DNA of 64,000 nucleotides. It comes from Sphaerotilus mobilis (GTDB lineage: Bacteria > Pseudomonadota > Gammaproteobacteria > Burkholderiales > Burkholderiaceae_C). The position numbers and the translations under genes were made by a program. The stretch spans positions 620,001-684,000 of the forward strand of contig NZ_SGWV01000008.1 in the NCBI RefSeq assembly GCF_004216565.1. Direction: 5' to 3'. A model generated the notes under the pieces. The model worked only from the letters and a program-made list of their open reading frames with translations, made no database searches and had not been told where the DNA came from. Positions 1 through 64,000 of the stretch are shown piece after piece; the first letter of the stretch is position 1, and each line of letters opens with the position of its first letter.

Positions 1-2
1 CC

Positions 3-974
3 GATGCCTACGACGTGATGGGCCGCGTGCAGGTCGAACAGGGCGACCTGGTCGAGGCGCTGGCAACCTACCGGCGCGCCTGCGAGATCACGCCGGCCAG
101 CATCACGCGGCTGCAGAAGTTCGGCACGCTGGGCTTTTACGTCGGCGACTGGCCCGAGGCGATGAAGGCGCTGGAGCGGGCGATGGTCACCGGCATGTCC
201 AGCAAGATGTTCGACGCCGAGTCGCTGCTGCTGCTGGCCTTGATGCGCTTCGATTCGTCCGACCCGCGGGCCTTCCAGCGTGTGGCCGGCAACCTCGATC
301 ACCTGGTCGAGAAGAACCCCGGCAGCACCCGCCTCGATCGCATGCGCGACATGGTCGACGTGTTGCGCGCCCTGGGCGAACGCCGCATCGCCGTGGTGAT
401 TGAGCGCATCCGCGATCTGGCCGGCGGCATCCGCGACGAGGACTTCGATTTCGAGGCCGCCAGCAACCTGATCGCGTTGCTGGCGCTGCTCGGGCGCACC
501 GAGGTGCAACTGGCGCAGGCCGAGGAATGGATCCGCGACATCGCCCTGCGCTTTTGCGTCTCCAAGGCGGCCGTCGACCTGCTGTCGGCCGCCACGCGCA
601 GCCATGAGGTCTACCGGGGCCTGATCGTCGGGGCCTACCAGTCCATCTCGGCGGCGGCCGAGCAGGCCATGAACCACAGCATCAAGGGCGCACCGGATGC
701 CGCCGTGCGCACCCTCATCGGCCAGGCCCGCAAGTCGCTCAATGCCAAGCTGCTGGAGCTGGCCGCCAAGGTGCTGCAGCGCTATGAAAGCCGGATCGAG
801 GATCACCAGGCGCTGCGCGGGCAGGTCGACGGCATGCTCAAGCAGCACTGCGCCAAGGGCACCCGCATCAACCTGAACGAGAACGGCCGCAGCCCCGGCG
901 GGCTGGCCTTGCGGCTGGACCGGGTCGTCAAGGTCGATGCCATCGGCACGGCGCCCGCCTTGGCGGCCGGATGA
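3..974 (+). CDS. TPR-type protein, 5' end cut by window edge
   Basis: The reading frame is open to the left edge (codons from base 3), so the first visible Met need not be the start. The first 60 or so visible residues look like helical tetratricopeptide repeats: an A-x-x-x-Y-R-R-A-C-E-I-T-P unit is followed by a W-P-E-A-M-K-A-L-E-R-A unit. The rest is predicted mostly helical, with no catalytic motif, signal peptide or membrane segment. Stand-alone or receiver-linked TPR proteins with this kind of tail are common in Burkholderiales and usually act as cytoplasmic protein-interaction modules. A receiver domain could lie upstream of the window, but that cannot be seen. The gene converges on the radical SAM gene with an 18-bp gap. 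Confidence 0.75.
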   Translation, partial: DAYDVMGRVQVEQGDLVEALATYRRACEITPASITRLQKFGTLGFYVGDWPEAMKALERAMVTGMSSKMFDAESLLLLALMRFDSSDPRAFQRVAGNLDHLVEKNPGSTRLDRMRDMVDVLRALGERRIAVVIERIRDLAGGIRDEDFDFEAASNLIALLALLGRTEVQLAQAEEWIRDIALRFCVSKAAVDLLSAATRSHEVYRGLIVGAYQSISAAAEQAMNHSIKGAPDAAVRTLIGQARKSLNAKLLELAAKVLQRYESRIEDHQALRGQVDGMLKQHCAKGTRINLNENGRSPGGLALRLDRVVKVDAIGTAPALAAG

Positions 975-992
975 TCTGCCCGGGCGCCGTGT

Positions 993-2159
993 TCAGAACA
1001 GATCATGTTGCAGATCCACAGGCCTGGCAGGACCCGGACGGCTGGGCGGCACGAAGGCGCTGACGTCGAGCACGGGCGTCTGCCGGACCAGTCCGACCCG
1101 CGCCGCGCCCTTCTCGACCCGCTGGCGCAACAGCGTCGCCCAGGTGCCCTGGCCCTTCATGCGGCTGGCGAAATCGGCGTTGTAGTCCTGCCCGCCACGC
1201 ATCTCGCGGATCCGGGCCATGACCCGGTCGGCGCGGTCGGGGACGTGAATCTGCAGCCAGTCGCGGAACAGCGGCGCGACCTCCCAGGGCAGCCGCACGA
1301 CGGTCCAGTGGGCGCTGCGCGCGCCGGCCTCGGCAGCGGCTTCGAGGATGTGCTCGATCTCCGGCTCGTTGACGAAAGGGATGATGGGCGCGACGTTCAC
1401 GCCGACCCAGACCCCCGCATCGGCCAGCGCGCGGATGGTGGCCAGCCGCCGCGCCGGTGCTGCGGCGCGCGGCTCCAGCCGGGCCGACAGACGCGCGTCC
1501 AGCGAGGTCACGCTGACGAACACGATCAGCTGCTGGCGCGCGGCCATGCGTGCGAGCAGGTTCAGGTCGCGCACGATGCCGCCGGACTTGGTGACGACGG
1601 TGGCCGGATGGCAGGTCTCGTCGAGCACCTCCAGCAGCGCGCGGGTCAGGCGGTGCGTGCGTTCGATCGGCTGGTAGGCATCGGTGGCCGACCCGATGTT
1701 GATCGGGCTGGGCCGGTAGCCCGGCCGCGCCAGCTCGGCGCGCAGCCGTTCGGCCGCATTGGCCTTGGCCACCAGCTGGGTCTCGAAGTCCAGCCCGGGC
1801 GACAGGTTGAGGTAGCTGTGGGTCGGCCGGGCATAGCAGTAGATGCAGCCGTGTTCGCAGCCCCGGTAGGGGTTGACGGCCGATTCGAAGGGCACGTCCG
1901 GCGAGTCGTTGCGGCTGAGGATGCGGCCGGCCTGCTCGATCCGGACCACGGTGCGCGGCCCGCGTGGTGGCGGCGAACCAGCGCCGGCCTCGTCAGCGGC
2001 CGTGGCCTCGTCCTCGCCGGGCCAGCCGTCGTCGGTGTCGGCGCGCTGTTCGCGCTCGAAGCGGTGGGCGATGCGCCAGCCGGTGCCGCGTCCCCGCAAG
2101 GCCGTAGCCTGGCGCGGCAGTTGCTCGGGTGGGCCAGGGTCTTCGTCGATCGGTGGCAT
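993..2159 (-). CDS. PA0069-type radical SAM protein (SplB-like)
   Basis: 388 residues. The radical SAM cysteine cluster reads G-C-E-H-G-C-I-Y-C-Y, the CxxxCxxC that holds a [4Fe-4S] cluster, and is followed by A-R-P-T-H as in the PA0069/Rv2578c family related to spore photoproduct lyase. Residues 1-60 are a low-complexity polar stretch. The reaction is not established for this family; a role in DNA-damage response is suspected. The ATG at 2159 is the first start after a perfect LexA-type palindrome at 2182-2197, so SOS control is likely. The gene is monocistronic here, converging on the TPR gene. Family assignment is firm; function is open. Confidence 0.92.
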   Translation of the reverse strand: MPPIDEDPGPPEQLPRQATALRGRGTGWRIAHRFEREQRADTDDGWPGEDEATAADEAGAGSPPPRGPRTVVRIEQAGRILSRNDSPDVPFESAVNPYRGCEHGCIYCYARPTHSYLNLSPGLDFETQLVAKANAAERLRAELARPGYRPSPINIGSATDAYQPIERTHRLTRALLEVLDETCHPATVVTKSGGIVRDLNLLARMAARQQLIVFVSVTSLDARLSARLEPRAAAPARRLATIRALADAGVWVGVNVAPIIPFVNEPEIEHILEAAAEAGARSAHWTVVRLPWEVAPLFRDWLQIHVPDRADRVMARIREMRGGQDYNADFASRMKGQGTWATLLRQRVEKGAARVGLVRQTPVLDVSAFVPPSRPGPARPVDLQHDLF

Positions 2160-2181
2160 GGCAGGTCTTTCGGCAACAGAG

Positions 2182-2197
2182 CTGTATGAATATACAG
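2182..2197 (-). promoter_or_regulatory. LexA (SOS) box upstream of radical SAM gene
   Basis: CTGTATGAATATACAG is a perfect match to the CTGT-N8-ACAG LexA consensus, with an AT-rich core. It ends 22 bp before the ATG of the radical SAM gene. Read on the minus strand it contains TATATT, which could be the -10, so LexA binding would cover the promoter. Confidence 0.8.
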
Positions 2198-2200
2198 TCC

Positions 2201-2236
2201 CGCCGGAACCCCGTTAGAACGCCGCCGGAACCCCGT
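2201..2236. repeat. 14-bp direct repeat, 22-bp period
   Basis: CGCCGGAACCCCGT occurs at 2201-2214 and again at 2223-2236, directly beside the LexA box in the intergenic region between the radical SAM gene and the solute-binding gene. No function is evident; a binding site or slippage duplication are both possible. Confidence 0.6.
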
Positions 2237-2433
2237 CACAAGCCCGGCGGCTCCGGCGTCCGTCATGCAACGCCCGAGGTAAAGCCCGAAGTAACGGTCA
2301 TGGCGCCTGACGTGCCGCAGGACCCTGAGCAATATCCACGTTCGCGGCGACCGGTGTCCGGGACTTGTCGTGCCCATGGACCACAATCTTCTGCACACAA
2401 CATGAACACGACGGCTGAGGACCTGCCGCAGGG

Positions 2434-3387
2434 ATGGATTCCAGGATGTTGAACAGGCCTGTCACATGGCTGTTGCTGACGCTGCTCGCAGGCACCCTGC
2501 TGGCGTTGATGCTGGTCTGGCACGGCCAACCCGACCCGCAGGTGCGCGCTGGCGGTATGCCGCTGCGGGTGGGGTATGCCGTCGAGCCGCCCTACATCGA
2601 GCTGGACGAACATGGACGCGTTGGCGGCGAGTCGGCCGAGGTGCTGCGAGCAACCTTGCGGGCGCTCGGTGAACCGGAACCGGTCTGGGTGCCGGTGCCT
2701 TTCTTTCGCCTGATCCACCAGCTGGAGATGGACCGCATCGACGTCATCGCCGCCGGCTTGTTCATCACGCCCGAACGCAGCCGACGGGTCGACTTCAGCC
2801 GCCCCACCTTGGCGGTCGGTGCTGCGCTGCTGGTGCGACGGGGCAACCCTGATCGTGTGCGCCACCTGTCGGACTTCACCAGCGACAACGACCTCAGGCT
2901 GGCGGTGCTCGACGGCGCTGTCGAAGCCCGCCTGGCGCGTGGCCACGGCATCCCCACGCGGGCCACCGTTGGCGTTGCCGAGATCGACGAGGCGCTGGCG
3001 CTGCTGCGCCGGGGCGAGGTGGCGGCCTTCGCGCTGTCGGCGCCCTCGCTGCGGCGCCTCGCCAGCCGCGAGACCGACCTGGAGGTGATCGAGTTGCCAG
3101 ACCTCGATCCCGACCGAGACCTGGGCCTGCCGGCGTATGCCTGGCGCCGGGGCGACCCCCGGCTGCCTGCCTTCGATGCCGCACTGGGCCAGTACCTGGG
3201 CAGCCCGGCGCACCTGCAGAAGGTGCGTCCGCTCGGCTTCACGCCCGCCGAGGTCTCGCAGGCCCGTCGCCACGTCGACGCCGCACGGCGCGCCGTGGCC
3301 CTCGGGCGCGACGTCCCGGGCGCGGCCAGCGCGGCGGCCTCGGCGCTGACCGGACCGGGCGACGGCCTGGAGGAGGGTCAGCCGTGA
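2434..3387 (+). CDS. Family 3 solute-binding-like sensor protein
   Basis: 317 residues. An N-terminal hydrophobic stretch (about residues 9-27) is a signal anchor or signal peptide. It is followed by a family 3 periplasmic solute-binding fold (SBP_bac_3): L-R-V-G-Y-A-V-E-P-P-Y-I near residue 45, then the F-I-T-P-E-R-S-R-R-V-D-F-S-R-P signature near residue 110. No permease or ATPase gene is adjacent. Instead its stop codon overlaps the GTG start of a large c-di-GMP enzyme by 4 nt, so the two are translationally coupled. The context suggests a periplasmic ligand sensor feeding that enzyme rather than a transporter component. A second in-frame ATG at 2446 is an alternative start. Confidence 0.85.
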   Translation: MDSRMLNRPVTWLLLTLLAGTLLALMLVWHGQPDPQVRAGGMPLRVGYAVEPPYIELDEHGRVGGESAEVLRATLRALGEPEPVWVPVPFFRLIHQLEMDRIDVIAAGLFITPERSRRVDFSRPTLAVGAALLVRRGNPDRVRHLSDFTSDNDLRLAVLDGAVEARLARGHGIPTRATVGVAEIDEALALLRRGEVAAFALSAPSLRRLASRETDLEVIELPDLDPDRDLGLPAYAWRRGDPRLPAFDAALGQYLGSPAHLQKVRPLGFTPAEVSQARRHVDAARRAVALGRDVPGAASAAASALTGPGDGLEEGQP

Positions 3388-6300
3388 CGTCCGCCGTGCG
3401 CAGCCCTCGACGACCCGCCGGCTGGCGCCGTGCGCTGGCGCGCCTGCATCCCCCCCTGTGGGTGCTGGTGCTGGCCTGCGCGACAACCGCCTTGGGTGGC
3501 ATCGCATGGACCCACCAGACCTGGGCCGCCCACTTCGAGCGCGCCCATGCCCTGGAAGACGCGCTGGGCGAGACCTTGCGCCACGTCGAGCAGGCCCAGG
3601 GTCTGGCGCGCGAGCAGATCACCTCACGCGACCTTCGTGACGTTCGTGAGATCGGCGCCGCCGCACGCCCGACGGTGCGACCGACCGTGCCGGCGGCACC
3701 CGCGCCTTCTTCGTCTTCCTCTTCTTTTTCGACGGCGGCCAGCGATGTCGATCCGATCGCCGATCCCGCCTTGGGCGGTGTGGCCGACCCGACCGGCGCC
3801 AGCGACGGCGCGATCTCGCCGGTGCGCGTGCTGCAAGCCGCCGAACTGCAGACCGCCCTGTCCTTGCTCGACAACTGGCAGCGCCTGGCCGAAGCCAGCA
3901 GCCCGGATGCCGAGACCGCCCGCCGCGTCACGGCCGCTGCCCGGCGGTTCCGCGACGTCATCCGGCAACTGCACCAACAGCTCACGCAAGGTCCGGCCGA
4001 CTGGGTGCTGGGCCCGCAGTCGCTGGCCAACCGGCGCGAGACCGCGACGATGGCCATGGAGCTGGAACGGGTCGAGCACCTGCTGCTCGAACACATGAGC
4101 CAAGCGCAGCGCCAGCAGGCCAGCCTGGCGCTGCTGCTGAACGCCTTGTCGACCGGGGCCCTGGTCTGGCGCCTGAGCCGGCGCCGCAGCGCGTACCGCG
4201 ATGCGCGCCTGAGCGGTGATTGGGCCGGCACCGACCCGCGGGTCGGGTTGTCCACCGGTCTGCTGGCCGATGAGCGCTCGGACCTGGACGACGGGTCCGA
4301 TGTCGACCGCGCGGACGGCGACCCGGCGATCACCGACCTAACAATCCGGGCCGCCCGGGCCATGCCCGACCCCTACTGGGTGGTCGACGGCGAAGGCCAG
4401 CGCATGGCCGGACCGCTGCGCGACCTGCCGCTGGACCTGGCCGAACCGCCGCTGCGCGAACGCATGGTCGCGACCGTGCGCTCGGCGCTGTCGAGTGGCC
4501 GGGTCCAGAGCCTGCCCTACCGCCTCGACACCGATCAGGGCCCGCGCTGGTACGAGGCTCGGGTGCAGGCCATGCCCGGCACGACGCTGGTGGTATGGCA
4601 GTCGCGCGACGTCAGCGCCGGCCAAGCCGCCGGCCAGCGCGAGCAGGACCGCAGCCGCCTGCACCGCTTCAAGAGCCATGTCGACCAGGCCATCGTATGG
4701 GCCCGTTCGGCGCATGAGCTGTTCGACCGCGTCACCCGCGTGGCGATCAGCGAGGCCGGCCTGCAGCTCGCCTGGCTGGTGGAGTCCGGCGGTCAGGGTC
4801 GCGCGCCCCGGCTGCGCAGCCAGCACGGCGAACCCGCGCTGATGGAGCTGTGCGCCGCCTCCCTGCCACCGGCCACCCACAGCCATGCCGCCGCGCTGGC
4901 CCAGGCCCAGCTCAGTGGCCTGACGCAATGGCGTCCCGGCTGCGTGCGCTCGTCGAGCGGCGAGCCGCTCGACCTGCTGGCCCTGCCGGTGCGCAACGCC
5001 GAGGCGGTCGTGGCAGTGCTGATGCTGGTCGGTCCCCGCCTGGACCCGGACGATCCCGACCAGCATGAGGTGGTGCGCGAGCTGGGCATGGACCTGTCGC
5101 ATGCCCTGGCCCGCCTGAGCCGCGATGCCCGGATGCAGGAATCGCTGGCGCGGGTGCGCCTGCACGCGGCCGCCCTGGAGAGCACGCAAGACGGCGTGAT
5201 GGTGACGGACCTGCGCCCGCGCATCGTCTCGGTCAACCGCGCCTACTCCGAGATCACCGGCTACACCGAGGCCGACGTGGCCGGCCAGTCGCCCAAGCTG
5301 CTGACCTCCGGTCGCCACGACCCGACCTTCTTCACCGCGCTGTGGGAGAGCCTGCTCACCCATGGCCGCTGGCAGGGCGAGATCCAGAACCGGCGCAAGA
5401 ACGGCGAGCTCTACACCCAGTGGACGTCGATCAGCACGGTGCGCAACGACGCTGGCGAGCCGACCCACTACGTCACCGTCTTCACCGACATCACGGCGCA
5501 GAAGCAGGCCGAGGCCCAGCTGCAGCATCTGGCCCACTTCGACCCGCTGACGCAGCTGCCCAACCGCCTGCTGGTGCTCAACCGCCTGGACCACGCGATC
5601 GCGGCAGCCGACCGGGCTCAGCGCCGGGTGGCGGTGCTGTTCATCGACCTGGACAACTTCAAGACCGTCAACGACAGCCTGGGCCATGCCGCTGGCGACC
5701 GGCTGCTCGAAGCGGTCGCGCAGCGCCTGCTGACCCGCGCGCGGCGCGAGGACACACTGGGCCGGCTGGGCGGCGACGAGTTCATCCTGATCCTCGAACA
5801 GGTGCGCGAGTCGCCCGAGGCTGCCCAGGTTGCGCAGGAACTGCTGACGCTGCTGGAGGCGCCCTTCCACATCGCCGGGCAGGATGTCTACGTGCAGTCC
5901 AGCATCGGCATCAGCATCTATCCGGAAGATGCCCGCGAGGCTGGCGAGCTGGTGCGCGACGCCGATGCCGCGATGTACCAGGCCAAGCGCGCCGGCCGCG
6001 GCACCTACCGCTACTACACCGAAGCCCTCACCGCCGCCGCCCAGAACAAGCTGACGCTGGACACACGGCTGCGCCGCGCGCTGGAGCAGCGCGAGTTCGA
6101 GCTGTACTACCAGCCGCTCTACCGCATCGCCGACCGCCGCCTGATCGGCCTGGAAGCCTTGGTGCGGCTCAACCAGCCCGGCCTGCCGCCGGTCGGTCCG
6201 GCCGACTTCATCCCCGTGCTGGAAGAGAACGGCCAGATCACCGCGCTGGGCGCCTGGGTCACGCAGGAAGCCTGCCGGCAGGGCCGCGCATGGCTCGACG

Positions 6301-6866
6301 AGGGCCTGGACTTCGGCCGCATCGCGATCAACCTGTCGCCGCAGGAGGTCCGGCGCGGCCAGACCGACGAGCGTGTCCGCGCCGCGCTGCAAGCCAGCGG
6401 CCTGCCGGCCGATCGGCTGGAGCTGGAGATCACCGAGTCCGGCCTGATGGAACAGGGCGAGCGCGCCGAGGCCTTCCTGCACAACCTGCGCTCGATCGGC
6501 GTGCAGCTGGCCATCGACGACTTCGGCACCGGCTACTCGTCGCTGGCCTACCTCAAGCGCTTCCCGGTCTCCAAGCTCAAGATCGACCGCGGCTTCGTGC
6601 GCGACCTGCCCGGCGACGTCAGCGACGCCCAGCTGGTCCAGACCATGATCTCGATGGGCCGCAACCTCGGCATCTCGGTGGTTGCCGAAGGTGTCGAGAC
6701 CGAGGCCCAGCTGGACTACCTGCACGAGCTGGGTTGCGAGTCGGCCCAGGGCTACCTGTTCAGCAAGCCCAGACCCGCCTCAGAGGCCCGCGCCTGGCTG
6801 CCCCGGCTGGCCGAAGCACCCTCGCTCAAGGCCGACTCTGAGGGTGAACCCGCACGGGCCGAGTGA
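3384..6866 (+). CDS. Membrane PAS/GAF/GGDEF/EAL c-di-GMP enzyme
   Basis: 1160 residues, GTG start overlapping the preceding stop. Order of parts: membrane segment about 23-43; periplasmic region to about 245 with a Ser-rich patch near 110; second membrane segment about 246-262; a PAS-like domain from about 325; a GAF-like region about 430-570; a second PAS about 597-710; GGDEF about 712-880 with L-G-G-D-E-F intact; EAL about 890-1140 with E924-A-L and the D-D-F-G-T-G-Y-S-S loop intact. Both cyclase and phosphodiesterase motifs are present, so it may make or degrade c-di-GMP or have one active half. The periplasmic loop could contact the coupled solute-binding protein encoded just upstream. 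Confidence 0.93.
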   Translation: MTSAVRSPRRPAGWRRALARLHPPLWVLVLACATTALGGIAWTHQTWAAHFERAHALEDALGETLRHVEQAQGLAREQITSRDLRDVREIGAAARPTVRPTVPAAPAPSSSSSSFSTAASDVDPIADPALGGVADPTGASDGAISPVRVLQAAELQTALSLLDNWQRLAEASSPDAETARRVTAAARRFRDVIRQLHQQLTQGPADWVLGPQSLANRRETATMAMELERVEHLLLEHMSQAQRQQASLALLLNALSTGALVWRLSRRRSAYRDARLSGDWAGTDPRVGLSTGLLADERSDLDDGSDVDRADGDPAITDLTIRAARAMPDPYWVVDGEGQRMAGPLRDLPLDLAEPPLRERMVATVRSALSSGRVQSLPYRLDTDQGPRWYEARVQAMPGTTLVVWQSRDVSAGQAAGQREQDRSRLHRFKSHVDQAIVWARSAHELFDRVTRVAISEAGLQLAWLVESGGQGRAPRLRSQHGEPALMELCAASLPPATHSHAAALAQAQLSGLTQWRPGCVRSSSGEPLDLLALPVRNAEAVVAVLMLVGPRLDPDDPDQHEVVRELGMDLSHALARLSRDARMQESLARVRLHAAALESTQDGVMVTDLRPRIVSVNRAYSEITGYTEADVAGQSPKLLTSGRHDPTFFTALWESLLTHGRWQGEIQNRRKNGELYTQWTSISTVRNDAGEPTHYVTVFTDITAQKQAEAQLQHLAHFDPLTQLPNRLLVLNRLDHAIAAADRAQRRVAVLFIDLDNFKTVNDSLGHAAGDRLLEAVAQRLLTRARREDTLGRLGGDEFILILEQVRESPEAAQVAQELLTLLEAPFHIAGQDVYVQSSIGISIYPEDAREAGELVRDADAAMYQAKRAGRGTYRYYTEALTAAAQNKLTLDTRLRRALEQREFELYYQPLYRIADRRLIGLEALVRLNQPGLPPVGPADFIPVLEENGQITALGAWVTQEACRQGRAWLDEGLDFGRIAINLSPQEVRRGQTDERVRAALQASGLPADRLELEITESGLMEQGERAEAFLHNLRSIGVQLAIDDFGTGYSSLAYLKRFPVSKLKIDRGFVRDLPGDVSDAQLVQTMISMGRNLGISVVAEGVETEAQLDYLHELGCESAQGYLFSKPRPASEARAWLPRLAEAPSLKADSEGEPARAE

Positions 6867-6874
6867 CCGCTTCC

Positions 6875-6880
6875 TACAAT
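6875..6880 (+). promoter_or_regulatory. Candidate -10 element, leaderless spacing
   Basis: TACAAT lies six bases before the GTG at 6887, which would put transcription start on the start codon. No good -35 is visible. The same spacing, GACAAT then six bases then ATG, is seen before the yciO-like gene at 8733. Confidence 0.35.
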
Positions 6881-6886
6881 GACTGC

Positions 6887-7753
6887 GTGAGCATCCTCAA
6901 CGCCGACCTGCACTGCCATTCCACCGTCTCGGACGGCACCCTCAGCCCCGAGGCCCTGGCCCAGCGAGCAGCCGCCAACGGCGTCGAGTTGTGGGCGCTG
7001 ACGGACCATGACGAGATCGGCGGTCAGGCACGTGCCCGAGACGCCGCCCGCGCCGCCGGCATCGCCTGGCTCAGCGGCGTCGAGGTCTCGGTCAGCTTCT
7101 GCGGCGAGACGGTGCACATCGTGGGCCTGGGCTTCGACCCCGAAGATCCCCAACTGGTCGCCGGACTGGGCCAGACGCGCGGCGGGCGCGAGGCCCGTGC
7201 CCGCGACATGGCCGCCAGCCTCGCCCAGGTCGGCATCCACGGCGCCTTCGAGGGCGCGCTGACCTACGTCGGCAACCCGGACCTGATCTCGCGCACCCAT
7301 TTCGCCCGCTACCTGGTCGAGATCGGTGTCTGTCACGACACGCCCGAGGTCTTCCGCCGCTTCCTGACCCAGGGCAAACCGGGTTTTGTGCCGCATCGCT
7401 GGGCCGGACTCGGCGAGGCGGTGCGCTGGATCCGCGACGCGGGCGGCATCGCGGTGGTCGCCCACCCGGGCCGCTACCGCTTTAGCCCGACCGAGGAGTA
7501 CGCGCTGTTCACCGAGTTCACCGGCCACGGCGGTCAGGGCGTCGAGGTCGTGACCGGCAGCCACACCACGGCCGAATACCAGAAGTACGCCGACCTGGCG
7601 ATCGAGCTGGACCTGGTCGCCTCGCGCGGCAGTGACTTCCACTCGCCCACCGAAAGCCGCACCGATCTCGGCAAGCTGCCTTTCCTGCCCGGCAAGCTGT
7701 CGCCGGTCTGGGAGGCGCTGGACGCGCGCATCGTCCGGCCGGAGGCGGTCTGA
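6887..7753 (+). CDS. PHP-domain phosphoesterase (RNase AM/YciV-like)
   Basis: 288 residues from the GTG at 6887, chosen because family members begin just before D-L-H-C-H-S-T; an upstream in-frame GTG at 6863 overlaps the previous stop. The PHP metal motifs are visible: D-L-H-C-H-S at the N-terminus, T-D-H-D near residue 40, H-P-G near residue 190 and S-D-F-H near the end. The E. coli homologue YciV (RNase AM) trims RNA 5' ends and hydrolyses 3',5'-nucleotide phosphates; transfer of that activity here is by family only. It is followed closely by the DMT exporter and yciO-like genes, an arrangement resembling the yciV-yciO pairing seen elsewhere. Confidence 0.9.
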   Translation: MSILNADLHCHSTVSDGTLSPEALAQRAAANGVELWALTDHDEIGGQARARDAARAAGIAWLSGVEVSVSFCGETVHIVGLGFDPEDPQLVAGLGQTRGGREARARDMAASLAQVGIHGAFEGALTYVGNPDLISRTHFARYLVEIGVCHDTPEVFRRFLTQGKPGFVPHRWAGLGEAVRWIRDAGGIAVVAHPGRYRFSPTEEYALFTEFTGHGGQGVEVVTGSHTTAEYQKYADLAIELDLVASRGSDFHSPTESRTDLGKLPFLPGKLSPVWEALDARIVRPEAV

Positions 7754-7764
7754 GCGCCCACACC

Positions 7765-8685
7765 GTGCCCGGCCAGCGCCCCTGGCTGGGCATCGGCCTG
7801 CTGCTGGCCGCCACGGTCTGCTTTGCCGGACTGGACAACGCGGTGCGCCACACCGGCCGCTTCCTGCCGGTGCTGCTGATCCTGTGGCTGCGCTACGCGA
7901 CCCAGGCCGGCGTGATGGCGCTCTGGTTGATGCGTCAGGGCCGGCAGGGTCTGCGCACCGAGCATCCGCGCTTCCAGAGCCTGCGCGGCCTGCTGCTGCT
8001 GGCGACCTCGGCGCTGAGCTTCACAGCGGTCCAGCACATGCCGGTGGCCGAGTTCACCGCGATCAACATGCTCACGCCGGTGCTGGTGACGCTGCTGTCG
8101 GTCTGGTTGCTCAAGGAACACATCGGCTGGCTGCGCTGGGCCCTGGTGCTGGGCGCCTTCTCCGGCGCCTTGATCGTCATGCGTCCCGGCAGTGGCCTGT
8201 TCGGCTGGGTCGTGCTGCTGCCACTGTGTGGCGCCTGCACCTATGCCAGTTTCCAGCTGCTGACCAGCAAGCTGGCCGCACTGGAGAACCCGTACACGAC
8301 CCACTTCTACACCGGCCTGGTCGGCGCGGTGCTGCTGTTGCCGGTCGTGCTGGCCAGTCCGATCGACGTCGACGGCCTGCTGCTGCACGCCACGCCGCTG
8401 ACCTGGCTGCTGATCGGCCTGATCGGCCTGCTGGGCACCGCCGGCCACCTGCTGCTGATCCTGGCGCTGGGCTGCGCGCCGGCCTCGCGCCTGGTGCCCT
8501 TCCTCTACGTCCAGATCGCCTGCGCCGCGTTGTTCGGCTGGCTGCTGTTCGGCGACCTGCCCGACCACTGGGGCTGGATCGGCATGGCCGTGATCGCCAT
8601 CTGCGGCGGCACCACCGCCTGGCTCAACACCCGTCATCGCACGGGCCCACAGTCGGCGCTCAACGACGACCCGGTAGACGACTGA
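7765..8685 (+). CDS. EamA/DMT-superfamily transporter
   Basis: 306 residues from a GTG. About ten hydrophobic segments are arranged as two EamA halves; the first carries F-T-A-V-Q-H-M-P-V-A-E-F-T-A-I-N-M-L-T-P and the second A-S-R-L-V-P-F-L-Y-V-Q near residue 240. DMT exporters of this type move metabolites or amino acids across the inner membrane; the substrate cannot be told from sequence. It sits 11 bp after the PHP gene in the same direction, so is probably co-transcribed. Confidence 0.88.
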   Translation: MPGQRPWLGIGLLLAATVCFAGLDNAVRHTGRFLPVLLILWLRYATQAGVMALWLMRQGRQGLRTEHPRFQSLRGLLLLATSALSFTAVQHMPVAEFTAINMLTPVLVTLLSVWLLKEHIGWLRWALVLGAFSGALIVMRPGSGLFGWVVLLPLCGACTYASFQLLTSKLAALENPYTTHFYTGLVGAVLLLPVVLASPIDVDGLLLHATPLTWLLIGLIGLLGTAGHLLLILALGCAPASRLVPFLYVQIACAALFGWLLFGDLPDHWGWIGMAVIAICGGTTAWLNTRHRTGPQSALNDDPVDD

Positions 8686-8732
8686 AGCGCGGGCGCAACG
8701 CCCCGCCGCAACCCCGGCGCGACAATCGCGCC

Positions 8733-9362
8733 ATGGCCCAGTTCTTCGACGTCCACCCCGACAACCCGCAGCCGCGCCTGCTCAAGCAGGCCGTCGCCAT
8801 CATTGCGGCCGGCGGCATCGCGGCCATCCCGACCGACTCCAGCTATGCGCTGGTCTGCCACCTCGATGACAAGGCAGCGGCCGACAACCTGCGGCGCATC
8901 CGGGGCGTCGACGACAAGCACCACCTGACGCTGCTGTGCCGCGACCTGTCGGAGCTGGCCAGCTACGCCAAGGTCGACAACCGCCAGTTCCGCCTGCTCA
9001 AGACCGCCACGCCCGGTCCCTACACCTTCTTGCTGGAAGCGACCAAGGAAGTGCCGCGGCGGGTCTCGCACCCCTCGCGCCGCACCATCGGACTGCGCGT
9101 GCCCGACCACCGCGTCACCCATGACCTGCTGGACCTGCTGGGCCAGCCGCTGCTCGGCACCACGCTGATCCCGCCCGGCGAGAGCGAGCCGCTCAACGAC
9201 TGCGACGAGATCCGCGAACGCTACGAGCGACTGGTCCAGGTGATCGTTGCGGCCGGCCCCTGCCCGGCCGAGCCGACCACCGTGGTCGACCTCTGCGGCA
9301 GCGACCCGGTGCTGGTGCGCGCCGGTCGCGGCGACCTGGCCACGCTGGGGCTGGAGGGCTGA
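8733..9362 (+). CDS. YciO/Sua5-family (threonylcarbamoyl-AMP synthase-like)
   Basis: 209 residues. The YrdC/Sua5 fold is recognised from A-I-P-T-D-S-S-Y-A-L (substrate loop), K-H-H-L-T-L-L-C-R-D-L-S-E-L and P-G-P-Y-T-F-L-L-E-A. The polar P-T-D-S-S-Y and K-x-H variants are typical of the YciO branch rather than TsaC. TsaC makes threonylcarbamoyl-AMP for t6A37 of tRNA; YciO paralogues may have a related but distinct role. The ATG is preceded by GACAAT at -12 to -7, suggesting a start near the ATG. The next gene also handles aminoacyl-tRNA. Confidence 0.88.
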   Translation: MAQFFDVHPDNPQPRLLKQAVAIIAAGGIAAIPTDSSYALVCHLDDKAAADNLRRIRGVDDKHHLTLLCRDLSELASYAKVDNRQFRLLKTATPGPYTFLLEATKEVPRRVSHPSRRTIGLRVPDHRVTHDLLDLLGQPLLGTTLIPPGESEPLNDCDEIRERYERLVQVIVAAGPCPAEPTTVVDLCGSDPVLVRAGRGDLATLGLEG

Positions 9363-9366
9363 GGCG

Positions 9367-9870
9367 GTGGCGAAGAAGGGCCAACACGTCAGCGAGACGC
9401 CCGCGACGCAGATGCTGCGCAAGGCCGGCGTCGACTTCACCGAACACCCCTACGACTACGTTGACCGCGGCGGCACGGCCGAGTCGGCCCGCCAGCTCGG
9501 CGTCGACGAACATGCCGTCGTCAAGACGCTGGTGATGCAGGACCAAGACGCCCGCCCGCTGATCGTGCTGATGCACGGCGACCGGCAGGTCAGCACCAAG
9601 AACCTGGCGCGCCAGATCGGCGCCAAGAAGGTCGAGCCCTGCACGCCCGAGGTGGCCCAGCGCCACAGCGGCTACCAGGTCGGTGGCACCAGCCCCTTTG
9701 GCTTGCGCAAGGCGGTGCCGGTCTACGTCGAAGCCGGCATCCTCGAACTGCCGGCGATCTACATCAACGGCGGCCGGCGCGGCTACCTCGTCGGCATCGC
9801 CCCGCAGGTGCTGACCACGTTGCTGGCCGCCCGCGCGGTCGAGGCCATCGACCCCTCGTCGGCGGCCTGA
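9367..9870 (+). CDS. ybaK: YbaK/EbsC-type aminoacyl-tRNA deacylase
   Basis: 167 residues from a GTG four bases after the YciO-like stop. The family begins around S-E-T-P-A-T-Q-M-L-R-K-A, as here. The conserved K-T-L-V-M and G-G-T-S-P-F-G-L-R-K motifs are those of the Cys-tRNA(Pro) deacylase YbaK, which clears Cys mischarged on tRNA-Pro. The tight spacing implies one transcript with the upstream genes. The enzyme is soluble and of the usual length. Confidence 0.9.
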   Translation: MAKKGQHVSETPATQMLRKAGVDFTEHPYDYVDRGGTAESARQLGVDEHAVVKTLVMQDQDARPLIVLMHGDRQVSTKNLARQIGAKKVEPCTPEVAQRHSGYQVGGTSPFGLRKAVPVYVEAGILELPAIYINGGRRGYLVGIAPQVLTTLLAARAVEAIDPSSAA

Positions 9871-9920
9871 GCCTCATCCGTATTCCCTTCCCTGACCCAC
9901 AAGAACGAGACACCTCGCCC

Positions 9921-10616
9921 ATGACCACCGCCCTGCTCACCCTTGCCGTCACCGTCGCGGCCTACCTGATCGGCTCGCTGTCCTTTGCCGTCATCGTCAG
10001 CCGCGTGATGGGCCTGCACGACCCGCGCAGCTACGGCTCGGGCAACCCCGGGGCCACCAATGTGCTGCGCTCGGGCAACAAGAAGGCGGCCGTGCTCACG
10101 CTGGTCTTCGACCTGCTCAAGGGCCTGATCCCGGTGGTGCTGGTGCTGCAGTTCGGCGAGCCCTGGAACCTGCGCGGCAACACCGCCGCGCTGGTCGGTC
10201 TGGCGGCTTTCCTGGGCCACCTCTGGCCGGTCTTCTTCCGTTTCCAGGGCGGCAAGGGCGTGGCCACCGCCGCCGGTGTGCTGCTGGGCCTGCACGCCGG
10301 CCTGGGCCTGGCGGTGCTGGCCATCTGGATCGCCGTGGCATTTGCCACGCGCTACTCGTCGCTGGCGGCGCTGATCGCCTCGATCGCCGCGCCGATCGTG
10401 CACATTGTGGGCTGGGGCCCGTCGGGCGCCACGCTGGCGATCACGCTGATGAGCGCGCTGCTGGTCTGGCGTCACCGGGCCAACATCGGCAAGCTGATGG
10501 CCGGCACCGAAAGCAAGCTGGGCCAGAAGTCCTCACCGGCCGCGCCGGCCGCCACGGCCTCACACGGTCACAGCGCGGGCCACCACAAAGATCGCGGCCA
10601 CGGTCGCAAGCGTTGA
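9921..10616 (+). CDS. plsY: Glycerol-3-phosphate acyltransferase PlsY
   Basis: 231 residues. Five hydrophobic segments and the PlsY motifs G-S-G-N-P-G-A-T-N (residues about 38-46) and F-Q-G-G-K-G-V-A-T (about 109-117) are present, so it should acylate glycerol-3-phosphate from acyl phosphate at the inner membrane to start phospholipid synthesis. It is some 25-30 residues longer than usual, ending in a His/Gly/Lys-rich tail (S-H-G-H-S-A-G-H-H) that is not part of the catalytic core. It is followed by the membrane glutaredoxin-like gene. Confidence 0.95.
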   Translation: MTTALLTLAVTVAAYLIGSLSFAVIVSRVMGLHDPRSYGSGNPGATNVLRSGNKKAAVLTLVFDLLKGLIPVVLVLQFGEPWNLRGNTAALVGLAAFLGHLWPVFFRFQGGKGVATAAGVLLGLHAGLGLAVLAIWIAVAFATRYSSLAALIASIAAPIVHIVGWGPSGATLAITLMSALLVWRHRANIGKLMAGTESKLGQKSSPAAPAATASHGHSAGHHKDRGHGRKR

Positions 10617-10644
10617 AAGCAGCACCTTGAACGTTGAACCCGAC

Positions 10645-11094
10645 ATGAGCAGCACGTCCTCCCCTTCGTCTTCTTCGTCTTCTTCGTCCCCGTCGCGCAT
10701 GGGCCGCCTGACCGGCTGGCTGCGCCGCCACCCGCTGATCGCCGTCGCGCTGGTCGCCGGCCTGTCCTGGGGTGCAGCCCAGGCCGCCCGCCAGGTGATG
10801 GAAGTCCAGCGCGCCGACACCCTGCGCGCCCTGGTCGCCACGCCCGCCTCGCTGCGCATGCTGTCGAGCAACACCTGCACCAACTGCGAGTTCGCGCACG
10901 CCTGGCTGACCGAACACCGCATCCCCTTCGAGATGTGCACCATCGAGACCGACGCCGCCTGCCGCGCCGAGTTCGAACATCGCCGCGCCATCGGCACGCC
11001 GACCTTTGTGCTCGGCAATGGCCAGGTGCAGCTGGGCTTCCAGGTCAAGAACCTCATCGCCTCGCTGCAGGCGGAGCCGGTGCGCACGCCCTGA
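10645..11094 (+). CDS. Membrane-anchored glutaredoxin-like protein
   Basis: About 149 residues from the ATG at 10645; an in-frame TTG at 10627 is the alternative. A Ser/Pro-rich N-terminus is followed by one hydrophobic segment (about 25-45), then a small thioredoxin-fold domain with C-T-N-C in place of the CPYC/CPHC centre, and G-T-P-T-F-V-L-G (cis-Pro) near the end. The CxxC suggests a thiol-disulphide or glutathionylation role on one side of the inner membrane. The Ser tract is encoded by a TCN-rich stretch around 10660-10690, unlike the surrounding codon pattern. Domain assignment is good; substrate unknown. Confidence 0.75.
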   Translation: MSSTSSPSSSSSSSSPSRMGRLTGWLRRHPLIAVALVAGLSWGAAQAARQVMEVQRADTLRALVATPASLRMLSSNTCTNCEFAHAWLTEHRIPFEMCTIETDAACRAEFEHRRAIGTPTFVLGNGQVQLGFQVKNLIASLQAEPVRTP

Positions 11095-11112
11095 GGGGCG
11101 TTCAACCCTCAG
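11091..11112. terminator. Weak hairpin at convergent gene ends
   Basis: CTGAGGG at 11091-11097 pairs with CCCTCAG at 11106-11112 over an 8-nt loop, just at the glutaredoxin stop and before the convergent DUF924 stop. There is no T tract, so termination is only possible, not shown. Confidence 0.3.
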
Positions 11113-11147
11113 CGATCAGCAAGCGCGCCGGGGCACCGCCCCTGCGC

Positions 11148-11816
11148 TCAGAAGCCCGAACCCGGCTGCTTCAGGAACTCGATCTCCTCGGCCGTGCTCT
11201 GCCGCCCCAGCACCGCGTTGCGGTGCGGGAAGCGGCCAAAGCGCGCGACGATGTCGTGGTGGCGGCGGGCCCAGTCGACCAGGCCGGACAGCGCTGGTTC
11301 ATCGCGCGCGAGCTGGGTGAACAGCGCCATTGCGCAGCGCTGGGCAACCAGCGATTCGGCGTGTTCGAAGGGCAGGTAGACGAACTGCCGTTCGACGCCC
11401 AGCAGGTCCCGGTCGAGGCCGGCGGCAACCAGGCGGCTGGCGATGTCGAGCGCGCGGGCATCGCCGTCGAAGGCCCGGGCATCGCCCCGGTAGAGGTTGC
11501 GCGGGAACTGGTCCAGCACGATCAACAAGGCCAGCGCCTGGCGAGACGGCGCTCCGGCGTCGCCACCGTTCCCACCGTCGCCCGCAGCGGCGCCGTCTTC
11601 GTGGCCGGGCTCCCAATCCAGCAGACCCCCGGCCAGCGCGGCCAGCACCAGCGGGCCGAAGCGGTCGGCGATCTGGGCGTCGAAGACCGGGTCCTTGCGG
11701 AACCACTCGGCCCGGGTCCGACCCTGCTGGGGCGAGCCGGGCGCGCCGAACCAGAAATCGAGCACCTCCCGGGCGGAGGCAAGGTGTGAGGAGACGGGGG
11801 ACATGGTGTCAAACAT
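11148..11816 (-). CDS. DUF924 family protein
   Basis: 222 residues. It begins near A-R-E-V-L-D-F-W-F-G, the hallmark of DUF924, and contains D-Q-F-P-R-N-L-Y-R-G-D-A-R-A-F near the middle, the second family signature, and P-F-E-H-A-E-S-L. It is an all-helical soluble protein of unknown role. The Gly/Asp-rich stretch at about 75-95 is a variable loop. The ATG at 11804 is a second possible start. Confidence 0.88.
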   Translation of the reverse strand: MFDTMSPVSSHLASAREVLDFWFGAPGSPQQGRTRAEWFRKDPVFDAQIADRFGPLVLAALAGGLLDWEPGHEDGAAAGDGGNGGDAGAPSRQALALLIVLDQFPRNLYRGDARAFDGDARALDIASRLVAAGLDRDLLGVERQFVYLPFEHAESLVAQRCAMALFTQLARDEPALSGLVDWARRHHDIVARFGRFPHRNAVLGRQSTAEEIEFLKQPGSGF

Positions 11817-12001
11817 CGGCGCAAGGGATCAGGCGACCCTCAGTGTGCCCATGCCGGACCGGGGCCGTCAGCCCCGATCCGCGCGTGTGGTCATCGCCGA
11901 CGGCCCGGCCGCGCACAGTGCCACGCGGGCGGCGTCGGTGACGTTACGGCTGGAAAAAGTCGTCGTTCAGACGCAGCCCGCGCCGGACGCGCCAGCGCCG
12001 T

Positions 12002-14473
12002 TCAACGACCCTTCTTTCCCTTCGGCGCGCCGGTCTCGCGCGGGGGCAGGCCCGTGTGCTGGGTCAGCAGGCGACCGCGCACCGGACCGGCCTTGGGGCC
12101 ACTGGGCTTGCCTGCGGCCTGGGGCACGATGACCTTGCCCGATCCAGCGCCCGCGTGGGCACCCGGCGGGGTCGAGTTCTTGCGACGCGGGCTCTGGTAG
12201 CCGCCACCGGTGGCCGGCTGCCAGGTCGGAATCAGGTGATGCTTGCCGTTGCCGATCAGGTCGGCGCGGCCCATTTCCTGCAACGCCTCGCGCAGCAGCG
12301 GCCAGTTGTTGGCGTCGTGGTAGCGCAGGAAGGCCTTGTGCAGGCGACGGCGCCGTTCGCCGCGCACCACGTCGACCTTCTCGGCCTTGCCGGCCACCCG
12401 GCTGATGCCCTTGAGCGGGTTGAGGCCCGAGTGGTACATCGTCGTCGCCGTGGCCATGGGGCTCGGGTAGAAGGTCTGCACCTGGTCAGCACGGAAGCCG
12501 TTCTTCTTGAGCCAGAGCGCGAGGTTCATCATGTCCTCGTCCGTCGTGCCCGGGTGGGCGGCGATGAAGTAGGGGATCAGGAACTGCTGCTTGCCGGCCT
12601 CGGCGCTGTACTTGTCGAACAGCTGCTTGAAGCGGTCGTAGCTGCCGATGCCCGGCTTCATCATCTTGGACAGCGGGCCGTCCTCGGTGTGCTCCGGGGC
12701 GATCTTCAGGTAGCCGCCGACGTGGTGCTGGACCAGCTCCTTGATGTATTCGGGCGAGCGCACCGCCAGGTCGTAGCGCAGGCCCGAGCCGATCAGGATC
12801 TTCTTGACCCCACGCAGCGCCCGGGCGCGGCGGTACATCTGCACCAGCGGGCCGTGGTCGGTGTTGAGGTTGGGACAGATGCCCGGGTAGACACAACTGG
12901 GCTTGCGGCAGGCGGCCTCGATGGCCGGGCTCTTGCAGCCGATGCGGTACATGTTGGCGGTGGGCCCGCCAAGGTCGGAGATGACGCCGGTGTAGCCCTT
13001 GACCTTGTCGCGGATCTCCTCGATCTCGCGGATCACCGAGTCCTCGCTGCGGCTCTGGATGATGCGGCCCTCATGCTCGGTGATCGAGCAGAAGGTGCAG
13101 CCACCGAAGCAGCCGCGCATGATGTTCACGCTGAAGCGGATCATTTCCCAGGCCGGGATCTTGGTCGCGCCGTCATGGCCGCCCTGCTCGTCGGCATAAG
13201 CCGGGTGCGGGCTGCGGGCATAGGTCAGGCCGAAGACCCAGTCCATCTCGGCGGTCGACAGCGGGATGGGCGGCGGGTTGATCCAGACGTCGCGGGCGGT
13301 CGGCCCGAAGCCGTGGCGCTGCACCAGCGCGCGGGCGTTGCCGGGGTTGGTCTCCAGGTGCAGCACGCGGTTGGCGTGGGCATAGAGCACCGGGTCGCTC
13401 TTGACCTGCTCGTAGGCCGGCAGGCGGATCACGCTGCGCTCACGCGGCGGCATCTGGATGCGGCCGGACAGCTTCGCGGCGGCGCGCGGACCGGGGATGA
13501 AGGTGATGGGGCGGACATCGCCTTGGGGCGAGCCAGCGGTGCGAGCGGTACCAGCGGTGCCAGCAGCCGGATCGTCACCGGCCTCGCCCGCCTCGCCCGC
13601 AGTGCCCTCGTCCTTGGCACAGGTGCTGCCTTGCGCAGCAGCCTGCTCGGCAGTGGTCTGGTAGGGGTTGATGTGGCTGTCGATGCGGCCGGGCTGGTCG
13701 ACCTCGGTCGAGTCGATTTCGAACCAGCCGGCGGCGTCCGGGTCGTCGCTGCGGCGCACGAAGGCGGTGCCGCGCACGTCGGTGATGCGGCGCACCGGCT
13801 CGCCGGCCGCCAGGCGGTGGGCGATCTCGACGATGGCGCGCTCGGCATTGCCGTAGAGCAGCAGGTCGCACTTGGCGTCGACCACCATCGAGCGGCGCAC
13901 CTTGTCCTGCCAGTAGTCGTAGTGGGCGATGCGGCGCAGGCTGGCCTCGATGCCGCCCATGACGATCGGCACCTCGGGATAGGCTTCCTTGCAGCGCTGC
14001 GCGTAGACCAGCGAGGCCCGGTCAGGCCGCTTGCCGCCGACGTTGCCGGGCGTGTAGGCGTCGTCGCTGCGGATCTTCCGGTCGGCCGTGTACCGGTTGA
14101 TCATCGAATCCATGTTGCCGGCCGTGACGCCCCAGAACAGGTTGGGCTTGCCCAGCGCCTTGAAGGGGTCGGCGCTCTGCCAGTCGGGCTGGGCAATGAT
14201 GCCGACGCGAAAGCCCTGAGCCTCCAGCACCCGGCCGATCACGGCCATGCCGAAGCTCGGGTGGTCGACATAGGCATCGCCGGTGACGACGATGACGTCG
14301 CAGGAGTCCCAGCCCAGCGCGTCCATCTCGGCCCGGTTCATGGGCAGGAAACGTGCGACGCCAAAACGTTTGGCCCAGTAGGGACGCCAGGCCGTCAGCG
14401 GCTTGGCCACCGGCATCGCGGCGGGGCCGGACGGGGCGCGGGGGATGGCGGTCGGAAGGGCAAGGTCGGTCAC
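12002..14473 (-). CDS. YgiQ family radical SAM protein
   Basis: 823 residues from a GTG. The N-terminal half carries the YgiQ-specific region ([17 protein letters not shown]). The radical SAM cluster is [12 protein letters not shown] near residue 465, followed by a Cys-rich segment around 530-550 (C-K ... C-R-K-P-S-C ... C-P). The function of YgiQ is unknown. The protein is longer than most because of an A/G/T-rich insertion around residues 280-320 and a basic Gly/Pro tail. It precedes the 75-aa gene's position on the same strand, with about 120 bp between. Confidence 0.93.
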
Positions 14474-14592
14474 GGGCGTCGATCAGGCTGGGGGCAACCC
14501 GCGATTGTCCCCGCAGCCGCAAGGGCCGGCCACCGTCGGGCCTTGTCCCTCGCCTCGGGCGGGACATCGCCCGGCACGTCGACCGGGTTGGA

Positions 14593-14820
14593 TCAGTGCA
14601 GATCGCTGAGTTGCACAGCCGGCGTCGCGTACTCGCGGCCGACCAGCGACTGGGCCCGGCGGTAGGCCAGCCGGGCACGTTCGCTCAGGTGTTCCTCGCC
14701 GACGCGGCCCTGCGCATCGCAGGGAAAGCTCAGGCCGCGGCCGCTGTCGTAGAGCGACTGGAAGCGGATCTCGTAGTGCGTGGCGGTGACGGCAGCGGCA
14801 TCGTGGGACGGGTGACTCAT
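14593..14820 (-). CDS. Small conserved-looking 75-aa protein
   Basis: 75 residues from the ATG at 14820, chosen because GGAGG lies nine bases upstream; the longer frame continuing upstream is proline/arginine-rich filler. The body reads H-Y-E-I-R-F-Q-S-L-Y-D-S-G-R-G-L-S-F-P-C-D, then L-S-E-R-A-R-L-A-Y-R-R-A, a soluble alpha/beta fragment with one Cys. I recall similar short proteins in Burkholderiales annotated as hypothetical but cannot name a family. No membrane segment. Confidence 0.7.
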   Translation of the reverse strand: MSHPSHDAAAVTATHYEIRFQSLYDSGRGLSFPCDAQGRVGEEHLSERARLAYRRAQSLVGREYATPAVQLSDLH

Positions 14821-15013
14821 GGTGCGGACCTCCGGAAAAGCGGGCTGGACGGGCGACATGAATGGGATGCGTATGACCCATCGTGCCGCCGCCCGGCGTG
14901 GCGCAAAACCCGGAAACGAGGGGTGGTCCGACCTCAATCCGGCAAGGTCGACGCGGTCCGTGACGCTTTGCCCGGACCTGACCCGGATCAAGCCCGAAGC
15001 CTGTACGAGCCGT

Positions 15014-16927
15014 TCAGGCCGATGCGGTGGGCGCCACGTGCAGCGCAGCGAGTGCGGCGGGCGTGGCGGCTGCGGCGTCGATGGCGTCCTTGTCGTCGTC
15101 CACGTCCGGCGCGAGGAAGCCGCCGCTCTGGTGTGCCCATAGGCGGGCGTAGATGCCGCCACGGGCGAGCAGCTCGTGGTGGCTGCCCTCCTCCACGATC
15201 TGTCCCTTGTCGAGCACGATCAGCCGGTCCATCGCGGCGATGGTCGACAGCCGGTGCGCGATCGCCACCACCGTCTTGCCCTCCATCAGCTGGTAGAGCG
15301 TGGCCTGGATGGCCGCCTCGACCTCGGAGTCCAGCGCGCTGGTGGCCTCGTCGAGCAGCAGGATGGGCGCGTCCTTGAGCATGACCCGGGCAATGGCGAT
15401 GCGCTGGCGCTGTCCGCCCGAGAGCTTGACCCCGCGCTCGCCCACGTGGGCGTCGTAGCCGCTGCGGCCCTTGGGGTCGGCCAGCGTGGCAATGAACTCG
15501 TCGGCCTGGGCCCGTTGGGCGGCCGAGACCATGTCGGCGTCGCCCGCATCGGGTCGGCCGTAGAGGATGTTGTCGCGCACCGAGCGGTGCAGCAGCGAGG
15601 TGTCCTGCGTGACCATGCCGATGTGGGCGCGCAGGCTGTCCTGGGTTACGCCCGCGATGTCCTGGCCGTCGATCAGGATGCGACCGCCGCGCAGGTCATG
15701 GAAGCGCAGCAGCAGGTTGACGATGGTCGACTTGCCCGCGCCCGAACGACCCACCAGGCCGATCTTCTCGCCCGGCCGGATGTGCAGGTCCAGGCCTTGC
15801 AGCAGCGACGGCGAGCGGCCGTAGCCGAAGTCGACCGCCTCGAAGCGGATCTCGCCACGCGGCACGGCCAGCGGCTGGGCATCGGCGCGGTCCAGCACGG
15901 CATTGGGCTTGGTCAAGGTGGCCAGCCCGTCCTGCACCGTGCCGATGTGCTCGAACAGCGAGGCCACCTCCCACATCACCCAGTGCGACATGCCGTTCAG
16001 GCGCAGCGCCATCGCGGTGGCGGCCGCGACCGCGCCGATGCCGACCAGACCCTGGGTCCACAGCCACAGCGCGGCGGCGGTGGTCGACAGGATGAACATC
16101 ATGCTCAGGCTGTGGATGCCGACCTCGAAGCCGCTGACCAGACGCATCTGCGCATGCACCGTCTGCATGAACTCCTGCATCGCCGAGCGGGCATAGCCGG
16201 CCTCGCGCTGGGCGTGCGAGAACAGCTTGACGGTCGTGATGTTGGTGTAAGCGTCGGTGATGCGCCCGGTCATCAACGAACGTGCATCGGCCTGGTTCTT
16301 GGCCACACCCGCCAGGCGCGGCACGAAGAAGCGCACTGCCAGGCCATAGCTCACCAGCCAGCCGGCGAAGGGCAGCAGCATGACCGGGTGGAAGCCGCCG
16401 ACCAGGAAGGCCATCGTCACGAAGTAGATGGTCACGAAGACCAGGATGTCGGTGACGATGAAGACCACGTCGCGCACCGCCAGCGAGGACTGCATCACCT
16501 TGGCGGCGACCCGGCCGGCAAACTCGTCCGAGTAGAAGGCCATGCTCTGGCCCAGCATCAGGCGATGGAAGTTCCAGCGCAGCCGCATCGGGAAGTTGCC
16601 GGCCAGCGCCTGGTGCTTGAGCAGGGTCTGCAGGCCGACCACCAAGGGGCTGGCGACGATCACCGCCAGCAGCATCAGCAGTTCGCCGCGCGCCTCGGTC
16701 CAGAGCTGGGCCGGCTGGACCGCGCCCAGCCAGTCGACCACCCGGCCGAGCATGCCGAACAGCAGGGCCTCGAAAGCGCCGATCAAGGCGGTGCAGACGG
16801 TCATCGCCAGCACAAAGGGACGCGTGCCCTCGCTGCAGGCCCAGATGAAACCGAGGAAGGACGTGGGGGGCGTGGCGGGTCGGGTGTCCGGGTAGGGATC
16901 GACCAGGCGCTCGAAATAGGCGAACAA
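15014..16927 (-). CDS. ABC exporter, fused permease-ATPase (MsbA-like)
   Basis: About 637 residues from a TTG at 16927, preferred because GGAG lies seven bases upstream and homologues begin at F[11 protein letters not shown]; ATG 16978 is the alternative. Six membrane segments span about 35-330. The ATPase has G-R-S-G-A-G-K-S-T (Walker A), L-S-G-G-Q-R-Q-R-I (signature) and [11 protein letters not shown] (Walker B). It is a half-transporter expected to dimerise and export lipids or hydrophobic compounds. The substrate is not deducible. Confidence 0.92.
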
Positions 16928-17097
16928 GGGAAAGCTCCGAAGGGCCCGGACCGGGCCTGGCCGCGGGCAATCGCGCATCGTAGACGCAGCGCGACAAGGC
17001 GTCGCCTGGGTTGACGGAAAGCCCGAATACGGCGGCGATGGCCTTGCGCTACAAACCGGGCGATCCCTTCCCCACCCGCATGCCACAGGAGTTGTTC

Positions 17098-17793
17098 ATG
17101 GGACAGACCATCAGCTACGCACGTCCGGACGGCCAGACCGTCTCGGGCTACCTCGCCGAACCCGCCAACGTCAGCGCCGGCACACCCGCCGTCGTCGTGA
17201 TCCAGGAGTGGTGGGGCCTGAACGACCAGATCCGCGGCGTGGCCGACCGCCTGGCTGCGGCCGGCTATGTCGCGCTGGTGCCGGATCTCTACCGTGGCAA
17301 GTCCACCGTCGAGGCCGAAGAGGCGCACCACCTGATGGACGGCCTGAACTTCGGCGACGCCGCCGCGCAGGACGTGCGGGGTGCCGTGCAATACCTCAAG
17401 GCCAGCGGGCGCAAGGTCGGCGTCACCGGCTTCTGCATGGGCGGCGCGCTGACCGTGCTGTCGCTGTGCTTTGTGCCGGAGATCGACGCTGGCGCGATCT
17501 GGTACGGCCAGCCGCCGCTCGAATACATCGACGCCACGAAGATCAAGGTGCCGGTGCTCGGCCACTGGGCCACGCAGGACCAGTTCTTCGCGCCCGACAC
17601 GCTGCCGCCCTTCGAGGCCAAGCTGCGCGAGGCTGGCGTGGCCTACGAGTTCCACCACTACCTGGCCCAGCACGGCTTCGCCAACGAGACCGCCGTCGGC
17701 CCGCGCCGCATCCCGCAGGTCCAGTACGACCCGGCCTGGGCCCAGATCGCCTGGGACCGCACGCTGCGCTTCTTCGGGCGGACGCTGGGCTGA
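17098..17793 (+). CDS. Dienelactone hydrolase family protein
   Basis: 231 residues from the ATG at 17098, which has AGGAG seven bases upstream. The nucleophile motif is G-F-C-M-G-G-A (Cys, as in true dienelactone hydrolases), with E-W-W-G-L-N near residue 40 and a C-terminal Y-L-A-Q-H-G-F catalytic His. Dienelactone hydrolases open carboxymethylenebutenolide in chlorocatechol degradation; many relatives have other ester substrates. It lies next to the vanillate demethylase genes and converges on vanR, but nothing shows a shared pathway. Confidence 0.9.
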   Translation: MGQTISYARPDGQTVSGYLAEPANVSAGTPAVVVIQEWWGLNDQIRGVADRLAAAGYVALVPDLYRGKSTVEAEEAHHLMDGLNFGDAAAQDVRGAVQYLKASGRKVGVTGFCMGGALTVLSLCFVPEIDAGAIWYGQPPLEYIDATKIKVPVLGHWATQDQFFAPDTLPPFEAKLREAGVAYEFHHYLAQHGFANETAVGPRRIPQVQYDPAWAQIAWDRTLRFFGRTLG

Positions 17794-17820
17794 GCAGGAC
17801 GGGCGGACCGGCAGGCGCCG

Positions 17821-18597
17821 TCAAGCGCCAGCCGCGTGGCCGGGCTGGCGCGTCACCCGCGTCCCCAGCAGCGGTCCGCCCGCCAGCCCGAAGTGCCGGC
17901 CGTAGCGGAAACCGACCCAGGCGTGTTCGCGCATCAGCGCCTCGACGCGGGCCGATTCGCGCAGCGTCAGCGCCTCCACCACCAGCGCGTGCTGCAGCTG
18001 GGCCTGCTGCAGCTTGCGGAGTTCGCGGTCCAGCGCCTGCGGGTCGATGACGATGGAATCGGCCGAGGCGAACGGCAGGTGGTTGTTGCGGGCGATCGCG
18101 TCGGCGATGACGCGGCTGGTGTCGGAGCCGACCAGGGTGCGGTGGAATCGCTCGTTGAGCGCAGCCCAGCGACCGATGTCCTCGGGATCCAGCCGGCCCT
18201 TGGCCAGCACCGCCTCGCCCTCGTCGAGACAGCCTTGCAGGACGGCCAGCTCGTCGGCGCTCGGGCCACGTTCGGCCAGGTGGCGGGCGGCCAGGCCTTC
18301 GAGCACGCCTCGGACCTCGATGGCGCAGCGCACATCGGCTTCCGAGATCGCCCTGACCGCATAGCCACGCGCGCCGGCCTTCTCCAGCAGGCCTTCCTGC
18401 TCCAGCGTGCGGAAAGCCAGCCGCACCGGCGTGCGCGAAACACCCAGCGCCTGCGCGACCGCGATCTCTGCCACCCGCAGACCGGGCGGAAAGTCGCCGC
18501 TGATGATCTTGCGGCGCAGCGTCGCCACCACGGTCGGCGTGTCGGCGGGCGAGCCTTCAGCCATCAATGGATCCATTTCTTCGTCGGACTTTGACAT
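17821..18597 (-). CDS. vanR: GntR/FCD-family repressor VanR
   Basis: 258 residues from the ATG at 18597, chosen because GAGGAG ends five bases upstream; a GTG at 18603 overlaps that ribosome site. It has an N-terminal winged helix (I-I-S-G-D-F-P-P-G-L-R-V-A-E-I-A, then L-G-V-S-R-T-P-V-R) and a C-terminal FCD ligand domain (E-V-R-G-V-L-E-G-L-A, N-E-R-F-H-R-T-L). Divergent location from vanAB and palindromes identical or close to the known Caulobacter VanR operator support its being the vanillate-responsive repressor. The second palindrome lies inside its own first codons, suggesting autoregulation. Confidence 0.9.
   Translation of the reverse strand: MSKSDEEMDPLMAEGSPADTPTVVATLRRKIISGDFPPGLRVAEIAVAQALGVSRTPVRLAFRTLEQEGLLEKAGARGYAVRAISEADVRCAIEVRGVLEGLAARHLAERGPSADELAVLQGCLDEGEAVLAKGRLDPEDIGRWAALNERFHRTLVGSDTSRVIADAIARNNHLPFASADSIVIDPQALDRELRKLQQAQLQHALVVEALTLRESARVEALMREHAWVGFRYGRHFGLAGGPLLGTRVTRQPGHAAGA
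18566..18577. promoter_or_regulatory. Second VanR-like operator inside vanR
   Basis: AATGGATCCATT is a perfect 12-bp palindrome differing from the main operator at two symmetric positions. Its centre is exactly 63 bp from that of the main operator, six turns of B-DNA, so a repressor bound to both sites could loop the intervening promoter. It encodes M-D-P-L in VanR. Confidence 0.55.
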
Positions 18598-18619
18598 TTC
18601 CACTCCTCAACGGTTTAAT
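18591..18619 (+). promoter_or_regulatory. vanAB promoter
   Basis: TTGACA (18591-18596), a 17-bp spacer and TTTAAT (18614-18619) form a near-consensus sigma-70 promoter. The -35 overlaps the vanR start codon, and the predicted start near 18626 abuts the operator at 18629-18640. Confidence 0.75.
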
Positions 18620-18628
18620 TCAAACACG

Positions 18629-18640
18629 ATTGGATCCAAT
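18629..18640. promoter_or_regulatory. VanR operator
   Basis: ATTGGATCCAAT is a perfect palindrome identical, as I recall it, to the VanR operator described for Caulobacter crescentus. It lies just downstream of the predicted vanAB transcription start, where a bound repressor would block initiation or clearance. Confidence 0.85.
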
Positions 18641-18675
18641 AAGCCACCCAACACGCCCCCAACTCGGAGACACGC

Positions 18676-19749
18676 ATGCACATCAAGAACGCCTGGTACG
18701 TGGCGGCCAGCCCGGTCGAGATCGACCCCAAGCCGCTCGGCCGGATGATCTGCGGCGAGCGCATGGTCTTCCACCGGGGCCAGCAGGGTCAGGCCGTCGC
18801 GCTGGAGGACTGGTGCCCACACCGCGGCGCGCCGCTGTCGCTGGGCCGCGTCGTCGACGGCCAGCTGGTGTGCGGCTACCACGGACTGACGATGGGCTGC
18901 GATGGCCGCACCGTCGCGATGCCGGGCCAGCGGGTGCGTGGCTTCGCGCCGATCCGTGCCTTCCCGGTGATCGAGCGGCACGGCTTCATCTGGGTCTGGC
19001 CGGGCGACGCGGGCCAGGCCGATGCCAGCCTGATCCCTGACCTGACCTGGGCCAGCGACCCCGAGTGGCGCTTCGGCGGCGGCATGTACCACGTCGCCTG
19101 CGACCACCGTCTGATGATCGACAACCTGATGGACCTGACGCACGAGACCTATGTGCACCAGGGCAGCATCGGCCAGCCCGAGATCGACGAGACGCCCTGC
19201 AAGACGACGGTCGACGGCGACACCGCCACGACCGCCCGCTTCATGGATGGCATTCAGGCGCCGCCCTTCTGGCGCATGGCCATGCGCGCCCACGGTTTGG
19301 ACGACAGCCAGCCGGTCGACCGCTGGCAGGTCTGCCACTACAGCCCGCCCAGCCACGTGATGATCGAGGTCGGCGTGGCCCTGGCCGGACGCGGTGGCCG
19401 CGCGGCCCCGCGCGAGGCCCGCACCTCGGCCATCGTGGTCGACTTCATCACGCCCGAGACCGAGACCAGCATCTGGTACTTCTGGGGCATGGCCCGCAAC
19501 TTCCGGCCCGATGACGAGGCGTTGACGACGCAGATCCGCGAAGGCCAGCGCAAGATCTTCGGCGAGGACCTGGAGATGCTCGAACGCCAGCAGGCCAACC
19601 TGCTGAAGTGGCCCGAACGCGAGCTGCTGCGCCTGAACATCGATGCCGGCGGCGTGCACGCCCGCAAGGTCATCGCCCGGCACGTGGCCGAGGAACGTGC
19701 GGCGGCAGCAGCCCTTGCAGGCGCCGCCAGCCAGACCGGCGGGGCCTGA
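18676..19749 (+). CDS. vanA: Vanillate O-demethylase oxygenase subunit
   Basis: 357 residues. An N-terminal Rieske domain shows C-P-H-R-G-A-P and C-G-Y-H-G-L, the two Cys/His pairs of the [2Fe-2S] cluster. The C-terminal catalytic domain has D-N-L-M-D-L-T-H-E-T-Y-V-H, the mononuclear iron site of VanA-type oxygenases. With VanB it converts vanillate to protocatechuate and formaldehyde. GGAG precedes the ATG. vanB follows after four bases, and vanR is divergent with matching operators, so the substrate assignment to vanillate is well supported. Confidence 0.95.
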   Translation: MHIKNAWYVAASPVEIDPKPLGRMICGERMVFHRGQQGQAVALEDWCPHRGAPLSLGRVVDGQLVCGYHGLTMGCDGRTVAMPGQRVRGFAPIRAFPVIERHGFIWVWPGDAGQADASLIPDLTWASDPEWRFGGGMYHVACDHRLMIDNLMDLTHETYVHQGSIGQPEIDETPCKTTVDGDTATTARFMDGIQAPPFWRMAMRAHGLDDSQPVDRWQVCHYSPPSHVMIEVGVALAGRGGRAAPREARTSAIVVDFITPETETSIWYFWGMARNFRPDDEALTTQIREGQRKIFGEDLEMLERQQANLLKWPERELLRLNIDAGGVHARKVIARHVAEERAAAAALAGAASQTGGA

Positions 19750-19753
19750 ACCC

Positions 19754-20746
19754 ATGGCGACGTCAGACCCTGCCCTGCTGCGCGTGCGCGTGGCCGCCAA
19801 GGCACCGCTCGCCGAAGGCATCTGTGGCCTGGAACTGGTGGCGGACGATGGCGGTGCCCTGCCCGCCTTCAGCGCCGGTGCCCATGTCGACCTGCACCTC
19901 GGGCCCGGCCTGGTGCGGCCGTACTCGCTGTGCAACGACCCGGCCGAGACCCACCGCTACCGCCTGGGCGTGCTGCGCGAGCCCGCCTCGCGCGGCGGCT
20001 CGGCGGCGGTGCACGACAGGCTGGCGCTTGGCGACACCTTGTCGATCAGCCGGCCGCGCAACCTGTTTGCCCTGGCCGAGCCCTTGAACAAGGGCCGGCA
20101 CCTTCTGCTGGCCGGCGGCATCGGCCTCACGCCCCTGCTGGCGATGGCGCAGGCGCTGCACCGGGCGGGCGCGGACTTCATGCTGCATGTGGCCGCACGC
20201 AGCGCAGCGCGCCTGGCCTTCCGCGACGAGCTGGCCACCGCGCCGTGGTCCGGCCGTGTCAGCCTGCACCTGGACGACGGCCCCGAGCCGCAGCGCCTGG
20301 ACCTCGCCGCGCTGCTGGCTGACCGGCGGCCGGACGATCACCTCTACCTCTGCGGCCCGGCCGGGATGCTGGCCGCCGCTCGCGCTGCGGCGTCTGCGGC
20401 GCAGTGGCCAGCGAGCCACGTCCATGTCGAATCCTTCGGCGCTGCGGCGCCGGAGGCCGGACGGGACGGCGCCCCGGCCGGCAGCTTCGAGCTGGAACTG
20501 GCCCGCTCCGGCCGCGTCATCCTGGTCGCCCCCGACCAGACCGCCCTGCAGGCCCTGCACGCGGCCGGCTGCGAACTGCCCAGTTCCTGCGAACAAGGCA
20601 TCTGCGGCACCTGCCTGACGCCGGTGCTCTCGGGCATCCCCGACCACCGGGACCAGTACCTCGAACCCAACGAGCAGGCCGCCAACGACCAGTTCCTGCC
20701 GTGCTGCTCACGGGCCCGTTCGGCGCGCCTGGTGGTCGATCTCTGA
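19754..20746 (+). CDS. vanB: Vanillate O-demethylase reductase subunit
   Basis: 330 residues. The order is that of phthalate dioxygenase reductase-type proteins: FMN domain (R-P-Y-S-L-C-N-D-P near residue 55), NAD domain (L-L-A-G-G-I-G-L-T-P-L and L-C-G-P-A-G-M-L), then a C-terminal plant-type ferredoxin with C-E-x6-C-E-Q-G-I-C-G-T-C and a final F-L-P-C-C. It passes electrons from NADH to VanA. The ATG is four bases after the vanA stop, indicating a bicistronic operon. Confidence 0.95.
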   Translation: MATSDPALLRVRVAAKAPLAEGICGLELVADDGGALPAFSAGAHVDLHLGPGLVRPYSLCNDPAETHRYRLGVLREPASRGGSAAVHDRLALGDTLSISRPRNLFALAEPLNKGRHLLLAGGIGLTPLLAMAQALHRAGADFMLHVAARSAARLAFRDELATAPWSGRVSLHLDDGPEPQRLDLAALLADRRPDDHLYLCGPAGMLAAARAAASAAQWPASHVHVESFGAAAPEAGRDGAPAGSFELELARSGRVILVAPDQTALQALHAAGCELPSSCEQGICGTCLTPVLSGIPDHRDQYLEPNEQAANDQFLPCCSRARSARLVVDL

Positions 20747-21214
20747 GGCCGCCGGGCCGATCACCCCGCCCGCGGGTCAGTGGACACTGTGTCACCCCTG
20801 GGCAGGCCAGCCTGACCGGGCGCGCCCCAGCGTGGGACAACGGCACGCCTTTGGCGTGACTCCGGGGCGACTGCGGACCCGTCTTGGACAGGGTCTTCCC
20901 TTGAAGGGTGCAGAAAGCGGGGCTTTTGCAGCCGTGGCGCACGGTTTTTGTGCCTGACGGTCCGCAACTTGCGATGCCTGCCGCACAACCGGACGACGGA
21001 CGCCGGGCAAGGCCTTGCCCCGTGCTGTAGACCGTCACGTCCCGGGTTGTGCAACCACGCACACGGGCCACACCCCTCGCCCGCGCCCGCCTGGTCGCCT
21101 GCAGTCGGCCGGTCGACGAACGCACGCACCCGTGCCCCTGCGTCGCCCTGCAACGCCGCTGGCCACTGGCCGGCCGGCAGCCGTGCTCGCCCTCACATCC
21201 ACTGGAGACACCTC
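20747..21214. other. 467-bp stretch without a convincing gene
   Basis: This lies between vanB and the DUF1097 gene. It contains a perfect 16-bp palindrome, GGGCAAGGCCTTGCCC, at 21005-21020 and short hairpins near 20883-20930, none followed by a T tract. Open frames on both strands here are arginine/proline-rich and lack ribosome sites. It may hold the vanAB terminator and the DUF1097 promoter, but neither stands out. Confidence 0.5.
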
Positions 21215-21700
21215 ATGACCTTGCTGATTGCCTTGGCGATCTCGATCGGCCTGCTGGCCGTCGTCGCGACCTTCCTCTTCCTCGGCCCCCTGGCCGCCCT
21301 GAACGTCCAGATCTGGCAGGCCTTCATCGCCTGGGCCAGCTTTTTCCACAACGGCGGCAAGACCGACGGTGCCCTGAAGACCGTCATCTGCATGTCCTTC
21401 GGCGCCGTGGTCGGCATGGCCTCGGTGATGCTGGCGGGACACCTCGGTGGCCTGGGCGCCCTGGCCGCCCCGGTGGCCGTGGGCATCGGCGCGGCGGTGA
21501 TCGTGCTGGCCGCACACGTGCCGCAGCTGTCGACCATCCCGTCGTGCGTCTATGGCTTTGCCAGCGTCGCCGGCCTGATCCTGCTCAAGGGCACCGCGCC
21601 AATGGATGCGATCGTGCCGACCATCGTCTCGATCGCACTGGGCACCGCCTTCGGCTGGTTGTCTGAACAGATCGCCGGCAAGCTGACCAAGTCCGCCTGA
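21215..21700 (+). CDS. DUF1097 inner-membrane protein
   Basis: 161 residues with about four to five hydrophobic segments, including I-W-Q-A-F-I-A-W-A-S-F-F-H-N-G-G-K near residue 35, the DUF1097 signature, and P-S-C-V-Y-G-F-A-S. GGAG precedes the ATG by nine bases. The family has no established function. It stands alone between vanAB and a convergent transketolase gene, with a long leader. Confidence 0.85.
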   Translation: MTLLIALAISIGLLAVVATFLFLGPLAALNVQIWQAFIAWASFFHNGGKTDGALKTVICMSFGAVVGMASVMLAGHLGGLGALAAPVAVGIGAAVIVLAAHVPQLSTIPSCVYGFASVAGLILLKGTAPMDAIVPTIVSIALGTAFGWLSEQIAGKLTKSA

Positions 21701-21727
21701 CGCGCAAGGTCCGACAGGACCGGCGCA

Positions 21728-21752
21728 GGCTGCCCGATCGCATCGGGCAGCC
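21728..21752. terminator. Strong hairpin between convergent genes
   Basis: GGCTGCCCGAT pairs perfectly with ATCGGGCAGCC around a CGC loop (11-bp stem). It sits between the DUF1097 and transketolase stops and could serve both strands, but it lacks a T tract on either side. Confidence 0.5.
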
Positions 21753-21805
21753 CGGCGGCGGCGTCAGGCGTCTGTGGTCGATCGGCCATGGTCAAGCGGC
21801 CGTGT

Positions 21806-23815
21806 TCACGCCGTCGTCAACGCCAGCAGCCGGCTCGCCTCGGCCACGATCGCCTCGGCGGTGATGCCGAAGTGGCGGTACAGCTCCTCGGCGGTGCCGC
21901 AGGCGCCAAAGCCCGTCATGCCGATGAACCCTCCCCGTTCGCCCAGCCAGCGGTCCCAGCCAAAGCGCATCGCCGCTTCGCAGCCGACCCGCACGGTGCT
22001 GCGGCCCAGCACCTCGGCGCGGTAGCTGGCGTCCTGTTCCTCGAACAACTCCCAGCAGGGCATCGAGACCACGGCGGTCGACACGCCTTGACCTTGCAGC
22101 ATGGCCTGCGCGGCCAGCGCCAGCGCCACCTCCGACCCGGTCGCCAGCAGCGTGACCTTGCGCGGGCCGAGGCGCTCGTCATGGCCAGACAGCACATAGG
22201 CGCCGCGACGCGACAGGTTGACCGCGCTGGCCGCACTCTCGGCGCTGCGCACATGCGGCAGGCACTGGCGCGCGAACACCAGCGTGCAAGGGCCGCTGCG
22301 GTGTTCGTAGGCGATCTCCCAGCACTCGGCCGCCTCGACGGCATCGGCCGGCCGCAACACGCGCATGTTCGGCATGGCGCGCAGCGAGGCCAGGATCTCG
22401 ACCGGCTGATGGGTCGGCCCGTTGCGGCCGATGCCGATGGAATCGTGGCTGAAGACAAAGCGCACCGGCAGGCCCATCAGCGCGGCCATGCGCATCGCCG
22501 GGCGTTCGTAGTCGGCGAAGGCGAGATAGGTCACCGCCAGCGGCAGCACGCCGCCATGGGCGGCCATGCCATTGGCCATCGCGCCCATGACGTGCTCGCG
22601 CACGCCGCAGTGCACATAGGCACCGCTGCGGTCGCTGGCGGTGTGGGCCGTGAGGCGGCGCTTGTGGTTGGTCGGCGCCTCCAGGTCGGCGCAGGCCACC
22701 ATGCGCTCGGGCAGCAGGTCGACCAGCGCGTCGTTGATCTCGGCCGATTCGAAGATGCCGCTGGGCAAGGGGGCGCGTTGGGGCGCCTGACGCTTGTGGG
22801 CAGCCAGCACGTCGCGCCAGCCCTCGGGCAGTTCGCCAGCCAGCACACGTTCGAACTCGGCGCGTTGCGCCGCCGGCAGCGCCGACGTGCGACGCAACCA
22901 GGCCGCGCGCTCGGCCGCGCCGCGACGGCCAGCGGCCCGCCAGGCTTGCTGCACGTCGGCCGGCAGCTCGAAGGGCGGATGCGACCAGCCCAGTTGCACA
23001 CGGGCGGCCTGCGCATCGGCCGGGAAGAGCTTGCCGCTGTGCCCACCACGCTGGCCTTCCAGCCGCGCCACGCCGCGCGCGATCACGGTGCGGCAGGCCA
23101 GCATCGACGGCCGCGGGTCGCCTCGGGCGGCGTCCAGCGCGGCCGAGACCGCCTCCAGGTCATGCCCGTCCAGCTCGACGACATGCCAGCCGGCGACGCG
23201 GCAGCGTTCGGCCACGTCCTCGCTGATGGACAGGTCGGTGGCGCCGTCGTCGGTGATGCGGTTGTCGTCCCACAGCAGCGTCAGCTTGCCCAGCTGCAGG
23301 TGGCCGGCCAGCGCGATCATTTCCTGGCCGACACCTTCTTGCAGGCAGCCATCGCCGACAAAGGCATAGGTGCGGTGGTCGACCAGTCCAGGGCCAAAAC
23401 GGGCGTTCAGGAAGGCCTCGGCCACGGCCATGCCGAAGGCGTTGGCGATGCCCTGGCCGAGCGGGCCGGTGGTGACCTCGATGCCGGCGCTGACATCGCG
23501 TTCGGGGTGGCCTTCGCAGGCCGAGCCGAAGTCGCGGAAGGTGCGCAGCTGCTCGATGCCCATGCGCGCATGACCGGTCAGGTGCAGCACGGCATACAGC
23601 AGCATCGAGCCGTGACCGTTGGACAGCACGACCCGGTCGCGGTCCGGCCAGGTCGGGTCGGCGGCGTCGAACTTCAGGTGACGGGTGTAGAGCGCGGTGG
23701 CGATCTCGGCCATGCCCAGCGGCACGCCCTGATGCCCTTCGCCGGCCCGCACGATGGCATCGATCGCCAGAAAGCGGATCGCATGGGCCAGCGCCCCGGG
23801 TGCGGGCGTCTTCAT
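21806..23815 (-). CDS. Full-length transketolase
   Basis: 669 residues from the ATG at 23815, which overlaps the preceding stop as ATGA. All three transketolase regions are present: H-Q-G-V-P-L-G-M near the N-terminus, the thiamin-diphosphate motif G-D-G-C-L-Q-E-G through W-D-D-N-R-I-T, the pyrimidine-binding part with V-R-E-H-V-M-G-A and G-R-N-G-P-T-H-Q-P-V-E, and the C-terminal domain. It follows a two-gene split transketolase in the same translationally coupled array, which is unexpected. It might be the housekeeping enzyme or have a special ketose substrate; the context favours the latter. Confidence 0.92.
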   Translation of the reverse strand: MKTPAPGALAHAIRFLAIDAIVRAGEGHQGVPLGMAEIATALYTRHLKFDAADPTWPDRDRVVLSNGHGSMLLYAVLHLTGHARMGIEQLRTFRDFGSACEGHPERDVSAGIEVTTGPLGQGIANAFGMAVAEAFLNARFGPGLVDHRTYAFVGDGCLQEGVGQEMIALAGHLQLGKLTLLWDDNRITDDGATDLSISEDVAERCRVAGWHVVELDGHDLEAVSAALDAARGDPRPSMLACRTVIARGVARLEGQRGGHSGKLFPADAQAARVQLGWSHPPFELPADVQQAWRAAGRRGAAERAAWLRRTSALPAAQRAEFERVLAGELPEGWRDVLAAHKRQAPQRAPLPSGIFESAEINDALVDLLPERMVACADLEAPTNHKRRLTAHTASDRSGAYVHCGVREHVMGAMANGMAAHGGVLPLAVTYLAFADYERPAMRMAALMGLPVRFVFSHDSIGIGRNGPTHQPVEILASLRAMPNMRVLRPADAVEAAECWEIAYEHRSGPCTLVFARQCLPHVRSAESAASAVNLSRRGAYVLSGHDERLGPRKVTLLATGSEVALALAAQAMLQGQGVSTAVVSMPCWELFEEQDASYRAEVLGRSTVRVGCEAAMRFGWDRWLGERGGFIGMTGFGACGTAEELYRHFGITAEAIVAEASRLLALTTA

Positions 23816-24822
23816 CCCAGCCACGCCTTCACACGCGCACCCAGCACGCTGCGGCTGATGCCGTAGCGGTCATGCAGCGTGGGCAATGCACCGGCGTCCA
23901 GGAAGGCGTCCGGCAGACCGGCCAACTGGAATCCGGCTGGCTGGACGCGGTGGCGCAGCAGCACGGCCGCGACCGCCTCGCCCAGGCCGCCGATCACCGA
24001 ATGGTTCTCGGCCACGACCACCAGGCGCGGCCGGGCCTGCACCGCCGCGACGATGGCGGCCTCGTCCAGCGGCTTGATGGTCGGACAGTGCAGCACCGCC
24101 ACGCCGATGTGGTCGGCGGCCAGATCCTGCGCGACCTCCAGCGCGCGCATGGTCAGGATGCCGCTGCTGATGATCAGCACGTCTGCGCCTTCGCGCAGCA
24201 CCTTGGCCTTGCCCAGCTCGAAGCGGTAGCCCTCGATCTCGTCGAGCACCACCGGCACCTGGCCGCGCAGCAAGCGCATGTAGACGGGGCCCGGGTGGGC
24301 GGCGATCTGCGGCACGGCCTGCTCGATGTCGATCGCGTCGCACGGGTCGACGATGGTCAGGCCGGGCACCGCCCGCATCATGGCGAGGTCGTCGGTGGCC
24401 TGGTGGCTGGGGCCGTAGCCGGTGGTCAGGCCGGGCAAGGCGCAGCAGATCTTGACGTTGAGGTTCTCCTCGGCGATCACCTGATGGATGAAGTCATAGG
24501 CGCGCCGGGTGCCGAACACCGCGTAGGTGGTGGCAAAGGGCACCAGGCCGACCTTGGCCATGCCACCGGCGGCGGCCATCAGCAGCTGCTCGGCCATGCC
24601 CATCTGGAAGTAGCGCTCGGGGTGGGCCTGGGCGAACAGGTGCAGGTCGGTGTACTTGGCCAGATCGGCGCTCAGGCCGACGATCTGCGGCTGTTCGGCC
24701 GCCAGCGCGACCAGGGCCTTGCCAAAGGGCGCGGCCCGCACGCGCTGCCCTTCCGAGGCGATCGACGCGATCATGGCCGAGGTGGTGAGACGGGGCTTGG
24801 CGCCCGCAGCGGTGCCGCTCAT
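23812..24822 (-). CDS. Transketolase, C-terminal subunit
   Basis: 336 residues, matching the pyrimidine-binding and C-terminal halves of transketolase: F-G-K-A-L-V-A-L-A, then F-Q-M-G-M-A-E-Q-L-L-M-A-A-A-G-G containing the conserved glutamate, and G-P-S-H-Q-A-T-D-D. The start overlaps the stop of the N-terminal subunit gene by 4 nt and the stop overlaps the next start likewise. Such split enzymes form alpha2beta2 transketolases in several pathways, including sulfoquinovose degradation. The specific substrate is not deducible. Confidence 0.9.
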   Translation of the reverse strand: MSGTAAGAKPRLTTSAMIASIASEGQRVRAAPFGKALVALAAEQPQIVGLSADLAKYTDLHLFAQAHPERYFQMGMAEQLLMAAAGGMAKVGLVPFATTYAVFGTRRAYDFIHQVIAEENLNVKICCALPGLTTGYGPSHQATDDLAMMRAVPGLTIVDPCDAIDIEQAVPQIAAHPGPVYMRLLRGQVPVVLDEIEGYRFELGKAKVLREGADVLIISSGILTMRALEVAQDLAADHIGVAVLHCPTIKPLDEAAIVAAVQARPRLVVVAENHSVIGGLGEAVAAVLLRHRVQPAGFQLAGLPDAFLDAGALPTLHDRYGISRSVLGARVKAWLG

Positions 24823-25676
24823 GACGGGATCCCTCCGGTGGGTTCGGACGCATCGAGGATGTCGAGGGCGAGCCGCCATTCCGGCGGATCGACGCGGATG
24901 AAATGGTTCTTCTCGCGCGTCTCCAGGAACGGCACGCCCTTGCCCATCAAGGTGTCGAACAAGATGACGCGTGGCTGCCGGCCCGTGTGGGCACGTGCCG
25001 CGTCGAAGGCCTGCAGCACGGCGGCAAGGTCGTTGCCGTCCACGCGCTGCACGAACCAGCCAAAGGCCGACCACTTGTCGTGCAGCGGCTCGAAGCCCAT
25101 CACCTGGCTGGACGGGCCGTCGGCCTGCTGGTTGTTGATGTCGACCAGGCAGATCAGGCGATCGAGGCCATGGTGGGCCGCGCCCATGGCGGCTTCCCAG
25201 GTCGCGCCCTCATCGAGCTCGCCATCGGACATCGAGTTGTAGACCCAGGCCCCGTGGCCCTGCTGGCGCAGACCCAGTGCCATGCCCACGCCGATGGCCA
25301 GACCCTGGCCCAGCGAGCCGCCGGACATCTCCATGCCGGGCGTGTAGGTGGCCATGCCCGACATCGGCAGGCGGCTGTCGTCGCTGCCGTAGGTCTCGAG
25401 TTCACTCTCGGGGATGACACCGGCCTCGATCAGGGCGGCGTAGTGGGCGATCGCATAGTGGCCATGGGACAGCAGGAAGCGGTCGCGGCCGGCCCATTGC
25501 GGGTCCTCGGGTCGCATCTGCAGGGCATGGCGGTAGGCGACGGCGAGCACGTCGGCCCAGCCCAGCGCCTGGCCGATGTAGCCCTGGCCCTGGACCTCGC
25601 CCATGCGCAGGGCCAGACGGCGGATGCGCCAGGCGGCCCGGGCCAGCGCCGGCAGCGCGGCAGCGGAGTCGGTCAT
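24819..25676 (-). CDS. Transketolase, N-terminal subunit
   Basis: 285 residues from the ATG at 25676, with GAGG nine bases upstream; an ATG at 25703 is less likely. It has G-Q-G-Y-I-G-Q-A-L-G at the N-terminus, S-H-G-H-Y-A-I-A-H-Y, and the thiamin-diphosphate region M-S-D-G-E-L-D-E-G through V-D-I-N-N-Q-Q-A-D-G. Together with the next gene it makes one complete transketolase. It follows the TRAP transporter genes by 66 bp in the same operon. Confidence 0.9.
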   Translation of the reverse strand: MTDSAAALPALARAAWRIRRLALRMGEVQGQGYIGQALGWADVLAVAYRHALQMRPEDPQWAGRDRFLLSHGHYAIAHYAALIEAGVIPESELETYGSDDSRLPMSGMATYTPGMEMSGGSLGQGLAIGVGMALGLRQQGHGAWVYNSMSDGELDEGATWEAAMGAAHHGLDRLICLVDINNQQADGPSSQVMGFEPLHDKWSAFGWFVQRVDGNDLAAVLQAFDAARAHTGRQPRVILFDTLMGKGVPFLETREKNHFIRVDPPEWRLALDILDASEPTGGIPS

Positions 25677-25742
25677 CGTGGAATCCTCGAAAGGGATGGA
25701 CAAGCGTGGGTAGGCCCGGACCGGCCGGGCCAGCGAAGGGGC

Positions 25743-27002
25743 TCAGCGCAGGATGCTGGCCGGCACGTAGGACACCAGCGCCAGCACGCCGAAGGCGACC
25801 AGGTAGAAGGGCCCGAGCTCGCGCACGGTCTGGCCCACCTTGACCTTGGCCAGCGCGCTGGTGATGAACAGCGTCGTGCCCACCGGCGGCGTGTACAGGC
25901 CGATGGCAAGGTTCACGACCATCATGATTCCGAGCTGGGTCATGTCCATGCCGATGCTCTGGGCCAGCGGCACGAACACCGGGGTCAGCAGCAGCACGGC
26001 AGCCGGCAGGTCGATGAACATGCCCAGGAAGAGCATCAGCAGGTTCATCAGGAAGATCACCAGCCAGCGGGCATGCACATGCTCCTGCACCCACTGCGCG
26101 ACACCCTGCGGCATCTGGTCGAAGGTCAGCAGCCAACCGATGGCTGCGGACGCCATGATCACCAGCAGCACCACCCCGGTGGCCAGACCGGCATGCACGA
26201 TGGCGTCGTTCAAGCGGCGCCAGCCGAGGTCGCGGTAGATGACCGCCGAGACCAGACCGGCATAGAGCGTCGACAGCACCGCCACCTCGGTCGGCGTGGC
26301 GATGCCAAAGCGCAGGAAGACGATGATCAGCACCGGCAGCACCACCGCCGGCGAGGCATAGGCCAGGTGGCGCCAGAAGGCCGGCGCGTCGAACGGTGCC
26401 GTCTCGCGCGGCAGGTTGCGGCGCTTGCCGACCCACCAGCAGGCCGCCATGAAGCCGCCGCACATCAGCAGGCCCGGCAGCACGCCGGCCACGAACAGCG
26501 CGGCGATCGAGGCGCCGGAGGTCAGCGCAAACAAGATCATCGGGATCGACGGCGGGATCAGGATGTCGATGGTGGCCGCCGCCGCCAGCGTCGCCGCAGA
26601 GAACGCGGCCGGATAGCCCAGCCGCTTGTGCCACGGGATCAGCAGCGAGCCGATCGCCGAGGCGTCGGCCACGGCCGAGCCGGAGACGCCGCCGAACAGC
26701 GTCGACGACAACACGCCGACCTGGGCCGGACCGCCGTGGAAGCGGCCGATCAGCGCCGACAGCACGCCCACCAGTGCCTCGCCGAGCCGGCCGCCCATCA
26801 TCAGCGTGCCGGTCAGCATGAAGAACGGTATGGCGATCAGCGGAAAACTCTGCACCTGGGCCACCATCTGCTGCACCAGCAGATCCAGCGGCACACGCTC
26901 GGAGCTGGCTGCAGCGGCCATCGCGGCCACCAGCAGCGCATGGGCGATCGGCATCGCCGCCGTGGCGGCGGCCATGAAGACCAGCAGGATCAGGGCACTC
27001 AT
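25743..27002 (-). CDS. dctM: TRAP transporter large permease
   Basis: 419 residues with about 11-12 hydrophobic segments and the DctM signatures F-P-L-I-A-I-P-F-F-M-L-T-G, S-A-V-A-D-A-S-A-I-G and P-S-I-P-M-I-L-F. It is the Na+-driven membrane component of a tripartite ATP-independent periplasmic importer. It lies between the small permease and split transketolase genes, so the imported compound is probably the substrate of the enzymes encoded in this operon. Confidence 0.93.
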   Translation of the reverse strand: MSALILLVFMAAATAAMPIAHALLVAAMAAAASSERVPLDLLVQQMVAQVQSFPLIAIPFFMLTGTLMMGGRLGEALVGVLSALIGRFHGGPAQVGVLSSTLFGGVSGSAVADASAIGSLLIPWHKRLGYPAAFSAATLAAAATIDILIPPSIPMILFALTSGASIAALFVAGVLPGLLMCGGFMAACWWVGKRRNLPRETAPFDAPAFWRHLAYASPAVVLPVLIIVFLRFGIATPTEVAVLSTLYAGLVSAVIYRDLGWRRLNDAIVHAGLATGVVLLVIMASAAIGWLLTFDQMPQGVAQWVQEHVHARWLVIFLMNLLMLFLGMFIDLPAAVLLLTPVFVPLAQSIGMDMTQLGIMMVVNLAIGLYTPPVGTTLFITSALAKVKVGQTVRELGPFYLVAFGVLALVSYVPASILR

Positions 27003-27054
27003 CGGGGGGTCCTTCGAACCAGGGGCATCACGTCGACCCGGTCATGCCGGGCCC

Positions 27055-27087
27055 TACGACCTTCGGACTACCTTCGGACGACCTTCA
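27055..27087. repeat. 11-bp tandem repeat between dctM and dctQ
   Basis: Three imperfect copies of N4-ACCTTCG run through the gap and into the dctQ stop codon. The 11-bp period is close to one helical turn. Slippage duplication is the simplest explanation. Confidence 0.55.
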
Positions 27088-27621
27088 CCAGTGCGCCACG
27101 GGCACCGGCGGCGCGCCGTCTTCACCCTGCGGCGCCTCGACCGGCGGGAGCCGCCAGACGCGCCAGGCCGATTGCGCCGCCAACAGCGCCAGCAACGCCA
27201 TGCCGACCATCACGCAGGCATAGGTGACCGAGCCGGGCACGCCCAGGATCGGCGACTTCTCGTCGTGGACCAGTTCCAGCATGCGCCATGTCGCCACCGT
27301 CAGGGTGCCGTAGAGGCCGGCCACCATCGCCCAGCTGCCACACGCGACGATGCGCCGCGCGGCAGGCGGCAAGGCGTCCATCAGGAAGGTGGTGGCGATG
27401 TGCGCGCCCTGCTGGGCGGCCAGCACCACGCCGGCCATCACCAGCCAGGGGAACAGCAGCTCGGGGACCTCGTTGCCCCATTGCAGGCTGCCGCCGCCGG
27501 CATAACGCAGCACGGTGTTGCCCACCAGGATCACGAAGATCACGGCGGTGGACAACCACAGCACCAGGCGGCAGAAGCCGCCGATGGCACGTTCGATCCA
27601 GCCGGGCTGGGCAGCTTGCAT
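27085..27621 (-). CDS. dctQ: TRAP transporter small permease
   Basis: 178 residues with four hydrophobic segments, W-G-N-E-V-P-E-L-L-F-P-W-L-V near residue 42 and A-H-I-A-T-T-F-L in the middle, as in DctQ proteins. It partners the large permease. It starts seven bases after the binding protein stop. The C-terminus is Pro/Glu-rich. Confidence 0.9.
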   Translation of the reverse strand: MQAAQPGWIERAIGGFCRLVLWLSTAVIFVILVGNTVLRYAGGGSLQWGNEVPELLFPWLVMAGVVLAAQQGAHIATTFLMDALPPAARRIVACGSWAMVAGLYGTLTVATWRMLELVHDEKSPILGVPGSVTYACVMVGMALLALLAAQSAWRVWRLPPVEAPQGEDGAPPVPVAHW

Positions 27622-27628
27622 GTCGGGC

Positions 27629-28624
27629 TCACTGGCCGCGCGCGGCGGCGATGACCTTCTTGACGAAGGGTCCGATCGGGCTGGCCATCCACTTGTCGTC
27701 GACCGCGCCGGTGCCCTTCTCGAAGGCGGCCTTGTCGACCGTGTCGACGCGGATGCCCTTGGCCTTCAGGTCGGCGATCAGCTTGTCGTCGGACTCCTGC
27801 GACAGCCGGCGCTGCAGCGCGGTGGCTTCAGCGGCCGCCTCCTGCACCGCCTTGCGGTCGGCCTCGGACAGGCGGTCCCAGGTGCGCTTGCTCATCAGGA
27901 AGGGCGTCATCTCGTACTTGTGGCCGGTCAGCGAGATGAACTTCTGGACCTCGTAGAGCTTGCTGGCGTGGATGTTCATCAGCGGGTTCTCCTGCCCGTC
28001 GACCACGCCCTGCTGCAGCGCCACGTAAAGCTCGGCGAACTTGATCTGCTGCGCCTCGGCGCCGAGCGACTGCATGATGTCCACGGTCACCGCATCGGGC
28101 GGCGTGCGCATCTTCAGGCCCTTCAGGTCCTCGGGCTTGAGCAGCGGCTTGCGGCTGTTGCTCATGTGGCGGATGCCGTTGTCCCAGTAGCCCAGCACGA
28201 CCATGCCCTTCTCGGCGCTGCGCTCGGCCAGTTCCTTGCCCAGCGGGCCGTCGAGCACCTTCCAGGCCTGCGGCAGGCTGCTGAACAGGAAGGGCATGCC
28301 GAAGGCGGCGTATTCCGGCACCGCGTTGGCAAGCGCGCCTTGCGAGTTGGCGCTCATGTCGATCGCGCCGGTGCGCAGGGCGGTCACCATGGCGGCGTCG
28401 TCGCCGAGCTGGGCGGACGGGGCCACCTGCACCTCGATGCGACCGGCCGTCTTGGACTTGAGCACCTCGGCGAACTTGACCGAGGCCTCATGGCGCGGGT
28501 TGCCCGGCGCCGCGCCATGGCCCAGCGTGAGCTTGGTGGCCTGGGCCTGCGAGGCCAGCGGCATCAGCGTGCAGACCGCGGCGGCGGCGGCGATCAACGT
28601 GCGGAAGAAGGTCTTGCGTTGCAT
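27629..28624 (-). CDS. dctP: TRAP solute-binding protein (DctP)
   Basis: 331 residues. A signal peptide ends around A-S-Q-A. The mature part has L-T-L-G-H-G-A-A-P-G-N-P-R-H and the G-L-K-M-R-T-P motif whose arginine usually binds a substrate carboxylate, followed by Q-Q-G-V-V-D-G-Q-E-N-P. This suggests an organic or sugar acid ligand. It is second in the operon, after the SDR gene and before dctQ. Confidence 0.93.
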   Translation of the reverse strand: MQRKTFFRTLIAAAAAVCTLMPLASQAQATKLTLGHGAAPGNPRHEASVKFAEVLKSKTAGRIEVQVAPSAQLGDDAAMVTALRTGAIDMSANSQGALANAVPEYAAFGMPFLFSSLPQAWKVLDGPLGKELAERSAEKGMVVLGYWDNGIRHMSNSRKPLLKPEDLKGLKMRTPPDAVTVDIMQSLGAEAQQIKFAELYVALQQGVVDGQENPLMNIHASKLYEVQKFISLTGHKYEMTPFLMSKRTWDRLSEADRKAVQEAAAEATALQRRLSQESDDKLIADLKAKGIRVDTVDKAAFEKGTGAVDDKWMASPIGPFVKKVIAAARGQ

Positions 28625-28697
28625 GGTTCTTGTCTCCTGTGGGGCGGTGCGTCGGCGGAACGTGGGCGTCGTGAAGGTCGTCGACCTCTGGGGCGGG

Positions 28698-29447
28698 TCA
28701 GTGAATCAGCATCCCGCCGTTGACGTCGAGCGTCACGCCGGTGAGGTACTTGGCCAGGTCGCTGGCGAGGAAGACGACGCAGCCGGCCACGTCGTCGGGC
28801 TCGCCGATGCGGTTCAGCGGGATGCCTTCGAGGATGCCCTTCATGCGGTCAGCCGGGATCAGGCCCTTGTTGATGTCGGTGGCGATCAGGCCCGGCGTGA
28901 CGCAGTTGATGCGCACGTTGTCGTTGCCGTATTCGCGCGCCATCGCCCGCGCCAGGCCCAGCACGCCGGCCTTGGCGGCCGAGTAGTGCGGACCACCCAG
29001 GATGCCCCCGCCGCGCTGCGCACTGACCGAGGAGATGCAGACGATCGCGCCGGCGCGCTGCTCGCGCATCGCCGGCAGCACCGCCTGCGACATGAACAGC
29101 GTGCCGCGCAGGCTGACGTCGAGGACCGCGTCGTAGTCGGCCGAGGTGATGTCCAGGGTCTTGCGCGGCTGGGTGATGCCGGCGTTGTTGACCAGGATGT
29201 CGATGCGACCCAGCGCCTGCAGGACCTGCGCGGCGGCCTGATCGCAGGAGGCCTTGTCGGTCACGTCGGCGACCAGGCCGAGATGACCCTCGCCCAGCGC
29301 GGCAGCGGCGGCAGCCGGCTCGGCCCGCGCCAGATCCAGGATCACCACGCGGGCGCCCTGGCTGGCCATCATCCGGGCGGTGGCGTAGCCCAATCCGTTC
29401 AGCCCGGCTCCGCCGGTGATGACCGCAACCTTGTCCTTGAGCAGCAT
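28698..29447 (-). CDS. SDR-family oxidoreductase
   Basis: 249 residues of the classical short-chain dehydrogenase fold: T-G-G-A-G-L-N-G-L-G (cofactor loop), D near residue 62, N-N-A-G-I, catalytic Ser in I-S-S-V-S and Y-S-A-A-K. An acidic residue after the second strand (L-D-L-A-R) suggests NAD preference. It is the first gene of the TRAP-transketolase operon, so likely oxidises or reduces the imported compound before C-C cleavage or transfer by transketolase. The exact substrate is unknown. Confidence 0.9.
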   Translation of the reverse strand: MLLKDKVAVITGGAGLNGLGYATARMMASQGARVVILDLARAEPAAAAAALGEGHLGLVADVTDKASCDQAAAQVLQALGRIDILVNNAGITQPRKTLDITSADYDAVLDVSLRGTLFMSQAVLPAMREQRAGAIVCISSVSAQRGGGILGGPHYSAAKAGVLGLARAMAREYGNDNVRINCVTPGLIATDINKGLIPADRMKGILEGIPLNRIGEPDDVAGCVVFLASDLAKYLTGVTLDVNGGMLIH

Positions 29448-29499
29448 GTGACGAACTCCTGTGCGTCGGGGTGGAATGCCTGCATCTTCGGAAACCGTG

Positions 29500-29548
29500 A
29501 GGCTGACGACAAGCGATTGTTCTTCAGCCTAAGATGACGAATCGTCAC
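29500..29548. promoter_or_regulatory. Candidate LysR-type operator region
   Basis: Between the divergent SDR and LysR genes lie an inverted repeat AGGCTGA-N18-TCAGCCT (29500-29531), with ACAA-N4-TTGT nested inside, and the near-perfect palindrome TGACGAATCGTCA (29536-29548). These are plausible regulator and activation sites for the LysR protein. Confidence 0.45.
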
Positions 29549-29568
29549 TCAACCGCCGGGTTGCCACC

Positions 29569-30462
29569 ATGTCGGTTCTCCCCCCCATCACCAACCTGCA
29601 GGCCTTCGAGGCCGTGGCCCGAAGGCGCAGCTTTGCGCTGGCCGCAGCCGAGCTGCACCTGACCGCCTCGGCCATCAGCCACCAGGTCGCGCGGCTGGAA
29701 GCTCACCTGGGCGTGCGCCTGCTCGAACGCAGCGCCCATGGCGTGCGGCTGAGCACCGTGGGCGAGCACTACCTCGCACGCGTCTCGGGCGCGCTGGCCG
29801 CCATCGGATCGGCCTCCGACGACGTCCGTCAGGGCGTTGCCAACAGCCTCTACGTGCACAGCTCGCCCAGCCTGGCCTCGCTCTGGCTGATGCCACGCCT
29901 GCCGGCCTTCGCGCAGGCCTACCCGGACGTGGCGCTGAACCTGTCGGCGGCCCATATCCACAGCGACTTCGCGCTCGGTTCGGCCGACCTGGACATCCGC
30001 TACGGCGTGCCACGCTGGCCGGATCTGGTGGTCGAGCCGCTGTTCGAGGAGCCCATCCTGCCGCTGGCCAGCCCGGCCTTCGTGGCCGCGCACGGCCTGG
30101 CGCAGGTCGAGCAGTTGCGCGAGGCGCCGCTGATCCAGAGCAATGTCAACGTCGTGCAGTGGACCGACTGGTTCGCGGCCTATGCCGACCAGCGCCCGCC
30201 CGAACGCTACGCGCTGCGCTTTGACCGGGCGCAGATGGCCATGGAAGCGGCCATCCTCGGCCTGGGCATCGCGTTGGAAAGCGCGGTGCTGGCGCGCCGC
30301 CACATCGACGACGGCAAGCTGATCCCCATCTTCGGCCTCGACCGCGCGATCCGCGTCAAGGCCCACTTCGCGGTCTACCCCGCCCGCCACGCCAAGCGCC
30401 GTCCGGTGGAGGACTTCCTGGCCTGGATCCACGCCGAGGGGGCGCGGGCGGGTCAGCGCTGA
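29569..30462 (+). CDS. LysR-family regulator (GcvA-like)
   Basis: 297 residues. The N-terminal helix-turn-helix reads L-Q-A-F-E-A-V-A-R-R-R-S-F-A-L-A-A-A-E-L-H-L-T, followed by A-I-S-H-Q-V-A-R-L-E. The effector domain shows V-E-P-L-F-E-E-P and A-M-E-A-A-I-L-G-L-G-I-A-L, as in GcvA-type members. It is divergent from the SDR-TRAP-transketolase operon with 121 bp between, the usual arrangement for its target. It probably responds to the imported substrate. Confidence 0.92.
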   Translation: MSVLPPITNLQAFEAVARRRSFALAAAELHLTASAISHQVARLEAHLGVRLLERSAHGVRLSTVGEHYLARVSGALAAIGSASDDVRQGVANSLYVHSSPSLASLWLMPRLPAFAQAYPDVALNLSAAHIHSDFALGSADLDIRYGVPRWPDLVVEPLFEEPILPLASPAFVAAHGLAQVEQLREAPLIQSNVNVVQWTDWFAAYADQRPPERYALRFDRAQMAMEAAILGLGIALESAVLARRHIDDGKLIPIFGLDRAIRVKAHFAVYPARHAKRRPVEDFLAWIHAEGARAGQR

Positions 30463-30545
30463 AGCGGGTTCAGAGGCTCAAAAAGCGGCGAGCAAGCGGC
30501 CAGCAAACGCGGGCGAGCCCCCCCCGGTCGGGCACAACCAGCGTG

Positions 30546-31706
30546 CTATTTCGAAGCAGGTGCGAGATCGTCGAGAAACCGGATCGTCGTGCGGGTCTGC
30601 GACTTCTCACGCACGGTTCCAGCGTAGAAGCGGATGTCGATCAGCCAGGTCCTGCCGGACGACAGTTCGATGCGCTGGAGCACCGTGGACTCCTCGACGG
30701 CCACCTTGCTCAAGTCCGGCTTCTGGTGAGCCGGACGTGGCTCGCCACCCCGCGCACGGAGGAGGTCGTCCCGGTCAAGCACCGTCGCGTAGCGGATCTC
30801 CGCGCAATCGGCCTGCTCGGAATATCGGGACAGAACGGAACTCCGATGGGCGCGGATCGTCTGGCTGCCTCCAGGACCCGGCCAAGCGATCTGGTCCTGC
30901 GTGAGGATCTCGGTCGATCGGTGGAACGACAGGTGGTGCGGGCGAAGGATCGCCGAGATCAGGAGGGTCGACGCTTCGATGTTCGGGTCACGCTCGATCA
31001 CCTGACGGGACAAGGCTTTGCGCAGCCGTTCCTGCTCCGCCTCGGAAAACAAGGCCCCTTTGCGAACGAGGGCGAGCAGTTGATCGACCCGCACACGGGT
31101 GGCGGCCCGGATGTCCTCCGCGTTCTCGAGAGCGACCTCTCCGGTGTCGGTCCTGACCTGGAAGTGAACGGTCAGCGATGGCTGTTCCAACTGGCGCAAG
31201 AGATTCAGCAGCAGCCTGTCATCGATGGAAAGTGTCTTGCGGGATGGTTCCGGAGCGTGGATCTCGGCCGCGCCCAGTGTGAGGCGCCAGTCAGCGATCT
31301 CCGGTGTGTTCGACAGGGGCAGCGTCGCCAGCCTCGTGCGGTCGATCTCCAGGACGGCCCTGCGCAGGAGCGTGAACGACTCCCATGCGCCGCTCGCTGG
31401 ATCAACAGGCAGGCGGGTCTCGATCGACAGCGCTTGACGCACCCCTTGCGCGTAGCCCTTGCCGGGTGTCCATGGCACGGGGTCGAACACCCGCGGGCAT
31501 TCCGTCCAGTCTTCGTCCGCTTCAAGGGCCGCGAGCGCCAGCCTCGGGTTGGCTGCCTGATGCGCATCCAAGGACGGATCCGGGCTCTCGCGCACCCCGT
31601 TGGCCAAGACGGCATGGGCGTGTGGGACGGACAGCGCGGCGACCAGCAGAAAACCCACGCAACGGGTCGCGCCTCGGCGCCTCAGGAAGACGGGATCGGG
31701 CTTCAT
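30546..31706 (-). CDS. Secreted protein of unknown family
   Basis: 386 residues from the ATG at 31706, which has GGAGG nine bases upstream and gives a signal peptide (basic start, hydrophobic stretch, cleavage near P-H-A-H-A). The mature part is soluble and charged, with C-P-R-V-F-D-P-V-P near residue 67 and a later lone Cys in D-C-A-E-I. I do not recognise it. It converges on the LysR gene and is downstream of a Bug binding protein gene, without obvious linkage. Confidence 0.75.
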   Translation of the reverse strand: MKPDPVFLRRRGATRCVGFLLVAALSVPHAHAVLANGVRESPDPSLDAHQAANPRLALAALEADEDWTECPRVFDPVPWTPGKGYAQGVRQALSIETRLPVDPASGAWESFTLLRRAVLEIDRTRLATLPLSNTPEIADWRLTLGAAEIHAPEPSRKTLSIDDRLLLNLLRQLEQPSLTVHFQVRTDTGEVALENAEDIRAATRVRVDQLLALVRKGALFSEAEQERLRKALSRQVIERDPNIEASTLLISAILRPHHLSFHRSTEILTQDQIAWPGPGGSQTIRAHRSSVLSRYSEQADCAEIRYATVLDRDDLLRARGGEPRPAHQKPDLSKVAVEESTVLQRIELSSGRTWLIDIRFYAGTVREKSQTRTTIRFLDDLAPASK

Positions 31707-31792
31707 GACGAACGACCTCCAGGCATGCGCCTGCATCAGACGCTCACGATGGACAAGAGGAGACGCCGCGTCTGAGGCGACGGCCGCCGCGC

Positions 31793-32797
31793 TCACTCCG
31801 CCTCGATCTTGGCGGCCTTCACCACCTCGCCCCAGTGCCGGATCTCGCGGGCCAGCAAGGCCGCCTGTTCGGCCGGCGTGCTGGCCTGGGCCTTCACGCC
31901 GAGGTCGCGCAGCTTGTCGCGCACGGCCGGTTGTGACAAGGCCTCCTGGGCGGCGCGGCGGATGCGTTCGATCACGGCGGGCGGCGTGCCGGCTGGCGCG
32001 GCCAGTGCGTTCCAGCTGTCGACCGTGTAGTGGGCGATGCCCTGTTCGACCACCGTGGGCACCTCGGGCAGCAGACTGAAGCGCTGGGGGCCGGTGACGG
32101 CCAGGGCGCGGATCGTCCGGGCGCTGATCTGCGGCAGCAGCGGACTCAGGATCTCGAAGGCCAGGTCGATCTCGCCGGTGCGCAGGGCGTTGATGACGGC
32201 CGGCGAGCCCTTGTAGGGCACCACCACAGCATCGATGCCGGCTCGCGACTTGAACAGCTCGGCGCTGAGGTGCTGGGTGCTGCCCACCGCGATCGTGCCG
32301 ATGGTGAGCTTGCCCGGATTGGCGCGGGCATGCGCCAACACGTCTTGCAGCGTCTTGAAGCGCGAGTCCTGGGCCACCGCCAGACCCAGTTCAAAGGTGC
32401 CGAGCGTGCTGATCGGCGCGAGGTCCTTGACCACGTCGAACGGCAGTTTCTTCACCAGGTGCACGCTCACCGCCGTGGCATTGCTCATCATCAGCAGGGT
32501 GTGACCGTCGGCTGGCGCCGACAGCACAGCCTGCGTGGCCACGATGCCGCCCGCACCGGGCTTGTTGTCGATGACGACCGACTGTCCCAACGACGCCGCC
32601 ATGGCCTGCCCGACCGTGCGCGCGGTGATGTCGGCGACACCCCCGGGGCCGAAGGGCACCACCAGCGTGATGGGTCGCTGCGGGAAGACGGCCTGGGCGG
32701 CGCCCGCCAAGGGCATGGCCCAGAGGCCGATGGCGCCCAGGGCGGGCACGGCGCCCAGAAGCTGGCGGCGGCGCGGGTCGGGACGGGGGCGGGTCAT
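31793..32797 (-). CDS. Bug/TctC-type solute-binding protein
   Basis: 334 residues. The N-terminus has R-R-R-Q-L-L-G-A followed by a hydrophobic stretch and A-Q-A, a Tat-like signal. The Bug signature F-P-Q-R-P-I-T-L-V-V-P-F-G-P-G-G-V-A-D starts the mature protein, then N-K-P-G-A-G-G. Bug proteins bind small carboxylates; many lie, as here, apart from TctAB permease genes. It is encoded 86 bp upstream of the unknown secreted protein on the same strand. Confidence 0.92.
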   Translation of the reverse strand: MTRPRPDPRRRQLLGAVPALGAIGLWAMPLAGAAQAVFPQRPITLVVPFGPGGVADITARTVGQAMAASLGQSVVIDNKPGAGGIVATQAVLSAPADGHTLLMMSNATAVSVHLVKKLPFDVVKDLAPISTLGTFELGLAVAQDSRFKTLQDVLAHARANPGKLTIGTIAVGSTQHLSAELFKSRAGIDAVVVPYKGSPAVINALRTGEIDLAFEILSPLLPQISARTIRALAVTGPQRFSLLPEVPTVVEQGIAHYTVDSWNALAAPAGTPPAVIERIRRAAQEALSQPAVRDKLRDLGVKAQASTPAEQAALLAREIRHWGEVVKAAKIEAE

Positions 32798-32850
32798 CGG
32801 CGATCTCCAGGCGGTGCGACAGCCGCGATTCTGTTCGACGACCGTGCGCC

Positions 32851-32880
32851 GTTGATCGTTGATCGTTGATCGTTGATCGT
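32851..32880. repeat. GTTGATC heptamer tandem repeat
   Basis: Four exact copies of GTTGATC plus two bases lie between the divergent Bug and AEC genes. Each unit contains GATC. Copy number may vary between strains; whether it affects either promoter is unknown. Confidence 0.85.
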
Positions 32881-32983
32881 CACCCCGACGCTGGCGCGGC
32901 CGAGATCACGCCGCGTCAGAGGGCGCGGCTGTGCGACGTCGTCGCGCACCGCCGCCAGCCCACCCTGAAAACCCCATGGGATC

Positions 32984-33931
32984 ATGGTGACCATGTTCGA
33001 CATCGCGCTCACCACCCTCCCCTTCTTCGCGCTCGTCCTGTGCGGCTGGATCGCGGCACGCACGCGCCGGCTGCCCGCGAATTCGGTGGCATCCCTCAAC
33101 GGCTACGTGCTCTGGTTCGCGCTGCCGGCGATGCTGTTCCGCTTCGTGGCTCGCACGCCGGTCGACACGGTCGTGGACCTGCGCATCGCCCTGGGCTACG
33201 CCGCCTGCGGACTGGCCGCCTACGCGCTGGCCGCGCTGCTGCTGCGGCTGCGTGCCGGTGGCACATGGATCGACACCGCCTACGGGGCCCTCGCGGCCGC
33301 CTGGCCGAACTGGGGCTACATGGGTTTCGGGCTGATGCCCGCGCTGTTCGGCGAGCGGGCGCTCGCCACCATGATCGCCGCCGGCATCATGGACCTGCTG
33401 GTGCTGATGCCGCTGGCCTTGCTGGTGGCCTCACGCCAGCACGCCGCCGGCGGCGCCGGAGCGCTGGCCGCCGGACTGAAGGCCGTTGCCCACAATCCGC
33501 TGTTCATCGCCATCCTCAGCGGCCTGGCCCTGTCCCTGCTGCACGTGAGGATCCCCGGGGCGATCGACGAGTTCCTGCGGTTGCTCGCCTCATCGGCCGG
33601 ACCGGTCGCCCTGTTTGCCATCGGCGTGTTCGTCTACCGACCGGGCCCCCTGCGCGCCGATGCCGCCAGCGCCTGGCTGATCGCGGTCAAGCTGCTGGTC
33701 CACCCGCTGCTGATGTGGCTGGTCGGCGCCTGGGTCCTGCAACTCGATCACGACACGCTGGCCGTGGTCACCGTCACCGCCGCCCTGCCAGCGGCCGGCA
33801 CCGCCTTCATCTTCGTCGAGCGACACGGCGGCAACGTCGACCGGGTGGCCAGCGCCATCCTGCTGTCGACCGCCCTGTCGTTCGTGACCATCACCGGCCT
33901 GACGGCCTGGCTGCGCACCGGCGGCGCTTGA
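32984..33931 (+). CDS. AEC-family transporter
   Basis: 315 residues with about ten hydrophobic segments in two halves. I recognise auxin efflux carrier-type features: P-F-F-A-L-V-L-C-G-W near the start, L-N-G-Y-V-L-W-F-A-L-P-A and the P-N-W-G-Y-M-G motif near residue 105. Bacterial members export malonate, malate or similar acids. It is divergent from the Bug gene. A second ATG at 32993 is equally possible. Confidence 0.88.
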   Translation: MVTMFDIALTTLPFFALVLCGWIAARTRRLPANSVASLNGYVLWFALPAMLFRFVARTPVDTVVDLRIALGYAACGLAAYALAALLLRLRAGGTWIDTAYGALAAAWPNWGYMGFGLMPALFGERALATMIAAGIMDLLVLMPLALLVASRQHAAGGAGALAAGLKAVAHNPLFIAILSGLALSLLHVRIPGAIDEFLRLLASSAGPVALFAIGVFVYRPGPLRADAASAWLIAVKLLVHPLLMWLVGAWVLQLDHDTLAVVTVTAALPAAGTAFIFVERHGGNVDRVASAILLSTALSFVTITGLTAWLRTGGA

Positions 33932-33974
33932 GGGCCGGTCCGGGCGCGTCCGACGCCCCGCGACAGCCGTTCGC

Positions 33975-35951
33975 TCAGCCGACGATGTCCGCCGGCTCAA
34001 AGACCATCACCCGGTTGCGCCCTGCCCGCTTGGCCGCGTAGAGGGCCTGGTCGGCACGGGAGAGGATCGTCGCCACCACGTCGTCGGCCGTTTCGCGCGA
34101 GGCCACGCCGATCGACACCGTGCAGGGCACCATCAGGCCGGACGGCAAGGTCACCGCCTGCGTGGCGATCGACGCCCGCAGTCGTTCGGCGACGTCGACG
34201 GCTTCGGTCTGCCAGGTCTCCGGCAACAGGACCGCAAATTCCTCGCCACCCAGCCGCGCCAGCAGGTCGATGTCACGCAGCTGGGCCCGGCACGCTTGAG
34301 CGACGCCCTGCAGCACCTGATCGCCCACCGCATGGCCGTGGAGGTCGTTGACCTGCTTGAAGCGGTCGACGTCCAGCATCAGCACCGCCAGCGGCCGGTC
34401 CAGGCGGCGCGCGCGTTGCAGCTCATGCAGGGCACGCTCCTCGAAGTCGCGCCGGTTGCCGAGCCCGGTCAACGGGTCGGTGCGGGCCAGCTGTTCGAGC
34501 TGGGCCTCCAGGCGCTTGCGCTCGGACAGGTCGAACACCGTCGAACGCGTGGCCACCATGTTGCCCTCGGCGTCGTAGATGGCCGAGCCGCTGACCGCCA
34601 CCGGCAGCAGGCTGCCGTTCTGGCACACCAGCTCGAACTCAAGGTTGTCGACGTGGCCCTTGACGAGGAAGACCGGGAAGGCCGCGGCGAAGCGGGCCCG
34701 GCTCGCGTCGGTCAGCAGGTCGGTGTAGGGGTGACCGACCAGTTCTTCCAGGCGGTAGCCCAGCCAGCGCAGCTGGGTCTCGTTCATGCGCAGCACATGG
34801 CCTTGTCGGTCGAGCGAGTGGTAGCCGCAGGGCGCACGTTCGTACAGGTCGAAGACCTGCTCGCGCTGCTCGATCGCATCGGCCTTCTCGGTCAGGGCCT
34901 GACGGGTGCGGTGGCGGGTGTGCTCGATGCCGTCGAGCACCGTCTCGAACTCCTGGATGCGCAAGCCCTCTTTGGGACGGGACACGGCAACGTCGGTGGT
35001 CGCAAACGCGACCAGCAGCCGGACCTGCCGGATCAAGAAGTTCGAATGGCGGTGCGCCAAGGCCATGGCCAGCGCCAGCCACACGGCGGCCAGCAAGGCG
35101 ATGTGGCGGATCGACGCGGCCAGCGGCGCGTTCAGAACCGTGTCGGCCACGCCGACGCCGAGGTACCAGTTGCCGCCGAAGACCGGCAGAACGACGCTTG
35201 TGGATGCGACGCCATCGAGCGTCTGCCCGGCCGACGGCCGACCGTCACCCCGGCGCATCGATTCGAGGAACACCGGTGCGACCGAGCGCCCGACAAACGA
35301 CTCCGGGTTGAGGGAGCGCGAGATCAGCACGCCCTGGCTGTCGGCGAGTCCGACGACCCAGCCCTCTGGCACCGACTTGGCGGACAGCAGGGCGTCGAAG
35401 GTCGCGGTGCGAAGGATGCCGCGCAGCACGTAGCGGGCCTCGCCATCGACGCGCAACGGGACCGAGACGGCCACCACCGGCGTCGGGCAGACGGGCCGGT
35501 GGAAGGCGGTCGAGACGTGCGGTCGGCCGGTCTGGAACACCACGTCGACCGATGGCGTGTCGCCAACGGCAAAAGCGCCAGCACCGTAAGGCGCGCCCGA
35601 AAAGAACACCAGCCGGCCTTCGCGGTCCACCAGTGTCACCGCCTGCAGTGACCGCTCACGGTCGATGAAGCGCCGGGCATGGGCGTGCAGTTCGCGCCAG
35701 TCGCCAGCCTGCGCCGCGCCACTCTCGGCCAGCGCGGCCAGCGACTGGGTCGTGGCCTGCAGCACCCGCTCCACCTCCACGGCCCGGGACCGCGTGCGAT
35801 CCACCAGGTCGGCCAGGATGGCCTCGCGCGACGACCGCTGGTATTCGAGCACGACGTGGGCCGAGAACACCAGGACCGGCAGCATCGACACCCCGGCCAA
35901 ATAAAACAGCCAGCGCCGCAGCGCGACACGGTTCCTGGTCAGGAGGTACAC
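33975..35951 (-). CDS. dCache-PAS-GGDEF diguanylate cyclase
   Basis: 658 residues from a GTG. A membrane segment at about 12-32 is followed by a long periplasmic double-Cache-type region (to about 280), a second membrane segment (about 284-302), a PAS domain (about 365-480, H-S-L-D-R-Q-G-H-V-L-R-M-N) and a GGDEF domain with L-G-G-E-E-F near residue 590. The GGEEF variant is active in known cyclases. It should synthesise c-di-GMP in response to a periplasmic signal. The gene is monocistronic, downstream of tRNA-Arg on the same strand. Confidence 0.92.
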   Translation of the reverse strand: MYLLTRNRVALRRWLFYLAGVSMLPVLVFSAHVVLEYQRSSREAILADLVDRTRSRAVEVERVLQATTQSLAALAESGAAQAGDWRELHAHARRFIDRERSLQAVTLVDREGRLVFFSGAPYGAGAFAVGDTPSVDVVFQTGRPHVSTAFHRPVCPTPVVAVSVPLRVDGEARYVLRGILRTATFDALLSAKSVPEGWVVGLADSQGVLISRSLNPESFVGRSVAPVFLESMRRGDGRPSAGQTLDGVASTSVVLPVFGGNWYLGVGVADTVLNAPLAASIRHIALLAAVWLALAMALAHRHSNFLIRQVRLLVAFATTDVAVSRPKEGLRIQEFETVLDGIEHTRHRTRQALTEKADAIEQREQVFDLYERAPCGYHSLDRQGHVLRMNETQLRWLGYRLEELVGHPYTDLLTDASRARFAAAFPVFLVKGHVDNLEFELVCQNGSLLPVAVSGSAIYDAEGNMVATRSTVFDLSERKRLEAQLEQLARTDPLTGLGNRRDFEERALHELQRARRLDRPLAVLMLDVDRFKQVNDLHGHAVGDQVLQGVAQACRAQLRDIDLLARLGGEEFAVLLPETWQTEAVDVAERLRASIATQAVTLPSGLMVPCTVSIGVASRETADDVVATILSRADQALYAAKRAGRNRVMVFEPADIVG

Positions 35952-36012
35952 GACGGGTCCATGCCTTCCACGCGCACGCGGCGCTCCATGAAGCGGGAGC
36001 CGTCGATGTTGT

Positions 36013-36089
36013 GGCCTGCCCGGAGGGACTCGAACCCCCGACCTGCTGCTTAGAAGGCAGCTGCTCTATCCAGTTGAGCTACGGGCAGC
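36013..36089 (-). tRNA. tRNA-Arg(UCU), CCA encoded
   Basis: On the minus strand CTGCCCG and CGGGCAG form a seven-pair acceptor stem, followed by discriminator G and an encoded CCA. The anticodon stem GCTGC/GCAGC carries loop CTTCTAA with anticodon TCT, and GGTTCGAGT is the T loop. This decodes AGA, a rare codon in such GC-rich DNA. A CATAAT about 58 bases upstream (36147-36152) could be its -10. Confidence 0.95.
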
Positions 36090-36722
36090 CTGAAGGCAAA
36101 ACCGGCTGGGTGCCGACGCGCGGCCTGGGGCCGGGTCGGGCCAAAAATTATGGCATGGGGGCTGGCAGCGGCCGGAGCGGCCGGCTGGCGGGGGCCGTGT
36201 GACGGGCATCGGCCAAACGTCATTAGCAACTCTTAATGCAGCAGATACAAGCACGAACTTGATGTGCGACTACTGAAAGAGACCTGTATCAAACCGCTCG
36301 CAACCCGGCCGGTTCAAACACCCAAACGAGTGGTCGGGCGCATGGGAATCTGGGGCATATCCACCATGGTTTGTGGAGCAAATCCCCAAATAGACGGGTC
36401 TCCTTCCCACTGTTTGACCGATTCATGTCCTTGCCCCTTGTTGTCGTCAACATGGGGCAACACGTTGTCGTCGAGCAATTCTTCACAACATTGCATCCCG
36501 ATGTGTTGTTGTGTTCTGTTCAGGAAGTATGGCTTAGGTCTTGCGACATCTCTAGCGATGCCAGTCCACCGTGGCGTCGGCGGCCTCCCCGAAATGGGTG
36601 GCCGGGCTCCTGTAGCCCACGCCGACGCGGCGATGGCTCTGACAGCCGTTTCGACAGGAGAGAGATGTGCCCGGTCTCACGGCCCGGCACTCACCCGCAA
36701 ACCAACCCTCACGGGGGAAAAG
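36090..36722. other. 633-bp AT-richer leader region
   Basis: This stretch before the first secreted paralogue is visibly less GC-rich than its surroundings up to about 36545. It holds a direct repeat GTTGTCGTC (36440-36448, 36464-36472) and an inverted repeat CACAACA-N16-TGTTGTG (36484-36513). It then becomes GC-rich and folds into a three-way junction (36574-36628) and a further hairpin (36635-36647). A frame opening at ATG 36665 has GGAGAG just upstream but runs out of frame into the main gene. Confidence 0.6.
36574..36628 (+). ncRNA. Three-way-junction leader RNA, unknown class
   Basis: P1 pairs GCGTCGGC (36574-36581) with GCCGACGC (36621-36628), eight perfect pairs. P2 pairs GGCC with GGCC (36582-36585/36600-36603) plus CCC/GGG, closing on a GAAA loop. 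P3 pairs GGGCT with AGCCC around CCTGT. Only two unpaired bases (AC) remain in the junction. It lies about 95 nt before the start of the secreted protein gene. It does not carry the conserved core of the c-di-GMP-I riboswitch, although the layout is similar. Confidence 0.5.
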
Positions 36723-38090
36723 ATGAAGATGATGAAGCGTCAAATCCTGGCCCAGGTAGCCTTCCTCGCCACCAGCGTGCTGGTCACGCCTTGGAGCATG
36801 GCGTGCTCGGCGAACATGGCCAAGCCGTTCACGGCCGGCCCCATCGTGCAACAACCCGCGACCGGCACCTGGAGCGGACCGTTTTCGGAATGGGTCGTGG
36901 ACTCGAACGGCGTCGGTCTGCAGATCTGCACCGACAGCGTCACGGCCGACGGCAACCCGCCGCCCTGCTTCTATGACCCGGTCAACCCGGCCAATGCCTA
37001 CACGTCGGCCCTGAACCGCGGCGGCGAGGCATTCTGGTTCCTGGCCGACAGCGTGTTCGACACCGTCGACGCAGCGGGTGCCCCCGCCCTGCGCGCCGTC
37101 ATCGTGATGGGCGTCGAATCGGCCTTCCTGAGCGATCCGCCAGCCCCTGGCTTCGAGACCCAGTTCCAGCGCCTGCGCACCCGCATCGACGTCGCCAAGC
37201 GTGGCGTTTACCACGTCGAGACGCCGTGGAGCCGCAAGACCTACACGGTCACCACGCTGCTCGACCCGGGCAACGGTCAGAACCGTTCGGAGATCAGCGA
37301 GCCGATCGACATCACGTTCGCGCCCGGCAGCAACGCTGGCATGGTCACGCCCTTCCTGATCGCTGACAACCGCGGCAACGTGGACCCGGCGGTCTACATC
37401 GGTGACGGCCTGACCCCGACCACCGTGACCGGCAGCCCGTGCGACGCCAACTTCGTGCGCGTCACCGCATTCGCACCGGACGGCATCACCCCGCTGGACA
37501 TCAACGGTGGCTCGAACATCCTGACCAACACGCAGTTCACGGTGTTCGGCAAGCTCGCACCCCGTGCGGCCGTCCCGATGTCGGTCGACGCGGTGTACTA
37601 CACCCGTCAGGCTGGCGAGGCCAAGGTCAACACCATGGTCGTCGGCAGCACCAGCACCACGGCGGTCGTCTCGGCCACCATCGATGGTGCCGTGGCCACG
37701 CTGAAGCGCGATGGCGCACGTTTCTTCGCATCGACCCCCGTCACCAACGTTCCGGCCACCATCGTGGTGACGGGCATCGACACGGTCGTGCCGTCCGAGC
37801 CGAACGTCCAGGCCAACCTGGCCGTCACCGACCTGGTCACGATCAACAGCGCCACGGCCACCTGTTCCGGCACCGGCCTGCAACGCACGTGCACGCTGGC
37901 TGTCAATGCCGCGTCGAGCGACGACGGCACTGGCCCCGCTGGCACACCTGGCCTCACGCTGGTGAATGACAACTCCCCCCTGGTCAATGGCAGCGTCACC
38001 ACCGCGTCGCCGGCCGTTCCCGCGACGGTCACCGTCCGCTCCTCCTTCGGCGGTCAGGCAAGCAAGCCCGTGACCATCGTCAACCAGTGA
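36723..38090 (+). CDS. Secreted protein, paralogue A
   Basis: 455 residues. The ATG at 36723 gives a clear signal peptide ending near S-M-A-C, and GGGGG lies upstream. Residues about 55-275 form a domain shared with the next gene: V-x-D-S-x-G-x-x-L-Q-x-C, C-F-Y-D-P-V-N-P, G-G-E-A-F-W-F, E-S-A-F-L, F-Q-R-L-R-T-R, and D-G-I-T-P-L-D-I-N-G-G. The rest is Thr/Val-rich with beta-sandwich character. I do not know a name for the domain. It is followed after 17 bases by its longer paralogue. Cysteine pairs suggest disulphides outside the cytoplasm. Confidence 0.82.
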   Translation: MKMMKRQILAQVAFLATSVLVTPWSMACSANMAKPFTAGPIVQQPATGTWSGPFSEWVVDSNGVGLQICTDSVTADGNPPPCFYDPVNPANAYTSALNRGGEAFWFLADSVFDTVDAAGAPALRAVIVMGVESAFLSDPPAPGFETQFQRLRTRIDVAKRGVYHVETPWSRKTYTVTTLLDPGNGQNRSEISEPIDITFAPGSNAGMVTPFLIADNRGNVDPAVYIGDGLTPTTVTGSPCDANFVRVTAFAPDGITPLDINGGSNILTNTQFTVFGKLAPRAAVPMSVDAVYYTRQAGEAKVNTMVVGSTSTTAVVSATIDGAVATLKRDGARFFASTPVTNVPATIVVTGIDTVVPSEPNVQANLAVTDLVTINSATATCSGTGLQRTCTLAVNAASSDDGTGPAGTPGLTLVNDNSPLVNGSVTTASPAVPATVTVRSSFGGQASKPVTIVNQ

Positions 38091-38107
38091 TCCGGAGCCA
38101 GAACATC

Positions 38108-41044
38108 ATGAAGCGCAAACTCATCGTCACCCTGGTCGCCACGGCCCTGGAACTCTACGCAGCAGCGGCCACCGCCCAGGTTGGCTCCTGCGAGATCGTC
38201 GGCACCTCCAAGTCCGCCAGCAATGCCACGCCCGTCACCTCCGGCCCCATGAACCCGGCCACGGGTTTCCCGGAGTACGTCACCGACTCCACAGGCCTCA
38301 CGCTGCAACGCTGCCTGGACCCGAATCTTTGCTTCTTTGACCCGGTCAACCCGGACGATCCGCTGTCGCTGCAAATCCAGTCCGGCGGCGAGTCGTTCTG
38401 GTGGGCCTCGGACGTCTTCCTGGCTGACCAAGCTGGTCGCGTCGTGTTCCGCCTCGGCATGGCCGCAGAAGCCGCCTTCCTGGGCGAGACGCCCGATGGC
38501 AAGCTGATCGACGGCACGCAGTTCCCGTTCCTGCGCCTGCGCTACGTCTTCGACGCGCCGGCCGATGGCACCTACACCCTGACCTACCCGTACGGCACGG
38601 AGAAGTTCGATGTCGTCGGCGCCACCGGCAACCGCGACATCTTCGTCACCTACGACCGCGGCCTGACGGCCAACTCCACCACGATCGGTGGCGTGGGCCC
38701 CTTCCTGATCGGCGAGGGCTACCCGCAGAACGGCTTCATGGGCAACGGCGGTGACGTCGGCGCCCTGCAGATCCGTGCCAGCGGCGGTCCCTGCTTCGTC
38801 GGTCCCGACGGCTTCCACACCGTCACCCTGACGGGCGTGGGAACGGACGGCGTCACCCCGATCGACTTCGGCGGTGGCCAGACCGCGCTGACCACCGACC
38901 TGTTCGTGATTCAGGGTCATGTCTACGACGGCCGTGTGCAGACCCCGATCAACGCAACCCGCACCACCTACTCGCGTTCGGCGACGGGCGCTGGTCAGGT
39001 CGAGGCCTTCGCCGCATCGACCACCGCAGCGGGCGTGACCGTGATCGACGGTCCGACCGTGCCGCTCGGCGCTGGCCGGATCCCGACCGCTGTCGCACTG
39101 GACCACAGCGTCGTCAGCCCCGCCGGTGCCACCGCTGCCATCGGCATCAACTCGACCGCCGTCGGCGTCACCGATGCATCGGCCCTGCCGCCCATCGTGA
39201 CCGTCACCGCCTCCGACACCGCGTCGGTCTCGGCCACCGGTGCGCAGATGTTCGACCCGACCGCGCTGAACCTTCAGCTGGTCGACTTCGTCGACATCGC
39301 CACGGCCGACTTCGACCCCGCCAGCAACACGCTGAGCGTGTCGGCGACGTCTGGCGACAAGCGCGACAACCCGCTGCTGACCGTGCGCGGTCTGGGCGCC
39401 ATTGACCCGGCCACGTCGCAGTTCACCCTGACGACCGAAGCACCGCCGGCGATCGTGCACGTGGACTCGGCCGCTGGTGGCAGCGCCACGGCCCAGGTGC
39501 GTGTGATCGCCGCCGTGGCACCGACCGCGCCGAGCGCGCCGCAGGTGGGCACCGCGACGGCCCGCACCGTGACCCTGACCTGGACCCACGAAGGCAACAA
39601 CGAGAGCGGTTTCCGCATCTACACGGTCGATGCCGTCGGCGTTCGCACCCAAGTTGGCTCGGCCGGCGTCAACGCGACGTCCGCCACCGTGTCCGGTCTG
39701 GCTGTCAGCACGAGCTACACCTTCGTGGTCGAAGCCTTCAACAGCGTCGGCACCGCCAGCTCGGAGACGGTCACGGGCACCACCCTGGCCCTGCCTGCTG
39801 CTCCGGCGACCGCGAGCTTCGCGCCTTCGACGACCGCCCAGAACGTTCTGGACGTGATCTGGTCGGCCGTGGCCGACGCCACCGAGTACCAGGTCTACCG
39901 CCGCACCGGCGCGACCGGTGCGTTCACCCTCGTGACCACCACGGCCAGCACGAACTACGCTGACCTGGGCCGCGCTGCCAACACGAACTACGCCTACCAG
40001 ATCGTGGCCCTGCGCAACATCGCCGGCGTCACCGATGCCAGCGCACCGACCCAGACGGCTGCCTTCACCACGGTGACTGCACCGACCTCGCCGACCCTCC
40101 GCACCCCGGCCCTCGCGGTGTCGACCGTCAATGGCGTCACGTCGGTCACGGTGAACTGGAATGACCGGGCCACCAACGAGACCGGCTACCAGGTCTATCG
40201 CCGCACGGCGGCGACCGGCACCACGCCGGCGGGCAACTTCGTGGCCGTCAGCGGCATCCTGAGCGCCAAGGCCGGTGGCGGAACCACCGCCGCCAACGCG
40301 ATGAGCTTCACCGACGCTGCGGTGCCGGCAGGCGTGTTCCAGTACCGTGTGGACGTGAGCAACTGGGCGGGCGCGGTGCAATCGCCCGTCTCGGCGTCGG
40401 TGTTGGCAGGTCCTCCGGTGCTGAACGCGCCGACCAACCTGACGGCGACGACCGGCACCCGTCCGACCCTGAACTGGGTTGACAACTCGTCGGGCGAGAC
40501 CGGCTATCGCGTCATCCGCCGTGCCCAGACCGTCGACGCCGCCACCGGCCTCGTCACCGCAGGCGCCGCGACCACGTTCAACATCCCGACGGCCAACCTG
40601 ACGACCTACCGCGAGACGGTCGCCAACACCCTGCCGACGCAGCAGCTGGTGGGCTACGAAGTGATGGCCATGGACGGGACGACGGTGGGTGCGTCTGCCA
40701 GCCGCTACGCCATCACCAGCGCCCTGCCCACCGCCAGCCGCCCGGTGGCGACAGCCAATGGCGCGGGTAGCCTCAGCATCACCTGGCCGGTGACGGGTCA
40801 AGCCCACGTCAGTGGCTATGAGCTGCAGCGCTGCGCCGGTGCGACGTGCACGAACTTCGCCAAGGTGCCCGGCACGGTCGTCAACAGCGACGGTACGGTC
40901 GACGGCCGCGCCACTGCGGGCTTCATCGACACCGGCCTGACCTCGGGCACGACCTACCGCTACCGTCTGCGCACGGTGGGCGTCAAGGGCTCCAGCCTAG
41001 TCGGCGCCTTCAGCCCGATCAGCGTCAACCGCGTCGCGCCCTGA
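38108..41044 (+). CDS. Secreted paralogue B with five FN3 domains
   Basis: 978 residues from the ATG at 38108. A signal peptide ends near A-T-A-Q-V. The N-terminal ~300 residues repeat the domain of the upstream gene (D-S-T-G-L-T-L-Q-R-C, C-F-F-D-P-V-N-P, G-G-E-S-F-W-W, F-P-F-L-R-L-R-Y, D-G-V-T-P-I-D-F-G-G-G). After a Thr/Ala-rich linker come five fibronectin type III-like domains (about 485-978), several with G-Y-Q-V-Y-R-R or similar strands. No C-terminal sorting signal or anchor is visible. It is probably an extracellular adhesin or matrix protein, co-transcribed with paralogue A and ended by a strong terminator. Confidence 0.88.
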   Translation: MKRKLIVTLVATALELYAAAATAQVGSCEIVGTSKSASNATPVTSGPMNPATGFPEYVTDSTGLTLQRCLDPNLCFFDPVNPDDPLSLQIQSGGESFWWASDVFLADQAGRVVFRLGMAAEAAFLGETPDGKLIDGTQFPFLRLRYVFDAPADGTYTLTYPYGTEKFDVVGATGNRDIFVTYDRGLTANSTTIGGVGPFLIGEGYPQNGFMGNGGDVGALQIRASGGPCFVGPDGFHTVTLTGVGTDGVTPIDFGGGQTALTTDLFVIQGHVYDGRVQTPINATRTTYSRSATGAGQVEAFAASTTAAGVTVIDGPTVPLGAGRIPTAVALDHSVVSPAGATAAIGINSTAVGVTDASALPPIVTVTASDTASVSATGAQMFDPTALNLQLVDFVDIATADFDPASNTLSVSATSGDKRDNPLLTVRGLGAIDPATSQFTLTTEAPPAIVHVDSAAGGSATAQVRVIAAVAPTAPSAPQVGTATARTVTLTWTHEGNNESGFRIYTVDAVGVRTQVGSAGVNATSATVSGLAVSTSYTFVVEAFNSVGTASSETVTGTTLALPAAPATASFAPSTTAQNVLDVIWSAVADATEYQVYRRTGATGAFTLVTTTASTNYADLGRAANTNYAYQIVALRNIAGVTDASAPTQTAAFTTVTAPTSPTLRTPALAVSTVNGVTSVTVNWNDRATNETGYQVYRRTAATGTTPAGNFVAVSGILSAKAGGGTTAANAMSFTDAAVPAGVFQYRVDVSNWAGAVQSPVSASVLAGPPVLNAPTNLTATTGTRPTLNWVDNSSGETGYRVIRRAQTVDAATGLVTAGAATTFNIPTANLTTYRETVANTLPTQQLVGYEVMAMDGTTVGASASRYAITSALPTASRPVATANGAGSLSITWPVTGQAHVSGYELQRCAGATCTNFAKVPGTVVNSDGTVDGRATAGFIDTGLTSGTTYRYRLRTVGVKGSSLVGAFSPISVNRVAP

Positions 41045-41094
41045 TCTGGTCCAGGCCCTAGACCGGCAACGGTCAAGGGCCCTGAAGACCTCCC

Positions 41095-41125
41095 AGCCGC
41101 CCGGCACCCGCCGGGCGGCTTTTTT
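41095..41125 (+). terminator. Intrinsic terminator
   Basis: AGCCGCCCGGC and GCCGGGCGGCT form an 11-bp perfect stem around ACCC, followed by a run of six T (41120-41125). It lies 50 bp after the FN3 protein stop and just before the cytX riboswitch. Confidence 0.93.
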
Positions 41126-41166
41126 CATGCGCGCATGACGCTTCGGCTACAGTCGCGCCCTCGTTC

Positions 41167-41291
41167 TTTGCTGGGGGTGCTGCCCCCGACCTTCGTGGTC
41201 GGTGGCGGCTGAGAAAGTCCCTTTGAACCTGATGACACCGCGGTGTCAGGACCCGTCCGGGTCACGAGGTAATCCTCGCGCAGGGAAGCAT
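41167..41291 (+). promoter_or_regulatory. TPP riboswitch with 31-nt insertion
   Basis: The conserved core is present: GCTGGGGGTGCT, the GGCTGAGAAA segment, TTTGAACCTGAT and GCGCAGGGAAGC. P4 is CCTG/CAGG and P5 is CGAGG-TAAT-CCTCG. Between CCTGAT and P5 lie 31 extra bases (41234-41264) containing two 14-nt perfect palindromes, GACACCGCGGTGTC and GACCCGTCCGGGTC. This places two added hairpins in the J4/5 strand, which normally has only a couple of bases. TACAGT at 41148-41153 may be the -10. It should turn down cytX when thiamin diphosphate is abundant. Confidence 0.93.
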
Positions 41292-41388
41292 GGAACAGGG
41301 TCAAGATGCCCTGCCCTTGCGGCGCGGCCGGACCCTGTTGCCGCTGACCTGCCATCGCTCAACCAACACTCGCTCACGGGTGAACACG

Positions 41389-42681
41389 ATGGCCGACCAA
41401 CAAACCGATTCTTCTTCCGCCTCGACCGCCGGCACGCTGCCGCGCGTCTTCTCGCTGCGTGACCACGCGGCCCTCTGGTTCAGCCTCGGCGTGGGCCTGC
41501 TGGTGATGCAGGTCGGCGCCTACCTGGTGCCCGCCATGGGCACGCAGGCGGCCTTGCTGGCCATCGTGGTCGGCAGCATCGTCGGTGCCGGTCTGCTGGC
41601 CTGGACGGCCCAGATCGCCTGCGAGCGCGGGCTGTCCAGCGCCGGCCTGATGTCGATCACACTGGGCCGCCATTTCGCCCGCCTGCCGGTGGTGCTCAAC
41701 ATCGTGCAGCTGCTGGGCTGGACCGCCTTCGAGCTGGTCGTCATGCGCGACGGCAGTGCGGCGATCGTCAAGCAGCTCAGCGGCTTCGAGGCCGCCTGGG
41801 TGCCCTATGCCGCCACGCTGCTGTGGGGCGGCGTGCTACTGGCCCTGGCGCGCGGCTCGATGCTCACGCTGGTGCGCCGCTTCATCGGCCGTTACGGCCT
41901 GCCGCTGGTGATCGCCTCGCTGCTGTGGCTGAGCTGGCAGTTCATCGGCGTGGCCCAGACGCAGGGCTTCGAGGCCTTCTGGAACCGCCCGGGCAGCGGC
42001 GGCATGAGCACCATCGCGGCGGTCGACCTGGTCATGGCCATGCCCATCTCCTGGCTGCCGCTGGTGGCCGACTACGCCCGCCACGGCACCTCGGGCAGCA
42101 GCACGCGGCGCGGCACCTGGCTGGGCTATGCGCTGGCCAACACCTGGTGTTATGGCCTGGGCGTGCTGGTGGTGAGCGTGTCGCAGCCGGGCGCGGACCT
42201 GGTGACGACGCTGTTGCTGGCCCAGGGCGGCCTGATCGCGCTGGGCCTGATCCTGATCGACGAGATGGACAACGCCTATGGCGACGTGCACTCCGGCGCC
42301 GTCTCGCTGAACTTCCTGTCGCCGCGCCGCAGCCTGGCCGGCTGGGGCATGGTGATGGCGCTGGCCTCGACCGGCGCGGCCATGGTGCTGCCCATGCACG
42401 CGCTCGAGCCCTTCTTGCTGATGCTCAGCTCGATCTTCGTGCCGCTGTTCGGCGTGGTGATCTCGCAGCTGACCGGCCGCACCACCGGCCACGACACGGC
42501 CATTGCCTGGGGCCCGGCCCTGGTCTGGGTCGCCGGCATCGCGACCTTCCACCTCAGCCCCAAGGTCTTGCCGGAATTTGGCGCAGCCATACCCGCGCTG
42601 GTGCTGACCCTGGCGCTGGGCAGCCTGCTGCGTCTGCAGGCGGGAACGGGCAAGTCGGTCGAGCCAGCCGGTCAGGCCTGA
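41389..42681 (+). CDS. cytX: Putative HMP permease CytX
   Basis: 430 residues from the ATG at 41389; the upstream in-frame ATG at 41290 is inside the riboswitch end. It has about 12 hydrophobic segments and belongs to the nucleobase:cation symporter-1 family (A-A-L-W-F-S-L-G-V-G, P-I-S-W-L-P-L-V-A-D-Y-A-R). CytX members under TPP riboswitches are thought to import hydroxymethylpyrimidine. Convergence with thiMED supports a thiamin precursor salvage role. Confidence 0.92.
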   Translation: MADQQTDSSSASTAGTLPRVFSLRDHAALWFSLGVGLLVMQVGAYLVPAMGTQAALLAIVVGSIVGAGLLAWTAQIACERGLSSAGLMSITLGRHFARLPVVLNIVQLLGWTAFELVVMRDGSAAIVKQLSGFEAAWVPYAATLLWGGVLLALARGSMLTLVRRFIGRYGLPLVIASLLWLSWQFIGVAQTQGFEAFWNRPGSGGMSTIAAVDLVMAMPISWLPLVADYARHGTSGSSTRRGTWLGYALANTWCYGLGVLVVSVSQPGADLVTTLLLAQGGLIALGLILIDEMDNAYGDVHSGAVSLNFLSPRRSLAGWGMVMALASTGAAMVLPMHALEPFLLMLSSIFVPLFGVVISQLTGRTTGHDTAIAWGPALVWVAGIATFHLSPKVLPEFGAAIPALVLTLALGSLLRLQAGTGKSVEPAGQA

Positions 42682-42690
42682 GACCGGCGC

Positions 42691-42711
42691 GCAGACCCGC
42701 GCTGGGTCTGC
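42691..42711. terminator. Bidirectional hairpin between cytX and thiD
   Basis: GCAGACCC and GGGTCTGC form an eight-pair stem around GCGCT between the convergent stops. No T tract follows. A short GGTCAGGCC repeat adjoins it and overlaps the thiD stop. Confidence 0.5.
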
Positions 42712-42732
42712 CTGTCAGGCGCGTCAGGCCGG

Positions 42733-43596
42733 TCAGGCCGGTCGAACCACAACCGTCGCCAGCGGCGCATGGCCATGGTTGAGCGGGCCATGGCCGCCAC
42801 CGGTGACCACGTCCGCACCGGCGGCGATGGCGGCGAGGATGTACTGGCGCGCCGCCTGCACCGCCTGCGGCAAGGCCAGGCCCAGCGCCAGATGGCAGGC
42901 GATCGCGCTGGACAGCGTGCAGCCGGTGCCGTGCACATTGCGGCTGGCGATGCGAGCGCTGCGCAGACGCAGCGGCTGCGCATCATCGGGACCACACAGC
43001 AGCAGGTCCTCGACCACGTCACCGGGCAGATGCCCGCCCTTGAGCAGCGCCGCTGGCGCGCCCAGGCCGACCAGCGCGCGGGCGGCGTCTTCCAGCGCGT
43101 CGATGCCAGCGATGCGACGGCCCAGCAGGAGTTCGGCCTCGTCCAGATTGGGCGTGATCACCGTGACCAGCGGGAACAGCTCGCGCACCAGCACCTCGAC
43201 GGTCGCCTCGGCGATCAGGCGGTCGCCGCTGGTCGCCACCATCACCGGGTCCAGCACCACCCGCGTCAGGCCATGTCGGCGGATGGCATCGGCCACCACG
43301 CGCACGACGGCCGGGTCATGCAGCATGCCGATCTTGACCGCGTCGACGCCGATGTCCTCGACCACCGCATCGATCTGCGCGGCCAGGATCTCCGGCGGCA
43401 GCGCGTGTATCGCGCGCACGCCGCGCGTGTTCTGCGCGGTGATCGCGGTGATCGCCGTCATGCCGTAGCCGCCCAGCGCCGCGATGGTCTTCAGGTCGGC
43501 CTGGATGCCCGCGCCGCCCCCGCTGTCGGAGCCGGCGATGCTGAGCACGCGGGCATAACGTTGAAGGGGCGGTTGGGAGGTTGCGCTCGTGTTCAT
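42733..43596 (-). CDS. thiD: HMP / HMP-phosphate kinase ThiD
   Basis: 287 residues. The ribokinase-fold motifs V-L-S-I-A-G-S-D-S-G-G-G-A-G-I-Q-A-D-L-K and N-V-H-G-T-G-C-T-L-S-S-A are those of ThiD, which phosphorylates hydroxymethylpyrimidine twice. The start overlaps the thiE stop by 4 nt. The C-terminus ends in V-V-V-R-P-A. It is the last gene of thiMED. Confidence 0.95.
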   Translation of the reverse strand: MNTSATSQPPLQRYARVLSIAGSDSGGGAGIQADLKTIAALGGYGMTAITAITAQNTRGVRAIHALPPEILAAQIDAVVEDIGVDAVKIGMLHDPAVVRVVADAIRRHGLTRVVLDPVMVATSGDRLIAEATVEVLVRELFPLVTVITPNLDEAELLLGRRIAGIDALEDAARALVGLGAPAALLKGGHLPGDVVEDLLLCGPDDAQPLRLRSARIASRNVHGTGCTLSSAIACHLALGLALPQAVQAARQYILAAIAAGADVVTGGGHGPLNHGHAPLATVVVRPA

Positions 43597-44258
43597 CGGT
43601 CTTCTCGTCGATCGGGACGTGAGAGTTGTCGCTGCGCTGCCAGGCATGCGGACAGCGACGCAGCAGCGGTTAGCGGGTCTTCGGCCGCGCAGATCGCGCT
43701 GACGACGGCCAGGCCGTCGGCGCCATGGCGCAGCACCTCGGCCGCATTGCCCGCGTGGATGCCGCCGATGGCGATCAGCGGAAGGTCGGTCGCCGCCTTC
43801 AGCGCGGCCAGGCCCGCAAGGCCCAGTGCAGGCGCGGCGTCGGCCTTGGTGGCGGTGGCGAAGACGGGACTGGCGCCCAGGTAGTCGACGCCAGCGGGCA
43901 CGCGGGCCAGCTGCATCGGCGACTCGATCGACAGCCCCACGATGGCGTCCGGCAGCCAACGCCGCACATCGTCGACCGACACGTCACGCTGACCGACATG
44001 CACGCCGTCCGCCCCGCACAGCAAGGCGATGTCGAGCCGGTCGTTGATCACCAGCGGCACGCCACGCCCGGCCAGCAAGGCCTTCAGCGCGCGGGCGCGT
44101 TCGACGAAGTCGCGGCTGTCTTGCGTCTTCTCGCGCAGCTGAACCATGCCGACGCCACCGCGCACAGCCGCATCAACCACCGCCAGCACGCCACGCGGCC
44201 CGCACAGCGCCGCATCGGTCACCAGGCACAGCGCATGGGCCGGACGCCAGCGGCTCAT
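43593..44258 (-). CDS. thiE: Thiamine-phosphate synthase ThiE
   Basis: 221 residues. V-Q-L-R-E-K (pyrophosphate binding), N-D-R-L-D-I-A-L and [11 protein letters not shown] are the ThiE motifs; the enzyme joins HMP-PP and thiazole phosphate. Both ends overlap neighbours by 4 nt, so translation of thiM, thiE and thiD is coupled. Confidence 0.95.
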
Positions 44259-45109
44259 GCCGGCTTGGCCTGCGGACCCAGCACGCGCAGCCGCGCCAGC
44301 AGGGTCGCCTCGTCAAGAAGGTGCAAGGCATCGAGCAGTTCGCCCTGCATCCGGCCGACACCGCCACCGGCCGCCTGCGCCCGCTCGGCCGCCCATTCGC
44401 CGGCCACACCCATGACCGCCATGGCGGACGCGGTGGCGCGCCAGGCGTCGCCCTGCACGGCCGCGAAGGCGCCGATCATCGCGGTGGCCGAGCAGCCCAC
44501 GCCGGTGATGCGCGTCATCCACGGATGACCGTTGGCCAGCCGGACCCAGCGCCCGTCGGCATCGACCACATGGTCGATCGCCCCGCTGACACAGACCACC
44601 GCCCCGGTGCGCGCCGCGAAGGTCCGCGCCGCCGCGACGGCGTCGTCCGATGAGGCGGCGCTGTCGACACCCCGCGTGGCAGCGGCCAGGCCGGCCACGC
44701 TCATGACCTCCGAGCCATTGCCACGCAAGATGCTGGGTGCGTGGGTGTCGATCAGGCTGGCCAGCGCGAGGTTGCGATAAGGCGTGGCACCGGCGCCGAC
44801 GGGGTCCAGCACGACGGGGATGCCGCGTGCGTGGGCACGGGCCTGGGCGATGCGCATGGACTCGATCCAGGCCGCATCGAGCGTGCCGATGTTGAGCACC
44901 AGCGCCTGCGCGATGCTGGCCATGTCGGCCACTTCCTCGTGGGCATGGGCCATCACGGGCGATGCACCCAGCGCCAACAGCACATTGGCATTGAGGTTCA
45001 TCACCACGAAGTTGGTGATGCTGTGGACCAGCGGCCCGCGCGCGCGCACGGCCTGCAGGTCAGCCCAGACATCGGCGGGCGTGAGGGTGGATCTGGCGGC
45101 TGCGCCCAT
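44255..45109 (-). CDS. thiM: Hydroxyethylthiazole kinase ThiM
   Basis: 284 residues from the ATG at 45109, with AGGAG six bases upstream. It has [13 protein letters not shown] near the start, [16 protein letters not shown] and V-G-C-S-A-T-A near the catalytic Cys/Asp region. It phosphorylates salvaged thiazole. With thiE, thiD and cytX it makes a complete precursor salvage set. No TPP riboswitch is seen in its leader, unlike cytX. Confidence 0.95.
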
Positions 45110-45150
45110 CGCGTGCTCCTGACGTGGCAAGTTGTGCTCCAGAACGTGAA

Positions 45151-45180
45151 AGAGCCCCAGTGACGCATCACTCGGGCTCT
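45151..45180 (-). other. 30-bp stem-loop in thiM leader
   Basis: AGAGCCC-C-AGTGA, loop CGCA, TCACT-C-GGGCTCT forms 12 pairs with one C-C mismatch, 42 bases before the thiM ATG. In thiM orientation it is followed by TTTCACG. It could be an attenuator or a protein or RNA target. Confidence 0.5.
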
Positions 45181-45184
45181 CGAT

Positions 45185-45201
45185 GCCGACACGGTGTCGG
45201 C
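45185..45201 (-). other. Second hairpin in thiM leader
   Basis: GCCGACACGGTGTCGGC is a perfect eight-pair palindrome with one central base, adjoining the larger stem-loop by four bases. Either a stacked leader RNA structure or an operator is possible. Confidence 0.45.
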
Positions 45202-45335
45202 AGGTGGGTTCCGGAGGGCGCGATTCTAGGTTCGGAGGTCTGGGCGATGTCGCCGTCCCACACAAGACCACGGGCCGCACAACCGCGTTCTGGTGGACTC
45301 GGGCAAGCCCTTTGCCAACCGCGCTGCACAGCGCT

Positions 45336-45653
45336 TCAGACCCAGCCTTGCCGCCACACCCGGGCGTCCGTCAGGTCGCGCCAGTGCAGTTGCAGCACGC
45401 GCCGGGAGTGCACGGCCTCCAGCTCGATCTGTTCGATGCGCACAGCGGGCGGCTCGGCTTGGATCACCCGCACCACGACGAAATGCTTCTCGCGGTTGAC
45501 CGGCTGCACCGCCGTCCATTTGCTGAGCAGAAGCTTCTTCGGGCTGAGCGGGGTGCGGCGTGCCGGCGTGGCCGTGGCCGTCGTGTCTTCCGGCATGGCG
45601 TCTTCCGGCTTGACATCTTCCGGCAAGGCGGTCGGGGGCGGCGTGGTGTTCAA
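45336..45653 (-). CDS. TIGR02450-type small Trp-rich protein
   Basis: 105 residues. After a Pro/Thr/Glu-rich start it shows [24 protein letters not shown] and L-x-W-R-D-L-T-D-x-x-x-W-R-Q-G-W, the features of the TIGR02450 family. Function unknown. Its ATG overlaps the stop of the RIO kinase gene, implying coupled translation. Confidence 0.85.
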
Positions 45654-46498
45654 GACGCGGCTCCTCTGCGCAGGTCGCGCTCGGCGGCTTCCAGCCGGGC
45701 GTCTTCAATCTCGCGCAGCACAGCGCTCAGGTCCACGGCGCCCGGCCGGGGTTCGTAGCGACCCGTCAGCGGGGTCTCCGGGCTCAGCCGGCCGGCGGCG
45801 TAGAGGTCCCAGATCTCCGGGCCGTGGTGCGTGTCGAGCAGCTCTGGCGCGTGCTGGCCGAAGAAGTTGCGCAGGTTGTTCACGTCGCGCATCAACATGC
45901 GAGCGGCGTGGTTGTTGCCGGCGGCGTCCACCGCCTGCGGCAGGTCGATGATGACGGGGCCGTCCTGGGCCAGCAGGATGTTGAACTCCGACAGGTCGCC
46001 GTGCACGACGCCCGCGCACAGCATGCGCACCACCTCGCGCAGCAGCAGCGCGTGGTGCTCGCGTGCGGCCTCGGGCGTGTAGGGCACATCGTTGAGGCGC
46101 GGGGCGGCCAGGCCGTCGGCGTCCGCCACCAGCTCCATCAGCAGCACACCTTCAAAGAAGTGGAAGGGCTGGGGCACGCGCACACCGGCATCAGCCAGAC
46201 GGTACAGGGCGTCCACCTCGGCACTCTGCCAGGCGGCTTCCTGCTGCTCGCGCCCGTACCGGGTGCCCTTGGCCATGGCACGCGCCTGCCGGCTGTTCTT
46301 GACCTTGCGGTTTTCGGTGTAGTCCACCGCCTGCCGAAAGCTGCGGTCGGTGGCGGCCTTGTAGACCTTGGCGGCACGGGTGTCATCGCCACAGCGCACC
46401 ACGAACACCTCGGCTTCCTTGCCGCTCTTGAGTTGCCGCAGTACGCCATCGATCAGGCCTTCGTCGAGGAGCACTTGCAGGCGGGCCGGTGTTTTCAT
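45650..46498 (-). CDS. RIO1-like serine protein kinase
   Basis: 282 residues. It carries the RIO features A-A-K-V-Y-K (lysine), Y-T-E-N-R-K-V-K-N-S-R-Q-A-R-A-M-A-K (flexible loop), the catalytic V-H-G-D-L-S-E-F-N-I-L-L and V-I-I-D-L-P-Q-A-V. This corresponds to the PA4780-type bacterial RIO family. The target is unknown. It is upstream of, and translationally coupled to, the Trp-rich protein gene. Confidence 0.92.
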   Translation of the reverse strand: MKTPARLQVLLDEGLIDGVLRQLKSGKEAEVFVVRCGDDTRAAKVYKAATDRSFRQAVDYTENRKVKNSRQARAMAKGTRYGREQQEAAWQSAEVDALYRLADAGVRVPQPFHFFEGVLLMELVADADGLAAPRLNDVPYTPEAAREHHALLLREVVRMLCAGVVHGDLSEFNILLAQDGPVIIDLPQAVDAAGNNHAARMLMRDVNNLRNFFGQHAPELLDTHHGPEIWDLYAAGRLSPETPLTGRYEPRPGAVDLSAVLREIEDARLEAAERDLRRGAAS

Positions 46499-46531
46499 CG
46501 CCGCATTGTCGGCGGTGCCCAGCCCGGTGGT

Positions 46532-48391
46532 TCAGCCAGGCTGACCCTGCCAGGCCGGATGGGCGCGCCAGACGTCGAGCCAGTCATCCAAGCGATCGAC
46601 CGGCATCGGCCGGGCGATGCCAAAACCCTGTGCATAGCGGCAGCCCAGGCAGTGCAGTTCGGCTGCGTCGTCCAGGGTTTCGACGCCTTCGGCGGTGACC
46701 TCACAGCCAAAAGCCGCGCCCAGCGAGATCACGGCGTTGACCAGGGCGTGGTCGTTGCGGTCGGTGCTCAGGTCGCGCACAAAGGTCTGGTCGATCTTCA
46801 GCCCATCGACCGGCAGGTAGCGCAGGAGCGCCAGCGAGGAGTGCCCCGTGCCAAAGTCGTCGAGCGACACCTTGACCCCCAGCTCGCGACAGCGGCTGAC
46901 GGTGGCGGCCGCCTGATTCAGGTCGGTCACCGTGGCCGATTCGAGGATCTCCAGCTCCAGCAACGCGGGCCGCACACCCGGGTGCGCCGCCAGCAGCGCC
47001 GCAAGCCTGTCGGCAAATTCCGGCTGCAGGAGGTGGTCGGGGCTGATGTTGACGCTCGCCACCAGATCAAGTCCCTGCGAGCACCAGCGCTCGATCTGGC
47101 CCAGTGTCTGCGTCAGCACCCACTCGCCCAACAGGTGATCCAGCTCGGTGTGTTGCAGATTGGCCAGAAAGGAAAGGGGCGGCAGCAAGCCCTGTTCCGG
47201 ATGCTGCCAACGCACCAGCGCCTCCACCCCGACCACGCGGCCGTCGCCAAGGTCGATCTTGGGCTGAAAGTGCACGCGGAACTCGCCCTGGACCAGCGCC
47301 AGCCTCAGCCGCGCTTGCTGCTCACGGTGCATCTGCGCTCGGCGCGCCAGTTGCACATCAAAGTGCAACACCCGATTCTTGCCCTGCTCCTTGGCCGAAT
47401 ACATGGCCTGATCCGCGTGGCGCATCAAGGTGTCGGCGTCGGCGTCGTCGCCGGGGAACAGGGTCACACCCATGCTGGCGGCCACGCTGAGCGAGTGTTT
47501 GCCGAGTTTGATGGGTCGCGCCAGGCTGGCCATCACACGGGCCAATGCGGCATCGCAGTCGTCCGGGTCGGCGAGGTCGAGCAGCAGCACGAACTCGTCT
47601 CCGCCGATGCGCGCCAGGGTGTCTTCGGCACGCAGCACGGTGCAGAGGTGACGGGTGACGCCCAACAGGGCCAAATCGCCCATGGCATGGCCGAACCGGT
47701 CGTTGATGTCCTTGAAGCCGTCCAGATCGAGGTAGCACACGGCCAGCAGGTGCCCTTGCCGACGGGCACGTGCCATGGCCTGGTTGAGCCGGTCAACAAA
47801 CCGTCGGCGGTTGGGCAAGCCCGTCAGGTCATCGAAGTGGGCCATGCGGTCCAGCTCGGCCGCATGGGCGGACAGGTGGCTGATGTCCGAGAAGGCCCCG
47901 ACGCCATGCTGGATCTGGCCCGTCAGGTCGTGCACCACCGCGAGCGAGAGCCTCAGCGTGTGCACTTGGCCATCGGCCTTGATGCCCTGGACCTCACCTT
48001 GCCAGTGGCCATGCCATCGCGCGTGTTCGAGGTGTTGGGCGAACTCGCCCTTGTGGATGCCCAGGGCCGACAGACTGCCGGGGGCCTTGCCCAGCACGGC
48101 CTCGCGCGCCAGCCCGGTGATGCGAGAAAAGGCGGGGTTGACGTCAACGATCAGGCCGCGGCTGTCGCAGAAGAAGAGCCCGTCGGCCGTGTGCTTGAAG
48201 ACGGCCGCCGCCAGCTGCAACTCACCCTCGGCGGCGACGAGCGCTTCGTTTTGAAGCTCCAGCTCGATCTGGTGCACATCAAGCTCGTGCAGCAAGGCCA
48301 TCGCCTCGTCGTTGGCCAGCTTGCGCGGGGGCCGTGCAGCCATCCGGTGCTCGGCCAGGCTGCGCAACGTGGCGGCCCTGAGCGGGTTCAT
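46532..48391 (-). CDS. PAS-GGDEF-EAL c-di-GMP protein
   Basis: 619 residues, no membrane segment. An N-terminal helical part (about 20-60, with E-L-D-V-H-Q-I-E-L-E-L-Q-N-E) precedes a PAS domain (about 62-180), GGDEF (about 185-345, I-G-G-D-E-F intact) and EAL (about 360-610, V-E-A-L-V-R-W and D-D-F-G-T-G-H-S-S). Both activities are possible. It is divergent from the CheB-CheR fusion gene across 118 bp; the E-L-x-V-H-Q-I-E-L-E-x-Q-N-E helix is often linked to CheB/CheR-PAS systems, so the two may share a pathway. Confidence 0.93.
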   Translation of the reverse strand: MNPLRAATLRSLAEHRMAARPPRKLANDEAMALLHELDVHQIELELQNEALVAAEGELQLAAAVFKHTADGLFFCDSRGLIVDVNPAFSRITGLAREAVLGKAPGSLSALGIHKGEFAQHLEHARWHGHWQGEVQGIKADGQVHTLRLSLAVVHDLTGQIQHGVGAFSDISHLSAHAAELDRMAHFDDLTGLPNRRRFVDRLNQAMARARRQGHLLAVCYLDLDGFKDINDRFGHAMGDLALLGVTRHLCTVLRAEDTLARIGGDEFVLLLDLADPDDCDAALARVMASLARPIKLGKHSLSVAASMGVTLFPGDDADADTLMRHADQAMYSAKEQGKNRVLHFDVQLARRAQMHREQQARLRLALVQGEFRVHFQPKIDLGDGRVVGVEALVRWQHPEQGLLPPLSFLANLQHTELDHLLGEWVLTQTLGQIERWCSQGLDLVASVNISPDHLLQPEFADRLAALLAAHPGVRPALLELEILESATVTDLNQAAATVSRCRELGVKVSLDDFGTGHSSLALLRYLPVDGLKIDQTFVRDLSTDRNDHALVNAVISLGAAFGCEVTAEGVETLDDAAELHCLGCRYAQGFGIARPMPVDRLDDWLDVWRAHPAWQGQPG

Positions 48392-48509
48392 GTCCTGACC
48401 TTGAACTGGCAGCTACACATACCAACGAGCGTCTGCGATGGTTTCAACGGTTTGAGTCTGCCAGAAGCACGCTACGCTGGCGCCCCCGTCCTGCCCGACA
48501 AAAGCGCCC

Positions 48510-51020
48510 ATGCACCCAACTTTTGCCCCACGTCAACGGACTCACCGGGTGGTGGGCGTGGGGGCCTCTGCAGGCGGTCTGGCGGCGCTCAAGGCCTTGT
48601 TGCAAGGCGTCCCCCCGCAATCGGGCCTGTCGTTTGTGATCGTCCAGCACCTGGACCCCACGCGCAAGGCGATGCTGGTGGAGCTGCTTCAGGGCGCCAC
48701 GCAGATGCCGGTGCGCGAAGCCACGCAGGACATGCCCGTGCAGCCCGATGTGGTCTACGTGGCGCCGCCCAACCGGGAGCTGACCTTTGCACAGGGCAAG
48801 CTCCAGTTGTCTGCGCCCAGCCAGCCGCGTGGCCTGGGCCTGAGCATCGACATCATGTTGTCCTCGCTGGCCAGAGATTCTGGCGTGTGCGCAGCAGGCA
48901 TCGTCCTGTCCGGCATGGGCAACGACGGCACCTTGGGCTTGCAGGCCATCAAGTTGCAGGGCGGTCTGACGCTGGTGCAGCAACCCGAGACGGCCGCCTT
49001 CGATGCCATGCCGCGCAGCGCCATCGCGGCCGGTGCGGCGGACATCGTCTGCCCGCCCGAGGCGATGGGCCAGCGGCTGTGGGATCTGCGCGAAGTCCCC
49101 GCCAGCGGCGAACCGAGCGTGCGCGATGTGGCGGCGCTCGACGAGGTGTTGGACCTGCTGCGCCAACACTGCGGGCGCGATCTGAGCCAGTACAAGCTCA
49201 GCACCTTGAACCGCCGCGTGGCCAGACGCCTGGCCGTGCATGACCTGGCCGACCTGCCTGCGTACGCCACCTTCGTTCGCCACAACCCGCAGGAACTGGC
49301 GCTGCTGTTCCAGGAAATGCTGATCGGGGTGACCAGCTTCTTTCGCGACCCGACGGTCTGGCAAGAGCTGTTGGACACCGTGCTGCCGGTGCTTCTGACC
49401 CAGTCTGCTCACCCAGGCCCGGTGCGAGCCTGGGTGGCGGGCTGCTCGACCGGCGAAGAGGCCTACAGCCTCGCCATGGCCTTCTGCGAAGCAGTCGCCG
49501 CGCAGCCCGCTGGTCAGGCCCGCGCACTTCAGATCTTCGCCAGCGATGTCAACGCCGAGGCCATCGCCGTGGCCCGCCGCGGACGTTACCCAGCGGCCGC
49601 AGTGGCAGAGCTGTCGCCCGAGCGGCGCGAACGTTTCTTCGCGCCGGAAGGCCACGAAGTCGTCATCGACAAGGCGATCCGAGAGATGGTGTTGTTCGCT
49701 CAGCACGACGTGATCCTTGACCCGCCTTTCACCCGACTGGACCTGATCAGCTGCCGCAACCTGTTGATCTACTTCGACGCCCGCTTGCAGCGCCGTTTGC
49801 TGCCGCTGTTTGCCTACAGCCTGCGCCCGGGTGGCGCGCTCATGCTGGGCAGCTCCGAGACCGTGGGCAGTGCCAGCCGCCTGTTCGAGCCCGCGAGCGC
49901 CCGATCGAGGCTGTTCTGGCGCAGCACGCAGTCGGTGTTGGGGTCAGCCATCGAATTCCCGACACTCAAGCGGACCCCCTCGGGTCCAGCCTACCCGGAG
50001 AAAACCTTGCTCAACCCCTCCCTCGACGCTCCCTTGGAGGCCCTCGTCAGCCAGCTGCTGCTCGACGGGTTTTCGCCGCCGGCCGTGCTGGTCAACGCCC
50101 AGGGCGACATCCTCTTCATCAGCGGCAGCACCGGCCGCTATCTGGAGCCGGCGTCTGGCAAGGCCAACTGGAACCTGCATGTCATGGCGCGCCCAGGTCT
50201 GCGCGCCCAACTCGCCACCGCGCTTCGCCAGGTCTTTGTGGACGGTCAGCCGGTGACCACGCCGGCTCTGCGGCTGAAGGAGGACGACACGCAAGCGGTG
50301 GTCCTGCGCATCCAGCGCGTCAAGACCGCCACGGTGCCCCAGGGTCTGGCCTTGGTGGTCTTTCAGGACCAGCCGGTCACACGCAAGCGACGCAGCGCTG
50401 GCCTGCTAGCCGACGGTGCCAGCGCCGCCGAATTGGCCCGCCTGCAAGACGAGGTGCACGCCTTGCGCCAGGAGATGGTGGCCTCGGCCGAAGAGCTGCA
50501 AGCCACCAACGAGGAACTGCAGGCCACCAACGAGGAACTGCAATCCGCCAACGAGGAGCTGACCACCTCCAAGGAAGAGGCGCAATCGATGAACGAGGAA
50601 CTGCAGACGCTCAACACCGAGCTGCAGTCCAAGCTCGACGATCTGGCCCTGGCCCAGAGCGACATGCAGAACCTGCTCAACAGCACGGACATTGCCACGC
50701 TCTTCCTCGACGGCGAACTGAACGTGCGCCGCTACACCGAGCAGATCACCCGCCTCATCCACCTGCGTCCGGGCGACATCGGTCGCCCTCTGTCGGACCT
50801 GGCCACCACGCTCGTCTACCCCGAACTCGAAGACGACGCCCGCGAGACCCTGCGCAGCCTCCACTTCATCGAGAAGCAGGTCAGCACCCAGAGCGGCCAG
50901 TGGTACCAGGTGCGCATCAAGCCCTACCGCACCCTCGCCAACCTGATCCAAGGCGTCGTCATCACACTGATCGACATCACGGCCGCCAAGGAACTGGAAG
51001 CCCGCTTGCGCGGCGGCTGA
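48510..51020 (+). CDS. CheB-CheR-coiled-coil-PAS fusion
   Basis: 836 residues. CheB methylesterase (about 10-190) has G-A-S-A-G-G (Ser), Q-H-L-D-P (His) and G-M-G-N-D-G (Asp). CheR methyltransferase (about 205-480) has G-C-S-T-G-E-E-A-Y-S. A region with a PAS-like fold follows, then a heptad coiled coil about 640-710 with repeated A-T-N-E-E-L-Q and a C-terminal PAS (about 710-835). No receiver domain is present. Such fusions modulate chemosensory-like or c-di-GMP-linked sensors; no methyl-accepting protein is nearby. Confidence 0.93.
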   Translation: MHPTFAPRQRTHRVVGVGASAGGLAALKALLQGVPPQSGLSFVIVQHLDPTRKAMLVELLQGATQMPVREATQDMPVQPDVVYVAPPNRELTFAQGKLQLSAPSQPRGLGLSIDIMLSSLARDSGVCAAGIVLSGMGNDGTLGLQAIKLQGGLTLVQQPETAAFDAMPRSAIAAGAADIVCPPEAMGQRLWDLREVPASGEPSVRDVAALDEVLDLLRQHCGRDLSQYKLSTLNRRVARRLAVHDLADLPAYATFVRHNPQELALLFQEMLIGVTSFFRDPTVWQELLDTVLPVLLTQSAHPGPVRAWVAGCSTGEEAYSLAMAFCEAVAAQPAGQARALQIFASDVNAEAIAVARRGRYPAAAVAELSPERRERFFAPEGHEVVIDKAIREMVLFAQHDVILDPPFTRLDLISCRNLLIYFDARLQRRLLPLFAYSLRPGGALMLGSSETVGSASRLFEPASARSRLFWRSTQSVLGSAIEFPTLKRTPSGPAYPEKTLLNPSLDAPLEALVSQLLLDGFSPPAVLVNAQGDILFISGSTGRYLEPASGKANWNLHVMARPGLRAQLATALRQVFVDGQPVTTPALRLKEDDTQAVVLRIQRVKTATVPQGLALVVFQDQPVTRKRRSAGLLADGASAAELARLQDEVHALRQEMVASAEELQATNEELQATNEELQSANEELTTSKEEAQSMNEELQTLNTELQSKLDDLALAQSDMQNLLNSTDIATLFLDGELNVRRYTEQITRLIHLRPGDIGRPLSDLATTLVYPELEDDARETLRSLHFIEKQVSTQSGQWYQVRIKPYRTLANLIQGVVITLIDITAAKELEARLRGG
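50502..50542 (+). repeat. 21-bp heptad repeat in CheB-CheR coiled coil
   Basis: GCCACCAACGAGGAACTGCA occurs at 50502-50521 and, unchanged, at 50523-50542, encoding two A-T-N-E-E-L-Q heptads; a diverged third follows. Identity including third positions points to recent duplication or conversion. Confidence 0.9.
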
Positions 51021-51093
51021 TCGGGCGATGGCACGCCTGCAGGACGGCACCCTGGGGGCAGCGGACAAGGGCGTGGGATGACGTGAAGGGTCC

Positions 51094-51143
51094 GTGCAGA
51101 GCTGTCAGTGCAGAGATGTCGGTGCAGAGATGTCAATGCAGAA
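51094..51143. repeat. 14-bp tandem repeat at the caspase gene end
   Basis: GTGCAGAGMTGTCR is repeated three times (51094-51107, 51108-51121, 51122-51135) with a partial fourth to 51143. The array spans the stop codon of the caspase-like gene (51133-51135). It is a candidate variable-number repeat. Confidence 0.85.
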
Positions 51144-53316
51144 CCGCCTGGGCCTGGCGCTCGCCACCCCGGCGGAATCCGTAGAGGGTCAACGAGGCAC
51201 GAACGAGGTCGCCCTTGTCGTCGAAGGCGATCGGACCGGTCACGCCCTTGTAGCCGGTGGTCCGGGCCAGCGCCTGCAACACGCGCGCAGGCTCGATGGA
51301 ATCAGCCCGACGCATGGCGTCGATCAGCACGCGGACGGCGTCGTAGGTGTAGGGCGCGTAGATCTGCACGTCCATGCCGAAGCGGGCCTTGTAGCGACGC
51401 TTGAAGTCAACCATCGGGGCGGTGAACTCGCCATCGACACCGCCGGACTCGTAACACAGGACGCGCCCGTCAACGGGATCGGCTCCGCCGGCCAGCTTGA
51501 CCAGTTCGCCGCTGCAGATGCCGTCACCACCCAGCAGACGGGCGTCGATGCCCATCTGCCGCATCTGCCGCAGCAGCGGACCCGCCACGCTGTCCATGCC
51601 ACCGAAGAAGACGACATCGGGCCGCCGGGCCTTGAGACTGGTCAGGATCGCGGTGTGATCGGTGGCCGGATCGTTGGTGAACTCACGCCCGACCACCTCG
51701 GCACCAGCAGCCTTCACGGCACGCTCGAAGGCGTCGACGACGCCGACGCCATAGGCCGTGCGGTCGTCGATCAATGCAATCTTGCGCGCCCCCAGTTGCT
51801 GGACGGCATATCGGCCAAAGGCCTCGCTGGCGTGCTGATCGTCAGTGATGAGGCGGAAGGTGGTCCGGAAACCCTGGCGGGTCAGCTTCGGATTGGTCGC
51901 CGACGGCGAGATCTGCGCAATGCCGGCTTGCTGATAGACCGCAGAGGCAGGAATGCTGGTGCCAGAGTTGAGATGACCCACCACGCCCACCACCCCCTGG
52001 GCAACCACCCGGCGGGCGGCCTCGACACCTGATTTCGGATCCGCGCCATCGTCGTCCGTGACCAGTTCGAACCGAAGCTCACGTCCGCCGATGCGCACGC
52101 CAGCAGCATTGGCCTCCTCGATCGCCAGACGTGCGCCGTTCTCGTTGTCGAGCCCGAGGTGAGCAATGGCGCCGGACGTGGGGCCGACATGTCCGATGCG
52201 CACCAGTGTCTTGCCCGTCGACAAGGACCCAACGGGGGGCGTGATCATCGCGACCTGGCTCGATGGACCGCTGGGTGCCGCCAGTCGGCGCGCAGCGTCG
52301 AGCCGCTGGCGGGCCTGCTGGCGCAAGTCGTCATCCTCGCGGCTGATCGGGTTGTCTTCGGTCCAAAGTCCGAGAAAGCGGTCCCAGGCCATGGCCTGGA
52401 GGTCGCTGCTCCCGGAAAAGCCAGTGGTCTTGTCGAAGTCCGCCTTCATGCGCTGCTGCCAGCCGTTCCAGGCTTGTCGGCTGGCCTCCTCGCGCTGCAG
52501 GTCTTCGAGGCTGATGCCGGTCGACGCGGTCGGCGGCACGAGCGCTGGCGCGGTCGCGGAAGAAGGCGGTCGGAAGTAGAAATCGCCCTTCAGGCTGCCC
52601 TCCCCCCACGGCTCCTGCTGCCCCTGGCTGACACGCTCCACGGCGGCCGCGACGCGCTTGAGCATCAGCTCGACGGGAACACCGGGCAGGTCGATCGCCT
52701 TGAGCAGTTCGGTGGTGTACAGGCCGTTGGCACCGGAGCCGTCAGCAGCCACGCTGCCCGGACGCGTGGCGAAGTGCATCAACGTGCCGCCCGGTGCGTC
52801 AGCCACTCGCGCCAGACCCCGGCTGGCGCTGCGAAACCCTCGGGCATAGGGGTTGTTGCGGCAAGCGTCAAGGATCAGCAGCTTCACGCCGGCCTTGGCC
52901 TCGTCGAGTCGTTCGAGCAAGGACCCGACGTTCAAGCTGTTGAGAGGGACATCGTCCTCGTTCTGGATCTCGGCATCGACCGCAGGCAGATAGTTCACCC
53001 CGCGCACCTGCAGGCCGTGGCCTGCATAGAAGACCACCACGTCATCGCCAGGCCGGATCCGGCTGGCAAACCCGCTGACGGTGCGACCGATCTGCGCCCG
53101 TTTCAGGTTCTCGACCTTGTGCACGGTGAAGCCGAGCTGCTGCAATTTGGCTTCCACGGCACGGGCGTCGTTGACGGGATTGCGAAGCGGGCTGTCGGCA
53201 TATGCCGCATTGCCGATGACCAAAGCGAGCCGTGCTGCCTGCGCAGGCAGCGCCTGCAGCAAAAGAAGCAGGCCAAGGCCAACCAGGAGCCGGTGCGACG
53301 CAAGGATCGAGGACAT
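51133..53316 (-). CDS. Exported caspase-like protease fused to LivJ-type binding protein
   Basis: 727 residues from the ATG at 53316, which begins a signal peptide (hydrophobic to about 22, A-Q-A at 25-27). Residues 28-245 are a caspase/metacaspase-like (peptidase C14) domain: L-A-L-V-I-G-N-A-A-Y, catalytic His100 in Y-A-G-H-G and Cys152 in L-D-A-C-R-N-N-P. A linker (about 255-360, with a W-rich S-R-Q-A-W-N-G-W segment) joins a complete branched-chain amino acid type periplasmic binding domain (about 370-727: I-G-H-V-G-P-T-S-G, G-V-V-G-H-L-N-S-G-T). Both domains should be periplasmic. Ligand binding may control protease activity. The gene lies downstream of the anchored kinase-like gene on the same strand. 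Confidence 0.9.
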   Translation of the reverse strand: MSSILASHRLLVGLGLLLLLQALPAQAARLALVIGNAAYADSPLRNPVNDARAVEAKLQQLGFTVHKVENLKRAQIGRTVSGFASRIRPGDDVVVFYAGHGLQVRGVNYLPAVDAEIQNEDDVPLNSLNVGSLLERLDEAKAGVKLLILDACRNNPYARGFRSASRGLARVADAPGGTLMHFATRPGSVAADGSGANGLYTTELLKAIDLPGVPVELMLKRVAAAVERVSQGQQEPWGEGSLKGDFYFRPPSSATAPALVPPTASTGISLEDLQREEASRQAWNGWQQRMKADFDKTTGFSGSSDLQAMAWDRFLGLWTEDNPISREDDDLRQQARQRLDAARRLAAPSGPSSQVAMITPPVGSLSTGKTLVRIGHVGPTSGAIAHLGLDNENGARLAIEEANAAGVRIGGRELRFELVTDDDGADPKSGVEAARRVVAQGVVGVVGHLNSGTSIPASAVYQQAGIAQISPSATNPKLTRQGFRTTFRLITDDQHASEAFGRYAVQQLGARKIALIDDRTAYGVGVVDAFERAVKAAGAEVVGREFTNDPATDHTAILTSLKARRPDVVFFGGMDSVAGPLLRQMRQMGIDARLLGGDGICSGELVKLAGGADPVDGRVLCYESGGVDGEFTAPMVDFKRRYKARFGMDVQIYAPYTYDAVRVLIDAMRRADSIEPARVLQALARTTGYKGVTGPIAFDDKGDLVRASLTLYGFRRGGERQAQAVLH

Positions 53317-53448
53317 GGCGGTGTTGGAAGGCGTCGACGGTTGGGATGCCAGAACTGTATCGGCCTGACCCTTCGCCGCCATCGGCAGACCGCCACCCGG
53401 CCGCGTGCTTTGCGCGAAGTGCTGCACGCCTGCAGCGGACCTGCCGCG

Positions 53449-54762
53449 TCAGACAAGCACATAGCCCACCAAGGCACCGATGGCCAGCGCCAGCGCCAGT
53501 CCCCAGCGTTGGGGGGTGCTCCGCTCACGCAGCACCTTGCCCTGCCCAGAGGCACCCGGGACCTGCGCGGCCGGTGGGTCGACGACCTGCCGAGGCAGGC
53601 GAGCCTCGATCAGCAGGGTGCCGGGCATCGCCGCCGTGGCCAGCATGCCGCCGGACTGCGGGGGCGCTTGGGCATCCGATCCGGGTTTGTCAACTGCTGC
53701 TGTGTGCACGTCGAACGCCGGCGCGGCGACCAGCCACTCAGGTCCGATCGCAGGCAGACGGGCCTGTCCGACCAGCGGCAATGGATCGCCCCTTTGCGAC
53801 ATTGCCGAGGCGAGTGCATCGGCGGCCGCCAACAGACCTGGCCAGCGATCGGCGGGCGCGGTGGCACACATGCGGCGTACGACCGCGTCGACCTTGGCCT
53901 GGCATGTCCCAAGCGTGTCGGACGCGTCGATCAGCGTCAGGAGGGCCACACCGACCGCATGCTGCATCGCGGCTGCGGCGTCGAGCGAACCGCCATCGAG
54001 CAGGGCCTGCAGGTGCTGGGCTTCGTCATAGCTGGCCCAGCAATAGCGATCGTGGTCGTCGCGAGGTCCTGGCAGCCGGGTACGGCCGGGCAGCTCGGCA
54101 CCTGCCTGCTCGAAGACGCGTTTCAGGTGCGCCTGGTCGCGCAGCAGCACCGCGCGCAGTTCAGGGGCGACACGGGCCTGGTGGGGATCGATCCAGACGG
54201 GCCGCCTCAGGTCGAACCCGGCTTCGACCGTGTGCGCATGGTCGATCAGCCTGGGGGTGTGCAAACGCGCCTGGCCCCGGATGACCTCGGTCAGGGGCAC
54301 CACGACGTTGCCTGCATGCAGGTCGATCACCAGCACGCCGGCCGCCGCGAGCGGTGCCAGCTGTCGCAACAGGTGCACCCAAACGGCCAATCGCTCCTGG
54401 GTCGACAACAGCGGGTCGCGCTCGCCCGGCGCCGGCTGAGCGAGGCGCTCCAGCGTCAAACCGGCAAAGTCGGTGACCAGCCAATCAGGGCGACCCATGG
54501 CGCGTTCTGACGGAACGGGCGCACCGAGGGCAGCCAGCCGGGCCAGCATGCGCCGCTCATGGGACAGCAAGGTGGCCGCATAGGCGGTCAGGCCCGTGTC
54601 GAGCGCCTTGACGATGCAGGGACCGTGTGCGGTGTCCAGCCAGCCGTAGCGGCTGTCCGGGCGCCCGCCGACCAGACGCCGACTGGCATCGAACCAGCGC
54701 GGCTCATCGACCGTCTGTGGCCATGGTTCTGCGGTGCTTTCAGGTGACATGGGGACGTCCAT
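53449..54762 (-). CDS. Kinase-like protein with C-terminal membrane anchor
   Basis: 437 residues from the ATG at 54762; ATG 54750 is equally possible. The first ~200 residues resemble a small protein or aminoglycoside-type kinase: I-V-K-A-L-D (candidate ATP lysine), S-H-E-R-R-M-L-A-R-L, W-L-V-T-D-F-A-G, and V-I-D-L-H-A-G-N-V-V with the catalytic Asp and metal-binding Asn, then L-I-D-H-A-H in the DFG position. A later helical region is followed by a single C-terminal hydrophobic segment (about 418-437) that would anchor a cytoplasmic domain. It is upstream of the caspase gene by 132 bp and divergent from the SEDS-PBP gene. The degree of catalytic activity is unsure. Confidence 0.75.
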   Translation of the reverse strand: MDVPMSPESTAEPWPQTVDEPRWFDASRRLVGGRPDSRYGWLDTAHGPCIVKALDTGLTAYAATLLSHERRMLARLAALGAPVPSERAMGRPDWLVTDFAGLTLERLAQPAPGERDPLLSTQERLAVWVHLLRQLAPLAAAGVLVIDLHAGNVVVPLTEVIRGQARLHTPRLIDHAHTVEAGFDLRRPVWIDPHQARVAPELRAVLLRDQAHLKRVFEQAGAELPGRTRLPGPRDDHDRYCWASYDEAQHLQALLDGGSLDAAAAMQHAVGVALLTLIDASDTLGTCQAKVDAVVRRMCATAPADRWPGLLAAADALASAMSQRGDPLPLVGQARLPAIGPEWLVAAPAFDVHTAAVDKPGSDAQAPPQSGGMLATAAMPGTLLIEARLPRQVVDPPAAQVPGASGQGKVLRERSTPQRWGLALALAIGALVGYVLV

Positions 54763-54891
54763 TGACCGGGTGACGCCGCCAAGGGACGCAGCGCCCGGCG
54801 GACCGTCGGATCGCCACAGGCGCAGCGGCGGATCCGACGTCCTCCTTGCGAGCACGTCCAAGAAGGACAACACCACGAACCGGCACCGTCC

Positions 54892-57800
54892 ATGCACTTG
54901 CGATTAACCTGGCACCTGCCTCGGCCTGTGACGCTTTCGGCCCTGGCCCAGTGCTTTTCCCGGCCGGGGATGCGGCTGGGCATGGCCTTGCTGACGTTGA
55001 CCTTCGCCTGGCTGAGCCTGCTGGGTCAGCACGAGCGCCTCTGGCAGCGTCTGCCCGTCACGGCAGCTGACCGATACGCAGGGGACGGCCTCGGGCTGGT
55101 GATTCCCGAACGGCCAGGGCTGGCCCTGCTCGAATCGGCATGCGGTGAGGACTTGTCCTGGATCGCACGCCTGCTGCCGGCGTCCAAGCGCAAGGAACTG
55201 GCCGCTTGCCTGAATGAACCCACCCGGTTGGACTCTCAGGTGCACTGGCGCGTGCTGGCACCAGCCGCCCTGACGCTGCTGGACGAGCAGATCCTGGCCG
55301 CACAAGCGTGGCAGGACACCGAACGTCGACGGGGTCCGGACCGACAGGTTCGGCTGCGCGACCGCTTGCGCTCCCTCATTGAACCGCCCGAGCAAGGCTG
55401 GCGCCGGTTCCTGCCAGATGCCGGTACGCCGGTGAGCACTCGGACACCGATGGGACCGGAACTCACGCCAAGCAGGCTGTCGGCAGGTCTCGCTCAGCGC
55501 CTGGATCAAGCGCGCCTGGACCGCGAGGCCTGGGCGGCCCTGGCGGCGGGTGACACCACCGTCGACGACAGCGGCCCGCCCGCGCTGGCAGGGGTGCGCT
55601 GGCGGGCCCGGGCCCTGCGGGCCAGCGGCTGGACACTGCTGGTGGACCATGGCGAACCACAGCCTCGGGCTCACCTGGTGAGCGACCGGTCCAGCCTGGC
55701 TGACCTGTTGGAACGGCAGCGACGGGCCCAGGCCCACGCCCAGCGTTGGCACGAGGGCGATCCCCTGTCCGGCCTCAGGGAACTGCCACTTGCCATGGCT
55801 CTGGGAAGCCTGCTGCTGCTGGCGGTCGTGGCGTGGCGCCAGCCACGTGCGGGCGCCGTCCTCTGTTGGGGCGCAGCCACCTTGCTGCCGGCACTGGGCG
55901 CCTTGCTGCTGACGGATCTGTCGCTGACCGGCTCGCCCGCCCTGCGCCATCTGGCCGCCCGCCAGTTCCTGGATGCCGCCGGCGTGGACCTGGTGCTGGC
56001 ATTGCCAGGTGGCGTCTCGTTGTGGTGGCCCTTGGTGCTGCCCGGCCCGCTGCTCTGCTTGATGCACCGCCAACCATCGGGCTTGGCGCGGACGTCCGAC
56101 CCGATGCGCAAGCGCCTCGCCGTGCTGGAACGACCGGTGCCAGCGCTGGCGCTGGGCGTGCTTCCAGCCGTGTTGTTGTGCGTGCTCATGCTGACCTTCA
56201 ACCGCGCCGCAGCCCTGAGCGAACTGCTGATCGGGCTGGCCTGTCTCGGCCTGGCGCTGGCTGTCGCGTCGACCGCCGCGCAGGCCAATGCGGGCATCCC
56301 TCCATCCTGGCGGCACACGTTGCTGGTCGCTGCCTTGGCAGGTGGCGCGATGCTGACGGCCATGCTGCGCAACGACCACGGTCACGCCGCGATTGCCGTC
56401 GTGCTGCTGGGGCTCTGGGCATGGATGTTCCGGCCATGGCTGGCCAGCGCGACAGCCGGTCTCATCACCGCGAGTCTGCTTGCGGCACTGCTCTGGACGG
56501 CCCAGGACGCATCCCCTGTCGACCTCCTGCACACCGGCACGCACCTGCTGCCAGCCCATGTGCAGGAACGGTTCGAAGCCATGCAGGACCCCTTCGGTGC
56601 GGCGACGTCCGACCTGGCCCGCGTGCAATGGCTGATGGCGAGCGCAGGTCCTGCCGGTTGGGGTGCAGGCTACGTACCCTGGCAAGGTCTGCAGCCCGGG
56701 GCGAACGAGGCCGGCCTGCCCTTGCAGGGGCCCAGCGACTATGTGCCGGCCCTGTGGATCGCGCTGTGGGGCCCGAGCATCGGACTCGGACTGATCGGCC
56801 TGGCTCTGCTGCTGTTCTGCGCCGCCGCCGTCCGGGGGCTGCGGGTCGCGCTGGCGCCTGGACGGCGGACCGCACACCGGGCCCTGGCGGCCTGGGGTGG
56901 ACTGGGTTGTGCCGCTGTGGCGACGAAGATCGTCTTGTCCACGTCGGGCGTCGCGGGACTCCTTCCGCTGACGGGCTTGCCGGTTGCCTTGTTGGGCTAC
57001 GGCCCGGTGGCCAATGCGGCGGCCGCTTTCTACCTTTTCCTGGCGCTGGGCACGCCGGACCGCCACACACAGGCCGGCACACGCGCCAAAGGTGTCTGGC
57101 GTCAGGGGACTGGACCGGCTTCGGTGGGCCATGTGCGGCGTCGCATGGCGGCGCTGTCCTATCTGTTGGGCCTGCTGATCGGCGCAGGCCTGCTGTGGTG
57201 CATCCAGCACTGGGCGCGCGAAGGCGACCGCACCGACAGGCCCACGCGCCACCTGCCGCAATTCGACGTTCGCCTGCGCCAGGCACTGGCAACGAGCCTG
57301 ACCCGCGTCGGTACCGATGTGGCAACGTCGGATGTCGCAGCCTGCCCGCCCTTGTACCGGGTTGTGGCCGACTGGAACCGACTGCTCGAACAAGCCGGCC
57401 ATGCACGACACATCGACGCCGGGACCCTGTGGCGGGAACTCGCGACCGAACAGACGCCCGATTGCCGCAGCAGCGCGCGGCGCCTTGGCCTGGCGCTGGA
57501 ACGCGACCGCCACAGCGCCGCGACCTCAGGCGCGATGCTGGTGGTCCTGGCGCGCCAGGTCGGCACGCGCGATGTCTGGTGGGCTCGCCCAGGTTGTCTG
57601 CTGGAGTCACCGCCCGACCGGTTCCCTTCGGCCGCCGTTGCTGTGGGTCGAGGGCTCCCGGTGCTGGACTGTGACGAGGAGGCACGGCATGCCCTCGGCG
57701 AACTGTCCTATGCCAAGTCCCTCGACCCCTGGCTGCTGGCTTCGGCCCGTCCAGGCATCGAGCGACTGCTGCAAGAACCGGCCGGAAGTTCTGTGGTGAA

Positions 57801-59115
57801 CCACCATCCGGTCCGTCAGGGTCGTGCGGTCATGGTCACGCTGGATGCCGTGCTCCAGTCGCAAGCCGAGCGCTGGGTGCGCTGCCTCACCGGGCACTTG
57901 TCCACCTGCCCAGTCGACGAACGCGGACGGCCCGCCGCACCGACCGCGCCGCGATCCGATCAGCGGCTGCGCGCAGGGGCGATGGGCCTGCTGCTGGCAG
58001 AGGTCGACAGTGGCCGTGTGCTCGCCATGGCCGGTGCGGTATCGACCTGCACGCGCGCCAACCTGCAGCGCATGGCCACGGACGATCTGGCGTTGCGCAG
58101 CGCAGAAGATTGCGCCCAGCGACCGGATCGCCGCAACGCCTGGGTGCTGGGTCATCACCCCGCCACCTGGGCGGTGCCACCAGGCAGCGCGATCAAGCCG
58201 CTGGCCTTGCTCTCGGGCATCGAGTCCGGTCAGGTGCCACGCACCGATGACGAACGCTGGAAGCACATCCTGGCCGAAAGCCGCCTTCGCGCACCGGTTC
58301 AGTCACTGGCGCTGTCCAGCGCCAAACGTTATCTGCCGCTGATCGAGCGGCTGCTGCCACCGCGCGCCGAACTGATCGCAGGCGGCCGGTCTGACGGATG
58401 GTGGATCACGAACGCCGATGGGCTCGCGGGCCTGCGACCCAGCACCCTCGACTTCGAACAGGTCGAAGCCATGCGGCAAGAGAAGGCGCAGGGCAAGGAC
58501 CTCGACCGCCTTCATCCGGCCAGCCAGGTGCGCGCCTACCTGGACGCGCGGCGGCTGGCCGACACGGCGCTGGGCGCAGCGGACGCCAGCGTCTCGGCCT
58601 GGGGGCTGATGGAAGTCTGGCGGGCTGTGGACCTGCGCGCTCGGGGACACGATGACGCACCCAAAGCGCACCTGATCGCCGGTCTGGGCGCTGCGACCGA
58701 AACCGTGCACCAGACCGACCTGAGGGCCTTCAGCGCTGACGCCGCCCGACGTGTACTGGCAGCCACTTCTGGCGTCACGGCCAGCCATTGGCAAGGGACC
58801 GCCCAAGGCAGTTGTCGGCGCGTGTTTGGGCATTGCGACCCCCAAGGCGTGGCCACGCTGTCGGGCAAGACCGGCAGCGCGGACTTCCTGCAGGCCGAGG
58901 ACAGTCCCCACGTCAAGGCGGGTCAGCAATGGCCGGCCAAGTTGTTTGCTGCCGTGTTCACCGGGTCAGATGGTCGACGCTATGTGGTGTCCGCGATGTC
59001 CCTGCGCGCCCGCGAGGCCGGATCGGACACCCTCGAACTCAAGAGCTCGGCGGCGGCCGAGGCCGCACTCGGCCTGGTTCGTTCTCTGCAAGCGCCGCTG
59101 GCGTCACCGTCCTGA
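54892..59115 (+). CDS. SEDS polymerase-like / PBP transpeptidase fusion
   Basis: 1407 residues. One membrane segment near 27-45 and a periplasmic region (to about 300) precede about ten membrane segments (305-700) resembling FtsW/RodA: the G-P-S-D616-Y loop aligns with the catalytic H-T-D-F motif, and G-V-A-G-L-L-P-L-T-G-L-P resembles the FtsW G-x-L-P-x-x-G-L segment. A further membrane segment (about 752-772) leads to a class B-like penicillin-binding domain: S1099-A-I-K and K1326-T-G-S are the SxxK and KTG boxes; the SxN box is not clearly intact (S-S-A). FtsW/RodA and their PBPs are normally separate proteins. It probably polymerises and crosslinks peptidoglycan, or senses its precursors. 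No strong ribosome site precedes the ATG. Confidence 0.85.
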   Translation: MHLRLTWHLPRPVTLSALAQCFSRPGMRLGMALLTLTFAWLSLLGQHERLWQRLPVTAADRYAGDGLGLVIPERPGLALLESACGEDLSWIARLLPASKRKELAACLNEPTRLDSQVHWRVLAPAALTLLDEQILAAQAWQDTERRRGPDRQVRLRDRLRSLIEPPEQGWRRFLPDAGTPVSTRTPMGPELTPSRLSAGLAQRLDQARLDREAWAALAAGDTTVDDSGPPALAGVRWRARALRASGWTLLVDHGEPQPRAHLVSDRSSLADLLERQRRAQAHAQRWHEGDPLSGLRELPLAMALGSLLLLAVVAWRQPRAGAVLCWGAATLLPALGALLLTDLSLTGSPALRHLAARQFLDAAGVDLVLALPGGVSLWWPLVLPGPLLCLMHRQPSGLARTSDPMRKRLAVLERPVPALALGVLPAVLLCVLMLTFNRAAALSELLIGLACLGLALAVASTAAQANAGIPPSWRHTLLVAALAGGAMLTAMLRNDHGHAAIAVVLLGLWAWMFRPWLASATAGLITASLLAALLWTAQDASPVDLLHTGTHLLPAHVQERFEAMQDPFGAATSDLARVQWLMASAGPAGWGAGYVPWQGLQPGANEAGLPLQGPSDYVPALWIALWGPSIGLGLIGLALLLFCAAAVRGLRVALAPGRRTAHRALAAWGGLGCAAVATKIVLSTSGVAGLLPLTGLPVALLGYGPVANAAAAFYLFLALGTPDRHTQAGTRAKGVWRQGTGPASVGHVRRRMAALSYLLGLLIGAGLLWCIQHWAREGDRTDRPTRHLPQFDVRLRQALATSLTRVGTDVATSDVAACPPLYRVVADWNRLLEQAGHARHIDAGTLWRELATEQTPDCRSSARRLGLALERDRHSAATSGAMLVVLARQVGTRDVWWARPGCLLESPPDRFPSAAVAVGRGLPVLDCDEEARHALGELSYAKSLDPWLLASARPGIERLLQEPAGSSVVNHHPVRQGRAVMVTLDAVLQSQAERWVRCLTGHLSTCPVDERGRPAAPTAPRSDQRLRAGAMGLLLAEVDSGRVLAMAGAVSTCTRANLQRMATDDLALRSAEDCAQRPDRRNAWVLGHHPATWAVPPGSAIKPLALLSGIESGQVPRTDDERWKHILAESRLRAPVQSLALSSAKRYLPLIERLLPPRAELIAGGRSDGWWITNADGLAGLRPSTLDFEQVEAMRQEKAQGKDLDRLHPASQVRAYLDARRLADTALGAADASVSAWGLMEVWRAVDLRARGHDDAPKAHLIAGLGAATETVHQTDLRAFSADAARRVLAATSGVTASHWQGTAQGSCRRVFGHCDPQGVATLSGKTGSADFLQAEDSPHVKAGQQWPAKLFAAVFTGSDGRRYVVSAMSLRAREAGSDTLELKSSAAAEAALGLVRSLQAPLASPS

Positions 59116-59204
59116 TGGTTGCACTGTCCATGCGTCCTCCCTGTCACCGGCCGGTGCGCCGGGCCCTACCTGGTCAGAGATGGCCGCCACTGCGGAGAGA
59201 CCAC

Positions 59205-60521
59205 ATGCCCTCGCTTGACGTGACCTTCGATGGTCGTCGAACCAGCACCCGGACCTTGATCCGGGACATCAGCCACCAGTTGGCCCAACACACGCCCCGG
59301 CGGATCGAGTTGCACTACGCGGATCGGTCGGACACGCGCATCGATCCGCCAGCGGTCCAGAGGGCCATCGTCGAGATGGTTCGCGAGCACGGCTGGCGCG
59401 ATGTCGAACTGGCGATCCGTCCGCACCGTCTGCCGCTGGACCAGGCCACTGGCGACCACCTGCTGCGGCTGCACTGGCTGGAAGAAGACGGCACGTTCGC
59501 GCCGATGACGTCGCACCACCGCCCGGAAGGAGCGCCAACCAACGCAGCAGCTTGGTGGCGCACGCTCTGGTCACGTCGACCGAGCCGCGAGCGACTGAAC
59601 CTGGCAACGGACGCTGACGCGACAGCGCCAGCGCCAGCATCTTCCGGCGAGGCCGTCCGGCTGCTGCGTGCAGCGGTCCAACGCGCCGCGCTCGACCTGA
59701 CGCCGGAATCGAGCCTGCCCAACAGTCGTCCGGTGGTCCGACATCTGGTGGCGAAGGTCCGGGACGCGGCCCTGGCGCAGGCCTTGCGCCCCTACTTCAC
59801 TGGCGAGAGCCTGGCCACGTCGCAAGCGATGTCCCGCTGGCTCGTCCAGGATGGCTGCCACGTCCCGGACCCGCTCACCGTCGAACTGGACAGCCGCGCC
59901 ATCGCGAACCATGGCGGCACCTTTCTTGTGGACGCCGCCGATCTGATCGTGACGCTGAAGCCGTCTCGTGAGCCCCTGGCGACAGGCTTGACTGCCACGT
60001 CGGTGCCCCGGTCCGAGCCCAGCAAACGCCCGGCGCTGGACCTGAGCACGGCCTTGCCTGCCGGGCGTGGCGACGCCACTCCCGACGTGCAGCTCACCTG
60101 GGTCGGCACGCTCGACGGCCGCTTCGAGCATCCGGTGCCTCTGCCGTCGCGCATCTTGCCGATGCGCATCGACCGGGAACTGCTCAGCGCCACGATGCCG
60201 GCCCTGCACAAGCCGGCGCTGCTGGCCGTTGCCAGCCAGAAGCAACCGCTGCAAGTGCTGCGCAACGCGCAGGGTCGCATCGTCCTGAAGTCACCCCGTT
60301 CGGAGTCAGGCCGTGTGCCCCTCTACCGTTTGCACCCGGGGTTCGAGCCCCTGCCGGAGGAGCTTCTGCTGATGGATGCACCGGTCATGGTGGTGGTCAA
60401 CGATCCGTCCGGCGTGCTGCATCCGATCACGGGAGAGCGGCTGCCCGCCCTGCTGATTGAGGTCCGCCCTGGGCTCGCGAAGCACACCGCTCGCACGTCC
60501 AGCCCGAGCCCGATGCCCTGA
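59205..60521 (+). CDS. Unknown protein of the SEDS-caspase cluster
   Basis: 438 residues from the ATG at 59205, with GGAGAG upstream. It is soluble, with no signal or membrane segment. The N-terminal 100 residues look alpha/beta (S-L-D-V-T-F-D-G-R-R-T, I-E-L-H-Y-A-D-R-S-D-T), the middle is helical and Ala-rich, and the C-terminus beta-rich (P-L-Y-R-L-H-P-G-F-E-P-L-P-E-E-L). I do not recognise a family. It follows the SEDS-PBP gene by 89 bp on the same strand and may be its cytoplasmic partner or a target of the kinase-like protein. Confidence 0.75.
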   Translation: MPSLDVTFDGRRTSTRTLIRDISHQLAQHTPRRIELHYADRSDTRIDPPAVQRAIVEMVREHGWRDVELAIRPHRLPLDQATGDHLLRLHWLEEDGTFAPMTSHHRPEGAPTNAAAWWRTLWSRRPSRERLNLATDADATAPAPASSGEAVRLLRAAVQRAALDLTPESSLPNSRPVVRHLVAKVRDAALAQALRPYFTGESLATSQAMSRWLVQDGCHVPDPLTVELDSRAIANHGGTFLVDAADLIVTLKPSREPLATGLTATSVPRSEPSKRPALDLSTALPAGRGDATPDVQLTWVGTLDGRFEHPVPLPSRILPMRIDRELLSATMPALHKPALLAVASQKQPLQVLRNAQGRIVLKSPRSESGRVPLYRLHPGFEPLPEELLLMDAPVMVVVNDPSGVLHPITGERLPALLIEVRPGLAKHTARTSSPSPMP

Positions 60522-60995
60522 ACGCGTCGAGGGGTCGCCGGGTCGCCAGGTCGACCTGACCCTGGCCGTGGCTGTGCAAATTGTCACAACCTCATGCAAC
60601 ACCATGCAGATGCGTTGACACAGCCTCGCAGGGGCTTGCGGCTAGCATGCTTGGGATCTGACCCAGATCAGACTTCACAGGGAGATCCGCATGCCCACAG
60701 GACGATGGTGGCGTGACGTCGTGACGACGTTGGCGAGCCTTGCTTCCCGCCTCGTTCGCACGCGGCGAACGACCACGGCGTCGTCCGCGCGGTGATCCCC
60801 CTAGGTCCAGCGTGCTGCGCGGCCCTGCCCACCCGTGGCACGTCGTCGACGCCTGCGACCGGGTTTGCGTGGCGCAGGTGTGAAGCGGTCCCGCCGGTCC
60901 ACCCGATCCGACGTTTGCGGCCCGAGCCCGTCCCTTGAGGAACCGATGCTCATGTCCCTACCCGCCCGCCCCGGGCCCGTCTTCTGGAGCCACTG
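60522..60995. other. 474-bp leader region with two tiny ORFs
   Basis: This separates the unknown gene from the exported-protein genes. It contains an inverted repeat GATCTGACCCAGATC (60655-60669), a 34-codon ORF with a good ribosome site (60691-60795) and a 16-codon ORF coupled to the next gene (60946-60996). A TTGACA at 60615 has no -10 at proper spacing. This is the likely promoter region of the downstream operon. Confidence 0.5.
60691..60795 (+). CDS. Small basic 34-aa ORF
   Basis: The ATG has AGGGAG seven bases upstream. The product starts M-P-T-G-R-W-W-R-D-V and has a hydrophobic/amphipathic middle (V-V-T-T-L-A-S-L-A-S-R-L-V) followed by Arg/Thr. It could be a small membrane-associated protein or a leader peptide for the DUF4384/OmpA genes. 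There is no homology evidence; the ribosome site is the main support. Confidence 0.45.
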   Translation: MPTGRWWRDVVTTLASLASRLVRTRRTTTASSAR

Positions 60996-60996
60996 A
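60946..60996 (+). CDS. 16-codon ORF overlapping the next start (TGATG)
   Basis: The ATG is preceded by GAGGA and the frame encodes MLMSLPARPGPVFWSH; its TGA shares a base with the ATG at 60996. This layout could couple translation of the next gene, which otherwise has only GGAG at a long spacing. Coding as such is uncertain. Confidence 0.35.
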   Translation: MLMSLPARPGPVFWSH

Positions 60997-61628
60997 TGCC
61001 CAAGCCTTCTTTGCCCAACTCCCGACGCGCGTCGCGCACCCTGTCAGCCACCGTCCTTGCGCTGGCCTGTTGCGCTGCGGTGGCCGCCGGCACCGCCAAG
61101 GACGTGGTCGTCGACCGCGTGCTGCAACCCGCCCTTGCGCCAGCCGGCGTGGTGGCGGCGGCCGAGGACGCGATGGTGGTGAGCGTGCTGCTCGAATCGC
61201 CCGATGGCACGCTGAGTCCGCGCGGCACCGACAAGCTCTTCCAGACCGGTGACCGTTTCCGCGTGAAGCTGGTGGCGTCGCGTGACGCCAAGGTCTCGCT
61301 CTACAACACCAATCCGCGCGGTGAGACCGGCAGCAAGCCACTCTGGGAAGGCGTGGTCAAGGTGGGTCAGGACACCATCAGTCCCCGCCTGGCGCTGACT
61401 GGCAGCTCTGGTGTCGACCAACTGCATGTGCTGATGGAGCCGCAAACATCGGGCGGCGTGTTCGCGTGGCTGGGCAACTGGCTGGACAACTTCAAGGACG
61501 GCCGACCGGGCAGCGCCAACAAGGACATCCAGCTCGACGTGCAGAACACCGAGACCGCCAGCTACCTGGTGAACCACGGCGGTCGCGGGCTGGTGGCCAC
61601 GATCCGCATCGTCCACACCGCACGCTGA
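60996..61628 (+). CDS. Exported DUF4384-like protein
   Basis: 210 residues. A twin-arginine-free signal peptide ends near V-A-A-G-T-A. The mature part holds L-S-P-R-G-T-D-K-L-F-Q-T-G-D-R-F-R-V-K-L-V-A-S-R-D-A-K-V-S-L-Y-N (written here as a motif run), which is the DUF4384 pattern often found with caspase-like proteases. The C-terminus is beta-rich. It starts the exported-protein operon and is presumed periplasmic. Confidence 0.8.
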   Translation: MPKPSLPNSRRASRTLSATVLALACCAAVAAGTAKDVVVDRVLQPALAPAGVVAAAEDAMVVSVLLESPDGTLSPRGTDKLFQTGDRFRVKLVASRDAKVSLYNTNPRGETGSKPLWEGVVKVGQDTISPRLALTGSSGVDQLHVLMEPQTSGGVFAWLGNWLDNFKDGRPGSANKDIQLDVQNTETASYLVNHGGRGLVATIRIVHTAR

Positions 61629-61649
61629 ACGCCAGCACCGGAGCCCCCC

Positions 61650-62453
61650 ATGCCATCCCGTACCTCCTTTTTCCCGCCCATCCGTGCCACGGCCTTCCTG
61701 CAAGGTCTGGTGCTCGGCGCCACTGTGGTCCTCAGCGGCGTGGCCGTGGCCAACGATGCCGACAAGTCGGTGGCCGTCGAGCATGTGCCCGCCTTTCCCG
61801 CGCTGGAGCGCTGGGTGTCGGGCCGCGTCACCGGCGCGATCGATGCACCGCTGACCCGCGTGCAGACGATCCCGCTCAGCCTCGCGGGTGCGCCGCAGGC
61901 CGAGACCTACCAGCCCCTGCCAGTGATCCTCGGCCTGCCCGAGCTGCCGCTGATCGGCGCCGGCGCCGGCCGCACGGACAGCGCCTGGAGCGCCGGCTTC
62001 AACTACCAGGGCCTGGCACTGCGCCAACTGGTGCTCGACGGCAAGGGCACACAACACCAGCTGCGCCCGCTGTCCGCCGGCATGCCGGCCGGTGCGCGAT
62101 TCAAGCTGCGGATCACCGCAACCTTTGATGCCGTGGCCGAGGTCGATCAGGTCGTGGGCGACGCCTGGTATGGCCAGCGCGTCGGTCAGGTCTACCCGAA
62201 GAAGGGGATGTCGGTGTCGATGAAGGCCGGCGAGACGGTGGACCTGCCGCTGGGTGCTCAGGCGTACTTCGTGATGGGCCGTGCCGCCGACCAGCGCCTG
62301 GTGCTCTCCGTGCGACATCCGAAGGCCATCGGCAGCGCGCGAAGTGCTCAGCCCGCCTATCGGCAAGACGGACGCAACGGCAGCACCTATCTGCAGCTGG
62401 TGCCCTCCGGCAGCCATCCGGTGATCGAGCAGCAACTCATGCTGGCACGCTGA
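61650..62453 (+). CDS. Exported protein with DUF4384-like fold
   Basis: 267 residues. A hydrophobic N-terminal segment ends near A-V-A-N-D, indicating export. The middle has F-N-Y-Q-G-L-A-L-R-Q-L-V-L-D-G-K and then G-A-R-F-K-L-R-I-T-A-T-F-D-A-V-A-E-V-D, which resembles the G-D-R-F-R-V-K-L-V-A-S-R-D-A-K-V-S segment of the upstream gene. It may therefore be a diverged relative. No catalytic motif is visible. The gap to the upstream gene is 21 bp. Confidence 0.75.
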   Translation: MPSRTSFFPPIRATAFLQGLVLGATVVLSGVAVANDADKSVAVEHVPAFPALERWVSGRVTGAIDAPLTRVQTIPLSLAGAPQAETYQPLPVILGLPELPLIGAGAGRTDSAWSAGFNYQGLALRQLVLDGKGTQHQLRPLSAGMPAGARFKLRITATFDAVAEVDQVVGDAWYGQRVGQVYPKKGMSVSMKAGETVDLPLGAQAYFVMGRAADQRLVLSVRHPKAIGSARSAQPAYRQDGRNGSTYLQLVPSGSHPVIEQQLMLAR

Positions 62454-62490
62454 GGCGTCGCCCCCACCCACGATCGACAGGTCACGACCC

Positions 62491-63114
62491 ATGCGATACC
62501 CCCCCTCACAAGGCCTGCGCCGCCGCTTCTGCGCCGCCCTGCTCGGCCTCGCCACGGTCTTCGCCGCACAGGCAGCCGACACCACCGAAACCGAGACACC
62601 CATCCTCAAGTCCGGTCAGATCCTCGAAGCCCTGCGAGGCAAGGACATCGTGCTCGACACCGCGGGTGCGGGCGTTCGTCCAGGCGCCACGCCGCGCGCG
62701 GCGGGCCGGCGCGATCCTGCGGTGCATCTGCAGGTGCGCTTCACCTTCGACTCGGCCGAACTGCTGCCCCAAGGCAAGCGCCAACTCGACGAACTGGCCA
62801 TGGCATTGGGCGACCGTGCCCTCGCACGGTGGGGCTTCCTGCTGGCGGGCCACACGGACCGGGTCGGCGCCGCCGACTACAACGTGCAACTCAGCCTGGC
62901 GCGGGCCGAATCCGTCAAGGCCTACCTGGTCGAAGCCCATCGCATCGATGCCCAGCGGCTGCAGACGCTGGGCTACGGCTATGCCCGCCCGATCGATGCG
63001 CAGCTACCCAATGCCGCCATCAACCGCCGGGTCGAGGTGCGCCGCATCGCCTTGCCGCCTGCCCAGCCAGCCGCGCCGGAGACCGGTGGGCGGCTGGTGC
63101 CCACGCCCCGATGA
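62491..63114 (+). CDS. OmpA-domain outer-membrane/peptidoglycan protein
   Basis: 207 residues. A signal peptide ends near F-A-A-Q-A-A. The C-terminal OmpA domain shows V-R-F-T-F-D-S-A-E-L-L, G-H-T-D-R-V-G, N-V-Q-L-S-L-A-R-A-E-S-V and N-R-R-V-E-V, the residues that bind diaminopimelate of peptidoglycan. There is no beta-barrel; it is a periplasmic peptidoglycan-binding protein, in line with the SEDS-PBP neighbour. Confidence 0.92.
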   Translation: MRYPPSQGLRRRFCAALLGLATVFAAQAADTTETETPILKSGQILEALRGKDIVLDTAGAGVRPGATPRAAGRRDPAVHLQVRFTFDSAELLPQGKRQLDELAMALGDRALARWGFLLAGHTDRVGAADYNVQLSLARAESVKAYLVEAHRIDAQRLQTLGYGYARPIDAQLPNAAINRRVEVRRIALPPAQPAAPETGGRLVPTPR

Positions 63115-63154
63115 GCCGTCCATGCACCGCGACCCCAACCGCCAAGGAACAACG

Positions 63155-63697
63155 ATGAACTTCCCCGCCTTGCGTCCCCTCTTCACCGTGGGCCTGCTCA
63201 CGCTGGCCGGCCTGTGCAGCTTGCTGACCGGTTGTGCGGCAACGTCAAGCGCCGCGCCTGCCGCCAACGTCGCCACTGCCTCCGTGCAACAGCTCGACAC
63301 CGTGCTGCGTGGTGCGGCCAGCAACCGCCCGGTGTCCCTCCAGTTGTCGACGAACCAGGTCCGCACGGGCGACACGCTGGGTGTGCAGCTGCGGGCGACG
63401 CGCGGTGGCCATGCCTACCTGTTCCAGCTGGGCACCGATGGCAAGACGCTGTCGATGGTCTTCCCGAACGCCGTGGACGGTGCCAATCACCTGGCCCCGG
63501 ACACGACGCTGGTCCTGCCGCGCGAAACCTGGCGCATGACCGCACGCGGACCGGCCGGGTTGGGCTACATGCTGGCTGTGGTGACCGACCAGCCGCTCGA
63601 CCTGCTGGCCCTGCAAGCCCAGGTCCAATCCGGCAAGCTCGAGATCGCCGGAGCCTATGGCGCCGGTCTGGCAGCCCTGCGCGAGGTGGCGCCGTGA
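63155..63697 (+). CDS. DUF4384-like lipoprotein
   Basis: 180 residues from the ATG at 63155 (AAGGA upstream). The signal ends in a lipobox L-L-T-G-C, so the mature protein is lipid-anchored. It carries a DUF4384-like domain: V-R-T-G-D-T-L-G-V-Q-L-R-A, H-A-Y-L-F-Q-L-G, F-P-N-A-V-D and L-P-R-E-T-W-R-M. It ends by overlapping the next gene's GTG by 4 nt. Confidence 0.88.
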   Translation: MNFPALRPLFTVGLLTLAGLCSLLTGCAATSSAAPAANVATASVQQLDTVLRGAASNRPVSLQLSTNQVRTGDTLGVQLRATRGGHAYLFQLGTDGKTLSMVFPNAVDGANHLAPDTTLVLPRETWRMTARGPAGLGYMLAVVTDQPLDLLALQAQVQSGKLEIAGAYGAGLAALREVAP

Positions 63698-64000
63698 GGC
63701 GAGCGAGAACCAGCGCGCAGCTGCGCCACGGGCTGGTCAAGCTGCTGAAGGCGCTGATGGGGCGGATGGCACTGACGGTGAGGATCACGCTGGCACTGTT
63801 GGCGGGTTGCCTTGGCACGGTGCACGCTGCCACCGGCGTGCTCACCGACCCGAGCGAGGACGAACTGCTGCACTTGCTCGACCCGCCGCCCGTCGCCCGC
63901 AGCTTCAGCCTCGCGCCGCGGCCCTCCAGCACCGATGGGTCCTGTCTGCCGACGACGGTGTCAGGGGCCGGCGCGGCAACCGGCAGTGCCTCACGCAATC
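63694..64000 (+). CDS. Exported protein, cut by window end
   Basis: A GTG overlapping the lipoprotein stop opens a frame that continues past 64000 (102 codons visible). A basic start and hydrophobic stretch (about 24-45) ending near V-H-A-A form a signal peptide; then E-D-E-L-L-H-L-L-D-P-P-P-V-A-R-S-F. The spacing to the lipoprotein implies coupling. This could be a second OmpA-type protein, whose N-termini often look like this, but the decisive part is outside the window. Confidence 0.7.
   Translation, partial: MRRARTSAQLRHGLVKLLKALMGRMALTVRITLALLAGCLGTVHAATGVLTDPSEDELLHLLDPPPVARSFSLAPRPSSTDGSCLPTTVSGAGAATGSASRN

Follow-up and report, generated by a model that had tools for sequence, protein, structure and literature searches.

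Gene content of the caspase island

The window, the whole 64,000-nucleotide stretch of Sphaerotilus mobilis DNA analysed here, carries near its right end two divergent gene sets, as the first-pass annotation had described, with likely starts at 54750 and 54892. The features are as follows.

51133..53316, minus strand: caspase with a signal sequence and a branched-chain-amino-acid-type solute-binding domain (PF00656, 1.7e-35, and PF13458, Peripla_BP_6, 6.6e-60, at 51133-53427); 727 aa from the ATG at 53316 or 764 aa from the GTG at 53427; GHG and DxC kept
53449..54750, minus strand: kinase-like 433-aa protein, motifs by eye, C-terminal hydrophobic stretch at residues 415-433; outside the conserved core
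54892..59115, plus strand: SEDS-like plus PBP-like fusion of 1407 aa, from sub-cut-off Pfam matches and identity to G143 proteins; found whole in its own genome only
59205..60521, plus strand: 438-aa protein, fold unassigned, 90 bp downstream of the fusion
60996..61628, plus strand: 210-aa protein with a signal sequence (hydrophobic N-terminus), opening the conserved operon; 50% identity to its positional counterpart in G018
61650..62453, plus strand: 267-aa protein with a signal sequence; 46% identity to the G018 gene
62491..63114, plus strand: OmpA-domain protein 1 (PF00691, 1.4e-17); 49% identity to the G018 gene
63155..63697, plus strand: DUF4384 lipoprotein (PF14326, 2.1e-14), lipobox LLTGC by eye; 42% identity to the G018 gene
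63757..64000, plus strand: OmpA-domain protein 2 (PF00691), truncated at the window end (whole gene L002:757-1368); 45% identity to the G018 gene

The domain matches bore out the caspase-binding-protein fusion, the OmpA gene and the DUF4384 gene named earlier. The cluster as first described required revision: its genes are present, but its boundaries were incomplete and its core differs from the set that had been stressed. It runs from 60996 to about 84 kb, continuing for ~20 kb beyond base 64000, and is truncated by the window. This region encodes two conserved small proteins, an OmpA protein, the DUF4384 lipoprotein, a second OmpA protein, an ECF sigma factor, a probable anti-sigma factor, six caspases, and a serpin. 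Genome-wide, nine proteins match PF00656 (C14) above the cut-off, and seven of them, including the caspase-binding-protein fusion, lie in this island. To the right, a type I restriction S-subunit-like open reading frame (ORF) was recognised by eye (L154:8275-9645).

The SEDS-PBP fusion and its neighbours

Known pairs of SEDS proteins and class B PBPs are RodA-PBP2 and FtsW-FtsI, and actinobacteria have a cluster of kinase, FHA, PP2C, RodA, and PbpA genes. The 1407-aa ORF had been called a SEDS-PBP fusion; the frame is present, but its Pfam support is weak (SEDS, 18.3 versus a cut-off of 26.4 bits; PBP, 20.3 versus 22.1 bits). The SEDS half keeps the Asp column of SEDS proteins, does not reach the cut-off of Pfam FTSW_RODA_SPOVE, and shares 33% identity with a SEDS protein of genome G143 across 155 aa. 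The PBP half resembles the protein encoded by the gene that follows in G143 (27% identity over 167 aa and 40% over 50 aa) and contains SAIK at 1099 as SxxK, SSAK at 1142, and KTG at 1326; SxN was not found in it. Judging from its sequence, the SEDS part would work like a SEDS protein, although we do not class it within that family. The S. mobilis locus is comparable to the known pairs and to the actinobacterial cluster in the succession of SEDS-like and PBP-like parts, in the Asp column, SxxK, and KTG, and in the FHA, PP2C, and kinase-like context found in G143, where the two halves have separate counterparts adjoining FHA and PP2C genes. It differs in forming a single polypeptide, in scoring below the Pfam cut-offs, in the SxN motif, which was not found, and in that no FHA or PP2C gene was found beside it.

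No whole relative of the fusion was retrieved from 200 genomes of the family, 399 of the order, and 13 of the genus, the one match in the genus being the genome itself. The sole other match in the family was partial, in G143, and 24 genomes matched in the order, the other 23 partially. Fifteen sequences from partial-match loci hit the SEDS part by BLAST and resemble SEDS proteins that are of usual length or longer. No whole relative was found in plasmids, nor did a scan of genome contigs with six 8-residue patterns from one protein, which reaches close relatives only, detect any. A search of 330 order genomes with the G143 SEDS protein at an E value of 1e-10, a draw without a positive control, returned nothing. 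Since no search retrieved a whole relative, a single system with the SEDS-PBP fusion as its core was rejected.

The motifs seen by eye in the 433-aa protein agree with its description as kinase-like, but it had no Pfam or NCBIfam match above threshold and no PDB match, and a Hanks-type kinase domain was not recognised by any of the three. The 438-aa protein, listed earlier as unknown, matched no Pfam or NCBIfam family and nothing in PDB significantly; it also showed no FHA match and no similarity to the FHA protein of G143. Single-sequence structure models were useless for both proteins (pLDDT of 40 and 41, respectively). A Pfam scan of 20 proteins at the locus detected no PP2C, and neither an FHA nor a PP2C gene was found beside the SEDS-PBP gene, which sets the locus apart from the kinase/FHA/PP2C/SEDS/PBP type of cluster.

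The first-pass annotation viewed the locus as one wall-stress system in which the kinase-like, SEDS-PBP, and 438-aa proteins act with the caspases on wall synthesis. The adjacency and divergent layout of the genes agree with this view, as does G143, in which SEDS and PBP-like genes have FHA, PP2C, and kinase-like genes as neighbours. However, no caspase was recognised by eye in 20 kb around the G143 cluster, the fusion occurs in 1 of 13 genus genomes, and the three genes are absent from the 60 kb read around the conserved operon of G018 (see below). We consider such a system very unlikely; altered wall synthesis is suggested by adjacency and family names only. We take the three genes to be a separate neighbour, outside the core.

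The ECF-linked operon and the exchange of domains C-terminal to the caspases

Nine island genes occur in the same order in G018, which belongs to another genus, with 26 to 50% identity and with other caspases interspersed. The ECF sigma factor scored 34.6 bits against PF07638 (cut-off, 21.1 bits). The anti-sigma factor is a candidate identified by its position, a hydrophobic stretch, and 26% identity to its G018 counterpart only. No serpin was detected in the 60 kb read around the G018 operon, indicating that the serpin is not obligatory. Comparison of the regions upstream of the two operons did not reveal a shared promoter (alignment score of 25; shuffled mean of 22 and maximum of 33). The genes first grouped together co-occur in relatives in part: the caspase, OmpA, and DUF4384 genes keep their order together with the ECF sigma gene, but the SEDS-PBP gene does not belong with them, being whole in its own genome only among the family, order, and genus genomes searched.

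The catalytic His and Cys residues are invariant in all eight caspases aligned, six from the island and two from G590; the seventh island caspase lies outside the alignment. By PF00656 match and His-Cys dyad (the latter in the six aligned), the island C14 proteins are predicted orthocaspases. An N-terminal hydrophobic signal, partly read by eye, is clear in six of the seven and weaker in the seventh. TctC, FGE, or unknown tails are attached to caspase domains that share 69 to 80% identity with the one in the window protein, and in a second pair SBP_bac_3 and FGE are exchanged at 69% caspase-domain identity. Because these similar protease domains bear unrelated C-terminal domains, including the branched-chain-amino-acid-type binding protein, the protease appears to be the constant element and the sensor the exchanged one. 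The whole caspase-Peripla_BP_6 fusion was found in its own genome only among the 13 of the genus. Several solute-binding domains swapped on similar caspase domains lend weight to the earlier proposal that the binding domain would sense a periplasmic ligand and thereby trigger proteolysis. If so, exchanging such domains on a constant protease would provide bacteria with a route to wire new ligands to proteolysis. A relative of caspase-DUF4384 1 was present in 74 genomes, and regions were read in 8 of these, picked by hand.

Programmed death, proposed earlier, is suggested by adjacency and family names only, and we give little credence to it or to abortive defence, readings in which the caspases would kill the cell upon a sensed trigger. 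Of 10 proteins submitted to PADLOC, five were caspases, and all five matched part of its caspase model; the OmpA domain of an OmpA protein hit the ZorB (MotB) models for Zorya (2.7e-08), and the S-subunit-like ORF lies to the right. Caspases of known defence systems are cytoplasmic, however, unlike the island caspases with their export-type signals, and a ZorB match is expected of any OmpA/MotB domain; no other Zorya protein was seen. It is more improbable still that the caspases target neighbour cells or act as secretion-linked effectors. In G590, the neighbours of caspase genes, named by eye, include genes for type VI secretion and an exoprotein-caspase fusion of the two-partner type, but reading part of the island by eye revealed no secretion genes, and the OmpA and DUF4384 partners suggest the envelope of the cell itself.

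The serpin and the proposed protease-and-brake system

The serpin (PF00079, 9.8e-74 over residues 2-370 of 370) is encoded just past the window, within the caspase array, and has an export signal. Inhibitory serpins have the hinge consensus ExGTEAAAA from P17 to P9 (PMC8233489). The island sequence, EQGGEAAAA, departs from it at P16 (Q for E/K/R) and P14 (G for T); we judged the hinge intact, and the fold and reactive center loop (RCL) hinge predict an inhibitory serpin. The canonical P1 residue is Lys in this serpin and in L099. Orthocaspases are reported to cleave after positively charged residues (PMC6426788). Lys at P1 was rejected as a sign of caspase specificity, and provides no argument from that basic preference, since the five caspase-linked serpins of the Desulfomonile order have Ala, Ser, Ser, Met, and Thr, and 15 of the 75 remaining hinge matches have Lys or Arg there.

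Within the order of S. mobilis, serpins are rare (2 of 399 genomes). The other genome, G452, had no C14 match, and the neighbourhood of its serpin showed no caspase. Among the 80 loci listed out of 506 serpin relatives, 77 had no C14 gene in the available flank, many flanks being short (28 of the 80 loci have at least 21 kb). In the order of G598, the Desulfomonile order (Thermodesulfobacteriota), which is likely a different phylum from that of S. mobilis, ECF, anti-sigma, C14, DUF4384, OmpA, and serpin genes lie together at five of eight serpin loci, in five genomes. Serpin, caspase, and ECF genes are co-located both in this island and in that order. The associated chance value of 4e-9 is only indicative, given a 6-kb limit chosen post hoc, rounded genome sizes, and shared ancestry. 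These families were detected with local HMMs (C14, ECF, anti-sigma, OmpA, DUF4384, and serpin) seeded from the island, L097, and L144, plus G452 for the serpin; matches to these sources are partly circular because the seeds came from there, and the Pfam matches are independent. Similar gene sets in distant bacteria suggest a real protease-and-brake system.

Loose accretion would account for the island differently: the caspases duplicate and gain domains independently, and the serpin guards the envelope against trypsin-like or foreign proteases, with no uniting pathway. The serpin-free G018 operon, the three of eight serpins in the order of G598 that lie away from caspases, and the variable P1 are all consistent with this, as is L144, in which a DUF4384-trypsin fusion that could be the serpin's target directly follows the serpin gene. 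Against it stand the full set in five Desulfomonile-order genomes and the gene order kept between two genera, and we regard accretion as somewhat unlikely.

Our preferred reading, slightly less likely than not to hold, is that these window genes form the left end of a periplasmic system of sensor caspases that is linked to an ECF factor and held in check by a serpin. Several caspases with export signals, similar protease domains, and different C-terminal sensor or effector domains would be activated by ligand binding, or by envelope damage relayed by the OmpA and DUF4384 proteins. They would then cleave periplasmic substrates, possibly including the anti-sigma factor in its outer portion, thereby releasing the ECF factor and switching on the operon, these last steps being the least certain. 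The serpin, which likewise carries an export signal, would limit the caspases as a suicide inhibitor, a role suggested by its repeated co-location with caspases and its intact hinge. Anti-sigma proteolysis of this type is represented by RseA/RseB/DegS. As there, an ECF factor, a membrane anti-sigma candidate, and periplasmic proteases occur together; here, in contrast, the proteases are caspases, and anti-sigma cleavage is only proposed. In a stronger version, a single ECF circuit would govern an array of periplasmic caspases with cartridge-like exchanged sensors; these caspases would serve as site-1 proteases for the anti-sigma factor, a serpin exported alongside them would be the brake, and the axis would be common to distant bacterial groups. 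As a whole, this version is improbable.

In plants, AtSerpin1 and AtMC9 form a serpin-metacaspase pair. The island likewise combines a serpin, with a basic P1, and caspase-family proteases, but it is bacterial, with export signals and genetic linkage; inhibition is only proposed, and P1 is not conserved in linked relatives. The linkage of serpin, caspase, and ECF genes makes a direct test possible. Within open-licence PubMed Central, the serpin-caspase pairing and the domain exchange appear new; operons that join caspase genes to sigma factor and OmpA genes were reported in 2012. In that study, Asplund-Samuelsson 2012 (PMC3501461), such operons include sigma-70 genes (Myxococcus, Ralstonia, and others) or OmpA (14 operons) and up to three caspases, and caspase-FGE fusions number 33 sequences, with one ANF_receptor fusion. 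Unlike these operons, the island has seven caspases, not all in one operon, and a serpin, a word absent from that text, and it swaps sensor domains on caspase domains that resemble each other closely, an arrangement absent from the passages on those operons. Like the metacaspase/orthocaspase operons described there, it pairs caspases with a sigma factor, OmpA, and an FGE fusion.

Extent and gene content of the caspase island

The window (C2:620001-684000) belongs to an assembly of 4.65 Mb. All of the genes that the first-pass annotation had named between 51133 and 64000 were present, with the qualification that the SEDS and PBP matches lay below the Pfam cut-offs and that the kinase-like protein had no library match above threshold. 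The island extends past base 64000: its genes continue in the stretches L002 (C2:683001-703000) and L154 (C2:702001-722000), in which the right side was read and some gene starts were set by eye.

Genes of the island across and beyond the window end (coordinates, strand, product)
L002:757-1368, +, OmpA protein 2
L002:1534-2271, +, ECF sigma factor (PF07638, 2.2e-08)
L002:2276-3052, +, probable anti-sigma factor
L002:3108-4889, +, caspase-DUF4384 1
L002:4886-6625, +, caspase-FGE 1
L002:6827-8266, +, caspase-DUF4384 2 (DUF4384 by local HMM only)
L002:8361-9863, +, serpin (PF00079, 9.8e-74)
L002:11095-13095, +, caspase-FGE 2
L002:13148-14872, -, caspase-TolB_N
L002:14895-15842, -, 315-aa protein, DUF4384-like (by eye only)
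L154:501-2063, +, further caspase

The left border is formed by a GGDEF-EAL protein and a CheB-CheR-PAS protein (window 46532-51020); to the right lies an ORF resembling, by eye, a type I restriction specificity subunit (L154:8275-9645). Window 36012-41044, possibly an integrated element, has the lowest GC of the window (0.643 at 36-38 kb) and adjoins a tRNA-Arg gene.

The interval C2:672.6-704.0 kb encodes seven of the nine C14 proteins above cut-off in this genome. The GHG and DxC motifs were invariant in all eight aligned caspases, six from the island and two from G590, a genome of the same genus. Hydrophobic, signal-like N-termini were found in four island caspases, the conserved 210-aa and 267-aa proteins, both OmpA proteins, the DUF4384 protein (which also has a lipobox) and the serpin; two more island caspases have such N-termini by eye, and a seventh has a weaker stretch. 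In G590 (L061:5668-12029 and L062:2530-9194), the neighbours of the caspase genes include, by eye, type VI secretion genes and a gene for a large fusion of exoprotein and caspase that is accompanied by a transporter of the two-partner type.

A conserved operon with exchanged C-terminal domains

In G018, from another genus of the family, nine genes of the island recur in the same order at 26-50% identity: 210-aa, 267-aa, OmpA, DUF4384, OmpA, ECF and anti-sigma are followed, after five additional caspases, by caspase-DUF4384 1 and caspase-DUF4384 2. Within 60 kb around this operon, neither the kinase-like, 438-aa and SEDS-PBP proteins (E 1e-5) nor the serpin (E 1e-3) had a match. The operon is bracketed by two near-identical, oppositely oriented transposase genes (C1:5179513-5180625 and 5198690-5199748; L164 and flanks), suggesting that it is mobile. 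Among seven other family genomes, hand-picked from 74 with a caspase-DUF4384 1 relative, three combined C14, DUF4384 and OmpA inside one 20-kb region, two had an ECF gene, and none had a serpin in the regions around these relatives. OmpA in 14 caspase operons, and sigma factors in those of Myxococcus, Ralstonia and others, have been reported (Asplund-Samuelsson 2012, PMC3501461).

The caspase domain of the Peripla_BP_6 fusion protein (window 51133-53316, minus) was 80, 80 and 76% identical to those of three G018 caspases with TctC, TctC and unknown tails, and 77 and 69% identical to those of two caspases of the genome G181, both with FGE tails (one by local HMM, the other by eye). Its own tail gave only short or weak alignment stretches with these tails; linkers were common to some G018 and G181 caspase tails. 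A second pair, G018 caspase-SBP_bac_3 and caspase-FGE 2 of the island, had caspase domains 69% identical and unrelated tails. Similar caspase domains with unrelated tails indicate, at the level of sequence, that similar protease domains are combined with a variety of ligand-binding or modifying domains. For the solute-binding part of the Peripla_BP_6 fusion protein, identity to other binding proteins reached 64% elsewhere in the genus and 62% within its own genome. A related caspase domain (E 1e-40 or better) occurred in 68/399 family genomes, and tails were read at 30 loci. Caspase-FGE and ANF_receptor fusions were already reported (Asplund-Samuelsson 2012, PMC3501461).

Co-location of serpin and caspase genes

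Serpins occurred in 2/399 genomes of the order. Across the genome contigs there were 506 serpin relatives; the best 80 of these 506 were at most 34% identical, and three of the 80 had a C14 gene in the retrieved flank: L097 and L144, from two Desulfomonile tiedjei genomes, and L099 (Thermodesulfovibrionales). L097 and L144 carry the full set of ECF, anti-sigma, DUF4384-caspase, DUF4384, OmpA, caspase-DUF4384 and serpin genes, checked with Pfam for L097, where the anti-sigma zinc-finger match was below cut-off. In L144, a DUF4384-trypsin fusion lies directly 3' of the serpin (11139-12686). Alphaproteobacterial pseudo-orthocaspases with a trypsin-like domain bear DUF4384 (PMC6426788).

Among 18 genomes of the Desulfomonile order, 14 had C14 genes and seven had serpins (nine matches, eight genes, two G611 matches being one frame). 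A C14 gene lay within 6 kb of five of the eight serpins (G598, G599, G607, G609 and G613), and all five loci had ECF, anti-sigma, DUF4384 and OmpA matches, hits to loci that had seeded the local HMMs being partly circular. In the regions read around the G610, G611 and second G599 serpins, no C14 gene lay within 6 kb; the nearest C14 gene noted for the second G599 serpin, accompanied by separate ECF and anti-sigma genes, is 23.5 kb away. The rough chance value for five of eight, 4e-9, is indicative only, since the 6-kb limit was set after seeing the distances, genome sizes were rounded and the order shares ancestry.

A 'protease and protease inhibition' operon is described for four Rhizobium strains in Asplund-Samuelsson 2012 (PMC3501461), the word serpin being absent from that text. 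Prokaryotic serpin functions have been termed relatively enigmatic in a serpin phylogeny (PMC8233489), and the titles and abstract beginnings listed from open-licence PubMed Central literature gave no report of this serpin-caspase pairing.

The sequences show the gene sets and their order, N-termini that resemble signals, the catalytic residues, the exchange of domains and the co-location of serpin genes. In a possible mechanism, the caspases would be controlled by ligand, the serpin would act as their brake, and ECF control would operate; most speculatively, the caspases might cut the anti-sigma factor.

The divergent SEDS-PBP, kinase-like and 438-aa genes

The 1407-aa SEDS-PBP fusion retains the Asp at a column invariant among nine aligned SEDS sequences and has SxxK at 1099 and KTG at 1326; SxN was not found. 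Searches of 200 family, 399 order and 13 genus genomes recovered the whole fusion in its own genome only. In the family genome G143, two adjacent genes encode a long SEDS protein, whose Pfam match exceeds the cut-off, and a 909-aa protein without a Pfam match, named PBP-like from its KTG and its resemblance to the fusion. FHA, PP2C and kinase-like genes come next, the kinase match being below cut-off (L203:8097-19444). This cluster resembles the actinobacterial kinase/FHA/PP2C/RodA/PbpA cluster. The kinase-like and 438-aa proteins had no match in it, and the fusion halves matched its SEDS and PBP-like proteins in the same order. We read the trio as a probable far-diverged, reduced relative of the G143-type cluster, adjoining the caspase island by chance.
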